A stretch of DNA of 64,000 nucleotides from a virus: positions 1 through 64,000 of IMG/VR virus record IMGVR_UViG_3300009128_000011; one strand, written 5' to 3'. The notes beneath the pieces were generated by a model. The model ran no database searches. It worked only from the letters and a program-made list of their open reading frames with translations, and had not been told where the DNA came from. Positions 1 to 64,000 of this stretch are shown here, piece after piece (position 1 is the stretch's first letter; every line of letters begins with the position of its first letter). The position numbers were made by a program, and so were the translations under genes.

Positions 1-601
1 ACTCCTTCTTCTTCCCCACCAGCGTCAGCCGGTTGACCGACAGCTCCACCCCGCGGCGGTCGTTGCCGTCGTTGTCCGTCCAGTGGCTGACCCGGATCAC
101 GCCCGACAGGTGGACGCTCGACCCCTTCTGCAGGTACTGCCCCGCGATCTCGGCCGTGCGCTCGAACGCCGTCGCCCGGATCCAGTCCGTAGTGGAGTTC
201 TCGCCGAAGCCGTAATCGGTGGCGACCGAGAAGTTGCAGACCGCCTTCCCCTCGTTCGTCGAACGGCTCTCCGGGTCGCGCCCGAGCCTCCCCATGACGA
301 AGGCCTCGGCGACCGTCGCCTCCGGCTTCGCCTCCGCGGCCAGGAAGGTGATCCGGTACGCCTTGATCACGTACGTCGGCGGGTTGTCTCCCACCGAGGA
401 CATGCGCCCCTCGGCGCGGACGAGCTGGCCGACCTGCAGCTCCTTGGCGGCGTCCACGGCGTTGCCGCTGCACAGCAGGTAGTGCTCGTGCTTCTGGTTG
501 CCGGCCTTGGTGGCGAGGACCACCTTGGCGCCGTCCCCCGCCTTCACGGGGGGCTTCGCCACCTTGCCGATGATCCTCACCTCGTTGACGGTCCCTGCCA
601 T
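1..601 (-). CDS. ssb: Single-stranded DNA-binding protein with two OB domains (3' end outside window)
   Basis: Binds and protects single-stranded DNA during replication and annealing. The translation from ATG 601 has an N-terminal OB-like half (about residues 1-95, MAGTVNEVRIIGKV...) and a second half with classical SSB features: GRLGRDPESRSTNEGKAVC, then a beta-strand with FSVAT, and W-I-R-A-T-AFERTAEIAGQYLQKG. A two-domain SSB is longer than the usual single-OB bacterial protein and recalls the Deinococcus/Thermus arrangement, though homology of the first half is only inferred. TAGGAG lies 7 bases upstream of the ATG. It follows the Rad52-like gene by 9 bases, so the two are probably co-transcribed and form an annealing module. 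The C-terminal acidic tail, if any, is off the window. Confidence 0.88.
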   Translation of the reverse strand, partial: MAGTVNEVRIIGKVAKPPVKAGDGAKVVLATKAGNQKHEHYLLCSGNAVDAAKELQVGQLVRAEGRMSSVGDNPPTYVIKAYRITFLAAEAKPEATVAEAFVMGRLGRDPESRSTNEGKAVCNFSVATDYGFGENSTTDWIRATAFERTAEIAGQYLQKGSSVHLSGVIRVSHWTDNDGNDRRGVELSVNRLTLVGKKKE

Positions 602-610
602 GTCGATCTC

Positions 611-1570
611 CTACCAGCCCGCGTCCGCGGGGGTGTCCTGCTGTGCGGCCTTGAGGTCCGCCAGCTCCTTCGTGATGTCCCGTCCGGCCTGGCGCAGCGT
701 CTCCGTCGGCATCGTCGCCTCGTCGGCGAACAGCTTGCCCTGGCCGGTGATCCCGTGCTTGACCAGCGCCTGCGGCGCGTTCGCCGGCGCGTTCGGCAGG
801 CTCATGGCCTGGTTGGCCAGCTTGTCGATCTGGTGCTGCACGTCCTTGCGGCTGTTCGTCGCCCACGGGTCCGCCGGCGCCGTGTCCGCGGGGGGTGTCT
901 CCGGCTGCGCGGGAGGGGAGGCAGAGCCGGGAGCGGCCTCCCCTCCCGCGGCCGGACCGCCCTCCGAAGAGGAGGAGGAAGGCGGCGTGCTGGTGTCGGG
1001 CGCGGCGCTCTCCGCCTCGCCGGCGGCAGCGCTGTCCGTCAGGGACGAGCGGTGCGCCTTGAGGCCGAGCCGGTCCTCCTTGTCGCGGAGGGACAGCCCG
1101 AAGGCGGTGCCGAGCAGAGCGGCGGCGCGCTTGAGCGCGGCCGTCTCCGCCCCCCGGATCGCCGTGTCGAAGTTCGGACCGAGCCCCTCCCCCTGCCGGC
1201 TGTCGCACGTCCCCGTGCCGGGGTAGAAGCCCCCGTCCTTGATCACGAGGACCACGCTGCAGGTGGCGTACACCCGCCATTTGCCGGAGATAACGACCGG
1301 GTCCATGAGCAGCCGCGGGGGGTCGGTGTGGTAGGCGCCCCACCCGTCCTCGCCGAACAGTCGGTTGAGCTGCCGCACCACGTGCTCGCCCGAGAGAAAC
1401 GGCTTGTCGAGGTCCCCGACGACGCCCTTCTCCTTGTCCTCCCCCACGAAGTGGATCGGGGAGTCGGGGTGCTCGAAGTGCGGGAGGGACTCCCGGATGA
1501 CGCCCTTCTGCTCGGGGGTGAACCCCCTACCGAAGGCAAGCGCTGCGACGGGCTTCTTGGGGTCTGGCAT
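611..1570 (-). CDS. Rad52-family single-strand annealing protein
   Basis: Likely recombinase that anneals complementary single strands, working with the adjacent SSB. The diagnostic stretch is near residue 135: RGAETAALKRAAALLGTAFG followed by LSL, the GAxTxALKRAAxxLGxAFGxxLYD pattern of phage and eukaryotic Rad52 (Rad52/22, DdrA-like). The N-terminal half has the mixed alpha/beta annealing-core features (YATCSVVLVIKDG); the C-terminal third is a low-complexity Ser/Pro/Ala linker ending in a helical tail, possibly an SSB-binding region. The start at 1570 is preferred over the upstream in-frame ATG at 1612 because AGGAG sits 5 bases before it. A good promoter lies at 1597-1625. About 319 residues. 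Confidence 0.88.
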   Translation of the reverse strand: MPDPKKPVAALAFGRGFTPEQKGVIRESLPHFEHPDSPIHFVGEDKEKGVVGDLDKPFLSGEHVVRQLNRLFGEDGWGAYHTDPPRLLMDPVVISGKWRVYATCSVVLVIKDGGFYPGTGTCDSRQGEGLGPNFDTAIRGAETAALKRAAALLGTAFGLSLRDKEDRLGLKAHRSSLTDSAAAGEAESAAPDTSTPPSSSSSEGGPAAGGEAAPGSASPPAQPETPPADTAPADPWATNSRKDVQHQIDKLANQAMSLPNAPANAPQALVKHGITGQGKLFADEATMPTETLRQAGRDITKELADLKAAQQDTPADAGW

Positions 1571-1596
1571 GTGGCTCCTATCCTTGGCTGGGGACC

Positions 1597-1625
1597 ACGG
1601 TACAGGGGACATATCCCAGAGTCAA
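1597..1625 (-). promoter_or_regulatory. Promoter for rad52-like/ssb operon
   Basis: Reading on the minus strand, TTGACT (1620-1625) and TACCGT (1597-1602) are separated by 17 bases, a sigma70-type promoter. It would give a leader of roughly 20 bases carrying the AGGAG site of the Rad52-like gene. It lies back to back with the promoter of the XRE regulator, which could bind here. Confidence 0.6.
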
Positions 1626-1646
1626 CAACTTTCTTTACCACCGGAC

Positions 1647-1682
1647 TTGCGCACAATAACCGATAGGTGTAGGCTGCCCCTC
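1647..1682 (+). promoter_or_regulatory. Leaderless-type promoter of XRE regulator
   Basis: TTGCGC (1647-1652), 17-base spacer, TAGGCT (1670-1675), then seven bases to ATG 1683. The expected transcription start falls at or next to the A of the ATG, and no convincing Shine-Dalgarno sequence is present, so a leaderless mRNA is likely. The same geometry is seen at 25,621-25,656 and 34,498-34,534, both also in front of DNA-binding-protein genes. Confidence 0.5.
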
Positions 1683-1892
1683 ATGGATGACGCCAAGACC
1701 GAGTTCGCCAGCCGGCTACGAGCCGCCAGGGAAGCGGCAGCCCTCTCGCAGGAAGCCGTTGCCCGACACCTCGACGTCGCCCTCGGCACCTACGCCAACT
1801 GGGAACGTGGGAAGGGATCGCCGCAGGGATGGCGGATCCCGTCCATCTGCGCGTTGCTCGGCTGCAAGCCGAAGGACATCCTTCCAGCATGA
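1683..1892 (+). CDS. XRE-family helix-turn-helix regulator
   Basis: A 69-residue Cro/CI-type DNA-binding protein consisting of one helix-turn-helix domain (LSQEAVARHLDVALGTYANW is the HTH; NWERG is the conserved end of helix 4). It is divergent from rad52/ssb and immediately upstream of the resolvase-helicase operon, so it probably controls the switch between these two early transcripts. Its stop overlaps the next start as ATGA. It could equally be an activator; no partner repressor is visible here. Confidence 0.85.
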   Translation: MDDAKTEFASRLRAAREAAALSQEAVARHLDVALGTYANWERGKGSPQGWRIPSICALLGCKPKDILPA

Positions 1893-2353
1893 CCCTCTCC
1901 TTCCACGTCCCCGGCCCGCCGCAGCCATGGGAGCGCGCGACGCCCATCGCCTTCGCCAACTGGCTCAAGGGGGTCGTGCGCCGGCGCCCGAACGCCACCG
2001 TGGCCGAGATGTACGACGCCATCGTCAAGTCCGCCTTCGCCATGCAGACGACGCCGCCGCGGACCCGGGACTGGCAGGGAAGGGTGGGGGCCTGCGCCCA
2101 GCTCGCCATGACCGAACAGGGCATCGAGCGCTTCCCCGCCGGCGTCCCCCTCCTCCTCGAGCTGGACGTCTGCACCGACCAGAAAGGGAAGACCGCCGGC
2201 GACGCCTCCAACTTCCAGAAATCCGTCGAGGACGGCCTCAACCGGATCGCCTGGGACGACGACGAGCAGGTCGTCCGGTGGGTGGGGCAGCTCGTGCGGG
2301 GATGCCACCCGGAGAACGCGGGGGTGGGGGTGAGGGTGGGGCCCGCCTCGTGA
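1889..2353 (+). CDS. RusA-like Holliday junction resolvase
   Basis: Probable endodeoxyribonuclease that cuts four-way junctions. The 154-residue protein begins with the RusA-typical VPGPPQPWERAT, contains D-x-D (ELDVCTD) and the signature GDASNFQKSVEDGLNRIAWD followed by DDEQV, where RusA has D-x-DN-x2-K-x3-D and a final DD-x-QV. An Asp-Ala-Ser-Asn replaces the usual D-x-DN but the acidic and lysine positions fit. It overlaps the XRE gene by ATGA and the next helicase gene by GTGA, so translation is coupled. It would process intermediates made by the Rad52-like/SSB pair. Confidence 0.8.
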   Translation: MTLSFHVPGPPQPWERATPIAFANWLKGVVRRRPNATVAEMYDAIVKSAFAMQTTPPRTRDWQGRVGACAQLAMTEQGIERFPAGVPLLLELDVCTDQKGKTAGDASNFQKSVEDGLNRIAWDDDEQVVRWVGQLVRGCHPENAGVGVRVGPAS

Positions 2354-4116
2354 CTCCCCTCGTCCTGCGCGCCGACTACCAGCAGCCGTCCGTCGACGCG
2401 GTGCGACGGGAGTGGGCTCGCTGGCAGCGCCCCATCGTCTCCGCGGCTACGGGGATGGGGAAAACGGTCATCGGCATCGGCCTCGCCCGGGAGCTCCTCA
2501 CCCAGAAGCCCGACGGGCGTCTCCTCTGGCTCGCCCACCGCAAGGAGCTGATCACCCAGCCCTACGAGGCGTTCCGGCGGTGGTGCCCCGAGCTGTCCTG
2601 CGGCATCGTCAAGCAGAAGCGCCGGGAGTACGACCGCCAGGTCGTCATCGCCAGCGTCCCCTCCCTCGGGCCGAAGCGGCTCCCCGAGCTGCCGCACCTC
2701 GACTGGATCCTCATCGACGAGGCCCACCACTGCCTGCGGGACAACTCCTACGGCCGGATCGTCAACTACGTCTACGACGACAGCCCGGGCGTGCGCCTGG
2801 CCGGGATGACCGCCACCCCCTGGCGCACCGACGGCGGCCTCGGCGGGGTCTTCGACGGCTGCGTCGGCGGCTACGATCTCCAGTGGGGGATCGAGCACGG
2901 TCGGCTGGTCCCCGTGGTGGGGAAGCGGGCCGTCACCGACATCTCCCTCGACGGCGTGGCCAAGCGGGGAGGGGACTTCGTCGCCAAGTCCCTATCCGAG
3001 CGGATCAACACCGACGACCGGAACCGCAAGGTCGTCGACGAGTACCTCAATGTCGCGGGCGAGCGGCCGTTCATCGCCTTCGCAGCGGACATCGCCCACG
3101 CCCAGGATCTGGCCGTGGCCTTCCGGGCGCGCGGCGTGGCCTGCGAGGCGATCTGGGACGGCATCGACAAGGAGTGCGGGAAGGGGAGCCGGGAGCGGGT
3201 GCTCGCCGACCACAAGGCCGGGCGCCTCCACGGCGTAGTCAACGTGGGGATCCTCACCGAGGGCTACGACGACCCTCGGATCCGCTGCGTCATCCTCGCC
3301 CGGCCGACCCGGTCCAAGCTCCTCCTCTTCCAGATGGTCGGCCGCGGCACCCGGCTCGCCGCCGGCACCGAGTGGGCGCACGAGTCCGCAGACGCCGGCA
3401 AGCGGGACTGCCTGCTGCTCGACTTCGCCGACGCAGTCGGCAACGCCGGGCCCCTCGTCTCGATCCTCGACCTGGGCGTTCCCGTCCCCGACGTGGAGAC
3501 GGGGGAGGAGATCCTGCCCCCCGAGGAACCCGTGGTCGACACCGGGCCCCCGACGGACCGGCACGGCCGCGTCGAGTGGACGCTCCAGGAGTTCGACCTC
3601 TTCACCGGTCGGCTGCGCTGGGAGTGGGTGGGGCAGACCCGGGTCCTCGGGCTCGACGACAAGCTCACCCGCATCGTGGTGGTCTGGCCCGACGCTCCGG
3701 GGTACCGGGCGATCCTCGCCGACGTCAAGGAGCGTCGCGTGCAGTGGCTCACCTGGGGCACCGTCTCCGAGTCCGAAGCCCTGCGCAAGGCCGAGTCCTG
3801 CTGCCGGAAGTCCGGGGCGAACGGACGCCAGCTCTACAAGCACCCCTCCTTCTGGGCGAAACCGGCCTATCCGCAGCAGCGCACCGCCCTGGAACGGTAC
3901 GGCTTCCCCGCCGGCGAGACCGTGCACTGGTCCCGGGCCAAGGCCCGGCGGGCCCGGGAGTGGTGTCTCGCCCGGGCCACCTTCGAGTGCCACATCCACG
4001 GCCGCTGGCCGACGCCAGGGCGACTGCTGCGCTACGCCCGGGAGTTCTACCGGGCCGGCGGGCAGATACCGGAGGAGACGGACGTGCGGCCCGCGGCCGC
4101 GGGGGGGACGTGGTGA
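2350..4116 (+). CDS. Superfamily 2 DNA helicase (SSL2/XPB-like)
   Basis: ATP-driven DNA helicase/translocase of 588 residues. Motif I is SAATGMGKT (about 31-39), motif II is IDEAHH (122-127), motif III is GMTATPWR, and the second RecA domain has ILTEGYDDP (motif V) and QMVGRGTR (motif VI). Phages commonly carry such helicases next to recombination genes. The last 200 residues have no motif I recognise and include two Cys near an SCCRKSG sequence. The GTG start at 2350 is chosen for its overlap with the RusA stop; the same reading frame is open further upstream, but that part is inside RusA. Confidence 0.88.
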   Translation: MTPLVLRADYQQPSVDAVRREWARWQRPIVSAATGMGKTVIGIGLARELLTQKPDGRLLWLAHRKELITQPYEAFRRWCPELSCGIVKQKRREYDRQVVIASVPSLGPKRLPELPHLDWILIDEAHHCLRDNSYGRIVNYVYDDSPGVRLAGMTATPWRTDGGLGGVFDGCVGGYDLQWGIEHGRLVPVVGKRAVTDISLDGVAKRGGDFVAKSLSERINTDDRNRKVVDEYLNVAGERPFIAFAADIAHAQDLAVAFRARGVACEAIWDGIDKECGKGSRERVLADHKAGRLHGVVNVGILTEGYDDPRIRCVILARPTRSKLLLFQMVGRGTRLAAGTEWAHESADAGKRDCLLLDFADAVGNAGPLVSILDLGVPVPDVETGEEILPPEEPVVDTGPPTDRHGRVEWTLQEFDLFTGRLRWEWVGQTRVLGLDDKLTRIVVVWPDAPGYRAILADVKERRVQWLTWGTVSESEALRKAESCCRKSGANGRQLYKHPSFWAKPAYPQQRTALERYGFPAGETVHWSRAKARRAREWCLARATFECHIHGRWPTPGRLLRYAREFYRAGGQIPEETDVRPAAAGGTW

Positions 4117-5636
4117 GCTTGCAGGTCACCGACCCGTGCCCCGAGTGCGAGAGCACCGAGCGCGTCTACCTCTGGCAGCCCTACGCCAGTGGGCGCCACC
4201 TCCGGTGCGAGTGCACCTGCGGCCGCTGGATCCGCTACCTCAAACAGACGCCGGAGAACGTCGCCCTGGTGGAGGGGGAGGACGAGTCAGCGGCGGAGAT
4301 CGCCGTCGAGGCCATCGTCTCCCGCTCCGACGTCATCCTCTCCGACGCGCAGAACGCCGTCGTCGACGGGGTCTGCGGCCTCGAGCGGGGACAGGTGCTG
4401 GTCTGCGTGGGGTACGCAGGTGTGGGGAAGTCGACGACGCTACGGACCATCCTCCACCGGACGCGTGTTGCCGCGGTCCTCACTCCGACGGGGAAGGCGT
4501 CGAGCCGACTCGCCGAGCTGGGTGTCCCCGCCCGCACCATCCACTCCCTGCTCTACTCGCCCCGGGAGACGCGGAAGTCCCGTGAGGTGGAGTGGGACCT
4601 GAAGGAGCCGGACGTCTTTGACGGGGACCTGCTGGCGCTCGACGAAGGGTCCATGGTGACTCCTCGGATCGCAGAGGACCTGGCCGACCTTGTCGAGCGT
4701 CGCAAGCTGCGCATGGCAATCTTCGGCGACGGCTTCCAGCTCCCGCCCATCCTGTCCCGACGGGAGCAGCGGGACTACCCCGCCGGCTTCTCCCTGCTCG
4801 GCGACCACGGCGGCCACCTGGTGGAGGGGGCCAAGCGCTTCGCCCTGACCGAGGTCTTCCGCCAGGCCCTCGACAGCCCCGTGCTAGCCGCTGCGACGTC
4901 GATTCGCAACGGGGGCACCGCCAATCCACCCGAGGGCCAGGACGCCCACACGAGCGAACAGGGAGGGGTGGAAGAGGTGGCGCAAGCCCTCGCCGCCGCG
5001 CTGGCCGACGAGACCGACGTCGTCGGGATCACCTGGACCAACCGGGACCGGCACGCCGTCAACCGCCGCGTGCGCTCCCTGCTGGGCCGGTGGGGAGCCC
5101 TCCCCGTCTCCGGGGAACCCCTCATGGTCCTCCACAACCAGCACGCCCTCGGGCTCATGAACGGGGAGACCGCCATCGTGCAGGAGGTCTACGAGCACAC
5201 GCTGGCCCCCCTCCGGCTCGACGACGACGACGGACCCAAGGGAGTGGAGGCGAGGCTGCTCACCCCCCGTGGCTACCCCCTCGACGTCACCCTCGCCGTC
5301 GACTTCCTCGGAGGCACCGACCGCTGGTACCCCGCCGAGTTGTACCGCCGCGACTTCGGGCTGCCTCGCTACGTCAAGGCGGGGCTGCTGGTCGCTGACT
5401 GGGGGTACGCGTCGACGGCGCATAAGGCGCAAGGCTCGGAGTCAGACCACGCCATCGTCTACGTCTCCACCGCCCTGGCCCGTTGCCTCGATCCCGAGGA
5501 GCGACGACGCCTGGTATACACTGCCATCACCCGCGCCCGCTCTCGTCTCCACGTCGTCTACGGCGAGGGGCTGGGGTGGTGCTTCGGACCGACCGTTCAA
5601 CCACAGGAGCCTATCCCATGCCCGACACCGATCTGA
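4113..5636 (+). CDS. RecD/Dda-like superfamily 1 helicase with N-terminal zinc ribbon
   Basis: A 507-residue 5'-3'-type SF1 helicase. An N-terminal four-cysteine ribbon (CPEC at 9-12, CECTC at 32-36) precedes Walker A GYAGVGKSTT (about 100-109), Walker B ALDEGSM, GDGFQLPP (motif III), and the UvrD_C_2 C-terminal motif YASTAHKAQGSE with ITRARSRL (motif VI). The order is that of RecD2 and T4 Dda. The GTG at 4113 overlaps the previous stop (GTGA); a second GTG at 4110 is an alternative start one codon upstream. With the SF2 helicase, RusA and Rad52 it completes a replication-recombination set. Confidence 0.88.
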   Translation: MSLQVTDPCPECESTERVYLWQPYASGRHLRCECTCGRWIRYLKQTPENVALVEGEDESAAEIAVEAIVSRSDVILSDAQNAVVDGVCGLERGQVLVCVGYAGVGKSTTLRTILHRTRVAAVLTPTGKASSRLAELGVPARTIHSLLYSPRETRKSREVEWDLKEPDVFDGDLLALDEGSMVTPRIAEDLADLVERRKLRMAIFGDGFQLPPILSRREQRDYPAGFSLLGDHGGHLVEGAKRFALTEVFRQALDSPVLAAATSIRNGGTANPPEGQDAHTSEQGGVEEVAQALAAALADETDVVGITWTNRDRHAVNRRVRSLLGRWGALPVSGEPLMVLHNQHALGLMNGETAIVQEVYEHTLAPLRLDDDDGPKGVEARLLTPRGYPLDVTLAVDFLGGTDRWYPAELYRRDFGLPRYVKAGLLVADWGYASTAHKAQGSESDHAIVYVSTALARCLDPEERRRLVYTAITRARSRLHVVYGEGLGWCFGPTVQPQEPIPCPTPI

Positions 5637-5977
5637 GCATCACCACCATCGGCGGGGGCGCCCTCGCCGAGGACTTCAACCGCGCCCTCCAGCGCGTCTT
5701 CGACGACGTCGAGCGCGACCCGGACCTCAAGGACGCCGTCCGCACCATCTCCGTCAAGGTGACGATCCAGGACTCCGACAAGAGCGGCTACTTCGTCACC
5801 AAGCACTCCGTCACCACCACGCTGCCCGCGAAGAAGACTGCCGGGATCGCGTGGGTGGACGGCGACGCCATGCGGACCAGCAGCCAGGTCCGCAGCGAGG
5901 ACGCCCAGCTCGAGCTCGACGGGTCGCGCTCCGACAAGGTGACCCCCATCAACCGCCGCACCGGGGGTGCATCGTGA
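5618..5977 (+). CDS. Conserved phage protein, replication-terminator-like annotation family
   Basis: 119 residues. The opening (ITTIGGGALAEDFNRALQRV) and the pattern RTISVKVTIQDSD...VTTTLPAKK resemble small phage proteins often labelled replication terminator protein in Gram-positive phages; that label is historical and no biochemical role is established. ATG 5618 has AGGAG upstream and lies inside the helicase C-terminus, overlapping it by 19 bases. It immediately precedes the DUF2303-like gene, a frequent pairing in phage early regions. Confidence 0.7.
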   Translation: MPDTDLSITTIGGGALAEDFNRALQRVFDDVERDPDLKDAVRTISVKVTIQDSDKSGYFVTKHSVTTTLPAKKTAGIAWVDGDAMRTSSQVRSEDAQLELDGSRSDKVTPINRRTGGAS

Positions 5978-6792
5978 TCGACCTGAACGACCTGCCCGAC
6001 GCCGTCGTGAACACCCTCAACGTGCTGACGGACGAGGCCGTCGAAAAGATCCCCGTCACGCACGGTTCCGTCCTCGTCCGCGACGGCTACTCTGTCGAGC
6101 ACCTGGACGACCGGCCGCCGGCGCGCAAGCACGCCGTCAACGACCTCCCCTCTCTCCTGGCGTGGGCCAAGCGGTGGGGGAAGCCCGAGGAGTCCACCCT
6201 GTTCTGCGATCCCGGCGGCTTCGTCCTCGTCCTCGACGACACCGGCAGCCAGGAGGTGGGGCGCGAGATCGTCAGCTACCACCCGACCCTGTCGACCGCG
6301 GCCAAGGCGTGGCTGGGACGCGGTGCGGCCGGCGCCCCGTGGACGAAGGAGCACATCCCCTTCAAGCGCTTCGTCGAGGAGCGCGCCGACGACCTCGTCG
6401 ACCACGAGCTGCTCGACGCCGTCCTGCGCTTCAAGACCCGCACCGAGTTCTCCTACGACGCCGACCTCGAGGACGGGAAGTCCGTCAGCTTTACCGTGGT
6501 GAGCAAGCAGGGCTCGGGGAAGGGGGTCGTGACGCTTCCCAAGGTCTTCTCGATCCGCATCCCGCTGTTCCGGGGGACGGTCAACCCCGAGACCGACGAC
6601 GAGCGGCTCTACGACGTCGAGTGCCGGCTCTCCTACGAGCAGGTGGCCGACGGGTCCAAGATCGCCTTCGAGGTCCGGCCGCAGCACGTGGCCGAGCTGA
6701 TGGACAAGGCGCTCGCCGACCTGGTCGCCGACGCCAGGGCCGACCTCGGGCCGGCGTGGCTCATCGTGTCCGGAGCCCCCTGCTACCGGTGA
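5974..6792 (+). CDS. DUF2303-family phage protein
   Basis: 272 residues beginning GTG 5974 in a GTGA overlap. It matches the layout of DUF2303 proteins: a short beta-rich N-terminus ending in the bipartite RKHAVNDLPSLLAWAKRW, a central region with FKTRTEFSYDADLEDGKSV, and a beta-rich C-terminal part listing strand-like segments (FSIRIPLFRG, LYDVECRLSY, KIAFEVRP). Function is unknown in the family, which occurs in phage early operons next to recombination genes. Probably cytoplasmic. Confidence 0.78.
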   Translation: MIDLNDLPDAVVNTLNVLTDEAVEKIPVTHGSVLVRDGYSVEHLDDRPPARKHAVNDLPSLLAWAKRWGKPEESTLFCDPGGFVLVLDDTGSQEVGREIVSYHPTLSTAAKAWLGRGAAGAPWTKEHIPFKRFVEERADDLVDHELLDAVLRFKTRTEFSYDADLEDGKSVSFTVVSKQGSGKGVVTLPKVFSIRIPLFRGTVNPETDDERLYDVECRLSYEQVADGSKIAFEVRPQHVAELMDKALADLVADARADLGPAWLIVSGAPCYR

Positions 6793-7058
6793 GCACGAGA
6801 ACGCCCGAAGGGGCGACCGGCTGGGGGCCGTCTCCCACGTTGGTCGAGCAGGAACCCCCGGGGACGGAGCTCGTCCGCCCCGGGGCGTTCCTGCAGTACC
6901 GTCTCCCGATGACCGACTGGACCCCCGTCCGGGTCCTCGCCGTCCGGGAGACCCGGGTCTGGCTCGACGCCCCCGCGCTGGAGCGCACCATCGCCGTCGA
7001 GCGCGTCGCCGTCGACGACGGCACCGCCCGCTGGAGGAAGCCCCCATGGGGGACGTGA
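6789..7058 (+). CDS. Hypothetical protein, 89 residues
   Basis: Starts at GTG 6789 overlapping the preceding stop (GTGA) and runs into the next gene by 13 bases. The protein begins with a low-complexity stretch and then has strand-like segments (FLQYRLP, TPVRVLAVRETRVWLDAP, TIAVERVAVDD) suggesting a small beta-barrel. No family recognised. Same strand and spacing as its neighbours, so part of the early operon. Confidence 0.65.
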   Translation: MSTRTPEGATGWGPSPTLVEQEPPGTELVRPGAFLQYRLPMTDWTPVRVLAVRETRVWLDAPALERTIAVERVAVDDGTARWRKPPWGT

Positions 7059-7348
7059 ACCCGCTCGCCAAGCTCCGAGGTCACTACGCCCAGCGGCTCG
7101 GGGTCCTCCTCACCTGGCCCGAGGTGAAGGCCGTCCAGGAGGAGATCACCAGGCTGCGGGGGGAAGCCCGCTCCAGCGCGGCGAGAGCAGCACGAGCGCG
7201 CATCGGCATGATCGCCCGCAGCCCCTGCCGGCACGCGCAGGGGAGCTTCCCCGACGAGGGCGACCCCCTACGCTGTCCCGCCCTCTTCGGGGCCACCAGC
7301 CGGGATCGGTGGTGCGAGGCGTGTCTGGCGCGGGAGGTCTCCTCATGA
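7046..7348 (+). CDS. Hypothetical protein with C-terminal Cys/His cluster
   Basis: 100 residues. The N-terminal half looks helical (LRGHYAQRLGVLLTWPEVKA and a basic Arg/Ala helix). The C-terminal half carries C-R-H, CPAL and CEAC, consistent with one zinc-binding site. No family recognised. It ends in an ATGA overlap with the TSCPD gene. Confidence 0.65.
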   Translation: MGDVNPLAKLRGHYAQRLGVLLTWPEVKAVQEEITRLRGEARSSAARAARARIGMIARSPCRHAQGSFPDEGDPLRCPALFGATSRDRWCEACLAREVSS

Positions 7349-7839
7349 CCCGCCCCACCGCCGACCTGATCGGCCGCACCTACAGCGTCCCCGTCCCCTA
7401 CCACGGCTGGGAGGAGACCGGCGTCCCGGTCGTGGTCGACATCACCATCAACCGCACCGCCGACGGGCGCGTGGTCGAGGTCTTCATCGCCGGCACCCCC
7501 CCGGGCTACAAGGCCATGGCAAACGCTGTGTGCCGGATCGTCTCGGCCGCCCTGCAGCACGGTCTCCCCGAAGGCCGCGTTGTCAAGATGCTGCGCGGGC
7601 AGGCCGAGGGATCCACCCCCGTCCGGTGGGGGCCGGGGGAGCGCAACCGGGTCTCCTCCATCCCCGACGCCATCGGGCGACTGCTCGCCGAGGAGATCGG
7701 CCTCGAGCCCGTGCGCGAGCGCTTCGACTTCAGGAAGAGCGCCCTCGACGACACCACTCCCCTCAAGCCGCAGTGCCGGTGCGGCCTCGACCTCGACCAC
7801 CCGGGGCCGTGCCGGAGCTTCGTCCCGGAGGTAGCATGA
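7345..7839 (+). CDS. Stand-alone TSCPD-domain protein
   Basis: 164 residues. The core VVEVFIAGTPPGYKAMANAV and CRIVSAALQHGLPEGRVVKM match the TSCPD domain found at the C-terminus of B12-dependent (class II) ribonucleotide reductases and as small orphans, where the typical pattern is EVF..xGK.G.......LxRLISLALRxGV....V..QL. A CRCGLDLDHPGPC metal-binding-like tail follows. No reductase catalytic domain is nearby, so any role in nucleotide supply is inference. Start ATG 7345 overlaps the previous stop; GGAGG lies upstream. Confidence 0.72.
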   Translation: MTRPTADLIGRTYSVPVPYHGWEETGVPVVVDITINRTADGRVVEVFIAGTPPGYKAMANAVCRIVSAALQHGLPEGRVVKMLRGQAEGSTPVRWGPGERNRVSSIPDAIGRLLAEEIGLEPVRERFDFRKSALDDTTPLKPQCRCGLDLDHPGPCRSFVPEVA

Positions 7840-7982
7840 GCAAGCCGACCCAGCGCCCCCCGTCGTGTGCATGTGTGGTTCCACCCGCTTCAAGCGGTCT
7901 TCGGGACGATGAGTGGGATCTGCGGGAACGGCTGTACAACGAGTGCAGAAACCTAACATACGGACCCGTCGGGAGAGACTGA
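7836..7982 (+). CDS. Small hypothetical protein, 48 residues
   Basis: Begins at ATG 7836 in an ATGA overlap with the TSCPD gene and has a strong GGAGG six bases upstream. The sequence (MSKPTQRPPSCACVV...) is short, with a C-A-C pair and a charged helical second half (DDEWDLRERLYNECR). No family recognised. The reading frame stops 3 bases before the DHH gene, keeping the operon compact. Confidence 0.5.
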   Translation: MSKPTQRPPSCACVVPPASSGLRDDEWDLRERLYNECRNLTYGPVGRD

Positions 7983-7985
7983 GGG

Positions 7986-8816
7986 ATGGAGAAAGTTGAC
8001 ATCTGCGTTTTCCACAAAGACTGCATGGACGGAGTCGCCGCGGCCTGGGCCGTCTGGCTCAAGCACCCCGAGGCCAAGTTCGTCCCCCTGGAGTACGGCG
8101 TCCCCCCGGCACTCGAGACCTTCGGCGGCCACCACGTCGTCCTGGTCGACTTCTCCTACCCGCGTCACGAGCTGGAGCACATCCGGCGAGTCGCCGGCAG
8201 TCTGCTCGTCCTCGACCACCACAAGACCGCCCAGGCCGACCTGCAGGACTTCCCCGGAGCGGTCTTCGACCTCGACAAGGCCGGGTGCCGGCTGGCGTGG
8301 GAGCAGTTCCACCCAGGCGAAGCCGCGCCCTGGGTGATCGACTACGTGGAGGATCGGGACCTGTGGCGGTGGAAGCTCCCAGACAGCGAAGCCGTCAGCG
8401 CTGGTCTGGCGCTCCACGGGATCCCGACACATCCTCACGACTTCGAGCCACTGGCAGCGGGGCAACAGGGAGACGCCGACTGGTGCCACCTGGTGCAGTG
8501 CGGGGAGGTCGTTCTCACCTGCCGCGCCGCCCTCGCCCGCGCCATCTCCCTGACCGCCTACACCGTCGAGATGGGGGACGAGCAGGTCCCCATCGCCACC
8601 TGTCCCAAGCTCCTGGCCTCCGAGGTCGGAGAGCTGCTGGCCGACGGGATGCCCTTCGGCGCCACCTGGCACCAGCGACATGACGGCCGCATCGTCGTCG
8701 AACTCCGGTCCCGGGAAGGGGGCACCGACGTCTCCGAGGTCGCCAAGCTGTACGGAGGAGGAGGCCACCGGCACGCTGCTGGGTTCGTGACCGACCGGCC
8801 TTGGTGGCTGCGATGA
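7986..8816 (+). CDS. DHH-family phosphoesterase
   Basis: 276 residues. Contains the DHH superfamily metal motifs: FHKDCMDGVAAAW (motif I, D at the third position of KDCMD), VLVDFSYP (motif II), LLVLDHHKTA (the DHH signature) and D-x-x-x-A-G (motif IV region), and ends with a DHHA1 nucleic-acid-binding motif GGGGHRHAAGF. Such enzymes hydrolyse phosphodiester bonds in nanoRNA, ssDNA (RecJ) or cyclic dinucleotides. The length and compact form favour an NrnA-like nanoRNase; degradation of cyclic dinucleotides as a counter-defence is possible but unproven. Confidence 0.85.
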   Translation: MEKVDICVFHKDCMDGVAAAWAVWLKHPEAKFVPLEYGVPPALETFGGHHVVLVDFSYPRHELEHIRRVAGSLLVLDHHKTAQADLQDFPGAVFDLDKAGCRLAWEQFHPGEAAPWVIDYVEDRDLWRWKLPDSEAVSAGLALHGIPTHPHDFEPLAAGQQGDADWCHLVQCGEVVLTCRAALARAISLTAYTVEMGDEQVPIATCPKLLASEVGELLADGMPFGATWHQRHDGRIVVELRSREGGTDVSEVAKLYGGGGHRHAAGFVTDRPWWLR

Positions 8817-9010
8817 GCGGACCCGACCGGGAAGACCTGCTCGACGCCCTCCAGGCCCTCGCCCCCAACCCATGGGCCGAGCCCTGCCGCACCTGCGTCC
8901 ACCTCGACGAGGAGGGGTGCAACGACTGCGGTCGACCGAACTGCGACCTGGTCGACCGGGACGCACCGGACGCCACCGGCGACTGCACCGACTACGAGGA
9001 CGGGAGGTAG
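8813..9010 (+). CDS. Small Cys-rich protein
   Basis: 65 residues with C-R-T-C, C-N-D-C, C-D and a final C, likely binding one or two zinc ions. ATG 8813 overlaps the DHH stop (ATGA). No family recognised. Confidence 0.6.
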   Translation: MSGPDREDLLDALQALAPNPWAEPCRTCVHLDEEGCNDCGRPNCDLVDRDAPDATGDCTDYEDGR

Positions 9011-9014
9011 GGGC

Positions 9015-9374
9015 GTGAACTGCACGCACGACTGGGACCACGAGTTCGCCGGGTGCACCGCCGACGGTGGGACCGTGATGGTGCTCCGGGCTCGGGGATC
9101 CGGCATCACGGAGGCCACGCACCGGCTGCAGAACGCCCTCGACGACTTCGGCACCGCCACCTACGACAACGTCGGCCGCATCGGGCAGATCGCCGAGGAC
9201 ATCCGCAGGGCAGAGGCCCAGGTCCAGGCCATGCTCCGCAACGCCGAGATGTCCAGGGTCGGCCCCGAGCTGGACCTGCGCCCGACCCCCCGCCCGCGGA
9301 TCTCCCGCTGGCCCGAGCACGCGCTGCAACGACGGTTCGCCCGGAGGGACCGGGCGCTGGCGGTGAAGGCGTGA
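9015..9374 (+). CDS. Hypothetical protein, 119 residues
   Basis: Starts at GTG 9015 with GGGAGG upstream. After a C-T-H-D-W-D-H opening, residues 28-80 form a long predicted helix/coiled coil (ATHRLQNALDDF, IAEDIRRAEAQVQAMLRNAE). The tail is basic. It overlaps the methyltransferase start by GTGA. No family recognised. Confidence 0.6.
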   Translation: MNCTHDWDHEFAGCTADGGTVMVLRARGSGITEATHRLQNALDDFGTATYDNVGRIGQIAEDIRRAEAQVQAMLRNAEMSRVGPELDLRPTPRPRISRWPEHALQRRFARRDRALAVKA

Positions 9375-10537
9375 ACTACGCCGAGACCGTCGCCCCCTTC
9401 GTCGACCGCTGCCTGTTCGGGGACGCGCTGGACCGGCTCCGGGGCGTCCCCGACGGCGTGGTGCATTCGTGCTGTACGAGCCCCCCCTACTGGGGCCTTC
9501 GGGACTATTCAGCAGAGGGACAACTCGGCCTCGAAGCGACGCCGGCCGAGTACGTCGACAAGCTCGTCACCATCCTCCGGGAAGTCCGCCGCGTCCTCCG
9601 GCCCGACGGCACCCTCTGGCTCAACCTGGGGGACTCGTACAGCGGCAGCGGCGTCAACGACGGCACGAAGTCCCCGGGGCTGTCCAAGGCAGCGGCCCGC
9701 GGCAACCCGCAGAAGCGCCCCGGCGCGAACCGGTGGTCCTGCCCGCTGCCCCGGAAGAACCTCGTCGGCATCCCCTGGCGCGTCGCCTTCGCCCTCCAGG
9801 ACGACGGCTGGGTGCTCCGCTCGGACATCGTGTGGGCCAAGCCGTCCTGCATGCCAGAGTCTGTCACGGACCGGCCAGTGCGGTCGCACGAGTACGTCTT
9901 TCTGCTCGCGCCGGGGCCCGTGTACCACTACGACGCGGTGGCGGTGCGGGAGGGGGATAGCGGGGCCCCGGCAGGGAACACCGAGCGGAAGGTAGCGGAC
10001 GGGACAGAGGGGCGACTTGCTACCCACGCAGGGCGCGGTGTCCCGTGGAAGCCCGGTAGCGGCCGCAACCAGCGCGATGTCTGGACGATCAGCACGAAGC
10101 CGTACGCCAAGGCCCACTTCGCCGTCTTCCCGCCGGAGTTGCCCAAGCGCTGCATCATGGCGGGCACGAGCGAGAAGGGCTGCTGCCCCGAGTGCGGGGC
10201 GCCGTGGGAGAGGGTGGTGGAGAAGACCGCCGAACCCGACGTGAGCAGCCGAGGCAGTCGCTTCGACAAGGGCAAGACCGGGGTCAACGGCCAAGGGCGA
10301 ACGCTACTAGGAGAGCGGACCACATCCGTCATCACCGGCTGGCGCAGAACCTGCACCTGCGACGCCGGGGATCCGGTGCCTTGCCTGGTGCTGGATCCGT
10401 TCCTCGGCAGCGGCACTACCGCGATGGTGGCCCAGGACCTCGGGCGGCGCTGGCTCGGGGTCGAGCTGAATCGGGACTACGAGGCGCTCCAGCGGGAGAG
10501 GACGCAGCAGCTCGGGCTGCTGGGGTACGTGCCTTGA
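9371..10537 (+). CDS. DNA methyltransferase, beta class (probably N4-cytosine or N6-adenine)
   Basis: 388 residues. The catalytic motif TSPPYWGLRDY lies near residue 36 and the S-adenosylmethionine motif DPFLGSGTT near residue 342, i.e. catalytic motif first, the beta-class order. The S-P-P-Y form is most frequent in N4-cytosine enzymes but N6-adenine cannot be excluded. A Cys-rich insertion (CCPECGAPW ... CTCD) between the two motifs is probably a zinc site. No cognate endonuclease gene adjoins it, so it is an orphan enzyme, likely protecting phage DNA or marking it. Confidence 0.88.
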   Translation: MNYAETVAPFVDRCLFGDALDRLRGVPDGVVHSCCTSPPYWGLRDYSAEGQLGLEATPAEYVDKLVTILREVRRVLRPDGTLWLNLGDSYSGSGVNDGTKSPGLSKAAARGNPQKRPGANRWSCPLPRKNLVGIPWRVAFALQDDGWVLRSDIVWAKPSCMPESVTDRPVRSHEYVFLLAPGPVYHYDAVAVREGDSGAPAGNTERKVADGTEGRLATHAGRGVPWKPGSGRNQRDVWTISTKPYAKAHFAVFPPELPKRCIMAGTSEKGCCPECGAPWERVVEKTAEPDVSSRGSRFDKGKTGVNGQGRTLLGERTTSVITGWRRTCTCDAGDPVPCLVLDPFLGSGTTAMVAQDLGRRWLGVELNRDYEALQRERTQQLGLLGYVP

Positions 10538-10815
10538 CCCCTTCCGCCCCCGACTGCCGCGCCTGCGGTGCCTGCTGCGGCACCGACGACGAGAACCGCT
10601 GCGGCTACCTCCACGGCACCATCGGAGAGCACGTCACCTGCGGGAGGTACGACAGCCCCAGCCGACCGCGCATCTGCGGTCTGTTCCCCCGCGACGACCC
10701 CGTCTGCCACCTCGCACGCTTCGAGCGCCTCGGCATCCCATGCGACGCCGAGACCCTCCGCAAGGGGGAGCGGCAGTTCGAGGAGCTCACCGCACTGCTG
10801 GAGCCGCTGCCATGA
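10534..10815 (+). CDS. CxxCGxCC protein (YkgJ-like metal-binding)
   Basis: 93 residues starting at TTG 10534, which overlaps the methyltransferase stop as TTGA. The signature CRACGACC followed by CGYL, C-G-R-Y and C-G-L-F matches small YkgJ-like putative zinc/iron-chelating proteins. Role unknown. The unusual TTG start is chosen because no ATG/GTG is available in frame before the cysteines. Confidence 0.65.
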   Translation: MTPSAPDCRACGACCGTDDENRCGYLHGTIGEHVTCGRYDSPSRPRICGLFPRDDPVCHLARFERLGIPCDAETLRKGERQFEELTALLEPLP

Positions 10816-11018
10816 CACCTCCAGACCACCCTCCCCTCACCCCCTCCGAAGCCCTCCACGTCGCCCGTGCCGTCCTCCTCGCCGCTGCCGGCGACGACGC
10901 AGGCGACCCGCGGGCAGGAGGGGACTGGGAGGTCGTCAGGCTCGCCGCGGACGTGCTGGGGCACCTGGGGGAGGCGGTGGGGGAGAGCGTCGCTCGACCT
11001 CCTCGACGAACGAGGTAA
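10812..11018 (+). CDS. Small hypothetical protein, 68 residues
   Basis: ATG 10812 overlaps the preceding stop (ATGA). The sequence has two Ala/Leu-rich helices (ALHVARAVLLAAA, VVRLAADVLGHLGEAVG). Its last 83 bases overlap the minus-strand gene ending at 10,936; both frames look plausible, so this is a convergent tail-to-tail overlap. Last gene of the plus-strand early operon. Confidence 0.55.
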   Translation: MTPPDHPPLTPSEALHVARAVLLAAAGDDAGDPRAGGDWEVVRLAADVLGHLGEAVGESVARPPRRTR

Positions 11019-11241
11019 ACGGCCCCGGAGGCTCCGGCTCGAACTCCGCGCACTCCAGAGCCCCCGCGCACATCGGACAGTCGTCCCCCCTCCTGATCAC
11101 GTGCCGCGGCGTCACGATGCGTCCCCGGTCGTCGCTCAGCAAGCCACCCTCTCCGGACTGCCAGAGGCAGTCCGGGCACTCGAGCAGCACCGTGTCCGGA
11201 CCCATGTCGCAGGGGATGATCTCGACCGTCAAGCGTCCCAC
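10936..11241 (-). CDS. Small zinc-ribbon protein
   Basis: 101 residues beginning at GTG 11,241, one base after the primase stop. Two C-x2-C pairs (CPDC near residue 22, CPMC near 54) suggest a zinc ribbon; the C-terminus is a poly-Pro/Arg tail. It would be co-transcribed with the primase. No specific family recognised. Confidence 0.65.
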   Translation of the reverse strand: MGRLTVEIIPCDMGPDTVLLECPDCLWQSGEGGLLSDDRGRIVTPRHVIRRGDDCPMCAGALECAEFEPEPPGPFTSFVEEVERRSPPPPPPGAPARPRRA

Positions 11242-11242
11242 G

Positions 11243-13852
11243 TCAGTACCACTCCTGCTGCTGGGGCTCGGCCTGCGCTGGTGGCGCCGGCTCGCCCTTC
11301 ACCCCCTCGAGCCCGAGCTGCCCCCGGGGCGGCGACAGGACCGAGTAGCGCACGTTGCCTCGGCGGTCCTTGTCCTCGTACCAGGGGTGTGCCTTGAGGA
11401 TGTCCGTGATCCGGCGCACCTCCCAGTCTGCGTACTCCGACCGAGCCGGCATCGCCGCCGACAGCGCCGTCGCGTTGAGGAACAGCCGACGCCCGTTCGG
11501 ATCCCAGCCGCCGAGCAAGAGCGGAAGGTCGACTGCCGTGCTCCCTGTCCCGATGCTGCGTCGGACCGTTGTCAGACGCCTGCTCCCGTGGTCATCCAGA
11601 ACCGCCAGCGGGACGTCCAGCACGTACTCCAGGAAGCGTTGCTCTTGAGGCCCCGACTCCCGCAGCTCCTCACATGCCCCTGCCTCGTAGGACTGTAGCA
11701 GCGCCTCCCACGGCTCCCCCAGCATCTTGAGCATCATCGCCGCGGGGATCACGTTGCGCGCCAGCCGCACGGGGATCCCCGCCTCGTCTGCCCCCCTCCT
11801 GACCGTCTCGTACTCGTCCAGAAACCGTGGGGCGTGACAGGCGAGCCCCCACGACACCACCGGCCGCAGCCTGGCGAGCAACTCCTCCTGCCCCGCCAGC
11901 GGGCTGGCGTGCCCGGGCTCCTGCACTGTCCGCACCTGCCAGAACCGGTTGAGATCCTGGTCCTGCGGCGGCCCCGAGATCCCCGAGTAGATGAGCGGGC
12001 CGAGCAGCCGGCACCGCTCCACCTTGCTCGACCGGTTGATCGTGCCCCGGGTCATGTACCCGACCCGGTACATATCGAAGATCAGGTCCCGCTGCCGCAG
12101 CGACCGCGGGTTGTTCTCCACGTCGTCCATCACGCACGCCGCCGACTTGTTCCCGAACTCCTGCATGAGCGTGTACGGCGTGGCGTTTCCCAGCTCCAAG
12201 ATGTGCTCCGACAGGGCGAACAGCGCCGTGCACAGGTTCGACTTCCCGCTGTTCGTCTGCCCCTGGATCCACACCCAGGGGGGCTCCCCGGGGATCGCCG
12301 GCGTCAGCGGCACCGTCAGCGTCGTGGCGGCCAGGAAGTACGGCACCAGCGCGCTGTCGAACGTCCACCGGCCGAACAGCTCGCACAGCTCGTGGTAGGC
12401 CGCCCGGATCTCGTCCGGCGTGTGCACCGACGGCGTCGACCGCACCTTGCCGCTCGGCGCCGAGAAGTGGCCAGCCACGATGGGGGCCGGCAGCCGCTCC
12501 CACGCGCTGCCCGAGAAGACGAACGTCCCCGCCTTGGAGATCGCCGCCACCTCGTCGCCCAGTAGGTGTACCCCGTCGGCGATCTCGTCCTCCGGCACCG
12601 GCTCCGAGCATACCTGGCCGAGGATCTCCGCCACCTGGTTGCGCGCCTTCTTCTCGTCGAACCGCTTGAACACCCGCTTGACGTTGCCCTCGTCGTCCTT
12701 CTTGTCCTCCCACACAGCCCCGAGCTTGTGCTTCGCGCTCTCCCACTTCGGGCCCAGCGCCACGCCGAGACGGGTCTCGTTCGTCGCCTGGTTGATCGGG
12801 ATCTCCACCCGGCGGTCCCGGTAGCACACCAGTGACCCGCCCAGGCTCCCGATGGGCAACACGCTCCCGAACAGCTTGCGCCACCGGGCCAGCGGGCGGA
12901 GCTGCGCCACGATGTCGTCCGGCAGGCTCGACGCCCCCGCCACCTGGTCCCCCTTCTCCAGGCGCTTGATCTGGTTGTCCACGCACCGGGTGTAGCTGCG
13001 CCGGCGGTCGCTGTCAGGATCCTGCTCCACCCCCTGGCGCCGGCACACCTCGTCGATGATGCGCAACAGGCCCTCGCGGTCGTAGTGCTGCTTGAGCAGC
13101 AGACCCGTGACCGACCGCCACGTGATCGTTCGCGACTTGCCGTCTGGCGTGCCAGGCCCACCGCTGAAGGGGACGAACGGTACGAGCACCGCGACGATAC
13201 GTGCCCGATAGAAGGCCTCCACCCCGTCGTCCCACCGCAGCCCCCCCTCGTACTTCGGGGCAAGGCGCTCCGCAGGCTTCGGCTCCCAATCGCCGATGTC
13301 CTCCACGGCGTCGAGCAGCTCGCCAAGCTCGTGGTGAGAGACCGGCTCGCGCGGTGGGGACGACGGGTGCGCAGGCAGGTAGTAGACCCGGCTGGCGTCC
13401 TTGCACTTCTCGTCGAACGCCCCGTCCCACTCCTCGTACCACTTCGCCCACAGGGTGGCGTGCACCGCCGAACTGACCGGCGTTGCCAGCGGGAGGACCA
13501 CCCGGAACCGGTCGCATGCAGGCGCAACGAAGTTGCCCTTGTCGTCGTACTTGTCCACCCAGTGGGAATAGGAGGTGTGCAGGACGTACTCGAGCCCCAG
13601 GCTCTCCAGGTGGCGCATCACCTCGGGGATCGTGATGTTCTCGTCGAAGTCCAAGACGAGGGCCGTGACCTGCTCCACGCCCTCCTTCGCCCGCGTCTGC
13701 CCCGTCGGGTAGACCGTCGGGCTCCACAGCACCCCTTCCTTCCTGTCGCGCTCGTCGAACTCCATGAAGGGGTCCGGCCAGTCTACGCCAAGCGGCCTGG
13801 GTACGTTGTCCTTGAGGTTGTCGAAGCGGTCAGCAGCGAACGTGTCAAGCAC
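11243..13852 (-). CDS. Archaeo-eukaryotic-type primase fused to a P-loop ATPase/helicase
   Basis: An 869-residue protein that probably primes and drives phage replication. The N-terminal third has AEP/PrimPol features: LVLDFDE (DxD at 68-70), HTSYSH (92-97), RFRVVLPL (115-122) and ASRVYYLP (153-160). The C-terminal half has a P-loop GQTNSGKS (531-538), an acidic Walker-B-like MDDVENN, and downstream Arg-rich motifs, in the manner of phage primase-helicase (SF3/D5-like or DnaB-like) proteins. Start GTG 13,852 has only a weak ribosome site, but a 15-codon reading frame with a good site overlaps it, suggesting translational coupling. The putative origin lies just upstream. Confidence 0.8.
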   Translation of the reverse strand: MLDTFAADRFDNLKDNVPRPLGVDWPDPFMEFDERDRKEGVLWSPTVYPTGQTRAKEGVEQVTALVLDFDENITIPEVMRHLESLGLEYVLHTSYSHWVDKYDDKGNFVAPACDRFRVVLPLATPVSSAVHATLWAKWYEEWDGAFDEKCKDASRVYYLPAHPSSPPREPVSHHELGELLDAVEDIGDWEPKPAERLAPKYEGGLRWDDGVEAFYRARIVAVLVPFVPFSGGPGTPDGKSRTITWRSVTGLLLKQHYDREGLLRIIDEVCRRQGVEQDPDSDRRRSYTRCVDNQIKRLEKGDQVAGASSLPDDIVAQLRPLARWRKLFGSVLPIGSLGGSLVCYRDRRVEIPINQATNETRLGVALGPKWESAKHKLGAVWEDKKDDEGNVKRVFKRFDEKKARNQVAEILGQVCSEPVPEDEIADGVHLLGDEVAAISKAGTFVFSGSAWERLPAPIVAGHFSAPSGKVRSTPSVHTPDEIRAAYHELCELFGRWTFDSALVPYFLAATTLTVPLTPAIPGEPPWVWIQGQTNSGKSNLCTALFALSEHILELGNATPYTLMQEFGNKSAACVMDDVENNPRSLRQRDLIFDMYRVGYMTRGTINRSSKVERCRLLGPLIYSGISGPPQDQDLNRFWQVRTVQEPGHASPLAGQEELLARLRPVVSWGLACHAPRFLDEYETVRRGADEAGIPVRLARNVIPAAMMLKMLGEPWEALLQSYEAGACEELRESGPQEQRFLEYVLDVPLAVLDDHGSRRLTTVRRSIGTGSTAVDLPLLLGGWDPNGRRLFLNATALSAAMPARSEYADWEVRRITDILKAHPWYEDKDRRGNVRYSVLSPPRGQLGLEGVKGEPAPPAQAEPQQQEWY

Positions 13853-13892
13853 GACGCGTCCACGCGACAGCCGAGGGGGTCTGGGTCAGCAT
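13845..13892 (-). CDS. Possible leader peptide coupled to primase
   Basis: MLTQTPSAVAWTRRA, 15 codons, starts at ATG 13,892 preceded by AGGGAG at an ideal 5-base distance. Its stop lies 5 bases inside the primase gene, which lacks a good ribosome site of its own. Ribosomes terminating here could restart at the primase GTG. The peptide itself need not have a function; it could also be a chance ORF. Confidence 0.35.
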   Translation of the reverse strand: MLTQTPSAVAWTRRA

Positions 13893-14546
13893 GCGGTCTC
13901 CCTGTCGACAACGACGGGCCCGGGGCCGGTCAGGGGCGACAGGGAGTCCGTAGAACCCTGCCGGCCAACCGGCCCGCCTCGCCCTCGGGTCGCGACCCCC
14001 GAGGACTGGAATGACTCCAGGATGCCCCAGCCCCGCCTCGGCGTCAACCAACCGGCCCGACCTCAGCCAGGTCGCCAGGTCTCAAGTCGACCTGGCTGAG
14101 ACCTGGCTGAGTAGATCCGGGGGGTCTAACTATCTATTACTATTATAGATCTTCTTCTACTACTACTACTGCTCAGCCAGGTCGCCAGGTATAGGGGTCT
14201 ACGTGAATTACATGCGGAGAAGGAGAGGGAGGAGATCGGATCCGTGATCGGGTCATGTGAATAGGCACGCATCGCGCTCTAGACCTGGCGACCTGGCTGA
14301 GAGTCGACGAATCGGCAACGATCAAGGATGGTTAGGCCTCAGCCAGGTCGCGGTCTTCCTCTGGCTGAGACCCGGCGAGATGCCCCACAACGACCGACGC
14401 CCCCGACCATGGGGCGTGGCAGGGGGCGTCAGTCCCGTCAGGCCACGGATCAGCGTCCCGACGGTGCCAAGGTGCCCGGGGACAGGAGTCGCCCGAGCTC
14501 TTGACGCCAGGCTACCACCCCCCGCCGGAGGCGAGCAAGGGAGGGG
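13893..14546. other. Non-coding region with putative replication origin
   Basis: About 650 bases without a convincing gene between the primase and the next minus-strand gene. It holds the repeat cluster listed separately, an AT-rich core at 14,126-14,172 in otherwise very GC-rich DNA (TATCTATTACTATTATAGAT), and CCCTGTCG...CGACAGGG arms at about 13,908-13,947. The position directly upstream of the primase, repeats, and a melting-prone core together suggest an origin of replication. Possible reading frames across it (for example 14,257-14,658) translate the repeats in varying frames and are not credible. Confidence 0.55.
14062..14369. repeat. Iteron-like direct and inverted repeats
   Basis: The 19-mer CTCAGCCAGGTCGCCAGGT occurs exactly at 14,062-14,080 and 14,172-14,190 and as its exact reverse complement at 14,283-14,301. 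Shorter pieces are at 14,089-14,100 and 14,101-14,111 (two tandem inverted ACCTGGCTGAG), 14,338-14,351 (direct CTCAGCCAGGTCGC) and 14,361-14,369 (inverted CTGGCTGAG). The second full copy abuts the AT-rich core. Such clusters usually bind an initiator or regulator protein. Confidence 0.85.
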
Positions 14547-14882
14547 CTACAGGGCCAGGATCTCCCAGTACAGCCCGTGTTCGTCCCGGCCGACTGCGCC
14601 GAGGCCGATGGCGAACTTCCGCCGGATGGCGTCGAGGGATGGGAAGGGGATGCAGTAGGAGGCGTAGCCCCCTGCCTGCCGGTTCATCAGTCCCCATCCC
14701 CCTTCGGGCAGCGGGCGCGCTACCGTATCGCAGAACAGGCGCGTAGTGCCCGAAGGCAGGCTATTGACCCGCTGGCGGACCCATCCGGCGCCTCGCTCAT
14801 CGATGCCCTCCCCCGGCCTGACCGCATCCCGGGCCTCCCGCTCGTTCTTCGCCGCGAAGCGGTTCTCTGCTGCTGCACTCAT
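14547..14882 (-). CDS. Hypothetical protein, 111 residues
   Basis: Begins ATG 14,882 in an ATGA overlap with the upstream gene. The N-terminus is charged and helical (AAKNEREARDAVRPGEG), followed by beta-like segments (GTTRLFCDTVARP, GLYWEILAL). No family recognised. Last gene of the cluster driven by promoter cassette A, ending beside the putative origin. Confidence 0.65.
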   Translation of the reverse strand: MSAAAENRFAAKNEREARDAVRPGEGIDERGAGWVRQRVNSLPSGTTRLFCDTVARPLPEGGWGLMNRQAGGYASYCIPFPSLDAIRRKFAIGLGAVGRDEHGLYWEILAL

Positions 14883-15328
14883 GCCGTCCTCCGAGTCGTC
14901 AGCGCCTGCTCCAGGTCCCGGACCGCACCGGCCACGCCGCCGGGCCCGTACTGGATGCCCATGGTGTAGATCTCCTCCCCGTCAGCGTCCCGGGCCAGCT
15001 CGATCCGGCCGGCCTTCGCCGCCGCCTTGTCGATGGCCAGGAAGCCCTGAGTCCCGAGGTCCACCCGGTAGGTGTCCCCCCCCCAGGCCGTCACCTCCGC
15101 CCGGTGACCCTGCACCTCGATCACCCGGCACGGCAGCGCCGGCCCCGGCGTCCCCTGCGTCCCACCCATCCCGCTGTCCCGGTACACGTGACCCGGAGGC
15201 ACCAGCCCCAGCCCGCCGCACTCGAAGCACTCGCCGCTCGCGACGTGCTTGAACTGCGGGAGGTACCCCGTCCCGCCGCAGCGGGTGCAGCGCTCGGTCG
15301 GGTCCGCGAGGTCGTTGGTCGTCGGCAT
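14879..15328 (-). CDS. Protein with DnaJ-type zinc repeats
   Basis: 149 residues. Two CxxCGGxG units (CTRCGGTGY near residue 14, CFECGGLGL near 34) are the zinc-finger repeats of DnaJ and related small binding proteins; the rest is beta-rich (CRVIEVQGHRAEVTAWGG, TYRVDLG) and ends in a helix. It lacks a J domain, so chaperone activity is not implied. ATG 15,328 directly follows the preceding stop. Confidence 0.68.
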   Translation of the reverse strand: MPTTNDLADPTERCTRCGGTGYLPQFKHVASGECFECGGLGLVPPGHVYRDSGMGGTQGTPGPALPCRVIEVQGHRAEVTAWGGDTYRVDLGTQGFLAIDKAAAKAGRIELARDADGEEIYTMGIQYGPGGVAGAVRDLEQALTTRRTA

Positions 15329-15598
15329 CTACTTGGCCTCCAGCCGCACCGCCCACCCCCCGTGGCTGTCGCCCACCAGGGTGAGACCGGTGCCGTCGTC
15401 GTACACGGCGACCTCGTCCGTGGCCCACGCCTCGACGAGCAGCTCGCCGAAGAGAAACTCGAGGCCGTTGATCCCGCCGTCCTCGATGCCCACGGCGAAC
15501 CCCTCACCTTCGGCGTTGAGGCGGTCCCATGCACTCGAGGCCATGTTCTGGCACGCCTGCGTGGTGGGGGCGGTGCGGATCATGGTGGCGGTAGGCAT
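15329..15598 (-). CDS. Hypothetical protein, 89 residues, under promoter cassette A
   Basis: Starts at ATG 15,598 with GGGGG seven bases upstream, 33 bases after the predicted transcription start. Composition is acidic with beta-like segments (GEGFAVGIEDGG, LEFLFGELLVEAWATDEVAVYDD, GGWAVRLEAK). No family recognised. First gene of a three-gene minus-strand cluster. An in-frame extension through the promoter is possible on paper but is rejected because it would translate the promoter. Confidence 0.65.
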   Translation of the reverse strand: MPTATMIRTAPTTQACQNMASSAWDRLNAEGEGFAVGIEDGGINGLEFLFGELLVEAWATDEVAVYDDGTGLTLVGDSHGGWAVRLEAK

Positions 15599-15697
15599 CG
15601 TGTCCCCCGTGCTGTTGTGTTCCCTGACCATGCGTACATAGTAGCAACGAACCCGGGGGTCGTCAAGGGAAAAGCGCACGAGGGGCGAGAAAAGATC
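15599..15697 (-). promoter_or_regulatory. Promoter cassette A
   Basis: One of four 99-base cassettes with identical geometry. Read on the minus strand: GATCTTTTCTCG, a GTGCGCTTTTC block, -35 TTGACG (15,661-15,666), exactly 17 bases, -10 TACTAT (15,638-15,643), six bases, then ATGGTCAGGGAACACAACA at the predicted transcription start, and a 33-base leader ending in the gene's ATG. The T-rich tracts may act as an UP element, and the G/C-rich half-sites as an operator. Confidence 0.78.
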
Positions 15698-15917
15698 AAG
15701 GTGAGCGGTTCGTGCCACGGTGGGACATCTCTCGCGCACGCGTAGGGCCCACTGCGCTCTCCAGGTCTCGTCGCGCATGCGCGCCCGAGGCTCCCCCGCC
15801 ACGACTCCTCGCTGTCAAGGATGTCATCCGCAGTACGGCTCGCGTGGTGGTCGCGGTGGGGAGCGGGGTCATCGTAGCATGCTTCGCTGGGGCTACTCGG
15901 ATCCGCTCTTCTTTCTC
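15698..15917. other. Intergenic stretch, no gene seen
   Basis: About 220 bases between the divergent cassette A and the plus-strand promoter at 15,918. Several frames are open because of the base composition, but none has a ribosome site or protein-like features. A minus-strand 60-codon frame from 15,876 (MTPLPTATTTRAV...) was considered and left out. Confidence 0.4.
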
Positions 15918-15946
15918 TTGACGCGGCCCAGCGTCTCGTCCACAAT
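15918..15946 (+). promoter_or_regulatory. Promoter of the small-gene operon
   Basis: TTGACG (15,918-15,923), 17-base spacer, CACAAT (15,941-15,946). Transcription would begin about 45 bases before ATG 15,997 and run through the long plus-strand operon of small genes. It is divergent from cassette A. Confidence 0.5.
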
Positions 15947-15996
15947 GGTTGCTGCCAAGGGAGAACGGTCCGAGCAGGACCAAGACGGGAGGATCG

Positions 15997-16206
15997 ATGG
16001 GAGAGCAGAGGAGACCGAGCACGGTCCGGGTGCGCCTGGGGCGCGGCTCTGGCTTCGTGGCGCAGGTCCCGGGTCGGGAGACGGTGCGTTCCCCGCACCT
16101 GTTCACGGCGCTGGTCCGTGCGCTGGGGTGGCACGGGACGAGTTCGGAGGAGTTGGAGGCGAGGATTCGGTCGGGGGAGTTGGTGGTGCAGGGGGTGGGG
16201 AGATGA
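15997..16206 (+). CDS. Hypothetical protein, 69 residues
   Basis: ATG 15,997 follows GGGAGG by 5 bases, which decides against upstream in-frame starts. The N-terminus is basic, then a short beta-like segment (TVRVRLGRGSGFVAQVPG) and a helical part (LFTALVRALGWHGTSSEELEARI). No family recognised. First gene of the operon. Confidence 0.65.
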   Translation: MGEQRRPSTVRVRLGRGSGFVAQVPGRETVRSPHLFTALVRALGWHGTSSEELEARIRSGELVVQGVGR

Positions 16207-16535
16207 CCCCCGCCGGCCGAGCCGAGTGGCGTCGCCGGGCGATCCGCTCCTACCTCGACGGGTCCAGTCTGGCGATCCCGGCGTTCCTCCTGCCGCGGGA
16301 GGACGACCAGTTCGCCGCTGTCCTGGCGTGTCTGGTGGGGGTTCCGGCGACCGACGTCCCGGCCTATCAGCGGGCGCTGTCCGTGGCGCTGTCGTGCGTG
16401 ATGGCCCTGACGGCCGGCATGCGGTCGGGCCCGCACTACCAGGCGCTGATGGGGGAGGTGGCCGTGCGCCTGGGTGACGACTTCGCTTGGTCGCTGCACT
16501 ACTGGCGCCGCGAGGCGCCGCTGGAGGGAGCGTGA
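16203..16535 (+). CDS. Hypothetical protein, 110 residues
   Basis: Overlaps the preceding stop (ATGA). Mostly helical with an R-A-E-W-R-R-R start and a hydrophobic centre (ALSVALSCVMALTAGM), ending DDFAWSLHYWRREA. No transmembrane segment is certain and no family recognised. Confidence 0.62.
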   Translation: MTPAGRAEWRRRAIRSYLDGSSLAIPAFLLPREDDQFAAVLACLVGVPATDVPAYQRALSVALSCVMALTAGMRSGPHYQALMGEVAVRLGDDFAWSLHYWRREAPLEGA

Positions 16536-16645
16536 GCTGGCCCACCGACGCTCCGGCGCCGACCGACCGGGAGCGGGACCGGATCGAGTACGTGGAGAGG
16601 CGGCAAGACCGCAGAGCCCGGAGGTTGGAATGCCCTACCACCTGA
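16532..16645 (+). CDS. Small basic protein, 37 residues
   Basis: GTG 16,532 overlaps the preceding stop (GTGA). The product is a Pro-rich head and an Arg-rich helix (RIEYVERRQDRRARR). It overlaps the next gene by 16 bases. Supported only by position and coupling. Confidence 0.45.
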   Translation: MSWPTDAPAPTDRERDRIEYVERRQDRRARRLECPTT

Positions 16646-17202
16646 CCCTGCCCGTGGACGAGACCCGGGCGAAGTTGGAGGAGCTGGACGGCCGGCTGAC
16701 GGGGATCCTGCCGGCGCGGGGTCCTGACATGGCCAGCGACGACGTGTACCTGCACCGAGCCGCGGACGCATTCGACGAGGCGCTCAAGTGCTGCGTCGGT
16801 TCGGTGGCACCGCGATTGGCCGCGGCCATCGACTCGCTGGAATACGTTACCTGCGGGCACAAGGGAGTCGTCGACGAGCTGCTCGCCGGCCTGCGGGCGC
16901 TGGTGACGGAGGAGGCGGAGGAGGACGGGGTGCTCCCCTTCCGGAGTTGGACGATCCTCGAGGACGGTGTCGTGTTGGAGGACGGCCCGGCGGGTGTCCC
17001 CGGCGACCAACGGGTGTCCGGCGGGGCGCCCCGTCCAGCGGTGGTCGAGACCGCCGCCCCCCCCGCCTTCACCGCCACCGTCCAGGCGGCTCTCGCCCAC
17101 CTGGCGGAGGTGAAGTCGTGCCCGGCGGAGGTGGGGGTCCACATCGGGCGGGCGGAGCGGTGCCTGCGGGCGCTGGTGCCGGACGGGGGGGACCGTGGCT
17201 GA
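16630..17202 (+). CDS. Hypothetical protein, 190 residues
   Basis: ATG 16,630 with GGAGG six bases upstream. The N-terminal half is helical (VDETRAKLEELDGRLTGIL, AADAFDEALKCCV), with isolated cysteines; the C-terminus ends in another helical pair. No family recognised. Confidence 0.65.
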   Translation: MPYHLTLPVDETRAKLEELDGRLTGILPARGPDMASDDVYLHRAADAFDEALKCCVGSVAPRLAAAIDSLEYVTCGHKGVVDELLAGLRALVTEEAEEDGVLPFRSWTILEDGVVLEDGPAGVPGDQRVSGGAPRPAVVETAAPPAFTATVQAALAHLAEVKSCPAEVGVHIGRAERCLRALVPDGGDRG

Positions 17203-17455
17203 CCCCCTCTCCCCCGACGCCGCCAAGGCCCTCCGCTACTTCCGCGACCGCCACCACAACAAGGGGGTGCCGGTGGACTGCGTGGCGCGGGCCTGCGACT
17301 GGTACCGCAGCAACGAGCTCGACCCGACGGCGTTCTCGCAGTCGAAGCTGCGCCTCAACACCCGACGCGCCCAGGTGGCGCTCGACGAGCTTGCAACCCG
17401 CGGCCTGATCTCGGGCCGCCCAGCGGCGAGGGGCTACCTCTGGTCCCTGGCCTGA
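17195..17455 (+). CDS. Small winged-helix-like protein
   Basis: 86 residues from GTG 17,195. The layout of a helix, a second helix (VDCVARACDWY), a recognition-like helix (TRRAQVALDELATRGL) and a wing-like hairpin (ISGRPAARGYLWSL) resembles a small winged-helix DNA-binding domain. The assignment rests on pattern only. Confidence 0.58.
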   Translation: MADPLSPDAAKALRYFRDRHHNKGVPVDCVARACDWYRSNELDPTAFSQSKLRLNTRRAQVALDELATRGLISGRPAARGYLWSLA

Positions 17456-17473
17456 TACGAGGAGATCCCGGAC

Positions 17474-17959
17474 ATGAGCGACGACCCGACGACCGAGACC
17501 ACCGAGAAGGCCCCCAAGCCGAAGCGCAAGCCGAAGCCGCGGCCGTACAAGAGCATCGGCTACTGGCTGGACAGCATCGCCCCGGAGGGGAGGCTGGCCT
17601 ACCTGAAGGCTCCCTTGCTGGACGCGGCTGGCTACGTCTCCGGCCTGCGGTACCCCGTCCCCGCCGGGGGCATCCCCGCCAACCTGGCGGAGCACACGGA
17701 GGTGGTGGAGTTGCTCGCCCAGGTCCCGGTGACCCACCGTCGCGGCGCGGCCGAGATCCTCGCCCGGTCCGTGGACGCGGTGTCCGAGGGGGGCAGCAAC
17801 TCCCGGCTCTACTTCAAGGCCTGCCGCGAGGTGGAGCGGGTGCTGGGCCCCGAGGTCCGCGACCTGGTCCTCGAGGCCGAGCCGGCGCCGGTGGAGGAGG
17901 CGTCCACCGGGTGGGGGACGTCGTCGCCCGACGACGAGTCCGACGACCTGCCGCTGTAG
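17474..17959 (+). CDS. Hypothetical protein with Lys/Pro-rich N-terminus
   Basis: 161 residues starting at ATG 17,474 (GGAGATC upstream). Residues 10-30 are a Lys/Pro-rich segment (KPKRKPKPRP), perhaps nucleic-acid-binding; the middle is a mixed helical domain; the C-terminus is acidic (DDESDDLPL). No family recognised. The opposite charge of the two ends suggests intramolecular contact. Confidence 0.62.
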   Translation: MSDDPTTETTEKAPKPKRKPKPRPYKSIGYWLDSIAPEGRLAYLKAPLLDAAGYVSGLRYPVPAGGIPANLAEHTEVVELLAQVPVTHRRGAAEILARSVDAVSEGGSNSRLYFKACREVERVLGPEVRDLVLEAEPAPVEEASTGWGTSSPDDESDDLPL

Positions 17960-18190
17960 GTGCGAGCCGACATTCGGCGCAGCACGTCGTTCCCGGCGCA
18001 GGAGCAGGCGGTCATGCGGGTGGTGCTGGCCGAGCTGGGCCGCGATGAGGATGCGGCCCGCGACGCTCTGCGCACCCCCGCCGGCCGCCAGCTCGTCGAG
18101 CGCTTCTTCCGGCTGCGGGAGCGCATCCGGGCGGACCTGGTAGCGGCCGAGGAGCGGCGCAAGCCGGAGGAGGGGAGACCGTGGGGATGA
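17960..18190 (+). CDS. Hypothetical helical protein, 76 residues
   Basis: GTG 17,960 begins on the base after the preceding stop. Almost entirely helical and charged (EQAVMRVVLAELGRDEDAARDAL, QLVERFFRLRERIRADLVAAEERR). No family recognised. Confidence 0.58.
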   Translation: MRADIRRSTSFPAQEQAVMRVVLAELGRDEDAARDALRTPAGRQLVERFFRLRERIRADLVAAEERRKPEEGRPWG

Positions 18191-18615
18191 GCGATTCGAA
18201 CGGGCGCCGTCCGGGCGTGATCCTGACGAGGAGTCTCGGGGACTGTCGGCCGGGGGACACTCTTGTCGTTCGGTCGGCACCCCGCGTGCAGCCGCCGGGG
18301 ACGTCGCTGCTCTTCTACGCTGCCCCCAGTCGCGACCTGCTGGCGTGGGCGAGGGAGGAAGGCGACAGCGAGGAGACGTGGGCGCAGTACCGGGAGGACT
18401 ATCTCGACGAGCAGCGGGGGGAGTACTCCCGTCGCCCCGACCGCTACGCCGCCCTGGTAGGCCGGGCACGGGACGAGGGGCTGGCCCTGGTCTGCTACTG
18501 CCCGACGGAGGAGTGGCCGCCGGACACGCACTGCCACCGGATCATCCTCGCCGACGAGGTGCTGGTCCCGGTGGCGGAGAGCATGAACATCCAGTTACGA
18601 GTGGAGCACCTGTGA
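18187..18615 (+). CDS. DUF488-like protein
   Basis: 142 residues from ATG 18,187 (ATGA overlap; a GTG two codons upstream is an alternative). The C-terminal part LALVCYCPTEEWPPDTHCHR followed by an IILADEVL helix resembles DUF488, where CxC/CHR residues are conserved; the YREDYLDEQRGEYSRRPDRY segment before it also fits. Function of the family is unknown. Confidence 0.58.
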   Translation: MSDSNGRRPGVILTRSLGDCRPGDTLVVRSAPRVQPPGTSLLFYAAPSRDLLAWAREEGDSEETWAQYREDYLDEQRGEYSRRPDRYAALVGRARDEGLALVCYCPTEEWPPDTHCHRIILADEVLVPVAESMNIQLRVEHL

Positions 18616-18761
18616 GATGCGAGATCCCGACCTGGCCAGACGACGCCACCATCGGCGACACGCTGCGCCACCCCGTCTTCGGGGCGGCCAAGGACGGCGC
18701 ACCGGGTGCGGAGTCTGCCTTCGCTGCGGGGCTGGCTGCGGGGAGTGCAGCCCGTGGGTGA
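18612..18761 (+). CDS. Small hypothetical protein, 49 residues
   Basis: GTG 18,612 overlaps the preceding stop (GTGA), as its neighbours do. The product (VRCEIPTWPDDATIGDTLRH...) ends in an Ala/Gly-rich tail. A competing frame from ATG 18,617 is longer but looks like a shadow. Confidence 0.48.
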   Translation: MRCEIPTWPDDATIGDTLRHPVFGAAKDGAPGAESAFAAGLAAGSAARG

Positions 18762-18987
18762 CGCCAGCGCCCGCCCCCGGTGGTTCACCGCCGAGGCCGA
18801 CACGTGGCGGGAGGACGAGCCGCGAGTGGCCCTGCACCGCCGAGGCGACGGTCGGGACATCGAGCAGGACCCGTTCGCAGACCAGGGCTGTACGTACCTG
18901 CTTTCCCTGGACGACGCCAGGGCACTCCGGGACGAGATCACCGCGGCGCTGGTCGAGCTGACGGAGGAGGAGAGCCGTGCCGAGTGA
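18754..18987 (+). CDS. Hypothetical protein, 77 residues
   Basis: GTG 18,754 preceded by GGGGAG; overlaps the previous gene by 8 bases. Beta-like N-terminal half (RWFTAEADTWREDEPRVALH) and a helical end (LDDARALRDEITAALVELTEEE). No family recognised. Confidence 0.58.
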   Translation: MGDASARPRWFTAEADTWREDEPRVALHRRGDGRDIEQDPFADQGCTYLLSLDDARALRDEITAALVELTEEESRAE

Positions 18988-19222
18988 TCACGTCCAAGTG
19001 CCCATTCACTGGTGGGCAGGCCGTCTCTTCCACGCCAGCATGGCCCGCTCGCTGGTGACGAGGGCGGCGCTGGCGGGACTCGGCTACACGCAGAAGCGGC
19101 TCGGCGGTCTGCTCGTCGTCGAGTACGTCGACACGGTGTCTGGACCCAGGGACAAGGTCGCGGCGTTCCTTCGTTCCGCGGAGCCCATGTTCGGGCACAA
19201 GGAGGACCCCCATGCCGAGTGA
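18977..19222 (+). CDS. Hypothetical protein, 81 residues
   Basis: GTG 18,977 after GGAGGAGGAG. Contains HWWAGRLFHASMARSLV and LLVVEYVDTVSG. Its first codons (GTGCCGAGTGATC) closely resemble the start of the next gene (ATGCCGAGTGACC), perhaps from a local duplication of the start region. No family recognised. Confidence 0.6.
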   Translation: MPSDHVQVPIHWWAGRLFHASMARSLVTRAALAGLGYTQKRLGGLLVVEYVDTVSGPRDKVAAFLRSAEPMFGHKEDPHAE

Positions 19223-19760
19223 CCTCCCGCCCCTGCGGGCGTTGAGTCTCTGGAGGCCGTGGCCCTGGGCCTTCTTCGAGCCGGTGCCCCCGCGCGCCAG
19301 GAAGACCATCGAGAACCGCAGCAAGCCCCCGCCGCGGGCGCTGCTGGGGCACGACCTGGGGATCCACGCGGCGAAGCGGTGGGACAACGGTGGGGATACG
19401 GACATCACCTTCGCTCTCATGGATCTGGGAGCCCCCGAAGCGAATGCGCATAGGCCGGACAGCGAAAGCTTCGAGCCGGGCATCTGGGGACTCGTCCGCG
19501 TCGTCGGCTGGATCGAGGTGGACGCCGACCTCCAACTCCTCCGCTCGGAGACCATCGACGAGGTGGGCCCGGAGGTGATCGCCCGCGCCCTGCGCTCCCC
19601 GTGGCTGTCCGGCCCGTTCGGCTGGCTGGTGGATCGCCCGCGCAAGCTGACGGAGCCGGTGGAGATCGGCGGCCGCCAGACGCTGGGGTGGGTGGTGCCC
19701 CCGGCGGTGGCGGCGGAGGTGTACCGGAGGCTGCCTGGCGCCGAGGAGGGCGAGCGATGA
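19212..19760 (+). CDS. ASCH/PUA-like domain protein
   Basis: 182 residues. The arrangement LSLWRPWPWAFFE ... KTIENRS ... LGIHAAKRWD ... IWGLVRVVGWIE ... GPFGWLVDRPRKL with TLGWVVP is that of ASCH-domain proteins (a PUA-like beta-barrel that binds RNA or modified nucleotides; some have N4-acetylcytidine amidohydrolase or nuclease activity). ATG 19,212 has AAGGAGG upstream. Phage ASCH proteins are common, roles mostly unproven. Confidence 0.8.
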   Translation: MPSDLPPLRALSLWRPWPWAFFEPVPPRARKTIENRSKPPPRALLGHDLGIHAAKRWDNGGDTDITFALMDLGAPEANAHRPDSESFEPGIWGLVRVVGWIEVDADLQLLRSETIDEVGPEVIARALRSPWLSGPFGWLVDRPRKLTEPVEIGGRQTLGWVVPPAVAAEVYRRLPGAEEGER

Positions 19761-20608
19761 ACGACGCCCGTCTGCGGGAGGAGCGCAACGACGCCCTGGA
19801 CCGCGCCGAGAAGGCAGAGGCCGCCCTCGCCCGTCTGCGGAAGGAGTACGCCGAGCTACGGGTTCGACACCGCGAGGTGGATCACAAGGCAGCGCTGGCC
19901 ATGGGGCGGTTGGGAGTTCCGTTGGACGCCCCCGGCTTCTTCTGTGCCTGCGGCGTCTGGACGACCGTCGACTACGATGACCGCGGCATCTGCGAGATGT
20001 GCGGTCTGCACGCCGACGAACTCGCCCGTCTGCGAGAGAAGCGCCTCGCCCTGGTGGAGGCGGTGGCGTGGGTGACGGACAATGCCGACCCGCCCGTTGC
20101 CCCGTGCAAGGACTGTGATGCCTGCGGGTGCTCCTCGTGCCGCGGTGCGACGCCTCATCCCTACGGCCCTCGCCCGTCTCGCTGGGAGGGAGGGGTGAGG
20201 CGCGAAGACGACCCGCTCGCCGTGGCCCCGGACAACGTCTGGGGGTACCGGCAGAACCAACCGAAGCTCGTCGCCCGGGACCTTGCCCGGCTCGCCGACG
20301 TGCCGCACGCGGTCACCCACGCCGTACTCGTTGCCCGAGGCGTCTACAAGTGGCTGGCGGTGCGACGGGACTTGATCCGGCTCAAGGACAAGTGGAAGGC
20401 CCAGGTGCGGCTCGCCCACTATGCCGTGACGGCCTGTCGGCGCGGGGCACGGAAGGTCGACGGGCGCCCTCGGGAGTGGTGGCGTGGCTACCTCGCTGCG
20501 AAGACGGAGGATCGGGCGGACGTGCGGGCGCTCTGCCACTCGGAGCGGTGGAGAGCGCCGGACAACGACGACGAGGCGCAGGCGTTCCTGGCCCGGGGGA
20601 CCCCATGA
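19757..20608 (+). CDS. Coiled-coil protein with Cys cluster
   Basis: 283 residues. An N-terminal coiled coil (about 1-50; RLREERNDALDRAEKAEAAL) leads to C-x-C and C-E-M-C-G pairs and a CKDCDACGCSSC cluster near residues 120-130, all suggesting structural zinc or metal sites. The last third is basic and helical with REWWRGYLAAK. No family recognised. Starts in an ATGA overlap. Confidence 0.62.
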   Translation: MNDARLREERNDALDRAEKAEAALARLRKEYAELRVRHREVDHKAALAMGRLGVPLDAPGFFCACGVWTTVDYDDRGICEMCGLHADELARLREKRLALVEAVAWVTDNADPPVAPCKDCDACGCSSCRGATPHPYGPRPSRWEGGVRREDDPLAVAPDNVWGYRQNQPKLVARDLARLADVPHAVTHAVLVARGVYKWLAVRRDLIRLKDKWKAQVRLAHYAVTACRRGARKVDGRPREWWRGYLAAKTEDRADVRALCHSERWRAPDNDDEAQAFLARGTP

Positions 20609-20700
20609 CCGAGTGGGACTGGCTACTGGCCGCCACCTTCGCAGCGGTGGTGGCGATTGCCGCCTGGTGCGTCCTGGACCAGCGGAGGGAAGACAAGTGA
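20605..20700 (+). CDS. Single-pass membrane micropeptide, 31 residues
   Basis: MTEWDWLLAATFAAVVAIAA followed by a basic end: one transmembrane helix with little else. It overlaps genes on both sides by four bases (ATGA and GTGA), typical coupling for this operon. Role unknown; it precedes a predicted lipoprotein. Confidence 0.6.
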   Translation: MTEWDWLLAATFAAVVAIAAWCVLDQRREDK

Positions 20701-21095
20701 GGCGAGGAATCCAGATGGTCGCTTGCTACGCGCTGTTCCCCCTCGCTGTGGGGTGTCTGCTGGGGCTGCTGTTCGGCTGCCAGGTCGACGACCCCCGCCC
20801 GCCAGACACCCCCCAGGAGTGGATCCGCATCTTCGAGCACCCCCTCCTCGACTGGACCATCGTGATCTCCGACCGGGAGGCGCCGACCACCGACTGCACG
20901 GTCACGGTCCACGTGGACGACCGCTACGCCGTCTTGCACCCCTGCCCCGACTGGGACCAGACTCGCTACTCGCTGCACGAAGTCCTGCACGTGGTGTTCG
21001 CCGCCGTGTGCGCGGACAAGGAAGCCGGCAGCGACGCCCGAGAGGAACAGGCGGTAGACGCCGTCGTCGGGGCGGTCCTCGACGGGCCGTGGTAA
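20697..21095 (+). CDS. Putative lipoprotein with HEVLH metallopeptidase-like motif
   Basis: 132 residues. The N-terminus has a positively charged start, a hydrophobic segment and LLFGC (Cys 28), a plausible lipobox. The mature part carries SLHEVLHVVFA (HExxH at 94-98) and a Glu pair about 17 residues later (EEQAVDAV), as in small phage zincin-like proteins. If active it would be a membrane-anchored metallopeptidase facing outwards; the lipobox is imperfect (Phe at -2), so export is not certain. Starts GTG 20,697. Confidence 0.55.
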   Translation: MRRGIQMVACYALFPLAVGCLLGLLFGCQVDDPRPPDTPQEWIRIFEHPLLDWTIVISDREAPTTDCTVTVHVDDRYAVLHPCPDWDQTRYSLHEVLHVVFAAVCADKEAGSDAREEQAVDAVVGAVLDGPW

Positions 21096-21103
21096 GCTTT
21101 TGA

Positions 21104-21220
21104 CGCCGCCCCTCCCGGGAGTACCCGCCCGCTGGGCCTCCGGTGCTGCAAGCACCCCGGGAGGTGGCGGCGAACCTCCGTCCCTGCTAGACTTCGCGGT
21201 GCTTGCAGTTGAGACGGAGG
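21104..21220 (+). ncRNA. Structured leader RNA with mutually exclusive stems (candidate)
   Basis: A 130-base gap that folds unusually well. Stem 1: 21,104-21,119 pairs with 21,156-21,172 (9 bp, one bulged U, 7 bp). Hairpin: GGTGCT 21,142-21,147 with AGCACC 21,151-21,156. Alternative stem: CTGCAAGCACC 21,146-21,156 pairs perfectly (11 bp) with GGTGCTTGCAG 21,198-21,208. CCTCCGTC 21,175-21,182 is an exact complement of the ribosome site GACGGAGG 21,213-21,220, and also can pair with GGAGGT 21,160-21,165. Competing stems that hide or free the ribosome site of the next gene are riboswitch-like. There is no U-run, so it is not a simple terminator. Confidence 0.5.
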
Positions 21221-21225
21221 ACAGC

Positions 21226-21408
21226 ATGGCGACTCGCTACGACTACTACTGTGAGGGGTGCCAGTGGGGGACGCGTCGCGTGTCGCTAGAGATCAACAGG
21301 GAGCGCAGGGAACGCCGAAAGCGGACCGCGGACCTGGAGGCTGACTCGAGGGCGCGGCTCGAGCACCTCACCGACGTGGTGCAGCGTCTCGTCCTGGAGG
21401 GGCCGTGA
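21226..21408 (+). CDS. Small Cys-pair, helical protein, 60 residues
   Basis: ATG 21,226 with GACGGAGG six bases upstream. C-E-G-C near residue 10, then a long charged helix (SLEINRERRERRKRTADLEA, SRARLEHLTDVVQRL). No family recognised. Its ribosome site can be sequestered by the leader described above. Confidence 0.6.
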   Translation: MATRYDYYCEGCQWGTRRVSLEINRERRERRKRTADLEADSRARLEHLTDVVQRLVLEGP

Positions 21409-21650
21409 CCCCTCCCACCTGCCGAGCCATCCGCGCAGCGGCCCGGACGGAGTTCTGTCCTGCCGACTGCGAGCTGCGAGGGAAGCCCCCGGCCTCGTGC
21501 CGGTGCGTCCGTCTGCAGGCGGTGGCGGACCGGGTCCGTGCGCAGCGGGAGACGGCTGACGCCCCCATGCGGCCGACGTCGGGCCAGGGGCGGGTGCGGT
21601 ACATCCAAGAGCCCGAGTGGGCGTTCGGTCGCCAAGGGAGGAGACGGTGA
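21405..21650 (+). CDS. Cys-rich hypothetical protein, 81 residues
   Basis: GTG 21,405 in a GTGA overlap. Cysteines at C-R-A-I, C-P-A-D-C and C-R-C-V suggest one metal site in the N-terminal half; the rest is basic. No family recognised. Confidence 0.58.
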   Translation: MTPPTCRAIRAAARTEFCPADCELRGKPPASCRCVRLQAVADRVRAQRETADAPMRPTSGQGRVRYIQEPEWAFGRQGRRR

Positions 21651-22048
21651 AGCGCTGGCACACGAAGATCGACGAGCACACCTGCGACCCCTGCCGGTCC
21701 ATGGACGGGGTGCTGGTCCCGGAGGGGACGTTCCCGCCGCTGGCGGAGTGCGAGTCGGAGGCGCCGTGTCGGTGCGGGGTGGAGCAGGCGTTCGCCGAGG
21801 CTCCCTTCGCTGGCACGCACGCCTTCCAGCTCGGGTGGGGGGATCGGCTGCGGCTGCTCCTCGGCCGGCCGCTGGTAGTGTCGACGGAGCTCGTGGTGGC
21901 CTACTTCGACGGCGACCGCTCCATCGACGTCGGTCCGGCCCGGTGGCTGGCGGGCGCGGTGCCGTTCGGCCGGCCGGCGTGGACGCGGTGGGGGTGGTGG
22001 CGGGGTCTCCTCCCCTCCCGCAGCGCGGAGGCCGAGCGTGCCCCCTGA
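21647..22048 (+). CDS. Protein with gp7/Mu-F-like C-terminal metal motif
   Basis: 133 residues from GTG 21,647 (GGGAGGAG upstream). The beginning WHTKIDEHTCDPCRSMDG with AECESEAPCRCG resembles the Cys-containing end of phage head-morphogenesis proteins (T..DE.TC..C..LDG ... pP...CRC), but here it stands alone. The rest is unfamiliar (PARWLAGAVPFGRPAW). It may be a minor structural or adaptor protein, or an unrelated zinc protein. Confidence 0.5.
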   Translation: MKRWHTKIDEHTCDPCRSMDGVLVPEGTFPPLAECESEAPCRCGVEQAFAEAPFAGTHAFQLGWGDRLRLLLGRPLVVSTELVVAYFDGDRSIDVGPARWLAGAVPFGRPAWTRWGWWRGLLPSRSAEAERAP

Positions 22049-23159
22049 TCTCCCTCCCCTCTTCACCTGCGAGGTCCACTCCTGCCGGATGACGCGCCAG
22101 GCGTGCCTGCGTCGGCAGCAGCCGCAGAAGCTCGGTCGGGGCACCCGCGAGACGAAGCGAGTCCCGTGCCCGGAGGACTGCGAGGAGGGGTCGGAGACGA
22201 GTCGCCTGGCGGAGGTCGGCGAGCTCCCCGACGCGGACTTCTCCGAGCTGCTGGACAACGACTGCGACGGGGAGGACAACGGCGGGGGGGAGGGTGGCGT
22301 GCCGCCCGTCGCCCCGGAGTCCCCCGAAGCCTCGCCCAGTGCGGGTGAGGTGGCGAACCTGCTGGAGACGGAGCCCGCGGGTGAAGATCCCCCCGAGGCT
22401 ACGCATGATGCGCCGGAAGTCCGCACGGAGCCTGCGTCCGACAACGACTGCGACGGGGGTGATGACGGTCGTCGCTGCTCCGAGTGCAACAAGCCGTTCC
22501 GGTTCCGGTCTCGTGACCGTCGCCGGCGCACCTGCAGCACCGAGTGCAGCGGCGTCCGGCGGGACCGGAAGAGGAACGAGAAGCGCCGCGCCGTCGCCCG
22601 TGCGTCCAGGGAGGCCAATCCTCCTCCCACTCACTGCTCCGAGTGCCCGAACGAGCTGCCGCAGCAGACAGGGGGCAGGCAGCGCCTGACCTGCAGCAAG
22701 AAGTGCTACCGCCGGCGGAAGGCGCGCCTGGCCCGGGAAGCGAGGGGGAAGCCCCCTCTTGCGCCCCGTCCCCCTCCCGACGCCCCTCTCCCCATCTGCG
22801 CGGTCCAGTACCCCCACAAGCGGTGCACCAACTCGGTGGGTGTCCTCTCTGGCGGCAAGCGGCTGAAATACTGCGACGAGTGCAACGCTGACGGCTCGGC
22901 CAACCGCTACCGGGCGTGGGACTACCGGAGGCGCAAGCCGGACCCGAGGGGGCAACGGTACGACAAGCGGGGGCGGCCGCCGAAGGGGAGCAAGCCGAAG
23001 CCGAAGGCACCCCCTCCGAAGCCGGCTCCCCCTCCCCGCATCAACTACCAGTTCAAGCTGGTCGAGCTGCTCAGGAAGGCCAAGCCGGAAGACCTTGACC
23101 TCGGCGCTCTCCCCGCCTGGTTCGTCCGGGCGTGCGCTCGCTACCTGGATCCGCGATGA
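22038..23159 (+). CDS. Multi-zinc-finger, low-complexity protein
   Basis: 373 residues from GTG 22,038. Several short Cys clusters: C-E-V-H-S-C, CPEDC, CSECNKPF (near residue 152) with C-S-T-E-C, C-S-E-C-P with CSKKC, and C-D-E-C. Between them lie acidic, Pro-rich and Lys/Arg-rich stretches (KPKPKAPPPKPAPPP). The recurrent CxxCxxxF...RRRxxCSxxC pattern suggests internal duplication of a treble-clef-type finger, perhaps HNH-derived without the His. Likely nucleic-acid binding; unknown role. Confidence 0.6.
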   Translation: MPPDLPPLFTCEVHSCRMTRQACLRRQQPQKLGRGTRETKRVPCPEDCEEGSETSRLAEVGELPDADFSELLDNDCDGEDNGGGEGGVPPVAPESPEASPSAGEVANLLETEPAGEDPPEATHDAPEVRTEPASDNDCDGGDDGRRCSECNKPFRFRSRDRRRRTCSTECSGVRRDRKRNEKRRAVARASREANPPPTHCSECPNELPQQTGGRQRLTCSKKCYRRRKARLAREARGKPPLAPRPPPDAPLPICAVQYPHKRCTNSVGVLSGGKRLKYCDECNADGSANRYRAWDYRRRKPDPRGQRYDKRGRPPKGSKPKPKAPPPKPAPPPRINYQFKLVELLRKAKPEDLDLGALPAWFVRACARYLDPR

Positions 23160-23356
23160 TGGTCTCCACGATGCGCCCCTTCCTCTTGCGGCTCCGCTCC
23201 TGGTGGCTGCGGCTCAAGCTCGACCTGCTGGAATGGCAGATCCGGGGGGTCGACCCCGGTGATCCCGGGAGGGGGAGCCTGGTGGCGGACAGCATCCGGG
23301 TGCGCCGGGAGCTCGCCCGCCTCGGGCGGGAGGGGAGGCGCCGTGGAGGAGCGTAG
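23156..23356 (+). CDS. Small basic protein, 66 residues
   Basis: Starts ATG 23,156 in an ATGA overlap. Amphipathic Trp/Leu/Arg-rich N-terminal helix (RPFLLRLRSWWLRLKLDLLE), then a short charged tail. Could associate with membrane or nucleic acid. No family recognised. Confidence 0.55.
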   Translation: MMVSTMRPFLLRLRSWWLRLKLDLLEWQIRGVDPGDPGRGSLVADSIRVRRELARLGREGRRRGGA

Positions 23357-31283: not shown

Positions 31284-32617
31284 CCGCCGTCCACCCCGCC
31301 CTCCCCGAGGTCGACGCCTGCCTCGCCGCCCTTGGCCACGGGCGCCCGATCCGCGATGCCCTCAAGATCACCGACGAGCAGCTCGCAGCGATCCAGGAGC
31401 GGCTCGGGGTGGCGCTGGACCTCGAGGGCGAGCTCACCGTCGGCATCATGGCCGAGTGGACCCCACGAGCCCGGGAGGCGCTGGCAGGTCTCGACGACGT
31501 GCTGGAGGCGGCGGGAGGGGACGTCGACGCGGTGGTCGCCGCCCTCGGTGAGGAGTTCAAGGGCATCGGGAAGGTGCTGGAGCCCCTGGTCTCCGACAAG
31601 GTCGGCGTCGCCTACGACACCGAGCGGGTGGCGGTCATGCGGTCGGGGGCCATCTCGGAGGCGGCCAGCTTCGACGTGGTGGACGTGGCGGCCAAGGAGT
31701 GGCTGGACAAGGACACCGTCTACTGGGTCGATAACGCCTACGACCGGGTGATTGGCAAGCGGGTGGCGACGGTCGTGAGCGACGTCGCCGTCGAGCAGGG
31801 GCTGGGGACGAGGGCCGCGGCGCAGGCGCTCCGAGAGCAGCTCCCCCCGGAGCTCCTGGGGAAGAAGCCGCGGGGGTACTTCGAGGTGGTGGCTTCGAGT
31901 GCTACCACGCGGGCCAGGACGTTCGGCGCCATCGCCAGCTTTGAGCAGGCGAACATCGCCTCGGCGCAGTACATCTCGGTCCTGGACCAGGTCACCTCCC
32001 GGATCTGCCGGGAGCTGGATGGCCGTGTCTACCGCGTCGAGGTGCTCACCGAGCTGCGGGACCGCATGCTGGAGGCCGACTCGCCTGAGGCGGCGAAGGA
32101 GATCATGCCCTGGGTGCCGGCGTCTTCGTTGCAGGGCAAGGCCACGGAGCAGCTCGAGGCGGAGGGTGCGATCATACCCCCCGCACACGGGAGATGCAGA
32201 TCGAGCCTGGATATCTTCGTCTCCGAGGGGACCGTGAACCAGACCGCCGGCCCCCAGGCCGCCCCCGAGACGACCGGAGCGTGGGGCGCCTACTCGGAGC
32301 GGGAGCTGGCGAACAAGCTCAAGCCGATCACGACGAACCCGCCGGCGCTCACGGCCGCCATCGACGCGGACCTGTCGACGGCGCAGGTGGCGAAGGCGCG
32401 CCAGGCAGTGGCGACGAGATCCGCGGTGGTGGGGACGTTCCCGGACGCGAAGGTGGGGCGGCGCATGGGGTTCTGGGACGAGTCCGCAGGGGTCCGCGCC
32501 GAGTTGGACGAGGCGGGGCTGATCTGGGCGGTGGAGGAGATGGGAGCCGGGGACGTGGCGGCTCGACTCGCGGCCGACCGGGCGACCGGCGTGTCGATGG
32601 CGCTGGAGGGACTGTAG
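31280..32617 (+). CDS. Head morphogenesis protein (SPP1 gp7/Mu gpF-like)
   Basis: 445 residues, GTG 31,280 overlapping the portal stop (GTGA). Helical N-terminal half; in the centre SILDQVTSRICRELDGRVY-like (ISVLDQVTSRICRELDGRVY) and, 60 residues later, IIPPAHGRCRSSL, the pair of motifs (T..IC..LDG and pP.HxxCRS) that defines this family. These proteins sit inside the head near the portal and affect DNA delivery. The last 120 residues are a separate region not common to the family. Confidence 0.83.
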   Translation: MTAVHPALPEVDACLAALGHGRPIRDALKITDEQLAAIQERLGVALDLEGELTVGIMAEWTPRAREALAGLDDVLEAAGGDVDAVVAALGEEFKGIGKVLEPLVSDKVGVAYDTERVAVMRSGAISEAASFDVVDVAAKEWLDKDTVYWVDNAYDRVIGKRVATVVSDVAVEQGLGTRAAAQALREQLPPELLGKKPRGYFEVVASSATTRARTFGAIASFEQANIASAQYISVLDQVTSRICRELDGRVYRVEVLTELRDRMLEADSPEAAKEIMPWVPASSLQGKATEQLEAEGAIIPPAHGRCRSSLDIFVSEGTVNQTAGPQAAPETTGAWGAYSERELANKLKPITTNPPALTAAIDADLSTAQVAKARQAVATRSAVVGTFPDAKVGRRMGFWDESAGVRAELDEAGLIWAVEEMGAGDVAARLAADRATGVSMALEGL

Positions 32618-33724
32618 ATGCCGCTCATGGGATGCCAGAAGGACGGGGCCGACGGTTGGAAGTACGGCGAGTCGGGGACCTGCTACGTCGGTCCAGACGC
32701 CAAGCAGAAGGCCATCGCCCAGGGGGTCGCCATGGGGGAGATCAAGGCCGAAGACGCCGCCAAGTTCCAGGGCACGAGCCCGGCGCCAGGGAGCAAGGTC
32801 ACCGTCATGCTCCGCATCCCGGAGCCGCTGGCGGCGCAGTGGCCGGAGCACGACGAGGGCTCCCCTCCCCACTTCACCCTGCTGTTCGTCGGCGAGGTCC
32901 CCGACGACAAGCGCTCCGAGTTCCTGGTGGGGGTGGCGGCGGAGGTCCTCTCCACCGCAGCGTTCGACGTCGAGCTGGCCGAGGGCGTCTCCTGGTTCAC
33001 CTCCACCGGCGAGCATGCCGGCCAGGAGGTGGCCCACAAGGCGGTGGTGGACTCGGCACCGATGGCCGAGCTACACGGCCGGCTGCGGGAGGTGGCCGAA
33101 GATCTCGACATCGACGTCGCCCACGTCGGGGAGGGCTTCAAGGCGCACGCCACCCTGGCGATCCTGGACGAGCGCGAGTACCCGGGCCCCGTGCCGGAGG
33201 GTTCGTTCCGGGCCGGGGTGGTCGAGGTGTGGGGGTACCCCGAGGACTACGTCTTCCCGCTGGCGCCCAAGGTGGTCGTGGCCAAGGCCGCGGCGCCCCC
33301 TCCGGGCTTCACCCTCTCCCTCAAGCTCAACGACGAGCGCCGGGAGGCCACCGGGGTGCTGGCCAAGGCGTTCGACGGGACGTCTGACAGCCTCGACACC
33401 GACGGCGAAGCCCTCACGGCCGAAGACGTCCTCACGCTGGCCCGCAGCTTCATGCTCCAGGAGCTGATCGCCGGCCACGACGACAACCACGACCGGCTGC
33501 CGCACAACCGCCGGCTGGTGGAGATCTTCGTCAACGACGACCGGGTGCAGTCGCCCCTCTTCCCCGCGGACGCCGCGGTGGCGACCATGCACTACCCCGA
33601 GGACGAGGACTGGGCGCTGGTCAAGTCCGGGCAGCGGGCGGGCTTCAGCTTCGACGCTGGGACGATCCCGGTGGTCCGGGAGGTGGAGATCCTGGTGCGG
33701 CCGGAGGAGGTGGTGGGGGCTTAG
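32618..33724 (+). CDS. Fusion: 2H phosphoesterase-like domain and XkdF-like prohead protease
   Basis: 368 residues. An N-terminal small domain (GCQKDGADGWKYGESGTCY, seen in phage-associated proteins), a central part with two H-x-T motifs (HFTLLF 85-90 and HATLAI 177-182), the hallmark of 2H/2'-5' ligase-type phosphoesterases, and a C-terminal part with PLFPADAAVATMHYPEDEDW and VKSGQRAGFSFDAG, which resembles the Phage_XkdF putative protease. The last would mature the capsid; the role of the 2H domain is unknown. ATG 32,618 follows the preceding stop; GGAGG upstream. Confidence 0.72.
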   Translation: MPLMGCQKDGADGWKYGESGTCYVGPDAKQKAIAQGVAMGEIKAEDAAKFQGTSPAPGSKVTVMLRIPEPLAAQWPEHDEGSPPHFTLLFVGEVPDDKRSEFLVGVAAEVLSTAAFDVELAEGVSWFTSTGEHAGQEVAHKAVVDSAPMAELHGRLREVAEDLDIDVAHVGEGFKAHATLAILDEREYPGPVPEGSFRAGVVEVWGYPEDYVFPLAPKVVVAKAAAPPPGFTLSLKLNDERREATGVLAKAFDGTSDSLDTDGEALTAEDVLTLARSFMLQELIAGHDDNHDRLPHNRRLVEIFVNDDRVQSPLFPADAAVATMHYPEDEDWALVKSGQRAGFSFDAGTIPVVREVEILVRPEEVVGA

Positions 33725-34010
33725 GGGGGTTATCGGTCCACCACAGGTAGACGAGGACCATCACGGTAAGGGGCCACACGAGGCCAGCGACGACACAGGC
33801 GTCGGGGGAGTCGCCTTCGTCCAGAGAGTGGGCGATGCTGGACACGATGCCCCACCCGAGCAGGTAGGTTTTGATGTGCACGGCAGTGCGCCACGAGGGG
33901 AATCCGTCGGTCGTGGCGAAGATGACGACGGTTGTCCCCAGGACGAGCGGGAGTGCAAAGCCTGCCAGCAGGGCGTAGGCGATGGGTTGCCACTGGAAGC
34001 CCTTACCCAC
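33645..34010 (-). CDS. Two- or three-helix membrane protein
   Basis: 121 residues from GTG 34,010 (GGGGAG upstream), overlapping the upstream regulator by 8 bases. Transmembrane helices at about 10-30 (IAYALLAGFALPLVLGTTVV) and 77-97 (VAGLVWPLTVMVLVYLWWTD), perhaps one between (TYLLGWGIVSSIAHSLDEG). The poly-Pro tail overlaps the end of the plus-strand protease gene, a convergent overlap of 80 bases. Role unknown; co-expressed with the regulator, so possibly a superinfection- or defence-related protein. Confidence 0.58.
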   Translation of the reverse strand: MGKGFQWQPIAYALLAGFALPLVLGTTVVIFATTDGFPSWRTAVHIKTYLLGWGIVSSIAHSLDEGDSPDACVVAGLVWPLTVMVLVYLWWTDNPPKPPPPPPAAPGSPPPGPPGSSQRRS

Positions 34011-34497
34011 CGGCTCCCCTTTCCACCGGCTCCTTCCAGGCCTTCCAGTGGTTCTTCCGGGCGGCCTTGTCCAGCTCCTCCTTGAGGGTGGTCTCGCCGG
34101 CGAGGAGCCGGAGGACCAGTCGGTCGCCGCCGCACGGGGCCGACTGCCCCAGGTTCCAGCGGCTGACGGTGCCGGGTCGCCGCCGCAGCAACCGGGAGAT
34201 GTCGCCCTGCGTGAGCCCCTGCTGTTCGCACACCTTCTGTAGGAGGGGGTCCTGGAGGGGGATCTGGGGCGTGCGAGAACTCTGGATGGCGACGACCTCC
34301 TTCGGCAAGGTGGTCTCGCAGGCGACCAGGCGCAGCGCGAGACGGTCACCGGCCCGGGGCTGCTGGAGCCGTCTGCTCCACTTCGACACGGTGGCGGTGG
34401 ACCGACCAAGCAACCGCGCTATGTCGGCCTGCGTGATGTTGCGCGTGCGACATGCCCGTCTGGCAAGGGGGAGATGCTTGTACGCTGGGTTACCCAT
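34003..34497 (-). CDS. Double helix-turn-helix regulator (internally duplicated)
   Basis: 164 residues. Two homologous halves: ITQADIARLLGRSTATVSKW with GDRLALRLVACETTL, and LTQGDISRLLRRRPGTVSRW with GDRLVLRLLAGETTL. Each has one Cro/CI-type HTH followed by the same structural element, i.e. a tandem duplication. Such a monomer could bind a palindrome by itself; one lies over its own -35 box. A related single HTH (LTQRGLAQVLGCSHTQASKY) is in the gene at 54,499-54,759. ATG 34,497 is probably leaderless. Confidence 0.75.
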   Translation of the reverse strand: MGNPAYKHLPLARRACRTRNITQADIARLLGRSTATVSKWSRRLQQPRAGDRLALRLVACETTLPKEVVAIQSSRTPQIPLQDPLLQKVCEQQGLTQGDISRLLRRRPGTVSRWNLGQSAPCGGDRLVLRLLAGETTLKEELDKAARKNHWKAWKEPVERGAGG

Positions 34498-34534
34498 GCC
34501 CTCATTCTAGCAGTGGCGTGTTGATTGCGTCAAC
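34498..34534 (-). promoter_or_regulatory. Promoter and palindromic operator of double-HTH gene
   Basis: On the minus strand TTGACG (34,528-34,533), 18 bases, TAGAAT (34,504-34,509), six bases, ATG 34,497. The 15-base element GTTGA-TTGCG-TCAAC (34,520-34,534) is a perfect 5+5 palindrome covering the -35 box, the expected site for autorepression by the encoded protein. Confidence 0.62.
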
Positions 34535-34658
34535 GGTGGGTTGCTGTAAGCGCACGGGACAGATTACCGCACGCTGCCCTTCGTTGCACTACGTGTAGGG
34601 CGGGGTTGACAACCTGTCGCGACGTCGTGCACCCTTTCCCCAGTACGGGAGTCGCCCC

Positions 34659-36590
34659 GTGAAGACCCTCGAGTTCGATGCCGGACCAGACCAGATCCTC
34701 GAAGAGGTGGAGCAGGACGGCGAGACGCTCGTGCGCGTTCGACGCAAGGTGGCGTTCCTCACCGACCCCTCCGGCAACGCGATCAGCACCGTGACGAAGC
34801 CTGCCAGCGGCGAGACGTTCACCGCTGTGAAGGGGGAGACCCCCGCGGAGGACGCGCTCAAGGGGGCGGTGCCCAAGCACGCCCCGCCGAAGGAAGACCA
34901 GGCCACGGCGTGGGACGCGGCGGCAGCGAAGGGGCGGCTGCAGGAGTGGGCGAGCTCCGACGGTTCCGGCGACAAGGACAAGATCGGCTGGGACAAGTAC
35001 GCCACCGGCTTCGGCTGGTTCGACTCGGCCGACAAGGAGAACCTGGGCGCGTACAAGCTCCCCCACCACGACGTGGTCGACGGGGAGCTCAAGACCAACT
35101 TCAGGGGCGTCGCCGCGGCCATGGCCGCCCTCAATGGCGGCCGCGGCGGCGTGGTGCTGACCGACCGGGAGGCCGTCTACGCCCACCTGGTCGACCACTA
35201 CGAGCAGTTCGACGCGGAGCCCCCGGCACTCAAGGCGGAGGACGACATGGACGACGCCGAAAAGGCCGATGCTCTGGCCGAGGCGGAGAAGGGTCTGGGG
35301 GAGCGGCTCGTGGCCGCGGTCAAGCAGGCCTTCGGCATGGTGCCGGAGCTGGACCCCGAGGAGACGGACGCCCAGAAGGCGACCATCTCCCCCGTCACCA
35401 TCGACGAGGGGATCGCCCGGGACAAGTTCTGGGACCTCAAGTGGGCGTTCTCCGATGCCCTCTGCACGATCATGTGGGACGACGACCTGGAGGCTGACCG
35501 GGCCACGCTGCTCGCCGCTCTCTGCGACGACTTCAAGGCTCGAGCCCTGGCGATCCTCCCTGTCGTGACCGCGCAGAAGTCGGAGGACGACGGCGAGGCC
35601 ATCAAGGAGCACGCGGCCGCGTCCTACGCTCTGTCCGAGAAGGCCGGCAAGGTCATCTCGGCGGCCAACATGATGAAGCTGAAGGCGGCCACGGAGGCAC
35701 TCCAGGCCGTGCTCGACAAGGCCAGCCCGCCGCCGCCCCCCGCCGAGACCGAGGAGTCGGAGGACGAGGCGGAGAAGGCCGACGTGCCCCCGCAGTTCCA
35801 GACGGACGGCGAGGGCGACGAGGACGAGGACGAGGACGAGACGAGCAAGGCAACGCCGCCCCCCGAGGGCGAGACCGAGCCGGAGCCCCCGGCCGCCAAG
35901 AAGGAGATCGACATGGACGCGGAGACCCTCAAGGCCCTGCACGAGAAGGTCGAGGCGGCCAAGGCCGCGGACGACATGGACGCCATGAAGGCGGCCCTCG
36001 ACGAGATCGGCGTCGCCCTCAAGGGCGAGGAGCCGGGCGTGGAGGAGGTCGCCCAGAAGGCGGTCGCCGGCGCGGTCAAGGACGCCGTCGCCGAGGCGCT
36101 GAAGGAGGCGGGTCTCGAGGCCATCGCCACCCGCGGCACCAACACGCTCACGGTGCTCAAGGCACTGGTGGGGATGCCGGTCGACGGCGACGAGGACCCG
36201 CTCGGCGACGAGGTCGTGCGGCTGCTCAACGCGGCCCGCACCGAGGACGCCATCGCCAACGCCGGCCCGGGCACGCTCGACAGCGGCCCGGCCGCCCAGT
36301 CCCTGGGTGGCGGTCCCGCGGTCCCGACCTCGGGCACGCAGCGGGGTGGTCGCACCTCGGTGAAGGGCGAGGGCGACGGTGAGGAGTTGCCGGCCGAGGT
36401 CGACTCCATCGCGGCCCTCAAGGAGCACTTCGACGGGCAGGTCATGACCCTGCGGGAGAAGCTCGCCGAGACCCGTGGGGAGCTCAACGCGGTGAAGGGC
36501 GCGCGTCCCGCCGGGAGCGCCCCCCTCAACGGGCCGCAGACCGAGCCGGCCGCCGGTGGCTGGAGCGTCGGTTCCGGCCTCTTCGACTAG
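34659..36590 (+). CDS. Prohead/scaffold-type structural protein
   Basis: 643 residues. Residues about 100-190 (FGWFDSADKENLGAYKLPHH, NGGRGGVVL) form a domain seen in phage prohead-protease and scaffold-associated proteins (KLPiHdVvdGkl...NGaRGGv). A long Glu/Asp/Ala-rich, coiled-coil-prone tail (EDEDEDE..., EKVEAAKAADDMDAMKAALDE) is typical of scaffolds. Together with the protease-like gene upstream and the capsid gene downstream it suggests a scaffold or head-assembly protein, proteolytically removed. GTG 34,659 follows GGGAG by nine bases; TTGACA upstream (34,604-34,609) lacks a good -10. Confidence 0.65.
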   Translation: MKTLEFDAGPDQILEEVEQDGETLVRVRRKVAFLTDPSGNAISTVTKPASGETFTAVKGETPAEDALKGAVPKHAPPKEDQATAWDAAAAKGRLQEWASSDGSGDKDKIGWDKYATGFGWFDSADKENLGAYKLPHHDVVDGELKTNFRGVAAAMAALNGGRGGVVLTDREAVYAHLVDHYEQFDAEPPALKAEDDMDDAEKADALAEAEKGLGERLVAAVKQAFGMVPELDPEETDAQKATISPVTIDEGIARDKFWDLKWAFSDALCTIMWDDDLEADRATLLAALCDDFKARALAILPVVTAQKSEDDGEAIKEHAAASYALSEKAGKVISAANMMKLKAATEALQAVLDKASPPPPPAETEESEDEAEKADVPPQFQTDGEGDEDEDEDETSKATPPPEGETEPEPPAAKKEIDMDAETLKALHEKVEAAKAADDMDAMKAALDEIGVALKGEEPGVEEVAQKAVAGAVKDAVAEALKEAGLEAIATRGTNTLTVLKALVGMPVDGDEDPLGDEVVRLLNAARTEDAIANAGPGTLDSGPAAQSLGGGPAVPTSGTQRGGRTSVKGEGDGEELPAEVDSIAALKEHFDGQVMTLREKLAETRGELNAVKGARPAGSAPLNGPQTEPAAGGWSVGSGLFD

Positions 36591-36650
36591 GGAACGACGG
36601 CGCCGCTGGGCGCAGGAGCAGAAGCCCCCAGACGGGGCGGGAGAGCCAGC

Positions 36651-37928
36651 ATGAACCACGACGCCGCACGCATCCAGGAATTCGCCAAGCGTCTGCGCTC
36701 CTTGAAGGGCGACGGGCCGATGACGACCCTCAACACGGGGACGGCATCGTTCATCAACGGCACCTTCTTCAGGGGGCTGATGGACGACACGGTCTCGCTG
36801 AGCAAGTGGCTCAGGGCCGGCGCCCACATGATCGAGGTCGACCCGGGCCAGGAGTCGATCCAGGTCGGCAACTGGGACGACGTGCGGTGGACGCACATCC
36901 CGGACGCGGACGAGGGCGACCCGACGGCCTTCGACGCCACCGTGCGCCCGACCTACCGCGAGGTGCTGATCGCCTGTCAGCACATGGGCATGGAGATGGA
37001 GCTCTCCATGCGCAACCAGAAGAAGGTCAAGGCCCGTCTGAACGCGGACCTGCGGCGGGAGAGCGAGGTCGGCTTCGCCACCGCGCTCGGCAACAACATG
37101 GCTCGGAGCTTCATCCGGGGGGACGTCACCTCCGCCGACCCGAGCCTCAACGGGTTCGACGGCCTGCGGGTGCGGGCGGCGGCTCAGGGCCGCGTGGTCT
37201 CGCTGGCGGAAAACGTCGGCGGCGTCCTGGTGGCGACCGCCTTCGACCCCAACACGGCCTTCCAGACGGCGCTCCTGCAGATGCCCGAGGGGCTGCGGAC
37301 CGACAAGCTCCGCTGGTACGGGCACAACAACCTGTGGCTCGAGTGGATGCGCTGGCTGCAGGCCAGCGGCACCGCCGAGCGTACCCGGGACGGCCTGGCC
37401 CGCGATGCCCTGGTCGACGGGGTCATCCCGCCGGCGAACGGCTACCTGCCTCTGCAGATCCCGCAGTGGCCGGCGGACGAGGGCCCGCAGGGCGTGCCCG
37501 ACGCGGTGGCGGACGACGGCGACGGCACGATGACCATCCGGGTCAACGTGATCCTGCCGGACCTCAACGACTACTCGGGCCGGCGCGTGCGGGTCACCTA
37601 CCTGCCCAACGGCGAGTTCGAGAACCTGACCGTCGCGCAGCCCGTCGTCGGGCAGAACGCCGTGGAGACGGCGGGCTCCCTCGGCCAGCCGGCCGCGGCG
37701 CTGGACGTGGTGGCGGCCAACTACACCGTCGAGGTCATCGACGAGACCACGCTGATGCTGGTCGACCCCTACAACTGCCTGCTGCCGGTCGAGAACGAGA
37801 TGCTGGCCATCAAGTCCTTCGAGGGCCGGGGCCTGACCTACAACGACATCGTGCACGCGTTCATGGACAGCCGCCTGCTCCGTCCGGACGCCGTCGTGCT
37901 GCTCACTGGCATCTGGGTGCAGGGGTAG
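36651..37928 (+). CDS. Major capsid protein (HK97-like fold expected)
   Basis: 425 residues forming the head shell. Position after protease and scaffold genes, a Glu/Lys-rich N-terminal helix, and the E-loop-like and P-domain features (TYREVLIACQHMGMEMELSM, DRTDSIRRESEVGFATALGN-like spacing, TDKLRWYGHNNLWLEWM) support the call. Residues about 280-370 (MTIRVNVILPDLNDYSGRRV, ANYTVEVIDETTLMLVDPYN) look like an inserted beta-rich domain, as in capsids with an extra domain in the A or I position. ATG 36,651 has GGGAG upstream. Confidence 0.82.
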   Translation: MNHDAARIQEFAKRLRSLKGDGPMTTLNTGTASFINGTFFRGLMDDTVSLSKWLRAGAHMIEVDPGQESIQVGNWDDVRWTHIPDADEGDPTAFDATVRPTYREVLIACQHMGMEMELSMRNQKKVKARLNADLRRESEVGFATALGNNMARSFIRGDVTSADPSLNGFDGLRVRAAAQGRVVSLAENVGGVLVATAFDPNTAFQTALLQMPEGLRTDKLRWYGHNNLWLEWMRWLQASGTAERTRDGLARDALVDGVIPPANGYLPLQIPQWPADEGPQGVPDAVADDGDGTMTIRVNVILPDLNDYSGRRVRVTYLPNGEFENLTVAQPVVGQNAVETAGSLGQPAAALDVVAANYTVEVIDETTLMLVDPYNCLLPVENEMLAIKSFEGRGLTYNDIVHAFMDSRLLRPDAVVLLTGIWVQG

Positions 37929-37989
37929 GAAGAGGCCGGGGTAGCCCGGCATATCTGACGCGCCGCATCCCGGCGGCGGCGGAGGGAAG

Positions 37990-38646
37990 ATGACGAAGCC
38001 GACCCACATCAACGTCTACGAGGCCACCGGCCACCTGACCATCGCGTCGGCCGGGATCCACGTGCGTCCCGGCCAGAAGATGAACGGGACGCCGGGGACG
38101 CCGCTGGACGACATCCTGAGCAGCCTGGTGGGACGCGGGTTCAAGCCGCCGGTCGTGGAGCCCCTGACGACGGCCGGAGCGCATGCCGAGGCGGCCGCGG
38201 AGCACGCCATCCGGGCAGAACTCGCCAAGCTCACCGACCAGATCATGGCCGAGCGGCGTCAGCGGGCCGACGCAGAGCGGGCGGCATCGGAGGCCGTCAA
38301 CGACGCACAGCGGATGGCGCAGGAGGCCGACGAGGTCGTCTCCGAGATGCGTCAGCAGGTGGCCGAGCTGTCGGCCGACCTGACCGCCCTGCGGGCGACC
38401 GACGCCGAGCGCCAGGCGGAGATCGACCAGCTCGGTTTCGACCTCGACAACGCCAGGGAGCGCGAGACGGCTCTCAAGGGGGAGATCGATGGCGCCACCG
38501 TCGTCAAGACGGGGTTCGTCGCCATCAGCGAGGAGGAGCTTTCGGAGCTCCGAGCGCAGGCCGTCAAGCCGAAGAAGACGAAGAAGACCACGGCGAAGCC
38601 CAAGAAGGCGAAGCCGAAGAAGAAGACGAAGGCGAAGACCAAGTAG
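37990..38646 (+). CDS. Coiled-coil protein with Lys-rich tail
   Basis: 218 residues. A small N-terminal domain (INVYEATGHLTIASAGIHV), a long coiled coil (about 60-165) with alternating Glu/Arg/Ala, and a C-terminal run of Lys with Thr and Pro. Placement between capsid and decoration genes suggests a minor head or fibre protein. No family recognised. ATG 37,990 after GGAGGG. Confidence 0.6.
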   Translation: MTKPTHINVYEATGHLTIASAGIHVRPGQKMNGTPGTPLDDILSSLVGRGFKPPVVEPLTTAGAHAEAAAEHAIRAELAKLTDQIMAERRQRADAERAASEAVNDAQRMAQEADEVVSEMRQQVAELSADLTALRATDAERQAEIDQLGFDLDNARERETALKGEIDGATVVKTGFVAISEEELSELRAQAVKPKKTKKTTAKPKKAKPKKKTKAKTK

Positions 38647-38676
38647 CGGCCGAGCCGCCCATCGGAGGACCCGAGC

Positions 38677-39285
38677 ATGAGCAAGGACTACTACCAGGGT
38701 CGCAAGGACTACGGGACGGACCGTCGCTACGTCGTCGAGGGGGCCCGGGCGTTCGCCCCGACGACCGCCTCGACCCAGACGGGGGCGGCCGGCGCGAACC
38801 AGACCACGATCCGGGTCAACGCGGACCGTGGTGTCGTGCGGCTGCCGGGCATCGTCACCCGCCCCGACCTGGGGGACGGGGCGCCGCAGCGCATGCAGCT
38901 CGACGACGGCGCCATCGACGACCTGGCCGCCGAGGTCGACACCGTTCTGCTGCCGGCGACGGCCGCGTGGGTGGCGCTCAACTTCGAGCGCACGATCTAC
39001 CGGGTCGCCGCCTACGACATGCAGAACCAGGCGGTCCGCTACGTCAACGTGGCGGGGACGGCGCAGGCGGACGCCGGCGTGGCCGGCGCGCCCCTCTGGC
39101 CGACCGTGGCGCAGATCCGGACGGCCATCGACTCCGACGCCGACCACCTGATCCCGTGGGAGATCGTGTACGGGGTGCGGGTGCGGCGGACGGGGGACCT
39201 GGTCATCGTGGTCACCTACGACAACACCCAGCGGCCCCTCGGTGTGCAGCGGGCGGCCAACGCGCAGTTCACCGAGCAGGTGTAG
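38677..39285 (+). CDS. Structural protein, 202 residues
   Basis: Beta-rich protein (TTIRVNADRGVVRLPGIVTR, VALNFERTIYRVAAYDM) ending with regular strands. Directly after the capsid-associated genes and before another small beta-rich gene, so perhaps a head decoration or head-fibre protein. ATG 38,677 preceded by GGAGG. No family recognised. Confidence 0.58.
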   Translation: MSKDYYQGRKDYGTDRRYVVEGARAFAPTTASTQTGAAGANQTTIRVNADRGVVRLPGIVTRPDLGDGAPQRMQLDDGAIDDLAAEVDTVLLPATAAWVALNFERTIYRVAAYDMQNQAVRYVNVAGTAQADAGVAGAPLWPTVAQIRTAIDSDADHLIPWEIVYGVRVRRTGDLVIVVTYDNTQRPLGVQRAANAQFTEQV

Positions 39286-39297
39286 AGGGAGAAAACC

Positions 39298-39756
39298 ATG
39301 GCCTGGCAGCTCGATTTCGCCAATCTCCCGTCCCCGACGAAGCTCATCGTCGGGCTCCTCCAGCGAATCCGCGACCGGATCCACACGTGGGAGGACCAGC
39401 CGCTCGTGCAGGGCGACCGGCTCACCGGCGCCGGCACAGCGGGGCTCGGGGACGTCACCGCCGCGCTGGTCGCGGGGGCCAGGTACGACGTCACCTTCAA
39501 CGACACGCTCGGCCCGGTGCCGAACGCGGGTGCGGGGCCGATGTTCTGCCAGCTCTCGACGGCGGCGGCCTTCGGTGCCGCAGGTGCCCCGGCCGTCGCC
39601 ACCCTGGCGGGGGGGCTGCAGCTCCAGCATGGGGACAGCCGCTACATCCGCGTCCCGTCGACCGGCGGTCCGCACTACCTGTTCGCCCTGTTCCCCCACG
39701 CAGCGGCCTACGCCACCGTGACGCAGTCCGACGAGCGGTCGGAGATCGACTCGTAG
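39298..39756 (+). CDS. Structural protein, 152 residues
   Basis: A helical start (PTKLIVGLLQRIRDRIHTWE) followed by Gly/Ala-rich beta segments (GDVTAALVAGARYDVTFNDT, GGLQLQHGDSRYIRVPSTG). Likely decoration or adaptor protein from position. ATG 39,298 with AGGGAGAAAACC upstream. No family recognised. Confidence 0.55.
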   Translation: MAWQLDFANLPSPTKLIVGLLQRIRDRIHTWEDQPLVQGDRLTGAGTAGLGDVTAALVAGARYDVTFNDTLGPVPNAGAGPMFCQLSTAAAFGAAGAPAVATLAGGLQLQHGDSRYIRVPSTGGPHYLFALFPHAAAYATVTQSDERSEIDS

Positions 39757-39788
39757 CAGGAGCGGGCTGACGCCCGCGAGGAGACGCC

Positions 39789-42700
39789 TTGCCCCCGAGC
39801 TCCCGGCGCCCGGGTGGCCGGGCTCGGAACCGGGGAGGGTACGTCCCCCCTGGCACCGCGCCACCACCTCCCGAGCCCTTCGACTGCGACGTCCCTCCTC
39901 TCGCCGTCTCCGGCGACCTGCGGGTCATCTGGCTCGTCCCGTACTGGGATCGGCTGGATGGCCTCGTGCGGGGCACGGAGGACCTCTCCGGCTGGCTGGA
40001 CCAGCAGCCCGGCGTCTCGTCGGAGATCTGGTCCGAACTGCCGCCGAAGCGCGAGGGCGCGCTACATGCGCCTGTAGGGCGCTACCTACCGCTGGATCAC
40101 CGTCCGACGGTGGTGGTCTCGACGACGACGGCGACGACCCCGTGGCTGTGCCGCCCGGGCGCGGCGCGGCGCCCCGTCCCCACCGCGGTCTACGTCCACG
40201 GGGAGTCGAGCTGGGAGCCGGTGCGGCAGGCAGGCCTGCTGGACCAGGTGCGGACGTGGTTCGTCCCGTCCGCGGTGTTCGACTGGTCGACGTTCACCGA
40301 CTGGGCCAAGGCGCGCCAGGTGGTGCAGGTGCAGCCGGGCTTCATGCCAGACGCGTACCGCCCCCGCGGGCGCCCCCCGAAGCGGGCGGGCGTCCTGGCG
40401 ATCAACCCGTGCTTCGGCAAGGGGGCGAGGACCCTGCTGTCGATGGCTCGGGCGATGCCGGACGTGGCGTTCACTCTCGTGCTCGCCAGCATCCAGCCGG
40501 CCTACCGAGGATTGGGCGACCTGCCGAACGTCAAGATCGTGCAGCCGCAAGAGGATCTGCGGCCGTACTACGCCCGGGCGCAGGTGTACGTCAGCCCCAC
40601 GCACTCGGAGACGTTCGGCCGTACGGTGGCGGAGGCGCAGGCGGCGGGGACGCCGTGCGTGGTCTCCGACCTGGCGACCCTACGGGCGACCGCGGGGGAC
40701 GGCGCTCTGTACTGCGTCCCTGACGTGGTCGGCCCCTGGGTGGAGGCGTGCCGGGCCATCCTGGACGACGAGCAGACGTGGCAGGAGCGCTCCGAGGCGG
40801 CTCTCACCAACGCTGCCCGCTACGAGGCGCAGGAGGACTTCCACGTCTTGCTGTCGACGCTGCGTTCTCTGGCGCCTGCGGTCGCAGCCCCCGTGCCCCG
40901 GACGCGGCCGCAGGCGCCTCCCCCCCCTCCTGCGGCGTGCCGGGAACTCCCTCGTTCCGGCGACCCCTTCCCCCAGGGCGCCGTCCTCCACCTCGGCGCC
41001 GGCGGGAAGCGGGTCAAGGGGTACGTCAACACGGACGTGCGCAAGGCCCAGGCCCCCGATGGGGTGGTGGTGGACGTGCAGCGGACGCCGCTGCCGGCGC
41101 GGCGCTTCGGCGCGATCTACGCCTGCCACCTGCTCGAGCATCTGTACCCCGAGGAGACGGTCCCGATCCTGCGCCGCTGGCTGCAGGCGCTTCAGCCCGG
41201 GGGGACCGTCCGGCTGTCGGTCCCCGACCTGCGGCTGGTGGTGGCCAACTGCGTGGAGTCGCAGTCGTTCGGGCCGAACCCCGACGCGCCGCTCTTCGGG
41301 GACTTCCGCAAGGCGGCCCACGACTGGGACCGGCACAAGCGGTCGTTCACCGTCGAGATCCTGACGCGCCTGCTGGGGGAGGCGGGCTACGTCAACGTGC
41401 GGCCGTGGGTGCCGTCGCAGTACCCCGAGATCGCTGCGGTGCGGGACTGGAGTTCCTACGCCACGATCTCGCTCAACCTCGAGGCCGACCGGCCCGAGGA
41501 GCGCGCGCTGACTCCGACGCTGCCGGGGGGGCCGACCCCTGTCGAGGCGGCTGCGCCCGGGGAGCACGTCGAACTGTCGGTCATCATCGGGACCTACAAC
41601 CGCCTGGAGATGCTGCAGACGTTCGTCGCCAGCGTGCGCAACGGGGTCGTGCTGGCCGGGGCCGCAGAGCCGATCTGCTCCTACGAGTTCGTGGTCGCGG
41701 ACGGCGGTTCGACCGACGGGACGCTTCCCTGGTTGGCCGAGCAGCATGACGTGCGCGTGGTGCACGGTGGGCTGACGGGAGCCATCGACGCGTTCAACGC
41801 GGCCTACGAGGCGTCTTGGGGCGAGCTGGTCATGCACGCCAACGACGACACCCGCGTCGAGGGCGACGGGGTGGCCGTGGCGGTCGAGTACCTGCGGGCC
41901 CATCCCGAGGTGGGCCAGGTGGTCTTCGAGTGGACGCGGGACGGCGGGAAGACCTGGAGGCACGACGGGACGCAGCTCGGCGACGTGCCCCCGCACCCCA
42001 ACCAGGCGGTGACGCGCCGCCTGGCCATCGAGGACACCATCGCCCACGAGCTGGGCGCCTTCTGGGGCGATGAGGAGCGCCGGACGCACAAGACCTACGG
42101 CGGCGACACCTACCAGTGGGTGGTGCTGGCGCGGCGGGGGTGGCAGGCGGTGGGGCTCCCGGGGCGCTGCCGGATCCACGACTACATGCACGAGGCGGAC
42201 GACGAGCTGCGGGAGGCCAACCTGGTCGGGACGGGGCCCGGGTCGGACCACGCGCTCAACTTCCGCAAGATGTCCGGCGTCGGACGGCCCGGATGCTGGG
42301 ACCTCGAGATCCCCGGGAGTGGGTGGCCGCACGTCTACGTGGCCGAGCCGGGCCGGCCGGCGCGGCGTTCGCCCATCGCCGCCGGGCCGGAGGAGCGTCC
42401 TCTCGTGCTCCACATGGGGTGGGGGCCGGAGCCGCTGGACGGTCTGCGCCGGGCCTTCGCTCGCATGGGGCCGTACCGGGACGTGCCGTGGGTGCCGTTG
42501 CTCAACAACGGCGGCCCTCCGGCCATCGAGGAGGGGGTGCTACGCGCCGCCGCCGAGCTGCAGCCGACTCTGGTCTGGATGCAGATCCAGCGTGGCGACC
42601 AGTTCCCCATGAGCACGATCCGCAAGCTGCGGGAGGTCGTGCCGCCGGAGTGCCTCCTGATCTCCTGGAACGGGGACGTCCGAACGGGGGGGACGGCCTC

Positions 42701-43409
42701 CATGGAGGCGTGGCAGGCCGAGGTGGGTCGTCTCGTCGACCTGTACCTGGTCAGCAACAACACGCAGCCGGGCATGCTCGCGTCCGAGGGGGTGCGAGCC
42801 GGCTACCTGCCGGTCGGCTACGACCCGCACCTGTCGGACTACCGTCGGGACGCGGGGCCGCAGGAGGGTGAAGGGGGGGTGGTGTTCGCCGGGCAGATGT
42901 ACTGCCGGCTCGACCACGGATTCCGCCGCCGGCTCTTCGAGGCGGTGGCGCAGCGCTTCCCTGGACACCTGACGCTGTTCGGGGGGCTGTGGGACCACTC
43001 GCCCATCCTCAAACCGTGCTGCGGTGGGCAGCGGGACCAGGAGGCCATGAGCTACGTCTACAGCCGAGCACGGGTCTCGGTGGCAACGTCGCTGTTCACG
43101 GACCTGCGTCGCTACACCTCCGACAGGCTCAAGCGCATGCTCGGCAGCGGGGCGGTCACGGCGCTGCATGCCCTCGACGACTACGAGGGGCTCGGGATCC
43201 GCGACGGCGTGCACGCGCTGATCTGGCGTGACCAGCAGGATCTGCTCGGTCTCCTCGTCGACTGGCTGCGCCCGGAGCGAGACGGCGCTCGCCGGGCACT
43301 CCGGGAGGCGGCGCACGCGCTGGCGTTGGAGTCCATGACCTGGGACGTGATCGTGGAGAACCTGCTCGCCATCGTGCGGGCGGAGAGGCACCGGAGGGCG
43401 ACGTGCTGA
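39789..43409 (+). CDS. Four-domain glycosyltransferase/methyltransferase
   Basis: 1206 residues, one of the largest genes here. In order: (1) GT-B, GT4-like (about 40-390) with SPTHSETFGRTVAEAQ as the E-x7-E active-site motif; (2) SAM-dependent methyltransferase (about 395-560) starting LHLGAGGKRVKGYVNTD, with HLLEHLYPEE; (3) GT-A, GT2-like (about 595-800) with VIIGTYNR, DGGSTDGT and ANDD metal-binding motif; (4) a second GT-B-like domain (about 860-1195) with FAGQMYCRL and YTSDRLKRMLGSG, like CgeB. It would build and methylate a short glycan. Start TTG 39,789 with AGGAG seven bases upstream. The donor and acceptor are unknown. Confidence 0.82.
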   Translation: MPPSSRRPGGRARNRGGYVPPGTAPPPPEPFDCDVPPLAVSGDLRVIWLVPYWDRLDGLVRGTEDLSGWLDQQPGVSSEIWSELPPKREGALHAPVGRYLPLDHRPTVVVSTTTATTPWLCRPGAARRPVPTAVYVHGESSWEPVRQAGLLDQVRTWFVPSAVFDWSTFTDWAKARQVVQVQPGFMPDAYRPRGRPPKRAGVLAINPCFGKGARTLLSMARAMPDVAFTLVLASIQPAYRGLGDLPNVKIVQPQEDLRPYYARAQVYVSPTHSETFGRTVAEAQAAGTPCVVSDLATLRATAGDGALYCVPDVVGPWVEACRAILDDEQTWQERSEAALTNAARYEAQEDFHVLLSTLRSLAPAVAAPVPRTRPQAPPPPPAACRELPRSGDPFPQGAVLHLGAGGKRVKGYVNTDVRKAQAPDGVVVDVQRTPLPARRFGAIYACHLLEHLYPEETVPILRRWLQALQPGGTVRLSVPDLRLVVANCVESQSFGPNPDAPLFGDFRKAAHDWDRHKRSFTVEILTRLLGEAGYVNVRPWVPSQYPEIAAVRDWSSYATISLNLEADRPEERALTPTLPGGPTPVEAAAPGEHVELSVIIGTYNRLEMLQTFVASVRNGVVLAGAAEPICSYEFVVADGGSTDGTLPWLAEQHDVRVVHGGLTGAIDAFNAAYEASWGELVMHANDDTRVEGDGVAVAVEYLRAHPEVGQVVFEWTRDGGKTWRHDGTQLGDVPPHPNQAVTRRLAIEDTIAHELGAFWGDEERRTHKTYGGDTYQWVVLARRGWQAVGLPGRCRIHDYMHEADDELREANLVGTGPGSDHALNFRKMSGVGRPGCWDLEIPGSGWPHVYVAEPGRPARRSPIAAGPEERPLVLHMGWGPEPLDGLRRAFARMGPYRDVPWVPLLNNGGPPAIEEGVLRAAAELQPTLVWMQIQRGDQFPMSTIRKLREVVPPECLLISWNGDVRTGGTASMEAWQAEVGRLVDLYLVSNNTQPGMLASEGVRAGYLPVGYDPHLSDYRRDAGPQEGEGGVVFAGQMYCRLDHGFRRRLFEAVAQRFPGHLTLFGGLWDHSPILKPCCGGQRDQEAMSYVYSRARVSVATSLFTDLRRYTSDRLKRMLGSGAVTALHALDDYEGLGIRDGVHALIWRDQQDLLGLLVDWLRPERDGARRALREAAHALALESMTWDVIVENLLAIVRAERHRRATC

Positions 43410-43954
43410 GGCGGCTGCGCCGGTGGCTCGTCGGGGACCGCGGCTTCGTGGTGTGGCTCACCGGTCTGCCGTGCTCGGGCAAGACCACGATGGCGAACCT
43501 GCTGGCGGGGGAGTTGCGTCGCCGTGGGCGCGGGGTGCTCGTCCTCGACGGCGACGCTGTGCGAGGAGGGCTCTCCTCCGATCTCGCCTTCGGGGACGAG
43601 GACCGGGCCGAGAACCTGCGCCGGCTACGGGAGGTTGCCCGGCTGGCTGCTCCCCAGGGGCTGGTGGTGGTCGTGGCAGCCATCACGCCCTACGAGAGCG
43701 AGCGGTTGAAGGTCCGCACGATGCCCGGGACTCTCCTGGCCTGGTGCAACGCGCCGGTGGCCGTCTGCGAGAGGCGGGACGTCAAGGGGATGTGGGCCAG
43801 GGCAAGGAAGGGGGAGATCGAAGACTTCACCGGGGTGGACGGCCCCTACGACCAGCCGGCCACGTTCGACGTGCAGCTCTACACGGACTCGCTGACGGAG
43901 ACAGCCGCGTTGCGGCAACTCTGGACAGCGCTTCGGGCCAAGGGGTGGGTGTGA
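43403..43954 (+). CDS. Adenylylsulfate kinase-like protein (CysC family)
   Basis: 183 residues. Has P-loop GLPCSGKTT (21-29), LDGDAVRGGLSSDLAF (48-63) and the APS-kinase signature DEDRAENLRR, then TPYESER. The normal reaction phosphorylates adenosine phosphosulfate to PAPS, a sulfate donor. No sulfotransferase is visible nearby, so either PAPS feeds a host enzyme or the kinase acts on a sugar (CysC-like kinases occur in glycan clusters). GTG 43,403 overlaps the preceding gene by 7 bases. Confidence 0.85.
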   Translation: MLRRLRRWLVGDRGFVVWLTGLPCSGKTTMANLLAGELRRRGRGVLVLDGDAVRGGLSSDLAFGDEDRAENLRRLREVARLAAPQGLVVVVAAITPYESERLKVRTMPGTLLAWCNAPVAVCERRDVKGMWARARKGEIEDFTGVDGPYDQPATFDVQLYTDSLTETAALRQLWTALRAKGWV

Positions 43955-44880
43955 CACGGCTCGTCCTGACCATCGACTGGCGCACGGCCGCGGCGGGCTG
44001 GCCCGGGGGGCAGCTCTACCTGCTCGACCTCGAGAGGCACGAGGTGCTCCACCACTACGTGGGGCCGCTCAAGCCCGCGGCGCTGACGCAGCCCGGGGGG
44101 TGGACGGGCTTCCGCGGCGTGTTCTGCCGCAACGGCCAGGCGTGGGTGGCGGACGCCGACAGCTTCCGGGTGTTCGACCTCGCCGGCGACCGCTTCCGGC
44201 TGGCCGAGGCGTGGACCGCCCGGCGTTGGTACGACATCCACGACACCTGGCCGGACGCTGACGGCAAGACCTGGTGGGCGACCTCGACGTCTTCCGACGA
44301 GGTGGTGCGCTTCCGCAAGCACGGAGCGCACCTGCTGGCGACGGAGGAGATCTGGGACGCCTACCTCGACCCCGCGGTGGTCAATCCCGACACGGGGATG
44401 ACGGGGCGCCGGAACGACCTGCACCACATCAACTCGGTGTGCATCCACGGCGAGCAGCGGTGGGCGCTGGCGCACCGGGGCGGCAAGGTGATCCGCTTCG
44501 CCCCTGGCCCGACGTGGGTCCACCCCCATCCGGTGTACGGCGGTCACTCGCTGCGGATCACGCCCACCGGTGGCGTCCTCGTCCTCGACACGAAGGCAGA
44601 GAAGGTGTTCCTCCTCGACCCCCGGGGCGGCCCTCCTGTGCGCTCCATCGACTGCGGAGCCAAGCGGCTCGCCCCGAAGATCAACCCCAACACGGGCAAG
44701 CGGGCGGATTCCGGCTGGCTGCGTGGGTGCTGCGTGCTCGACGGGCAGCATGCGGTGGTGGCGACCTCGCCGGCGCAGCTCTTCGTGGTCAACTACAGGA
44801 CGGGGAAGGTCGAGGACTACTGGTGGATCGACAAGAAGGACGTCCGGGCGTCGACCTTCGGTCTGGACGTCGTGAGGTAG
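43951..44880 (+). CDS. Beta-propeller-like protein
   Basis: 309 residues, GTG 43,951 (GTGA overlap). At least five repeats of similar type: GQAWVADADSFRVFDL, GKTWWATSTSSDEVVRF, QRWALAHRGGKVIRF, GGVLVLDTKAEKVFLLD, QHAVVATSPAQLFVVNY. This is the pattern of a small beta-propeller. Its place between sugar enzymes suggests a role in binding glycan, or as a glycan-enzyme accessory, but function is unknown. Confidence 0.62.
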   Translation: MTRLVLTIDWRTAAAGWPGGQLYLLDLERHEVLHHYVGPLKPAALTQPGGWTGFRGVFCRNGQAWVADADSFRVFDLAGDRFRLAEAWTARRWYDIHDTWPDADGKTWWATSTSSDEVVRFRKHGAHLLATEEIWDAYLDPAVVNPDTGMTGRRNDLHHINSVCIHGEQRWALAHRGGKVIRFAPGPTWVHPHPVYGGHSLRITPTGGVLVLDTKAEKVFLLDPRGGPPVRSIDCGAKRLAPKINPNTGKRADSGWLRGCCVLDGQHAVVATSPAQLFVVNYRTGKVEDYWWIDKKDVRASTFGLDVVR

Positions 44881-44881
44881 C

Positions 44882-45646
44882 ATGCTGATCCCCCTGACCT
44901 ACGGCTCGGAGCGCCCGGAGATCCTCGCCGAGTTCGCCGAGCTGTTCACCTCCCGCAACCCGCGGTGGAAGTGGCCCTTCGTCCACACGCTGTACGCCAA
45001 CGAGTACGCGTGGACGGTGGACCGGCTGTTCGAGCGTCTGGGGGCCGACCTGACCGGCAAGCTGGTCATGGACGCCGGCGGGGGCGCCTCGGCGCTGCAG
45101 CACTATATCGCCCGGCGCGGCGCCGACGTGCTCAACGTCAGCCACGGGCCCGGGCAACTCCCGGGGAAGACGGCGGCGGGGGTGGTGATCCCGCGGGTCC
45201 GCTGCCACGCCGCTGACCTGGTGGAGACCGGCCAGGAGCCGGGGACGTTCGACGCCATCGTGAGCGTGAGCGCCATCGAGCACAACCCGTGGCCCAAGAT
45301 CGAGCGCATCGTGGCGCACCTGCTCGACCTGCTCAAGCCGGGAGCGCCGTTGATCGTGACGGTGCCGGCGGGGCGTGAGGGGAAGTGGTACCAGAGGGGG
45401 ACCTTCCCCGGGCGGCCCGAGTTCCCGAACGTGTACCTGTGGGACATCGTTGCCTTGGACAGGCTCACTGCCGCCGTGTGGCCGATGGCTCATCTCGTTT
45501 CGCAGCGGGGGGGGCCAGGCCGGGAGAGGTTCGCCGAGGACTACCGAGCGGCCTGGGACGCCATGATGGCCGGGCGGGATTCCACCCCTGGCGCCCAGCG
45601 CATGCCCTACCTGTCGGCCGGCTTCGTGTTCGAGCAGCGAGCGTGA
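44882..45646 (+). CDS. SAM-dependent methyltransferase
   Basis: 254 residues, class I type: KLVMDAGGGASALQHYI as the SAM motif, a region where D/E follows beta-2, TFDAIVSVSAIEHNPW as motif for the acidic residue, and LLKPGAPLIVTVPAG after. Glycan or lipid methyltransferase is most likely given neighbours. ATG 44,882, preceded by GTGAGG. Confidence 0.78.
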   Translation: MLIPLTYGSERPEILAEFAELFTSRNPRWKWPFVHTLYANEYAWTVDRLFERLGADLTGKLVMDAGGGASALQHYIARRGADVLNVSHGPGQLPGKTAAGVVIPRVRCHAADLVETGQEPGTFDAIVSVSAIEHNPWPKIERIVAHLLDLLKPGAPLIVTVPAGREGKWYQRGTFPGRPEFPNVYLWDIVALDRLTAAVWPMAHLVSQRGGPGRERFAEDYRAAWDAMMAGRDSTPGAQRMPYLSAGFVFEQRA

Positions 45647-45909
45647 TGTCCTCCTCGCAGCATCCACCATCTCTCCTTGGTGCACCCCGGGTGCCTGTGC
45701 TCGGGACCTACAAGGCGCGGTGCATGGATCCGTGTGATCATGAGGCCTGCAGAAGGGCGCGGGAGATCGTGGGTGCTGTGTGTCCTCTGTGCGGCAAGCC
45801 GGTGGGGCATGAAGGTTACTGCGTTCTCCGTGCGGGTGACTACGCGCACGCTGAGTGTGCCCGGGACGCCATCACGATAGGGGAGATCGACCCGGACAGC
45901 GTCCGATGA
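45646..45909 (+). CDS. Small zinc-ribbon protein with unusual codon use
   Basis: 87 residues; ATG 45,646 shares a base with the preceding stop. C-M-D-P-C-D-H-E-A-C, CPLCGKPV and HAECA suggest two metal sites. Codons here end in T or A more often than in flanking genes (for example GGT, TGT, CTC/CTT mix), hinting at another origin. No specific family recognised. Confidence 0.62.
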   Translation: MSSSQHPPSLLGAPRVPVLGTYKARCMDPCDHEACRRAREIVGAVCPLCGKPVGHEGYCVLRAGDYAHAECARDAITIGEIDPDSVR

Positions 45910-47579
45910 CCGCCCCCGACGTCGCAGTCCTCCTCGGCACGGTCGACCGGCCCGAGATGCTCGCCGAGTGCGTGGCGTCGATCCGGGAGAGCCTGGAGGG
46001 GAGCGGCTACACGCACGAGGTCGTGGTGGCAGTCGGCACGAAGACGGAGCCGGCCCTCCCCTGGCTCCGCCAACAGCCCGACGTCGTGATCGTGCTCGGC
46101 GGCATGGACGGAGCGATCCCCGCGTTCAACCGGGCCTGGGAACGGGCGGCCAAACTGTGTCCCCGCTACGTCTGCCAGATCAACGACGACGTGCTGATCG
46201 TGGGCGACTCACTCGCCCGTGCCCTCAACTACCTGGACCGGGACCGGGGGCTCGGGATGGTGGTCTTCACCTTCTCGGTGGATCGCGGGCACCGGTGGCT
46301 GGCGCCGACCTACCCTAGCGGTTACCCGCACCCGAACCAAATGGTGGCGCGTCGAGAACTTGTCGAGGAGGTCGCCCACGAGTTGGGCGCCTTCTGGGGT
46401 GACGAGGAGCACAGGACGCACAAGACCTATGGGGGAGACACGGCGTTTGGCCTCTGGGCCTGTCGTCTCGGCTGGCGTGCGGAGCGAATGCCGGATGTGT
46501 GTTGCCATGATCTCATGAGGGAGACTGATATCGCGCTGCGCAGGGCCAACCAGATTGGCACCGCAAGGCATGAGCGCGAGTTCGCCTACCGCTACCCCCC
46601 GGGCTTCGACAAGCCGGTGCGCCGGCTGGAGGAACGCAAAATGGACGAGCGCCCCCGCAACGTGGCCGGGACCGCCGGGATCGACAAGTCCCGCTTCGGC
46701 CCGCTCATGGACCGCTTCACGCTGGACGCCGTGAGCGGGATGGACCGGGAGACCTTCCGGGAGGAGGTCGCAGCCTTCGTCGAGGCCAACCCTTACGAGG
46801 CGTGGCGTCAGGCGTGGCAGGCCAACGACGGGACGTTCTTGGGGACGCTCTGTTGGGGGGCCGACCGCGAGTTCGTGCACCAAGGTCCGGGAGAGCGGAG
46901 GTGGTGGGTGAAGGGCGGCATGGACGACCGGCACGTCACCAACCTCGAGCGGGTGGTCAAGCCCGGGGGGCTCGACGTCGCAGCCCACGTCGAGGGCAAG
47001 ATGGCCGCGGTCGTCGGCTGCTGGTGCGGGGAGGAGAACCTCCTCCTGCGCGCTCTCGGGGCTCGGGGAGTGGACGGCGTCGAGGAGGTCAAGGAGTACG
47101 CCCGGCTGGCCGGGCTCCAGCTCCACGCCTTCGAGGTCCCCGGGCGCGTCTGGCCCTGCTCGCTGTACGCCCTCCCGCTGGCGGAGGTGGCCGGGCTGTA
47201 CGATCTGCTCTACGTCCCCGGGGTCATGTACCACCTGACCGACCCGGTGGCGGCGCTGGCCATCTTCTGGGCCATGCTCAAGCCGGGGGGCGTCCTCGCC
47301 TTCGAGACGGTCGTGACGCCGACGCAGGGCGGCCCCCGCCCCATGGCGGCCTACCTCGGTGCGCAGGTGGCGGGGTGGAACTGGTGGGCGCCGACGCCGG
47401 AGGCCTACACGCAGATGATGAGCGACGCCGGCTTCACCGACTGCCGGCAGGTGGACCAGGTCCCGGGGCGGGCGTGGTTCATGGGGGAGCGGACGGAGCG
47501 TCTCCCGCTGCTGGAGACGGGCGCGGCGGGCTTCTCCCGGCCCGACCTGCTCAAGCAGATCCAGAGGCTCGCCAAGTAG
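45906..47579 (+). CDS. GT2-type glycosyltransferase fused to methyltransferase
   Basis: 557 residues. An N-terminal GT-A domain (LLGTVDRPEMLAECVASIRE, DGAIPAFNRAWERA, INDDV metal-binding motif), with AHELGAFWGDEEHRTHKTYGGD, which matches the same motif (HELGAFWGDEERRTHKTYGGD) in domain 3 of the 1206-residue protein; the two are paralogs. From about 350 a CmoB-like methyltransferase follows (VMYHLTDPVAALAIFWAMLK, KPGGVLAFET). Part of the glycan island. The segment 46,300-46,560 has atypical, less GC-biased codons. Confidence 0.75.
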   Translation: MTAPDVAVLLGTVDRPEMLAECVASIRESLEGSGYTHEVVVAVGTKTEPALPWLRQQPDVVIVLGGMDGAIPAFNRAWERAAKLCPRYVCQINDDVLIVGDSLARALNYLDRDRGLGMVVFTFSVDRGHRWLAPTYPSGYPHPNQMVARRELVEEVAHELGAFWGDEEHRTHKTYGGDTAFGLWACRLGWRAERMPDVCCHDLMRETDIALRRANQIGTARHEREFAYRYPPGFDKPVRRLEERKMDERPRNVAGTAGIDKSRFGPLMDRFTLDAVSGMDRETFREEVAAFVEANPYEAWRQAWQANDGTFLGTLCWGADREFVHQGPGERRWWVKGGMDDRHVTNLERVVKPGGLDVAAHVEGKMAAVVGCWCGEENLLLRALGARGVDGVEEVKEYARLAGLQLHAFEVPGRVWPCSLYALPLAEVAGLYDLLYVPGVMYHLTDPVAALAIFWAMLKPGGVLAFETVVTPTQGGPRPMAAYLGAQVAGWNWWAPTPEAYTQMMSDAGFTDCRQVDQVPGRAWFMGERTERLPLLETGAAGFSRPDLLKQIQRLAK

Positions 47580-47588
47580 GAGGTCCCC

Positions 47589-48581
47589 ATGCCCACCGCT
47601 CTTCTCAGTGGCATCACCGGCCAGGACGGCAGCTACCTCGCCGAGCTTCTGCTGGCGAGGGGCTACGAGGTCCACGGATTGATTCGCCGAGCGTCGAGCT
47701 TCAACACGGACCGGATCGACCACATCTTCGGCCAGCTCCAGCTCCACCACGCCGACCTCACCGAGCCCGAGCGGCTGGCGTGGCTGCTGCGGGGGATCGA
47801 GCCGGACGAGGTCTACCACCTGGGGGCGCAGTCCCACGTGCGGGTGAGCTTCGACACGCCGGGCTACACGGCGGCGGTGACGGGGCTGGGGACGCAGCAT
47901 CTGCTGGAGGCGGTCTTCCGCCACCGCCCGGAGGCCCGGGTCTACGTGGCGTGCAGCTCCGAGATGTTCGGGGCGTCCCCGCCGCCGCAGGACGAGGCGA
48001 CGCCGTTGCGGCCGCGGTCGCCGTACGCCTGTGCCAAGGTCTACAGCTTCCACCTGGCTCGGCACTACCGGGACCGGGGGCTGTTCGTGTCGGCGGGGAT
48101 CCTCTTCAACCACGAGAGCGAGCGCCGCGGCGAGACCTTCGTCACCCGCAAGATCACCCGGGCGTTGGCCCGGATCCGCCTCGGGCTGCAGAACCGCCTC
48201 CAGCTCGGCAACCTGCAGGCGCGCCGGGACTGGGGGCACGCCGAGGACTACGTGCGCGCCATGTGGCTCATGCTCCAGGAGCAGATCCCGGACGACTACG
48301 TGATCGCCACCGGCGAGAGTCACTCCGTGGAAGACTTCCTCGGGGCGGCCTGCGCCTGGCACGAGATCGAGTTCCCGGACGAGCGGGTCGAAGTGGGCGT
48401 CCAGCGGCTGCTCCGGCCGACGGAGGTGGACGCGCTGGAGGGCGACGCCAGCAAGGCCAGAACGCGGCTCGGCTGGGAGCCGCGGATCACCTTCTCGGAG
48501 CTCGTCGACCGCATGTGCGAGGCGGACTACCGGCTGGCTCTCGGCGAGCGGGCCGCTGCTGTGGCGACCGGGGGCGGCTGA
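47589..48581 (+). CDS. gmd: GDP-mannose 4,6-dehydratase
   Basis: Converts GDP-mannose to GDP-4-keto-6-deoxymannose, the first step to GDP-fucose and related sugars. 330 residues of the extended SDR fold: [16 protein letters not shown] (NAD(P)-binding GxxGxxG), [42 protein letters not shown] (catalytic Ser/Thr-Glu), [11 protein letters not shown] (Tyr-x3-Lys), [18 protein letters not shown]. Matches bacterial Gmd throughout. AGGAGG precedes ATG 47,589. Confidence 0.92.
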
Positions 48582-49501
48582 TGCGCTACCTGGTCCTCGG
48601 TGCCCAGGGCATGGTGGGCCGGGCGGTGGCCGACGAGCTTGAGCGACGGCACGACCTGGTGTGGCGGCACGAGCGTGTCGGGGCGGACCTGACGCGGCAG
48701 GACCAGGTCGAGCGTCTGTTCGACCGCACGTCCCCTGACGCAGTGGTCCTCGCCGCCGCCCGGGTCGGCGGGATCGGCGCGAACGCGTCGGCGCAGTGGG
48801 ACTTCGGCCGGGACAACACGCTGATCGCCGCCCTGTGTATCGACGCTGCGGTGCGCCGGCGGGTCGAGCGGCTCGTCTTTCTGGGATCGAGCTGCATCTA
48901 CCCCCGCGAGGCGGAGCAGCCGATTCGGGAGGAGAGCCTGCTGACGGGCCCGCTGGAGGAGACGAATCGCGCCTACGCCGCGGCCAAGCTCACCGGCGTC
49001 GAGCTGTGCCGGGCGTGGAGCCTGGAGGGGGGGCGCCCTCGCTTCATCTGCCCCATGCCGACCAACCTCTACGGGCCCGGCGACAACTACGACCGGCGCA
49101 CGAGCCACGTACTGGCGGCCCTGGTGCGCCGGTTCGTCGAGGCCGAGGCGTCCGGCGTCGAGCGGGTGACCCTGTGGGGGTCTGGGGAGCCGCTGCGGGA
49201 GTTCCTCCACGTCGAGGATCTGGCCCGGGCAGTGGCGTTCCTGCTGCGTGACCCGGATCCTCCGTTGCTGGTCAACGTGGGGTGGGGGTGCGACCTGTCG
49301 ATCAGCGCGCTGGCGCGAAAGGTGGCGGAGGCGGTAGGCTACGGGGGCGAGATCGACTGGGACCGGTCCATGCCCGACGGCACGCCCCGCAAGCTGCTCG
49401 ACACCAGCCGCATGCGGGAACTCGGCTGGGAGCCCCGCATCGGGCTCGACGAGGGCATCCGGAGGACGGTCGCCGAGTACCGAGCGGAGGTGAGACGGTG
49501 A
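48581..49501 (+). CDS. fcl: GDP-L-fucose synthase
   Basis: 306 residues. Epimerase-reductase that turns the Gmd product into GDP-L-fucose. LGAQGMVGRAVADEL (NADP binding), VLAAARVGGIGANASAQWDF, GSSCIYPREAEQPIREESLL (typical FCL), NRAYAAAKLTGVELC (Tyr-x3-Lys), CPMPTNLYGPGDNYD. Shares TGATG with gmd. Activated L-fucose would feed the island's glycosyltransferases, or decorate host or virion surfaces. Confidence 0.92.
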   Translation: MRYLVLGAQGMVGRAVADELERRHDLVWRHERVGADLTRQDQVERLFDRTSPDAVVLAAARVGGIGANASAQWDFGRDNTLIAALCIDAAVRRRVERLVFLGSSCIYPREAEQPIREESLLTGPLEETNRAYAAAKLTGVELCRAWSLEGGRPRFICPMPTNLYGPGDNYDRRTSHVLAALVRRFVEAEASGVERVTLWGSGEPLREFLHVEDLARAVAFLLRDPDPPLLVNVGWGCDLSISALARKVAEAVGYGGEIDWDRSMPDGTPRKLLDTSRMRELGWEPRIGLDEGIRRTVAEYRAEVRR

Positions 49502-50712
49502 GCCGACTGCGAGATCTGACCATGCTGCTGGCCCTGCTGGCGGTCTTCTTCGCGCTGCCAGAGGCCTCTGCACAGGAGGCGGTCCCTGGTGCGAAGACCT
49601 ACCAGGAGCGCCTGAAGAACGCTGTCGGCGTAGACGGCGGCCAGCTACGCACGACCGGCCCGGTGGCGAACCGCTACCACGGGCTACTGCAGGCGTGGAA
49701 CGACGCCGGCCGGCTGCGGGTGGTGGACGCCGGGAGCCCGCTGCCCGTGCAGTTCGTGGCGGCCTTCCCGGGAGCGATCAACCTGGTGCAGGTGGGGGGC
49801 AACCTCGTCACGGCGGGTGCCGGAAACGTTGCCGCTGGCACGCAGCGGATGACGCTGGCCAACAACGATCCGGCGGTGGCAGATCTGGCGGCCATCGAGG
49901 TGCTGCTCACTACCATCGAGGCGCAGTTGGACGTCCTGGACGACTGGGACGACGGCAGCGACCGCGCCAACGTGGTCGTCGCCGGGCCGCTCGGCGGGGG
50001 GTTGGAGGCGGCCGCCGTGCTCGTGACGGTGGCGAACGACAGCACGGGGCTGCTGTCCGTGGACGACAACGGCGGCAGCCTCACGGTGGATATCGACGGC
50101 TTCACGGTAGGCAACACGGACGCCTTGGGCGCTTATATAACCACCGGGGGCTGGGACGTCGAAACAGGGGCCGACGCATCGATCAAGACACACAACTTGT
50201 GGGGCGACGATGCCACGATCTGGAACCTGCCGCGCCAGATCGTGATCTCAGAACTGACCGTCCACGACGTCGTGGACGGGAACCGGGACCGCGTGCGGTC
50301 CTCAGGGGCCGACACGTTCGACGTGGCGGTGGGCCTGGAGTACGTGGCCGGGACGGCGACGGCGGTCGACCAGGGGCAGCCGGACGCCGGGACGCTGCGG
50401 ACGGTGGAGGCGCAGAGCAATGCGGCCACCCACCACGACATTGACCCGAACCAGAACGAGGTGGCGGCGGACATCAGCGCCAACACGAGCCGCCGCAAGC
50501 TTCTCTGCCAGAACGTCGGCACGGACATCGTGGCGGTCAACTGGTGCGAAAACACCGGGACGGGGACCCACGGCGTGTTCCTCGCCGGAGGGACGGCCGC
50601 GTTCGACGGGACTGGTGGAAGCGTCGAGATCGAGAGCACGTGCGCGGTCTGGCTGTACGACGTGAACAACACGACGAACGCGGACACCAACTGCATCGAG
50701 GAGACGATGTGA
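49498..50712 (+). CDS. Signal-peptide-bearing beta-rich protein
   Basis: 404 residues, GTG 49,498. A classical signal peptide (LLALLAVFFALPEASAQ, cleavage predicted near residue 26) precedes a beta-rich protein with repeated DIDGFTVGNTDALGAYI-like and VEYVAGTATAV-like segments and paired cysteines late in the sequence. A secreted or envelope-exposed protein next to glycan genes may be the glycan acceptor, or a virion protein. Not recognised as any family. Confidence 0.55.
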   Translation: MSRLRDLTMLLALLAVFFALPEASAQEAVPGAKTYQERLKNAVGVDGGQLRTTGPVANRYHGLLQAWNDAGRLRVVDAGSPLPVQFVAAFPGAINLVQVGGNLVTAGAGNVAAGTQRMTLANNDPAVADLAAIEVLLTTIEAQLDVLDDWDDGSDRANVVVAGPLGGGLEAAAVLVTVANDSTGLLSVDDNGGSLTVDIDGFTVGNTDALGAYITTGGWDVETGADASIKTHNLWGDDATIWNLPRQIVISELTVHDVVDGNRDRVRSSGADTFDVAVGLEYVAGTATAVDQGQPDAGTLRTVEAQSNAATHHDIDPNQNEVAADISANTSRRKLLCQNVGTDIVAVNWCENTGTGTHGVFLAGGTAAFDGTGGSVEIESTCAVWLYDVNNTTNADTNCIEETM

Positions 50713-50879
50713 TGCGCTGGGCCGGCTCGTCTGCTCCCGTTCTCGTCCACGCGGCCGACTACGGCGACCTGGGCGGGCACGGGTGGCTGGCGGACGGGAA
50801 CGCCATGTTTGGCGCGGGTTCGGGCGCCGCTACCGTGACGATCGATATCGACTGGTTCATGGCCGGGAACTGGAGCTAG
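50712..50879 (+). CDS. Small hypothetical protein, 55 residues
   Basis: ATG 50,712 shares a base with the preceding stop (TGATG). Contains GDLGGHGWLADGNAMFGAGS and ATVTIDIDWFMAG. Similar in style to the preceding gene. No family recognised. Confidence 0.5.
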   Translation: MRWAGSSAPVLVHAADYGDLGGHGWLADGNAMFGAGSGAATVTIDIDWFMAGNWS

Positions 50880-50880
50880 G

Positions 50881-51390
50881 ATGCCTCGACGACTGGCGCT
50901 GACCCCCACTCGCAGAGACGGCGCAGCGGTTGCTGGGGGCGCTGCCCTCGGCGCGCTTCTGACGGCTCTGGTCTCGGGGTCTCCAACCGCCCCCGGCACC
51001 CCCGAACCGTCGGCGTCGGCGAGACGTCCACCCGTCGAGGCAGAGGCGGCCCCGACGCCGCCGTCCCCCGCGGTGACGCCCCCAAAGCCCCAGCCCATGC
51101 GCCCCGCCAACGTCAAGGGCGTCCGCAGCACGACAAACCTGCCCAACCCCATGCGGGTCGTGTGGGACGAGCGGGGTCCGCGGGCGGTAGTTGGGGCCAA
51201 GCGCTACCCGGTGGCCCTCCGAGGCCCGGGGCTGGAGGGGGTCGAGGGGACGCAGTGCTATTCGACGGGCACGGCGGGCGACTTCGGCCCGAAGGGGCCG
51301 CGGCTCCGTCCGGGGGAGTACCTCGTGCTGGCCGAGCGGCCCTGTCGGAGTACGCCTTCGTCTCCCAAGCCTTCCGTGGAGGCTCCCTGA
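50881..51390 (+). CDS. Membrane-anchored, Pro-rich protein
   Basis: 169 residues. Basic start, one transmembrane or signal-anchor segment (GAAVAGGAALGALLTALVSG), a long Pro/Ala linker (TPPSPAVTPPKPQP), then a small beta-rich domain (PMRVVWDERGPRAVVGAKRY). Probably exported. No family recognised. Confidence 0.55.
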   Translation: MPRRLALTPTRRDGAAVAGGAALGALLTALVSGSPTAPGTPEPSASARRPPVEAEAAPTPPSPAVTPPKPQPMRPANVKGVRSTTNLPNPMRVVWDERGPRAVVGAKRYPVALRGPGLEGVEGTQCYSTGTAGDFGPKGPRLRPGEYLVLAERPCRSTPSSPKPSVEAP

Positions 51391-51917
51391 TGGGTGCCGG
51401 CGTGGTCCTCCTGGTCGAGGACGCCGACAGAGATGCGGCATTGATCGAGGCGATCTTGGGAGCGGCTGGCTACGCTACGCGCCGGGCGCTCTCCCTGGCC
51501 GGCGGTCTCGAGGCACTTCGGGACGTCGACTTCGACGTGGTGCTGATTGACCTCGGACTCCCAGATGCCGAGGGAGGCACCGTCCTGGATGTGGTCCTCG
51601 ACGCCGCGTGGCTCGCCCCCGTGGTGGTAGTCACCGGTCGCGACGATCCGGAGATGGAGCTCGACGCCCTGCGATCTGGGGCGCAGGAGTGGTTGTCGAA
51701 GGGGAGTGGTCTGACGTCGAGCGCTGTCCTGCGCTGCGTGCGTCATGCGATAGCGCGCCGCGAGGGGCAGCGGGCCGTCGACAGCCGCAACCTGGAGGCC
51801 GTCACGCAGCGACTGCGCTCTGCGCTAGATCGCACGGAGACGCTACGGCCAGCCAGCAACGGCAGGAAGCCGGAACGTCCCTGGTACACGAGAGCACTCG
51901 ATGCCGCCTTCGGTTGA
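51390..51917 (+). CDS. Stand-alone response-regulator receiver (REC) protein
   Basis: 175 residues starting ATG 51,390 (TGATG). The receiver is complete: VLLVEDAD (Glu10/Asp11), VLIDLGLPD (phospho-acceptor Asp54), VVVVTGRDD (Thr82) and WLSKGS (Lys104). After the domain come two helices without an output domain, then a Pro/Trp tail. Receivers are typical of two-component signalling and are very rare in phages. It may bind a host kinase or regulator. The holin-like gene overlaps its end. Confidence 0.82.
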   Translation: MGAGVVLLVEDADRDAALIEAILGAAGYATRRALSLAGGLEALRDVDFDVVLIDLGLPDAEGGTVLDVVLDAAWLAPVVVVTGRDDPEMELDALRSGAQEWLSKGSGLTSSAVLRCVRHAIARREGQRAVDSRNLEAVTQRLRSALDRTETLRPASNGRKPERPWYTRALDAAFG

Positions 51918-52140
51918 CACGCTGACCCGCGACCGCGTCCAGGAGCTCGCCATCGAGGTGACCCGGGTGGCGACCCTCCTGGAGACGCAGGCGGGGCTAC
52001 TGCCGGCGACGCAGGAGCTCGACCGCCGGCTGTCCCGGATCGAAGGTATCCTCAAGGTGGTGCTGATCGTGGGGACGCTGGCGACGGGGGCGGCCATCAC
52101 GGCCCTCGTCAAGACGTTCATCGGAGGAACTGGTGGCTGA
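51901..52140 (+). CDS. Holin-like / XhlA-type membrane protein
   Basis: 79 residues. An N-terminal coiled coil (DRVQELAIEVTRVATLLETQ; QELDRRLSRIEGILK) leads to one transmembrane helix (VVLIVGTLATGAAITALVKT). The arrangement is like XhlA/hemolysin-type phage proteins. No endolysin is visible beside it, so a holin role is tentative; it could equally be a membrane anchor for another protein. Starts 17 bases inside the REC gene. Confidence 0.6.
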   Translation: MPPSVDTLTRDRVQELAIEVTRVATLLETQAGLLPATQELDRRLSRIEGILKVVLIVGTLATGAAITALVKTFIGGTGG

Positions 52141-52804
52141 TCCGCTCGTCACGCTTGCCCAGGTCCGCGCCGAGGGGCTGACGGTGGCGCAGGCCTCCGA
52201 CGCCAAGGTCACCGAGGCGATCCAGCTCGCCAGCGACCTGGTCGAGCGGCTGTGCCGGACGAGCTTCACCACGCAGACCTACACGACAGCGGCTCCCTTG
52301 CTGCTCAACGGCACGGGCCACGACACGATTTGGTTCGACGACCGGGTGCGGACCGTCACGGAGATCGGGATCCAGACTGCAGACGGGACGCAGCAGACGG
52401 CCTACAACGCCACCTCCTACCGGCTGTTCGCCAGCCGGACGCCGAGCGCCCGGGACTTCCGCAACCCCAAGGTCCAGCGGCTGGGGGCGCGGACCTTCCG
52501 GGAGGGGCTGCTCAACGTCTACCTGGCCGGCACGGTGGGGACGACGGAGCTCGTCGGAGGGGTCGAGTCCGTCCCTCTCCTGATCCAGCGGGCGGTGCTG
52601 ATCCTGGTGATCCAGGACTTCGCCTGGCTGCTCACGGACGACGCCCGCCAGAAGATGCGACTCGGGCGCTTCGTGAAGTCGCAGACGACGGAGGGACACC
52701 GCTACGTGCTGTCCGACATCGCCTTCTCGGGGGCGTACTCGGGCATCCGGGAGGTGGACCGGATCCTGCGCCTGTACTCGCCGCCGCTCGGGGTGCGGGC
52801 CTGA
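52133..52804 (+). CDS. Head-tail connector (gp6-like adaptor)
   Basis: 223 residues from GTG 52,133. Alpha-helical start with DAKVTEAIQLASDLVERLCRT-like pattern (AIQLASDLVERLCR), then strand-rich segments and a hydrophobic helix (LLIQRAVLILVIQDFAWLL). The order (DxxVxxxIxxAsxxIexxxxR ... lP..i..Avl.lv...) is typical of phage head-tail connectors. It should sit on the portal. Its distance from the portal gene reflects the inserted glycan island. Confidence 0.72.
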   Translation: MADPLVTLAQVRAEGLTVAQASDAKVTEAIQLASDLVERLCRTSFTTQTYTTAAPLLLNGTGHDTIWFDDRVRTVTEIGIQTADGTQQTAYNATSYRLFASRTPSARDFRNPKVQRLGARTFREGLLNVYLAGTVGTTELVGGVESVPLLIQRAVLILVIQDFAWLLTDDARQKMRLGRFVKSQTTEGHRYVLSDIAFSGAYSGIREVDRILRLYSPPLGVRA

Positions 52805-53217
52805 TGTTCGGCCCCCCTCCCGCTCTCGACCTGGTCCATCCCGTCACGGTGACCATCGACCCGCTGGACACGGCGAGCACGAGGTGGGACGGCAGTGCCC
52901 GGGAGCCTGTCCCGCGAGAGTGCAGGCTGCCGACGGTGACCATCACCGCACAGGTCCACTGGACGAGGCGACGGGATCGCCAGCGGACGGCCGCGGGGCC
53001 GCAGGACAGCTCCGACGGCTTCCTCGTCTTCCGCCGCGTGGACCTCACCGCGCAGGCCTACGACCCCCAGCCCGGCGACCGGGTGGCGACGATCACGGAG
53101 GCGGGGGTGGCGGTCAACGTCTACCTGACCACGCCGGGGCAGCGCCGGGGCCAGTACGGGGGCAACTTCGGCCTCGTCCGGGCCTTCTTCGAGGACCGGC
53201 GCCCGCACCAGGACTGA
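52804..53217 (+). CDS. Neck / head-closure protein candidate
   Basis: 137 residues, ATG 52,804 (TGATG). Beta-rich: VHPVTVTIDPLDTASTRWDG, VTITAQVHWTRR, RRVDLTAQAYDPQPGDRV, VYLTTPGQRRGQYG. Placement between connector and tail-completion protein suggests a head-closure or adaptor role. Family not recognised with certainty. Confidence 0.55.
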   Translation: MFGPPPALDLVHPVTVTIDPLDTASTRWDGSAREPVPRECRLPTVTITAQVHWTRRRDRQRTAAGPQDSSDGFLVFRRVDLTAQAYDPQPGDRVATITEAGVAVNVYLTTPGQRRGQYGGNFGLVRAFFEDRRPHQD

Positions 53218-53218
53218 C

Positions 53219-53812
53219 GTGCCCGCCCGCGGCGGCCTGCGACTCACCGGGGCGTGGAAGCGCTGGACCAAGCTCATCGATCCCCAGGACTTTGAGCGGC
53301 GCCTCCGACGGAACATCCGGCAGGCGACGATCAAGAACGGTCTCCTCGTCGTTCGGGAGATCCGGCAGGGGATCAAGAACCGGGACTACGAGCCCAACGC
53401 CTTCTTGACGCTGGCGGCCAAGGCGCCGAAGGACAAGCCGCTCGTCGACAGCGGGGACTTGTTCAAGGCGATCACGAAGGTGGTCCTGGACGACTTCCGC
53501 GTCTTCGTCGGGGTCAAGAAGACGGCGAAGGGGAAGGAGGGGGAGGCGCTGGTCAACATCGGCGCAGCGCTCCATGAGGGCTACACGGTTCGGGTGACGC
53601 CGGCGATGCGAGCCGCGGTCTTCGCCCGAATCCACGGCAACCAGCAAGGGCGAGCCATCATCAAGGCCGACCCGCCGGCGGGCCCGGCAGCGAAGGTGTG
53701 GGTCATCCCCCCTCGCCCCTTCATCGAGGCGGTGCTCGAGCGCAAGGACATCCAGGAGCGGGTCAGGCGGAACTGGTCCCGGGCGGTGGAGCGGGCGCTG
53801 GTGGGGAAGTAG
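53219..53812 (+). CDS. Tail-completion / virion morphogenesis protein (gpG/HK97 gp10-like)
   Basis: 197 residues from GTG 53,219. Helical core (NIRQATIKNGLLVVREIRQG), a DSGDLFKAITKVVLDDFRVF segment, and VIPPRPFIEAVLERKD near the end. The pair D-S-G-x-L and RPF(I/L) is the signature of the virion-morphogenesis (gpG, gp10-type) family, which closes the tail terminus onto the head. Last plus-strand gene before accessory island 3. Confidence 0.75.
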   Translation: MPARGGLRLTGAWKRWTKLIDPQDFERRLRRNIRQATIKNGLLVVREIRQGIKNRDYEPNAFLTLAAKAPKDKPLVDSGDLFKAITKVVLDDFRVFVGVKKTAKGKEGEALVNIGAALHEGYTVRVTPAMRAAVFARIHGNQQGRAIIKADPPAGPAAKVWVIPPRPFIEAVLERKDIQERVRRNWSRAVERALVGK

Positions 53813-53816
53813 GGGG

Positions 53817-54290
53817 CTACTTCGGCACCTTCCACCGGTCGGTAATCACCCGGACGGCGGCGAGGCAGAGGGCGTGCGGTAGGCAGTCGCCCTCGACGGT
53901 CCAATCGGCGCTGTAGGGCTCCATGTACACGCTCACCTGCTCCCAGAAGTGGATCGCCACGTTCCCCTCGTCGTCGAAAGTCCAGATCCAGTGCGAGGGC
54001 GAGTAGATGCGCTGTAGTCGCCTCCACACCTTCCAGCCGGCGGCGAGGTTGGTCGAGAACTGGTCCGGCATGTCCCCGGGCCGGATCCCGTAGGTGTCGG
54101 GCTCTATGCGATCCGGCAACCATGTCCGGGCCTGTACCCAGGTCGGGTCTTCGTCGGCTTCGTGCGTCCAGTGCAACACGCGCTTGACGAAGCGGCCCGG
54201 GCGCTCGAACAGGTAGGACTCGATCCAGGCGTCCAGTTCGACGCCGGCACGGAGCTGGTGTGGCTCGGGGTGGGGGAGCCGGGGCATCAT
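53817..54290 (-). CDS. Hypothetical protein, 157 residues
   Basis: Starts at ATG 54,290 (ATGA overlap) or one codon later. Trp-rich: WIESYLFERPGRFVKRVLHW, IYSPSHWIWTFDDEGNVAIH, YSADWTVEGDC. Perhaps a compact enzyme or binding protein, but no family recognised. Last gene of the minus-strand island driven by cassette D. Confidence 0.6.
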   Translation of the reverse strand: MMPRLPHPEPHQLRAGVELDAWIESYLFERPGRFVKRVLHWTHEADEDPTWVQARTWLPDRIEPDTYGIRPGDMPDQFSTNLAAGWKVWRRLQRIYSPSHWIWTFDDEGNVAIHFWEQVSVYMEPYSADWTVEGDCLPHALCLAAVRVITDRWKVPK

Positions 54291-54502
54291 GGCGCCTCCA
54301 GCAGCCGCACCTTCCGCAGCCACCGCGGGGACGCGCAGACCACCTCGTGCAGGTAGCCCGCCGGCACGTCCCAGAGGACGGGGACCGAGCGGCACCGTCT
54401 CGGAGCCTGGCAGGCCATGCAGTGGTCCACCGTGCCGAAGCCGGCGCACTCGGGGTCGACATCCTCGACGCGCTCGCCGGGGGTGAAGTCGGTCGCCCTC
54501 AC
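54287..54502 (-). CDS. Small Cys-rich protein, 71 residues
   Basis: GTG 54,502 overlaps the upstream stop (GTGA). Cysteines in C-A-G-F, HCMACQAPRRC and VVC suggest metal binding. No family recognised. Confidence 0.56.
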   Translation of the reverse strand: MRATDFTPGERVEDVDPECAGFGTVDHCMACQAPRRCRSVPVLWDVPAGYLHEVVCASPRWLRKVRLLEAP

Positions 54503-54759
54503 GACGCCTTCTTCCTCCGGTCCGGGTGGTCCAGCCGGGCCTGATCGACCTCGTCCCGCAGGCGGTAGGACCAGTGCTCGGGGGGGTCGAGGGCGAGTTG
54601 CTGCAGGTCGCGCTCGAACGATCCGGTTGGGGTCGCCAGCCCCCGCACGTACTTCGACGCCTGCGTGTGGGAGCAGCCGAGCACCTGGGCGAGGCCGCGC
54701 TGGGTGAGGCCCGTCACCTGGCAGGCGGTGCGGGCGAGGGTGGGGGTCTTGGTCTTCAT
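54499..54759 (-). CDS. Helix-turn-helix protein
   Basis: 86 residues. ATG 54,759 is preferred over upstream in-frame starts because of its GAGAACGAGACC context and overlap with the preceding stop (ATGA). The HTH is TGLTQRGLAQVLGCSHTQAS, followed by a KYVRGLATPTGSFERDL element. Related in form to the double-HTH protein at 34,003-34,497. Possible regulator of this island. Confidence 0.7.
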   Translation of the reverse strand: MKTKTPTLARTACQVTGLTQRGLAQVLGCSHTQASKYVRGLATPTGSFERDLQQLALDPPEHWSYRLRDEVDQARLDHPDRRKKAS

Positions 54760-55070
54760 GGGGTCTCGTTCTCCTTGGTGGTGGGATCCCAGCTCCGGAC
54801 GCACATGATGGTCGAACCGTCGGGCAGCCCTTCGTTGAGCAGTGCGCAAACGAGTGCGCGCACCCCGGGCTGGTCGGCCACTTCGAGCCGGTCCAGAAGC
54901 ACGGGACAGACGGAAACGGCTCTGCGCTCCCTGGCCTGCTCCTCTCCTTCCTGGAGCGTGGCGTAGAACCGGATGCGGCGAGTCCGCACGACCCGCGGCG
55001 TCCCGTCCGGACTCGGGTGAGCGCTCGGGCGCTCTTCCTGCCAGGTGACTCGGTAGACGGTGGCAGTCAT
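54756..55070 (-). CDS. Hypothetical beta-rich protein, 104 residues
   Basis: ATG 55,070 follows the preceding stop. Strands YRVTWQEERPS, RVVRTRRIRFYATLQEGEEQ and a C-terminal SWDPTTKENETP. No family recognised. Confidence 0.57.
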   Translation of the reverse strand: MTATVYRVTWQEERPSAHPSPDGTPRVVRTRRIRFYATLQEGEEQARERRAVSVCPVLLDRLEVADQPGVRALVCALLNEGLPDGSTIMCVRSWDPTTKENETP

Positions 55071-55265
55071 CTAGTTGTCCCTCCCCAGCCGCAGGGGGCA
55101 GGTGTCGCAGGACGGCAGCCCCAACCGGAGGCGGATGACCATCTCCTCCTCGTCGGTGAGACCGGCGTCTTGGATGAGGCGCTCCACCTCCTCTCGCCCC
55201 TCGGGGGTGCGGGCCTTGGCGCGCAGCTCGTCGAGCCTGGTGTCGTCGTCGTTCTTCGTGGCCAT
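55071..55265 (-). CDS. Small helical protein with C-x2-C end
   Basis: 64 residues, ATG 55,265. Charged helices (DDDTRLDELRAKARTPEGRE, AGLTDEEEMVIRLRLG) and a C-D-T-C pair near the end. No family recognised. Confidence 0.56.
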   Translation of the reverse strand: MATKNDDDTRLDELRAKARTPEGREEVERLIQDAGLTDEEEMVIRLRLGLPSCDTCPLRLGRDN

Positions 55266-55267
55266 GG

Positions 55268-55888
55268 CTATGCCAGCGCCTCCACCGTGCCCTCGAACGC
55301 CTGGCCCTGGAAGGTCCACTCGCCGTCGTCCCAGCACTCGTAGGCGGCAGCGGTCTCCCGCACGAACTCGGCCAGCGTGTAGGCCGGCCCGTCGTCGAGC
55401 ATCACGTCGAAGCCGTCGGGCTCGTCCAGGGTGGTGATCCGGTGGGTGGGCTTCCACCCGTCGAGCACGCCGGGCGCCCACTCGTAGGTCTCGTCGCCGT
55501 CGATGGCCTCGTCGATCAGCCGGTCCTGCTCGGCGCGGTAGGCGATCTCGAAGGTGCGCACCGTCTCGGGCGTGGGCTCCGGTCCGGTGAGCTCGTGCAG
55601 CCCGTTCTCGAAGTCGCCGTCGTAGGGGTCGTGGGGCTCGGCGGGGAGCCCGACGGCCTTCGCGTTGCCCTGGGCGCACTCGACGGCGCAGGTGACGATC
55701 AGCTCGGGGAGGAGGGGATCCTCCATCCAGATCAGCCCCGCGTCCTCGGCGGCGACCTCCCGGGCCTCGGCCCGCGTCAGGTCGTCGCAGGCGCCCTCCT
55801 CGGGGTCGGCGTACTTGCAGAGCAGCAGGTTGTGCTCCTCCGCGTGGTCGATGGCGGCGTGTCCGGTCAGGGTGCAGGTGGCGTCCAC
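55268..55888 (-). CDS. Acidic hypothetical protein, about 206 residues
   Basis: GTG 55,888 is chosen because GAGGAGG lies just upstream; an ATG at 55,912 is the alternative. Very acidic with AAIDHAEEHNLLLCKYADPE, DLTRAEAREVAAEDAGLIWM and TFEIAYRAEQDRLIDEAIDG. The charge suggests a DNA-mimic or host-protein-binding role, but this is speculation; no family recognised. Confidence 0.6.
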   Translation of the reverse strand: MDATCTLTGHAAIDHAEEHNLLLCKYADPEEGACDDLTRAEAREVAAEDAGLIWMEDPLLPELIVTCAVECAQGNAKAVGLPAEPHDPYDGDFENGLHELTGPEPTPETVRTFEIAYRAEQDRLIDEAIDGDETYEWAPGVLDGWKPTHRITTLDEPDGFDVMLDDGPAYTLAEFVRETAAAYECWDDGEWTFQGQAFEGTVEALA

Positions 55889-55917
55889 GGTGTCCTCCTC
55901 GGTGTCGTGCATCCCGG

Positions 55918-55933
55918 ACGGGCCGAAGCCCGT
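55918..55933 (-). terminator. UUCG tetraloop hairpin in intergenic gap
   Basis: ACGGGC-TTCG-GCCCGT on the minus strand: a 6-bp stem closed by the very stable C(UUCG)G loop, in the 67-base gap between two island genes. There is no T run after it, so it is more likely an RNA stability or partial attenuation element than a strong terminator. Confidence 0.4.
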
Positions 55934-55955
55934 TTCGTCCGCCGCCGCGGACTCG

Positions 55956-56174
55956 TCAGCGGGCGACGTCCCAGTCCATCCCCTCCCGGCGCCCGTTCTC
56001 CGTCCACTCGGCCCAGCGGGGGAGGTCGGACGGCCTGAGGTCGGCGGCCTGGAGGATGCGCATCCGCACCCCCGCGTCCGTCGCCCCGCACAGGTTGACG
56101 GGACCCTCGACGAACCGCTTGCAGATGCGGGCGTTGGGGCCGTAGGCGATGGTGATGTTGGCGGCCTTGCTCAT
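55956..56174 (-). CDS. Small hypothetical protein, 72 residues
   Basis: ATG 56,174 with GAGGAGGAG six bases upstream. The frame is also open upstream to ATG 56,291, but that extension is poly-Pro, with a weak start. Contains ICKRFVEGPVNLCG, LQAADLRPSDLPRWAEW. No family recognised. Confidence 0.6.
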   Translation of the reverse strand: MSKAANITIAYGPNARICKRFVEGPVNLCGATDAGVRMRILQAADLRPSDLPRWAEWTENGRREGMDWDVAR

Positions 56175-56292
56175 CTTCTCCTCCTCGGTGTCGTAGCCTC
56201 CTACCCCGAAAGCCCCGACCCTTGCGGGTACGGGCGGGGGAGGGGGAGGGGGGCGGTCTAGGCGGCGAAGTCGGGGGAGGAAGGTCTGCATG

Positions 56293-56496
56293 CTACGCCA
56301 GCGCCTGCACCAGCGGGGCGTAGAAGCCGCCGCTGTCCGCGTCCACCTGGTTGCTGTAGTCGACCTCCCACCCATCGGGGATGACCGCGTCGACCTCCTC
56401 GGCGTCCACGCCGTCCGCGTACCAGACGCGGGGGCCGACGGCGGCGTCGAGGTCGATGATGACGGCGTCGAACTGCTGCCGGGGCGTGGCGTCCAT
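56293..56496 (-). CDS. Small hypothetical protein, 67 residues, under promoter cassette D
   Basis: ATG 56,496, with CGGAG eight bases upstream in the cassette leader. Acidic: FDAVIIDLDAAVGPRVWYAD, VDAVIPDGWEVDYSNQVDAD. First of eight genes in the third minus-strand island. No family recognised. Confidence 0.62.
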   Translation of the reverse strand: MDATPRQQFDAVIIDLDAAVGPRVWYADGVDAEEVDAVIPDGWEVDYSNQVDADSGGFYAPLVQALA

Positions 56497-56595
56497 GTCG
56501 TGCTCCGTGTTGTTGTGTTCCCTGACCATGCCTATATGGTACCAACCCCCTTCGTGGACGTCAAGGGGAAAAGCGCACGGTGGGCAAAAAAGATC
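56497..56595 (-). promoter_or_regulatory. Promoter cassette D
   Basis: Fourth copy. -35 TTGACG (56,559-56,564), 17 bases, -10 TACCAT (56,536-56,541), six bases, ATGGTCAGGGAACACAACA, 33 bases to ATG. Upstream GATCTTTTTTGCCCACCGTG with CGCTTTTCCCC; one base is shifted relative to copies A-C, but total length is the same. Back to back with the tail operon. Confidence 0.78.
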
Positions 56596-56651
56596 GCCGG
56601 CCAGCAGCCCCCTGGTCGCGCCCCGGCCGCGTCGTGTAGGATGGGAACCTC

Positions 56652-57950
56652 GTGGCGCGCACTCTCACCACCATGCTGGTCGACCTCGAAGTGCGTTCCC
56701 GCCGCGCCGACCGCTTCGCCGGCCTCGACTGGTTCACCACCCGCGACCGCCTGCGGTGGTCCCGCCTCGCCAACGCGCAGCCGGGGGTCTATGACTCCGA
56801 CCTGCGGGAGTTCTTCGGCGACCGAATCACCCTGCGGCCGACGACCCCCTTCTCGGGCACCTACACGACGGGGAGCGGGGGCGCTGCCTACTTCTGCACC
56901 TACCGGCGCACCGTGCCCGAGGCGAAGTCTTGGGCGGCCATCGAGCTGCTCTACGCCGAGCCCGAGCCCACGACCAACGTCCGGTTCCTCCTCGGCGACG
57001 CCACCGCCAGCCTGTACCGGTGGGACGGCGCGGCCTGGCAGGTGACCGACCCCGCGGTCTCCGGCAACTGGAACACCGAGGCCCAGCTCGTCGAAGGCTT
57101 CCCCTCCTGGACCGGCACCGTCGTCCGCGTGGCCTTCCGGCTGGCGACGTCGGACGAGGACATCACCCCGACCGTCTACGGCGCCCGGGCCTTCGCCAGG
57201 ATCTGGAGCCCGAGCCCGGTCGAAGACTTGGTCCTGCGGACGGTCATGCCCTACTTCGCCACCGCGGCCACGCCGGCCAGGTACAGCGAGGACGCCGACG
57301 GGTCGGGGACGGTGGACCTGTCCACCATGGTCGAGTACCGGCCGGCGGACGTGACCCCTTTCGCCGTGCACAACGTCACCGACGACCCCACCGAGCAGAT
57401 CGACCTCTTCCAGGCGTGGAACGCCGGAACGTTCCGGGTCACCCTGACCGCTGCGCAGGACGCAGGCGACGAGCTGCTGATCGACATGAACGTCGCCCCC
57501 CTCGTGGCGCGCGCCGCGCATCGCGACTACCTGGAGGTGAGCCGGCTCCCGGCCCTGATCATCCAGGGGGTGGAGGTCGTCGACGAGCCGAGCCGGCACG
57601 TCCCCACCGCGGTCAAGGACCGAGCCGCGCTCACGGCCCGGGAGATCGACCGGCCCGACAACTTCCGGCTGGTGCTGGACGTCCTGGCGGTGGCGGGCTA
57701 CGATACCGAGCTGCAACGGCTGTGCGACGCGGTGGACGCCTTGACGACCTGGGCCTACTCAGGGGTGACCGGAGAGCCTGTATCCGTGCGCCGTCTGGGC
57801 AACTGGACCCCGCGCGACGGGGGCGGCGACAACGTCGTCGACGCGCGGGCCTCCTTCGAGGCGGCCGGGATGATCGCGTACCGCGGCCAGGACACAGCCG
57901 CAGCCCTGCTCAACGAGATGGTGCCAACGGTGGCGGAGAACGCCACGTAG
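56652..57950 (+). CDS. Tail-associated structural protein, 432 residues
   Basis: GTG 56,652; TAGGAT at 56,638-56,643 might be a -10 but no -35 is convincing. Beta-rich front half (GSGGAAYFCTYRRTVPEAKS, NVRFLLGDATASLYRWDGAA) and a mixed second half with DNFRLVLDVLAVAGYDTELQ. It lies just before the sheath, so likely a tail-terminator, neck or sheath-associated protein. No family recognised. Confidence 0.58.
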   Translation: MARTLTTMLVDLEVRSRRADRFAGLDWFTTRDRLRWSRLANAQPGVYDSDLREFFGDRITLRPTTPFSGTYTTGSGGAAYFCTYRRTVPEAKSWAAIELLYAEPEPTTNVRFLLGDATASLYRWDGAAWQVTDPAVSGNWNTEAQLVEGFPSWTGTVVRVAFRLATSDEDITPTVYGARAFARIWSPSPVEDLVLRTVMPYFATAATPARYSEDADGSGTVDLSTMVEYRPADVTPFAVHNVTDDPTEQIDLFQAWNAGTFRVTLTAAQDAGDELLIDMNVAPLVARAAHRDYLEVSRLPALIIQGVEVVDEPSRHVPTAVKDRAALTAREIDRPDNFRLVLDVLAVAGYDTELQRLCDAVDALTTWAYSGVTGEPVSVRRLGNWTPRDGGGDNVVDARASFEAAGMIAYRGQDTAAALLNEMVPTVAENAT

Positions 57951-57962
57951 CGGAGGACGAGC

Positions 57963-60671
57963 ATGCCAAGCCGCATCTACGGCCCGATCAACGCCCCTGG
58001 AGTCGGGCTCGAGGAGCTCACGACCCCCCGGCCGCCCCAGCCGGGGCAGATCGGGACGAGCTACGTCCTCGGCTCGTACCGCCGGGGCCCCGTGGGCGGT
58101 CCCGGGGTGCCCCCCGTGGCGATCCGTTCCATGGCCGACCTCTGGCGGCGCCGTGGCGTCAAGGTCGACGCGGCCGCGGATCACTGCGCCGAGCAGGCCT
58201 GCCGGGCCTTCCTCGATATGGCCGAGGGCGGCGGAGCGCTGTACACCGAGCGCGTCTGCGACGGGACCGAGGTGGCCTCCACCTGGACCCTGCTCACCCG
58301 CCGGTGCCCCCGCGGCGTCCTGTGCCGCAACGACGACACGCTGACCCCGACGGCGGTCACGGCCGTCTGCGAGTGGGCGGGCCGGGACGGCGGCAAGCAG
58401 AAGATCCTCGGCGGTCTGCTTCCCCTGCTGGCGAACATCACGGTCACGACCGTGGCGACCAGTAAGACGATGCTGCTCAACGAGCTGCGCGGCGGCACGC
58501 TGACCCTGCGGGGCGTGAGCGCCCGCACCTACACCATCGTGAGCAACACCACGGCCGGCGTGATCAGCGTCGAAGCCGATGCCACGATGGATACCGACAT
58601 CGCGGCCGACGACCCGACGAACCTCTACTGGATGGTCGAGGTCGTCAACCTGGAGACCGACGAGGAGAAGGGGGCGACCCGGCGTGCCGTCGCCCTGCGC
58701 GTTTCCCCGCGGGGGGCCAGGCGCCCCGCCATCGAGTGCGGCCTGCGGGTCAAGCTCGACCGCTTCGAGCAGCAGCACTACCCCGACCTGTCCATGGTCG
58801 CCGGCATCCCCGGACGCTCCGAGATCGCCGGACGGGTCAACAACGACAGCAACAACCACGAAGTCACGCTGGTCAACGCCTGGACGGGGGGAGACCAGGC
58901 GGACGCCCGGCCCGCCAACTGGGCCGGCATCGCCACCGCGGTCTCCGCCGGCGGCCTGACCCTGCGAATCGTCGAGTGGCAGCGGACGGTGGGCAACGCG
59001 ACGGGGTGGATCGACACCTTCACCTACGGCACCGACCTGCGCCCGCAGACCATCACGCTGACCTTCCTGACGCCGACCACCTACACGGTGGCCACCGACC
59101 TGGGGATCGAGGACATCCCGAACGCGGGGGCGCTGGGGGCCAACGCGCTGGACGCGCTGCACCCGCAGCTCATGGGCTTCACCGTGACCGCCGGCGCCGT
59201 GGCCTTCCAGGCCGGCGACGTCATCGTGATCCGGGTCAAGGCGCTCCCCACCGACGGGCAGATGGTGGGGGCCCGGCTCTGGCCGGACGGCGACGGCACC
59301 AACGCCGGCGTGAGCGTCCCGATCCAGTCCAGCACCTCCCGCACCGTGACGGTGCCGACGAGCTACGACCTGACCTCTCTGGCGAGCGTCCCCCTCCAGG
59401 CGGGGGCGACGACCACCGCGGCGGGCCCGTGGAACACCGCGGCCGGCTCCCACGGTGGTCCGGTCACCCTGACGGGGATCTCCGTCACCCAGGACGGGAC
59501 GGCGGTGGCGGTGGCCGACTACACCTTCCCCGACACGGTCAACCTGACCGCTGCCGCCCTCAAGGCCGACTGGGACGCCCACGCTGCCTGTCTGCTGGCG
59601 ACGATCAACGCCGACGGGACCGTGACGCTGGGCAGCGAGGGGACCGGCGGCCTGGTGAGCTTCACCTACACGGGCGGCACGGCCATCGGGATCCTGATGC
59701 CGGCCGCTGCCACCTGGACCGGCACCGACGGCTCCCTGATCCTGATCGAGTACGACCAGGAGGGGCAGGCGGGCTACGACGGCATCGCCGCCCTGGCCGC
59801 CGCGGACGTCGTCGGAGCGCTCGACCAGAACGGCAGCATCGCCGAGATCCAGGAGGACAACACCGGCCTGATCGTCATCGCCGCCCCCGGCTGGGCGTTC
59901 GACAACGTGGTGGCCGCGGGCAACCAGCTCGCCGCGGACATCAACGCCGTCTTCCTGCCCGAGTACGCCATCACCGTCCTGACCGAGGCCGCTGCCGTGG
60001 CCAAGATCTCGGACGACTGGGGGCTCGACGACTTCATGTGGCCCTTCTGGCCGTCGTGGGGCTTCGTCGACGCCCGGGACGGCGCAGGAGGGCAGGAGCA
60101 GGTCTCCCTGGCTGGCCACATCATGGGGCTGCAGGCGCGCTCCTGGGCCAGCAACGGCATGGGCAAGGCGCCGTCGGGGACCTCGACGAAGCTGCGGGGC
60201 GTCCTGCGTCTGCTCAAAGCGAACGACGACGTGCTCCCCGATGCCGAGCAGCTCAACCTGACGGGCATCCGGACCATCACGAAGCGCGGCACGACCGACT
60301 TCATCATCTGGGGCGACCGGTGCCCCGGGGAGACCGAGGTCTGGGTCCACAAGCGGGCGATCAAGGGGCAGGTGGGGCGGGAGCTCGTCTACCCCGGCAA
60401 CTTCGCCCAGTACATCTTTGAGACGAACGACACCACCCTGTGGGGCCGGCTCAACGTCGCCCTGCGCCAGCTCCTGCTGCCGCACTACGAGGACGGCTGG
60501 TTCGACTCGGATCGGGAGTTCGACGACGCGGTGCAGATCCAGATCGACGACGAGAACAACACCGCGGCCACCATCGCCGCCGGCCGGGTCATCGTGGACC
60601 TCGGCCTGTACCTGCCGAACACGGCCGAGCAGATCTGGTTCCGGCTCTCCGAGCTGGGCGTGGAGATCTAG
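57963..60671 (+). CDS. Tail sheath protein
   Basis: 902 residues, very large for a sheath (T4 gp18 is about 660), with extra beta-rich domains in the middle. N-terminal GLEELTTPRPPQPGQIGTSY and GVPPVAIRSMADLWRRRG fit the sheath start. The C-terminal region TTLWGRLNVALRQLLLPHYE ... DDAVQIQIDDENNTAATIAA ... GLYLPNTAEQIWFRLSE has the typical conserved order of contractile sheaths (helix, F.V.cde..Nt, then Pro/Ile strands). It makes the contractile tail assignment firm. ATG 57,963 with GGAGGACG upstream. Confidence 0.85.
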   Translation: MPSRIYGPINAPGVGLEELTTPRPPQPGQIGTSYVLGSYRRGPVGGPGVPPVAIRSMADLWRRRGVKVDAAADHCAEQACRAFLDMAEGGGALYTERVCDGTEVASTWTLLTRRCPRGVLCRNDDTLTPTAVTAVCEWAGRDGGKQKILGGLLPLLANITVTTVATSKTMLLNELRGGTLTLRGVSARTYTIVSNTTAGVISVEADATMDTDIAADDPTNLYWMVEVVNLETDEEKGATRRAVALRVSPRGARRPAIECGLRVKLDRFEQQHYPDLSMVAGIPGRSEIAGRVNNDSNNHEVTLVNAWTGGDQADARPANWAGIATAVSAGGLTLRIVEWQRTVGNATGWIDTFTYGTDLRPQTITLTFLTPTTYTVATDLGIEDIPNAGALGANALDALHPQLMGFTVTAGAVAFQAGDVIVIRVKALPTDGQMVGARLWPDGDGTNAGVSVPIQSSTSRTVTVPTSYDLTSLASVPLQAGATTTAAGPWNTAAGSHGGPVTLTGISVTQDGTAVAVADYTFPDTVNLTAAALKADWDAHAACLLATINADGTVTLGSEGTGGLVSFTYTGGTAIGILMPAAATWTGTDGSLILIEYDQEGQAGYDGIAALAAADVVGALDQNGSIAEIQEDNTGLIVIAAPGWAFDNVVAAGNQLAADINAVFLPEYAITVLTEAAAVAKISDDWGLDDFMWPFWPSWGFVDARDGAGGQEQVSLAGHIMGLQARSWASNGMGKAPSGTSTKLRGVLRLLKANDDVLPDAEQLNLTGIRTITKRGTTDFIIWGDRCPGETEVWVHKRAIKGQVGRELVYPGNFAQYIFETNDTTLWGRLNVALRQLLLPHYEDGWFDSDREFDDAVQIQIDDENNTAATIAAGRVIVDLGLYLPNTAEQIWFRLSELGVEI

Positions 60672-60706
60672 CGGGCGCCTGCGCCCTAGCATAGGAGGCA
60701 AGCAGC

Positions 60707-61120
60707 ATGCCGACCCCAGGACAGGACGACGCCCGCAGCACGAAGTTCGTCCTCTTCGCCGGCACCGCCCGGCTCGAGCCCGTGACCATCTCGGGCATCC
60801 AGGACGAGTACGTGGCCGTCGAGCGGCCCGACCGCACCCGGCGGGTGTCGGACCAGCGGGTGCCGTTCGACTTCACGATGACCTTCAAGGTGCGGGACCG
60901 CGTGGCGCTCGCCTTCCTGCGCACCTGGCGCAGCACCCGCGAGCACATCGACTGCACCCTGATCCTGCAGACGGAGGACCGCGAGGAGGTGGGCACGCTC
61001 CAACTCCTGAAGGTCTGCCCGCGCATGTGGTCGATCACCGACCTGTCGGTCTCCGAGGACGCCACCGAGGTGACCAAGGAGCTGACCTTCACGTGCGACG
61101 GCGTCAACGAACTCACGTAA
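60707..61120 (+). CDS. Tail tube protein
   Basis: 137 residues directly after the sheath, with AGGAGG upstream. Beta-rich: FVLFAGTARLEPVTISGIQD, FDFTMTFKVRDRVALAFLRT, DLSVSEDATEVTKELTFTCD. The order sheath, tube, chaperone, tape measure is standard in contractile-tail phages, and the length fits a tube monomer. Confidence 0.75.
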   Translation: MPTPGQDDARSTKFVLFAGTARLEPVTISGIQDEYVAVERPDRTRRVSDQRVPFDFTMTFKVRDRVALAFLRTWRSTREHIDCTLILQTEDREEVGTLQLLKVCPRMWSITDLSVSEDATEVTKELTFTCDGVNELT

Positions 61121-61157
61121 CGCCGTCGCTTCGCCCGAGCCTATCCCGGAGGCGAGG

Positions 61158-62117
61158 ATGACGAAGCCCGACGAGACCGAGGGGGGCATGCCCCCGGAGA
61201 AAGAGAGCACCGTCCCCGACGAGGCGGACGGAGGCACCGTTCCAGAGGAGGACCTGTCCGACGAGTTGCTGGAGGGACAGCGGTGGACAACGGTCGGCGA
61301 CCTCGGCCACCGGCTCCCGTGCGCCGTCGGCCCAGACGTCTCCTACACCTTCCGCACCGCCAACCTGGGGCTGAAGCTGGAGCGGGGACGCAAGGTGCCG
61401 GAGACGCTCAAGGCGCGTCCCATGCTCTACCTCGCCCACTTCCTGGCGGTCTCGCTGGAGAGCGTACAGGGGCGCAGGCTGACCGACATGGGGGTCGAAG
61501 AGGCCGCTCTCCTCATGCGCTCGTTGCCGTCTTCATCGGTCCTGCAGATGCTCGTCAGGTACTGGATCGACCGTCGCGGTTCGGACGTGTTGGTCCGGGA
61601 TGACATCATCTGCCCCCAGGTGTCGTGCGGGGCGGTCCAGGACGTGCCGCTCCACCTGTCGCAGATGCGCGTGCGGGCGTGGGATCATCTCGACGCCCTG
61701 CCGCGCATCGAGTGCGAGCTGGTCGACGACTTCAGATTCCCCGGCGACCGGACGGTCAGCGCGGTCGCCATGGAGCCGGCGCCGTGGGACGCATGCTGCG
61801 AGCTCGGAGACGGCCAACTCGCCTCGGAAGGGGAGCAGGAGGTGGCGAACCTGCAGCGGGCCATCGTCAGCACCGATACCGTCGAGGGGCGTGTCACGAT
61901 CCCGAGGCCGGTGCTGGAGCGGCTGTCTGCCGACGACGCCGTGGGGCTGGGCCTCGACCTGGACCTGCTGTCCGGTGGTCCAGAGATGGCCATGGGTGCG
62001 GAGTGCGCGCGCTGCAAGAGCACGTTCTACGTGGGGGTGCCGTTCAGTAGCCTGGATTTTTTCGGGCAGGAGGTGCGGAGGATGCGCCGACGCCGCAGGA
62101 GGTTGGTGAGCAGCTAG
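61158..62117 (+). CDS. Tail assembly chaperone, unshifted form
   Basis: 319 residues, between tube and tape measure where the lambda G/GT-type chaperone lies. An acidic start, then LPCAVGPDVSYTFRTANLGL and a helical central part, a C-x2-C pair (CARCKSTF) near residue 285, and a basic end. Near its 3' end is a slippery sequence that allows translation to move to the -1 frame (next feature). It is longer than typical lambda-type G proteins. ATG 61,158 with GGAGG upstream. Confidence 0.68.
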   Translation: MTKPDETEGGMPPEKESTVPDEADGGTVPEEDLSDELLEGQRWTTVGDLGHRLPCAVGPDVSYTFRTANLGLKLERGRKVPETLKARPMLYLAHFLAVSLESVQGRRLTDMGVEEAALLMRSLPSSSVLQMLVRYWIDRRGSDVLVRDDIICPQVSCGAVQDVPLHLSQMRVRAWDHLDALPRIECELVDDFRFPGDRTVSAVAMEPAPWDACCELGDGQLASEGEQEVANLQRAIVSTDTVEGRVTIPRPVLERLSADDAVGLGLDLDLLSGGPEMAMGAECARCKSTFYVGVPFSSLDFFGQEVRRMRRRRRRLVSS

Positions 62118-62254
62118 CCTTCCTGGGGCACGTCTGCCACCAGCCAGCATCGGAGGTGCTCGCCATGGAGGACGCGGTGAGAAGATCGATGCTGAAGACG
62201 GCCCACAAGCTGTACCGAACCTGGGCGGAGGTCCAGGGGGCGAAGCTGCGGTAG
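61158..62254 (+). CDS. Tail assembly chaperone, -1 frameshift product
   Basis: After slipping at T-TTT-TTC, ribosomes would read CGG GCA GGA... in the -1 frame for 63 codons to a TAG at 62,252-62,254, giving about 365 residues. The extension (RAGGAEDAPTPQEVGEQLAF, then LGHVCHQPASEVLAMEDAVR and a helical end KTAHKLYRTWAEVQ) looks protein-like. The stop lies immediately before the tape-measure ATG. The -1 frame has a stop at 62,048, so the window for shifting is narrow and includes the site. G/GT pairs made this way are widespread in tailed phages. Confidence 0.78.
62057..62063 (+). other. Slippery heptamer for programmed -1 frameshift
   Basis: T TTT TTC in the zero frame of the chaperone gene (GAT TTT TTC GGG). 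Both tRNAs can re-pair after moving back one base. The heptamer lies between the last -1-frame stop (62,048-62,050) and the zero-frame stop (62,115-62,117). A GC-rich downstream stretch (62,076-62,100) could form the usual stimulatory structure; this was not folded. Confidence 0.78.
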
Positions 62255-64000
62255 ATGGGGGCGTTCTCCCGGGCGTTCGGCGGAGGCGGCCGCACCATGG
62301 GACTCGGGGCGATCCTCGACTTCCAGTCCCGGGATGCCGTCAAGAACATGAACAAGGCGCAGGCGGGGACGTTCCGCCTGCAGACGGGGCTGCAGAACGC
62401 AGGGATAGCGGCGCGCACGGCCGCGGGGACCATCGCCAAGTTCGGCTTGGCGCTCGTGCCGGTCGGCGCTGCGCTCGGCGTGGGGGTCAAGAAGGCGCTG
62501 GACTGGGAGACGGGGATGGCGCGGATCGGCACCCTGCTGACCGGCCCAGACCTGGAGCGCCTGCCGCAGATCAGCCGGGAGATGGGGGAGCTGACGCGGC
62601 AGTACGGGGTCGCCGCCAGCACCATGCAGGAGGGTATGTTCCAGGCGATCTCGGCCTCGGTGCCGGCGACGAAGTCCATGGAGTTCATGACCGTGGCGGC
62701 GAAGGCCGCTGTTGGCGGCTTCACGGACATGAACGTCGCGGTCGACGGGCTGACGAACGTGATCAACGCCTACGGCCTGTCCGTCGACCGGGCCGAAGAG
62801 GTGGCCTCGGCGTTCTTCGTGAGCAACCGCTTCGGGAAGACCACCTTCGATGAGCTGGCGCAGAGCCTCGGGCAGGTCAGTCCACTCGCGGCCAAGCTGG
62901 ACGTGGACTTCCGCCAGCTCTCGGCGGTCATCGCCGGCGTGTCCAAGCAGGGCATCGTGACGGCGGAGGTCGTCACCGGTCTGCGCGCAGCGTTCACCAA
63001 CCTGATGCAGCAGCAGCCCCGGGCGATCAAGATGGCGAAAAAGATCGGGATCGAGTGGGGGGTCGCGGGCATGAAGGCAGCCGGAGGCTTCGTCCCCTTC
63101 CTCGAAGAGATCACCAGAAAGGCGAAGGGCAACGTCTCGGTCATGCAGAGGATGTTCCGCTCCGTCGAGGGCCTCAAGGTGGTCCTGGCGCTGACGTCCA
63201 AGGTCGGCATGGCGACCTACACGCAGTCCATGGAGGACATGGCGACCAGGTCAGTACAACTCCAGGAGGCGTTTGCCAAGGTCGAGCAGAAGACGAAACA
63301 CCAGCTTCGGCGGCTTGGTGCCAACTTCTCCAGCTTGGCGAAGGACGTGGGGACCGAGCTACTCCCGGTTGTTCGGGAGGCGGCCAACGCGCTGGGCGAC
63401 ATGGTCGATACGCTGCGGGCCAACCCCCGAGAGCTTCGTGGCGCCATGCGGTCGCTGGCGACGGGCCTGCGGTCGGCGCTGCAGACGGCCAAGAAGACGA
63501 TGGGGTGGCTACGGGACAACCTGGAGACGATTCTGGCAGTCTCCAAGCAACTCGTCTCCACGTGGATCAAGTTCAAGGCGCTCCAGATCGGCATGGGGCT
63601 GGCGCAGGCGGGGGCTGGTGCGTTTCAGTTCGCCCAGGTCGTCTCCGCCCAGGGGCTCGCTGGCGCGCTCGGGATGCTGAAGACCGAGACCGTGAAGACC
63701 GCCGGCAAGATGAAGATCCTCGGCATCGCCACGACCGGCGGGATCGCGACGATGCGCGGCCTGCCGGTCGACCTGTCTGCCTTCTCCGGGGCGCTGGGTG
63801 GGGCGGCCAAGTCGACCCGTCGCATGTTCTGGGTAGGGCCGAAGATGGGTGTCGGTGCAGCGGGGACGATCTTCGGCCCCATCGGGAAGGCGTCGCTGAC
63901 GTTCGGCAATACGCTGCTCGTCGCCGCCGCCGGGATGGTCGGCTGGGAGATTGGACAGTGGCTCAACTCCCTTGGGGCCGATGAGCTGGTCTACAGGGGG
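62255..64000 (+). CDS. Tape measure protein (3' end outside window)
   Basis: Open from ATG 62,255, directly after the frameshift product's TAG, to the window edge (582 codons). The start (LDFQSRDAVKNMNKAQAGTF) and long runs of helices with small residues, then KALDWETGMARIGTLLTGPD, ISREMGELTRQYGVAASTMQ and DMNVAVDGLTNVINAYGLSV, match the TP901-type tape-measure domain. It sets tail length and is the chaperone's client. Helical heptads continue to the edge, including hydrophobic segments (AGTIFGPIGKASLTFGNTLL). Confidence 0.85.
   Translation, partial: MGAFSRAFGGGGRTMGLGAILDFQSRDAVKNMNKAQAGTFRLQTGLQNAGIAARTAAGTIAKFGLALVPVGAALGVGVKKALDWETGMARIGTLLTGPDLERLPQISREMGELTRQYGVAASTMQEGMFQAISASVPATKSMEFMTVAAKAAVGGFTDMNVAVDGLTNVINAYGLSVDRAEEVASAFFVSNRFGKTTFDELAQSLGQVSPLAAKLDVDFRQLSAVIAGVSKQGIVTAEVVTGLRAAFTNLMQQQPRAIKMAKKIGIEWGVAGMKAAGGFVPFLEEITRKAKGNVSVMQRMFRSVEGLKVVLALTSKVGMATYTQSMEDMATRSVQLQEAFAKVEQKTKHQLRRLGANFSSLAKDVGTELLPVVREAANALGDMVDTLRANPRELRGAMRSLATGLRSALQTAKKTMGWLRDNLETILAVSKQLVSTWIKFKALQIGMGLAQAGAGAFQFAQVVSAQGLAGALGMLKTETVKTAGKMKILGIATTGGIATMRGLPVDLSAFSGALGGAAKSTRRMFWVGPKMGVGAAGTIFGPIGKASLTFGNTLLVAAAGMVGWEIGQWLNSLGADELVYRG

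Follow-up and report, generated by a model that had tools for sequence, protein, structure and literature searches.

Four copies of a 99-base promoter-like cassette precede unrelated gene runs in an uncultured high-GC myovirus

In T-even phages, an intergenic sequence containing an early promoter reportedly provides the joint for the exchange of small genes, as Repoila et al. are said to have described in 1994. Early promoters of the T4 type (T4, RB69, RB49, 44RR and Aeh1) occur in many host-sigma-like copies with upstream elements, located before conserved early genes as well as novel ORFs (PMC1524935). In mycobacteriophages of cluster K, the 13-bp SAS (GGGATAGGAGCCC) lies just before the start codon, and ESAS adds 17-bp imperfect inverted repeats upstream (PMC3203893). 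In mycobacteria, leaderless mRNAs represent about one quarter of transcripts, and only an RTG at +1 is required for them (PMC4633059).

The window analysed here is a stretch of 64,000 nucleotides, corresponding to positions 1-64,000 of a 72,016-base virus record (IMGVR_UViG_3300009128_000011), with a GC content of 70%. Genes for the terminase large subunit, portal, tail sheath and baseplate were all present in the window, and the phage is therefore a myovirus. Searches for relatives of TerL, the sheath and a double helix-turn-helix (double-HTH) protein retrieved the same species only, with identities otherwise of 33% or less; the only named relatives found for the tail sheath were Streptomyces phages (about 30% identity across 20% of the protein).

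Four 99-base cassettes were found on the minus strand at the positions given by a first-pass annotation of this DNA, each followed immediately by the ATG of a gene. Cassette 1 (15599..15697) possessed an upstream block and TTGACG-17-TACTAT with an extended -10 TGC and a predicted start at 15631, and its 33-nt segment reads in frame with the gene ATG at 15598. The same layout was found in cassette 2 (25516..25614; predicted start 25548), which holds the perfect inverted repeat CGCAC-AAC-GTGCG, in cassette 3 (27284..27382; predicted start 27316, reading ATA and not ATG), and in cassette 4 (56497..56595; predicted start 56529), where the GTGCG block is displaced by 1 base. Chance is far from explaining how often they occur and how they are laid out. 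When a four-copy weight matrix was run across all 72,016 bases, the cassettes scored 109-119 bits and other positions at most about 1.5, with zero further copies in positions 64,001-72,016 of the record. The pattern GATCTTTT-N23-TTGAC-N18-TACnnT-N39-ATG occurred exactly four times in the record, compared to none in 200 first-order Markov sequences. At the level of the core, TTGAC-N18-TAnnnT was found at five sites (0.09 expected), all on the minus strand and upstream of minus-strand genes, namely the four cassettes and a Rad52-like gene.

The geometry had been described as identical throughout. The TTGACn/17/TACnnT/6/33/ATG arrangement was indeed exact in all four copies, but GTGCG was located at offset 18 in the copies at 15,599, 25,516 and 27,284 and at offset 17 in the copy at 56,497, where an extra C before TTGAC compensates the one-base shift; identical geometry is therefore limited to the promoter core and the leader. 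Relative to the predicted +1, the layout comprises GATCTTTT(T/C)T from -66, the GTGCG block near -48, TTTT near -40, TTGACn at -35, 17 bases ending in TGn, TACnnT, and six bases ending in GC. The TGn extended -10, which had been missed, was present in all five known copies, the fifth belonging to a sister contig (L002; 8,389 bases, IMG/VR 3300013118). Among these five copies, mean pairwise identity reached 100% in the -35, 81% from +1 to +12 and 80% in the -10, and was 66% in the upstream block, 53% in the spacer and 48% from +13 to +33, the latter with local shifts. The upstream flanks of the cassettes were unrelated (17-35% identity over 40 bases).

Every cassette heads a minus-strand run of genes and not a single gene, which had also gone unnoticed. 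The first genes after the cassettes had no relationship recognisable by BLASTP, in line with the earlier description of them as unrelated, and nearly all products of the cassette operons lacked a family match (mostly ORFans). The genes behind cassette 1 (14547..15598, minus strand) are 15329-15598, 14879-15328 (CxxC zinc-ribbon-like) and 14547-14882, and the operon possibly extends to a primase-like gene at 11243-13852, so that "accessory" may not fit every gene. Behind cassette 2 (23984..25515, minus strand) lie six small ORFans, including one partly duplicated gene (24943-25146 and 23984-24238). A 125-base direct repeat, 94% identical between 24124-24248 and 25032-25156, accompanies this duplication of a small gene (MPTPIDRL...). 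Cassette 3 is followed by a cysteine-rich 286-aa protein and a 56-aa ORF (26243..27283, lower end approximate, minus strand), and cassette 4 by some eight small genes (53817..56496, minus strand), one of which, at 54499-54759, encodes an HTH protein. As first reported, cassettes 3 and 4 diverge from structural operons on the plus strand (TerL at 27,404, and 56,652 onward to the tail sheath, respectively), with which they are back to back; cassette 2 stands back to back with a ribbon-helix-helix gene at 25,657 (+).

By their sequence, the four cassettes look like strong sigma-70-type promoters. The explanation preferred here, to which a probability of about 0.68 was assigned, is that of host-sigma-type promoters of co-expressed operons, with a possible leaderless start and a role as recombination joint. 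The -35 TTGACn, the 17-base spacer and the extended -10 TGnTACnnT would constitute a promoter of the host primary-sigma type, and the region between -66 and -36, with its A/T-tract and the GTGCG block, would likely be an UP-type or regulator contact. Host RNA polymerase would express the four operons together, and would probably do so at an early stage of infection or without dependence on the structural operons; the predicted first transcribed base is the A of the 33-base segment. The earlier proposal that repeated cassettes drive a shared set of accessory genes is retained as the best reading of the sequence, and the term "accessory" is backed by the exchange of the cassette-2 gene in L002 (see below).

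Among the described systems, the best view of the cassettes is probably that of an early or accessory promoter set resembling T4 early promoters, the early timing being predicted only. As in the T4-type early set, a repeated host-sigma-type -35/-10 consensus occurs within one phage (four copies and L002), and the cassettes are correctly oriented 5' of minus-strand runs of mostly ORFan genes, whose early class is a prediction. Unlike T4 early promoters, the cassettes number only four, in a 70% GC phage, and their similarity continues past +1 to about +12, with a layout fixed to +33. The T4 early consensus, with its GTTTAC-type -35, was absent, the cassette -35 being TTGAC at 17 bases from an extended -10 (PMC1524935); therefore, the cassettes would work like the T4 set but are not the T4 set.

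The SAS/ESAS precedent put forward in the first-pass annotation does not hold, and the T4-type early promoter fits better. The cassettes resemble cluster K SAS/ESAS in being short repeats at the beginning of non-structural genes that belong to different families (PMC3203893), but both the 13-bp SAS and the 17-bp inverted repeats of ESAS were absent from them, the only repeat being the 5-bp one of cassette 2. Membership in SAS/ESAS was rejected, GGGATAGGAGCCC being missing from the cassettes; outside them it was matched once, in part, ahead of the Rad52-like gene. This gene (611-1625, minus strand) has its own TTGACT-17-TACCGT promoter, and its leader AAGGATAGGAGCCACATG contains GGATAGGAGCC, which covers 11 of the 13 bases of the cluster K SAS and is present as a single copy in the record.

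The sister contig L002 matched positions 25,584-33,803 with 3 mismatches in 8,220 bases. Its cassette 2 was identical through TTGAC and then continued with a different spacer, leader and gene, the replacement gene beginning MDAAPPTFTVDN..., yet the 99-base geometry, including the spacing, was kept despite the different core and gene. As a near-identical contig carries a different post-TTGAC core, leader and gene at the same spacing, genes appear to be exchanged by recombination within the cassette, which is the simplest reading. The common cassette sequence would then be a recombination joint, with accessory genes exchanged behind a constant promoter. This is similar to the promoter-linked cassettes of T-even phages, in which a promoter sequence is reportedly also the joint for exchanging small genes, with the differences that no conserved stem-loop is present here and that only one exchange was seen. 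The L002 junction may alternatively be a chimeric assembly, as this metagenomic contig stops a short way past the new start codon and offers about 81 bases of new sequence and a single exchange, but the junction has no long word in common with another known copy. The replacement gene was not found in any other viral contig. Two further sister contigs matched the cassette-4 region at 99.99-100%.

The 33 bases before each gene had been described as a leader. Their length is fixed in all four copies, but the segment may be partly coding in most of them, from the ATG at the start site. In cassettes 1, 2 and 4 and in L002, the predicted +1 is the A of ATGGT(C/T)AGGG, and this ATG shares the reading frame of the gene, whose own ATG follows at +34, with no stop between (four of the five copies, and three of the four cassettes of the window; it was missed in the first-pass annotation). 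A leaderless or dual start is plausible in most copies because of this in-frame +1 ATG, a weaker Shine-Dalgarno (SD) pairing, other genes with a -10/N6/ATG geometry, and the existence of leaderless mRNAs in mycobacteria. SD pairing at the cassette gene ATGs ranged from -5.8 to -8.6 kcal/mol, compared to a median of -9.3 kcal/mol for 25 other phage genes, which were hand-picked as well-called ATG starts and not drawn at random (Mann-Whitney p = 0.008). The -10/N6/ATG geometry recurs at two other genes, at 25,657 (+) and 34,497 (-); the former is the ribbon-helix-helix (FitA-like) gene (25657..25827, plus strand), divergent from cassette 2 and with its own promoter, TATAGT-N6-ATG, of leaderless geometry. 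As in mycobacterial leaderless RTG transcripts, a -10 hexamer is followed at once by an ATG at the start site, which here is a predicted one and holds for four of the five copies (PMC4633059). Unlike those transcripts, the cassettes have a second in-frame ATG at +34, and their starts are predicted. Leaderless translation at the +1 ATG may operate in most copies, alongside or replacing the weakly SD-led ATG at +34. Cassette 3, with ATA in place of ATG at that position, is not leaderless, so leaderless initiation is not general.

The main competing view, given slightly less than even odds, is that of ordinary leadered promoters, in which the 33 bases would form a 5' untranslated leader of fixed layout, equipped with a Shine-Dalgarno sequence, and the +1 ATG would be incidental; it concerns the translation start only and leaves the promoter reading unaffected. 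An ordinary 5' leader is favoured by the gene ATG at +34 in all five copies and by the short purine runs found 5-8 bases before it in every copy, and the lack of the first ATG in cassette 3 points the same way. The comparatively weak SD pairing, the exact in-frame ATG without a stop at the predicted start in four of the five copies, and the leaderless geometry of two unrelated genes of the same phage argue against this view.

A candidate regulator of the cassettes is the tandem double-HTH protein (34003..34497, minus strand), the ATG of which follows its -10 by six bases. Its halves are 49% identical (E = 1e-17), and it is related to the single-HTH protein at 54,499-54,759 of the cassette-4 operon (E = 1e-6). 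The HTH proteins had HTH_31, HTH_3 and MarR Pfam matches and repressor-family matches, with weak, non-significant matches of the double-HTH protein to the P22 C2 repressor and HigA. The promoter of the double-HTH gene (34498..34533, minus strand; TTGACG-18-(TGC)TAGAAT-GAGGGC-ATG; TGCTAGAATGAGGGCATGGG) was the best non-cassette match to the cassette core, with 17.1 bits, only slightly above the 15.0 bits of the best plus-strand background match. The cassettes could accordingly be viewed as operators of an immunity or switch circuit, in which the double-HTH and/or the single-HTH protein (54499-54759) would bind CGCmC-N3-GTGCG and silence or time the operons, a possibility that we consider somewhat unlikely. 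The relatedness of the two HTH proteins, an internal duplication suited to two half-sites, their repressor-type matches, the position of the single-HTH gene within the cassette-4 operon and the presence of GTGCG twice upstream of the double-HTH gene are consistent with such a circuit, but cassette 2 (and L002) alone preserves the left half of the inverted repeat, GTGCG occurs frequently across the genome (268 copies), no integrase was found among the genes scanned, and the single-sequence structure prediction of the double-HTH protein had a mean pLDDT of only 38. Binding of the GTGCG block by the HTH proteins is a guess. A more elaborate model appears rather improbable: the cassette would be a standard socket with both an in-frame leaderless +1 start and an SD-led +34 start, from which swapped-in genes would all gain the same promoter and a short common N-terminal tag (MVREHN...), under the control of the tandem double-HTH protein, the gene of which would itself use a leaderless version of the promoter.

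Slightly less credible again is the idea that the cassettes derive from a repeated mobile element or moron unit bringing promoter and gene together. The presence of small islands of counter-strand genes, with one promoter per island and conserved operons beside them, would suit it, but the genes behind the cassettes differ, similarity fades shortly past the gene ATG, the flanks are dissimilar, and no cassette beyond chance was found in plasmids, other phages or genomes. Homologous cassettes were absent from 50,697 phage records, from 72,556 plasmid records and from viral contigs outside this species, and GTDB genomes provided four matches, of low or moderate GC and in scattered taxa, where about 3-4 are expected by chance according to our estimate. 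Plasmid matches with E-values of 0.8-10 were without the TTGAC-17-TACnnT promoter core on inspection and were treated as chance, and four extra matches of the leader-only pattern in viral contigs were generic A/T-rich promoters without the upstream block. In an unrelated viral contig (L035; 22 kb, 63% GC), positions 6053-6110 read GTGCGCTTTTTCCCTTGAC-17-TAAATT-N6-ATGGAGGCC, with an ATG after N6; the site resembles the cassette upstream block and leaderless start, lies inside a possible opposite-strand ORF, and may be a chance match, about 0.5 such matches being expected by a rough estimate.

Gene cassettes of the T-even kind, linked to a stem-loop or terminator whose hairpin ends upstream transcripts and promotes exchange, are very unlikely, as a conserved hairpin or terminator was largely refuted as a common feature: only cassette 2 folds (5-bp stem CGCAC-AAC-GTGCG then TTTT, -9.5 kcal/mol), the other three copies are without a hairpin (-1.1 to -2.9 kcal/mol), and no copy clearly beats its own shuffles.

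The host-sigma-type promoter set proposed here has an unusual start-codon layout and shows one visible gene exchange. It offers a sequence-level case, from a lineage of uncultured myoviruses of high GC, in which a promoter may act as a fixed socket and the small genes that follow it differ from one near-identical phage to another. The four operons of mostly ORFan genes are flagged as a likely co-expressed set, providing a shortlist for host-takeover or counter-defence functions, and the cassettes raise the testable question of whether phage operons can combine a leaderless start with a leadered one.

Two further features of the window were recorded. An intergenic stretch at 14040-14380 contains several CAGCCAGGTCGCCAGGT / GACCTGGCTGAG copies in both orientations and an A/T-rich run, and could be an origin or a regulator site. 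Within the structural half, glycosyltransferase, methyltransferase and nucleotide-sugar epimerase matches were found at 39789-48581.

Follow-up and report, generated by a model that had tools for sequence, protein, structure and literature searches.

Genomic setting of the gap

The window analyzed here comprises the first 64,000 bases (1-64000) of a virus record 72,016 bases long, with 70% G+C, and it carries genes for terminase, portal-like, head and tail-sheath proteins. In the codon-model gene call, a tightly packed run of plus-strand genes ends at 21095, and a gap of 130 bases (21096..21225) then separates two co-oriented phage genes. This gap is the widest in its gene run, bar one after 21408 that may itself contain a gene (21405-21650). 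The genes and elements considered below are as follows.

20715..21095, plus strand: upstream gene, 126 aa, last gene of the packed run (codon-model gene call)
21096..21225, plus strand: intergenic gap of 130 bp, which holds all the elements
21104..21119, plus strand: 5' arm of the 9+7-bp stem, checked letter by letter
21137..21142, plus strand: CCTCCG, second anti-ribosome-site segment, predicted to pair with 21215-21220 in the 11-bp-stem fold (p ~0.74)
21142..21156, plus strand: 6-bp hairpin GGTGCT-GCA-AGCACC (21142-21147/21151-21156), the 3' part of which is the upstream 11-bp arm
21146..21156, plus strand: upstream arm of the 11-bp inverted repeat, CTGCAAGCACC, pairing perfectly with 21198-21208
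21156..21172, plus strand: 3' arm of the 9+7-bp stem, with T21165 bulged and no T-run after the stem
21175..21182, plus strand: anti-ribosome-site arm, CCTCCGTC, forming 8 bp with 21213-21220
21185..21193, plus strand: extended -10 element, TGCTAGACT, a putative promoter in the loop of the ribosome-site hairpin
21198..21208, plus strand: downstream arm of the 11-bp inverted repeat, GGTGCTTGCAG, lying over the expected transcription start
21213..21220, plus strand: ribosome-site arm of the 8-bp helix, GACGGAGG, pairing with 21175-21182
21216..21221, plus strand: Shine-Dalgarno sequence GGAGGA, by direct reading
21226..21408, plus strand: candidate controlled gene, encoding a 60-aa protein (60 codons; codon-model gene call)

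No family match was found for the protein encoded by 20715..21095. Searches of viral contigs and genomes, and of phage records by tblastn, found no relatives of the proteins flanking the gap, including the 60-aa protein. The original prediction counted a putative small terminase among the genes controlled from 21226 on; the first of these genes is instead that for the 60-residue protein, and the supposed terminase is a helix-turn-helix (HTH) protein encoded about 2 kb downstream (23343-23987), with weak Pfam matches. A coding extension 5' of 21226, from the TTG at 21100, was rejected because its codon-position G+C was not gene-like (0.76, 0.67 and 0.69 in 21100-21225 versus 0.68, 0.48 and 0.87 in the gene).

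The finding rests on one sequence. The locus had no blastn relatives among phages and plasmids, and the exact leader pattern had no match in viral contigs. The only close relative, record L002, shares 99.7% DNA identity with the window over 25498-33803, and the locus lies outside that region. Other relatives of the terminase and head proteins were 24-33% identical, and a search of five terminase-relative records gave no match to the locus.

Pairings within the gap and their frequency by chance

The pairings that had been listed for 21104-21220 are all present letter for letter. The 9+7-bp stem consists of a 9-bp helix (21111-21119/21156-21164) and a 7-bp helix (21104-21110/21166-21172) joined by a single unpaired T (21165), and the region containing it (21103-21173) has a folding energy of -48.9 kcal/mol. 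The hairpin spanning 21175-21220 has a folding energy of -20.7 kcal/mol. Perfect helices of at least 7 bp in 21104-21220 number four, namely, the 11-bp, 9-bp, 7-bp and 8-bp helices, with no others. The 11-bp repeat extends to 14 nt at 93%, and the only two exact copies of its arm in the window are both at the gap.

It had been proposed that the pairing partners overlap, so that formation of one stem precludes the others. This is so for the 6-bp hairpin and the 11-bp stem, and one base (21156) is common to the 9+7-bp and 11-bp stems, but the proposal is otherwise mostly wrong, as the 8-bp anti-ribosome-site helix has no base in common with the others. Apart from the 6-bp hairpin versus the 11-bp stem, the conflict between the stems is topological, with helices that cross.

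We compared these pairings with shuffled sequence and with the rest of the genome. A lone 11-bp helix is not rare, occurring in 5 of 547 real 117-nt windows and in 7 of 2,000 shuffles. In contrast, the summed content of helices of at least 7 bp is rare, being reached in 0.06% of shuffles (P ~0.0006) and 0.33% of real windows. Among 59 genes, none has a longer helix over its ribosome site than these 8 bp (the next longest is 6 bp; P = 0.016 in shuffles). The minimum free energy (MFE) z score was approximately -4.1 on the plus strand and -4.9 on the minus strand, within the lowest 0.7% and 0.25%, respectively, of 1,966 windows; a z score of -2.2 was obtained separately for a 171-nt stretch. Folding is no weaker on the minus strand than on the plus strand, and by itself it does not mark a plus-strand RNA as selected.

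A promoter-like element inside the structure

The clear promoters of this phage combine TTGAC with TAnnnT, which TGn precedes in nearly all of them; the spacer is 17 or 18 bases long when counting begins at the sixth base. The pattern TGnTAnnnT occurs 13 times in the record, and 9 of these occurrences fall in gaps, which make up 8.5% of the record (6.1 kb); shuffled gaps contained 1.9 on average and 6 at most. Five of the nine gap elements are preceded by a TTGAC hexamer at a distance of 17 or 18 bases. The chance of finding TGnTAnnnT within 30-70 bases before the 21226 start is 0.6%. Whereas the clear promoters of the phage have a -35 hexamer, the element TGCTAGACT lacks a good one and would therefore be an extended -10 promoter. 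Its strand is opposite to that of most of the clear promoters. Judged by its sequence, TGCTAGACT would direct transcription from approximately 21199-21201.

A promoter just 5' of 21104 was also considered, with TTGACG at 21100 or TGGTAAGCT at 21090 as candidate hexamers, and was rejected since a convincing second hexamer was absent in either case; TGGTAAGCT includes the upstream gene's stop codon. The original prediction treated 21104-21220 as a leader RNA. Such an RNA may exist only as read-through mRNA, as the promoter-like element sits 3' of all the 5' arms.

Other promoter sequences were seen in the window. TTGACG-N17-CACAAT at 15918-15946 on the plus strand is a likely promoter that would drive the gene run up to the 21096-21225 gap. 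On the minus strand, near-identical promoter cassettes occur at 15646, 25563, 27331 and 56544; they form a dispersed family with the arrangement gatctttt..gtgcgctttt..TTGAC-N17-TGnTAnnnT followed by a similar leader (atgggcatggtcagggaacac). Elsewhere in IMG/VR, the core of this cassette was found only in the near-identical record L002/L018.

Accessibility of the ribosome site depends on the transcription start in predicted folds

When the whole gap is in the transcript, two folds of similar energy are predicted: fold A, with the 9+7-bp stem and the 8-bp ribosome-site helix (-78.8 kcal/mol), and fold B, with the 11-bp stem (-79.3 kcal/mol), where energies for such GC-rich RNA carry an uncertainty of several kcal/mol. 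The ribosome site is masked by 21175-21180 in fold A and by 21137-21142 in fold B, and the predicted probability that 21215-21220 is unpaired in the full-leader ensemble is at most 0.01. The proposed hiding of the ribosome site of the gene at 21226 was supported by these predictions: it is strong in any transcript spanning the whole gap, and unusual for the genome. The proposed two-state translational switch was not supported, as both alternative folds bury the ribosome site and neither exposes it, so that a change from one to the other would leave the gene off. For competing stems 5' of a gene to form a switch, the ribosome site must be exposed in one of the states.

For transcripts starting at 21200-21201, bases 21215-21219 are predicted to be mostly free, with unpaired probabilities of approximately 0.7-0.9. 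The predicted cost of opening the ribosome site is 16.6 kcal/mol in a transcript from 21096 versus 5.9 kcal/mol in one from 21200. In a comparison designed after the locus had been seen, this difference of 10.7 kcal/mol was the largest among 94 genes in the record (next, 7.0; median, -0.35). It ranked first for all leader lengths tried, from 18 to 44 nt, and shuffles of the upstream sequence only, with the same dinucleotides, attained the observed opening cost in 0.4% of trials. Plain low accessibility of the ribosome site is not unusual, this gene being seventh lowest of 59. According to the folding model, what makes the locus an outlier is the dependence of ribosome-site opening on the transcription start.

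Interpretation

Our best explanation, which we hold at about even confidence, is that the gap acts as a translational gate that depends on the transcription start site, as described for T4 gene e and I-TevI. Transcription reading through from the gene at 20715..21095 into the gap would produce messages that carry both CCTCCG (21137-21142) and CCTCCGTC (21175-21182). These segments would pair with the Shine-Dalgarno sequence, and the gene at 21226 would be poorly translated from the read-through mRNA. The extended -10 promoter TGCTAGACT, in the loop of the ribosome-site hairpin, would start transcripts near 21200 that lack every 5' arm; in these, the ribosome site would be approximately 11 kcal/mol easier to open, leaving it free for translation. 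The product of the gene would then be made only when this promoter fires. Read-through from the upstream genes is plausible, given the packed co-oriented genes and that no terminator was found. The gate reading builds on computed quantities (how the segments pair, how far the opening energies differ, and the likeness of the -10 element to those of the phage's own promoters) and presupposes a working promoter, an existing read-through mRNA and translation that follows the predicted fold. It does not require the 9+7-bp stem, which it leaves unexplained.

In T4, long early transcripts of gene e (lysozyme) hide the ribosome site, and late-promoter transcripts without the 5' part of that structure are translated (PMC3014915). 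The gap resembles that leader in hiding the site on long read-through transcripts, as predicted here, and in having a promoter, putative here, within the 5' strand of the structure or immediately downstream of it, so that a short transcript is free of that strand (PMC3014915). T4 gene e was proven by experiment, whereas the gap is known from sequence and predicted folding; gene e uses late promoters and the phage sigma factor gp55, whereas the gap has an extended -10 element. The controlled gene at the gap is unrelated to gene e, and, unlike gene e, the gap has two alternative anti-ribosome-site segments and extra stems. The same arrangement, with an operator overlapping the promoter, is described for I-TevI and other homing endonuclease genes (PMC2988022). 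As proposed for the gap, T4 I-TevI, I-TevII, I-TevIII and segB and Aeh1 mobE have a ribosome-site hairpin only on upstream transcripts and a local promoter within it (PMC2988022), but those are homing endonuclease genes and the gap would control a 60-residue protein without relatives.

A somewhat unlikely alternative is that the gap is an ordinary promoter region of a genome with 70% GC. The stems would then have no role in regulation and would arise for the most part from sequence rich in GC and in CCTCC/GGAGG. Approximately 1% of windows contain an 11-bp helix, low ribosome-site accessibility is common in the genome, at least a few other places equal the helix content, and the other strand is equally or more structured. 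Both the rarity of the combined helix content (0.06% of shuffles) and the first rank of the start-dependent opening difference among 94 genes argue against this reading. The 11-bp inverted repeat could also act in the DNA, as an operator with both arms bound by a repressor or autoregulator, perhaps looping the promoter. The perfect arms flank TGCTAGACT, with the downstream arm covering the expected start and the arm centers 52 bp apart, about five helical turns, and the structure is as strong on the minus strand as on the plus strand, which a DNA dyad would produce; T4 I-TevI likewise has an operator over its promoter, and the 11-bp repeat might be its counterpart (PMC2988022). Copies of the repeat are not above chance in the window, however (23 with at most two mismatches versus 20.8 expected), there is no adjacent regulator gene, and relatives that could show conservation were not found in the collections searched. 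We regard an operator as unlikely; it could coexist with the RNA gate. It is decidedly unlikely that both evolved together and independently in a GC-rich phage unrelated to T4, as a gate with two redundant anti-ribosome-site segments and a DNA operator drawn from the same inverted repeat that gives one of the RNA stems; one sequence would then act both in DNA and in RNA.

Sensing of a ligand, a protein or temperature, as originally suggested, would require that a single transcript refold between exclusive states that expose and hide the ribosome site. The two nearly isoenergetic global folds and the significant folding are consistent with this, and riboswitch and RNA thermometer leaders, like the gap, have helices competing around the ribosome site. 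Unlike those leaders, the gap has no open-site state among the named stems, and the site is hidden in both folds; the window has no Rfam match at gathering score (two subthreshold matches lie elsewhere), the TTGACG at 21100 lacks the matching -10 element of a good promoter just 5' of 21104, and start choice can explain the gate. We consider a sensing leader improbable. The 9+7-bp stem could be read as an attenuator or terminator of the upstream run, the next gene having a promoter of its own, since the stem region is very stable (-48.9 kcal/mol) and begins just past the upstream gene's stop codon, 5' of the promoter-like element. This is very improbable: a T-run is absent after the stem on both strands (the sequence after 21172 is GAACCTCC), the loop is 36 nt, and a terminator scan reports none at the stem. 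The inverted repeat also surrounds the -10 element as it would if a recombinase flipped the promoter. The arms are only 41 bp apart, far less than in known invertible promoters, and recombinational inversion is hardly credible here.

If the start-site-dependent gate is real, a mechanism studied mainly in T4-like phages would extend to a GC-rich, otherwise uncharacterized phage lineage, and the choice of transcription start, not ligand sensing, could account for leaders that appear switch-like.

Other features of the window

Four further regions were noted. The segment 14040-14370, which adjoins a primase-like gene, is AT-rich, repeat-rich and noncoding, with CTCAGCCAGGTCGCCAGGT-like repeat units in both orientations, and shows the strongest folding of the entire window (z to -9.7); it looks like a replication origin with iterons. 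A short plus-strand frame at 1571-1888, starting near ATGGATGACGCC, resembles an XRE-type helix-turn-helix protein and lies divergently to a gene whose TTGACT promoter is at 1625; this frame may indicate that the phage is temperate. A plus-strand frame of 1,206 aa (39789-43409; called as 1,147 aa), located among the structural genes, has glycosyltransferase- and methyltransferase-like matches. Two small minus-strand genes (24943-25146 and 23984-24238) encode proteins whose N termini are almost the same, MPTPIDRL.ALLDDGNAALDRGDLDGARPLL.HAHDWV, and represent a recent duplication.
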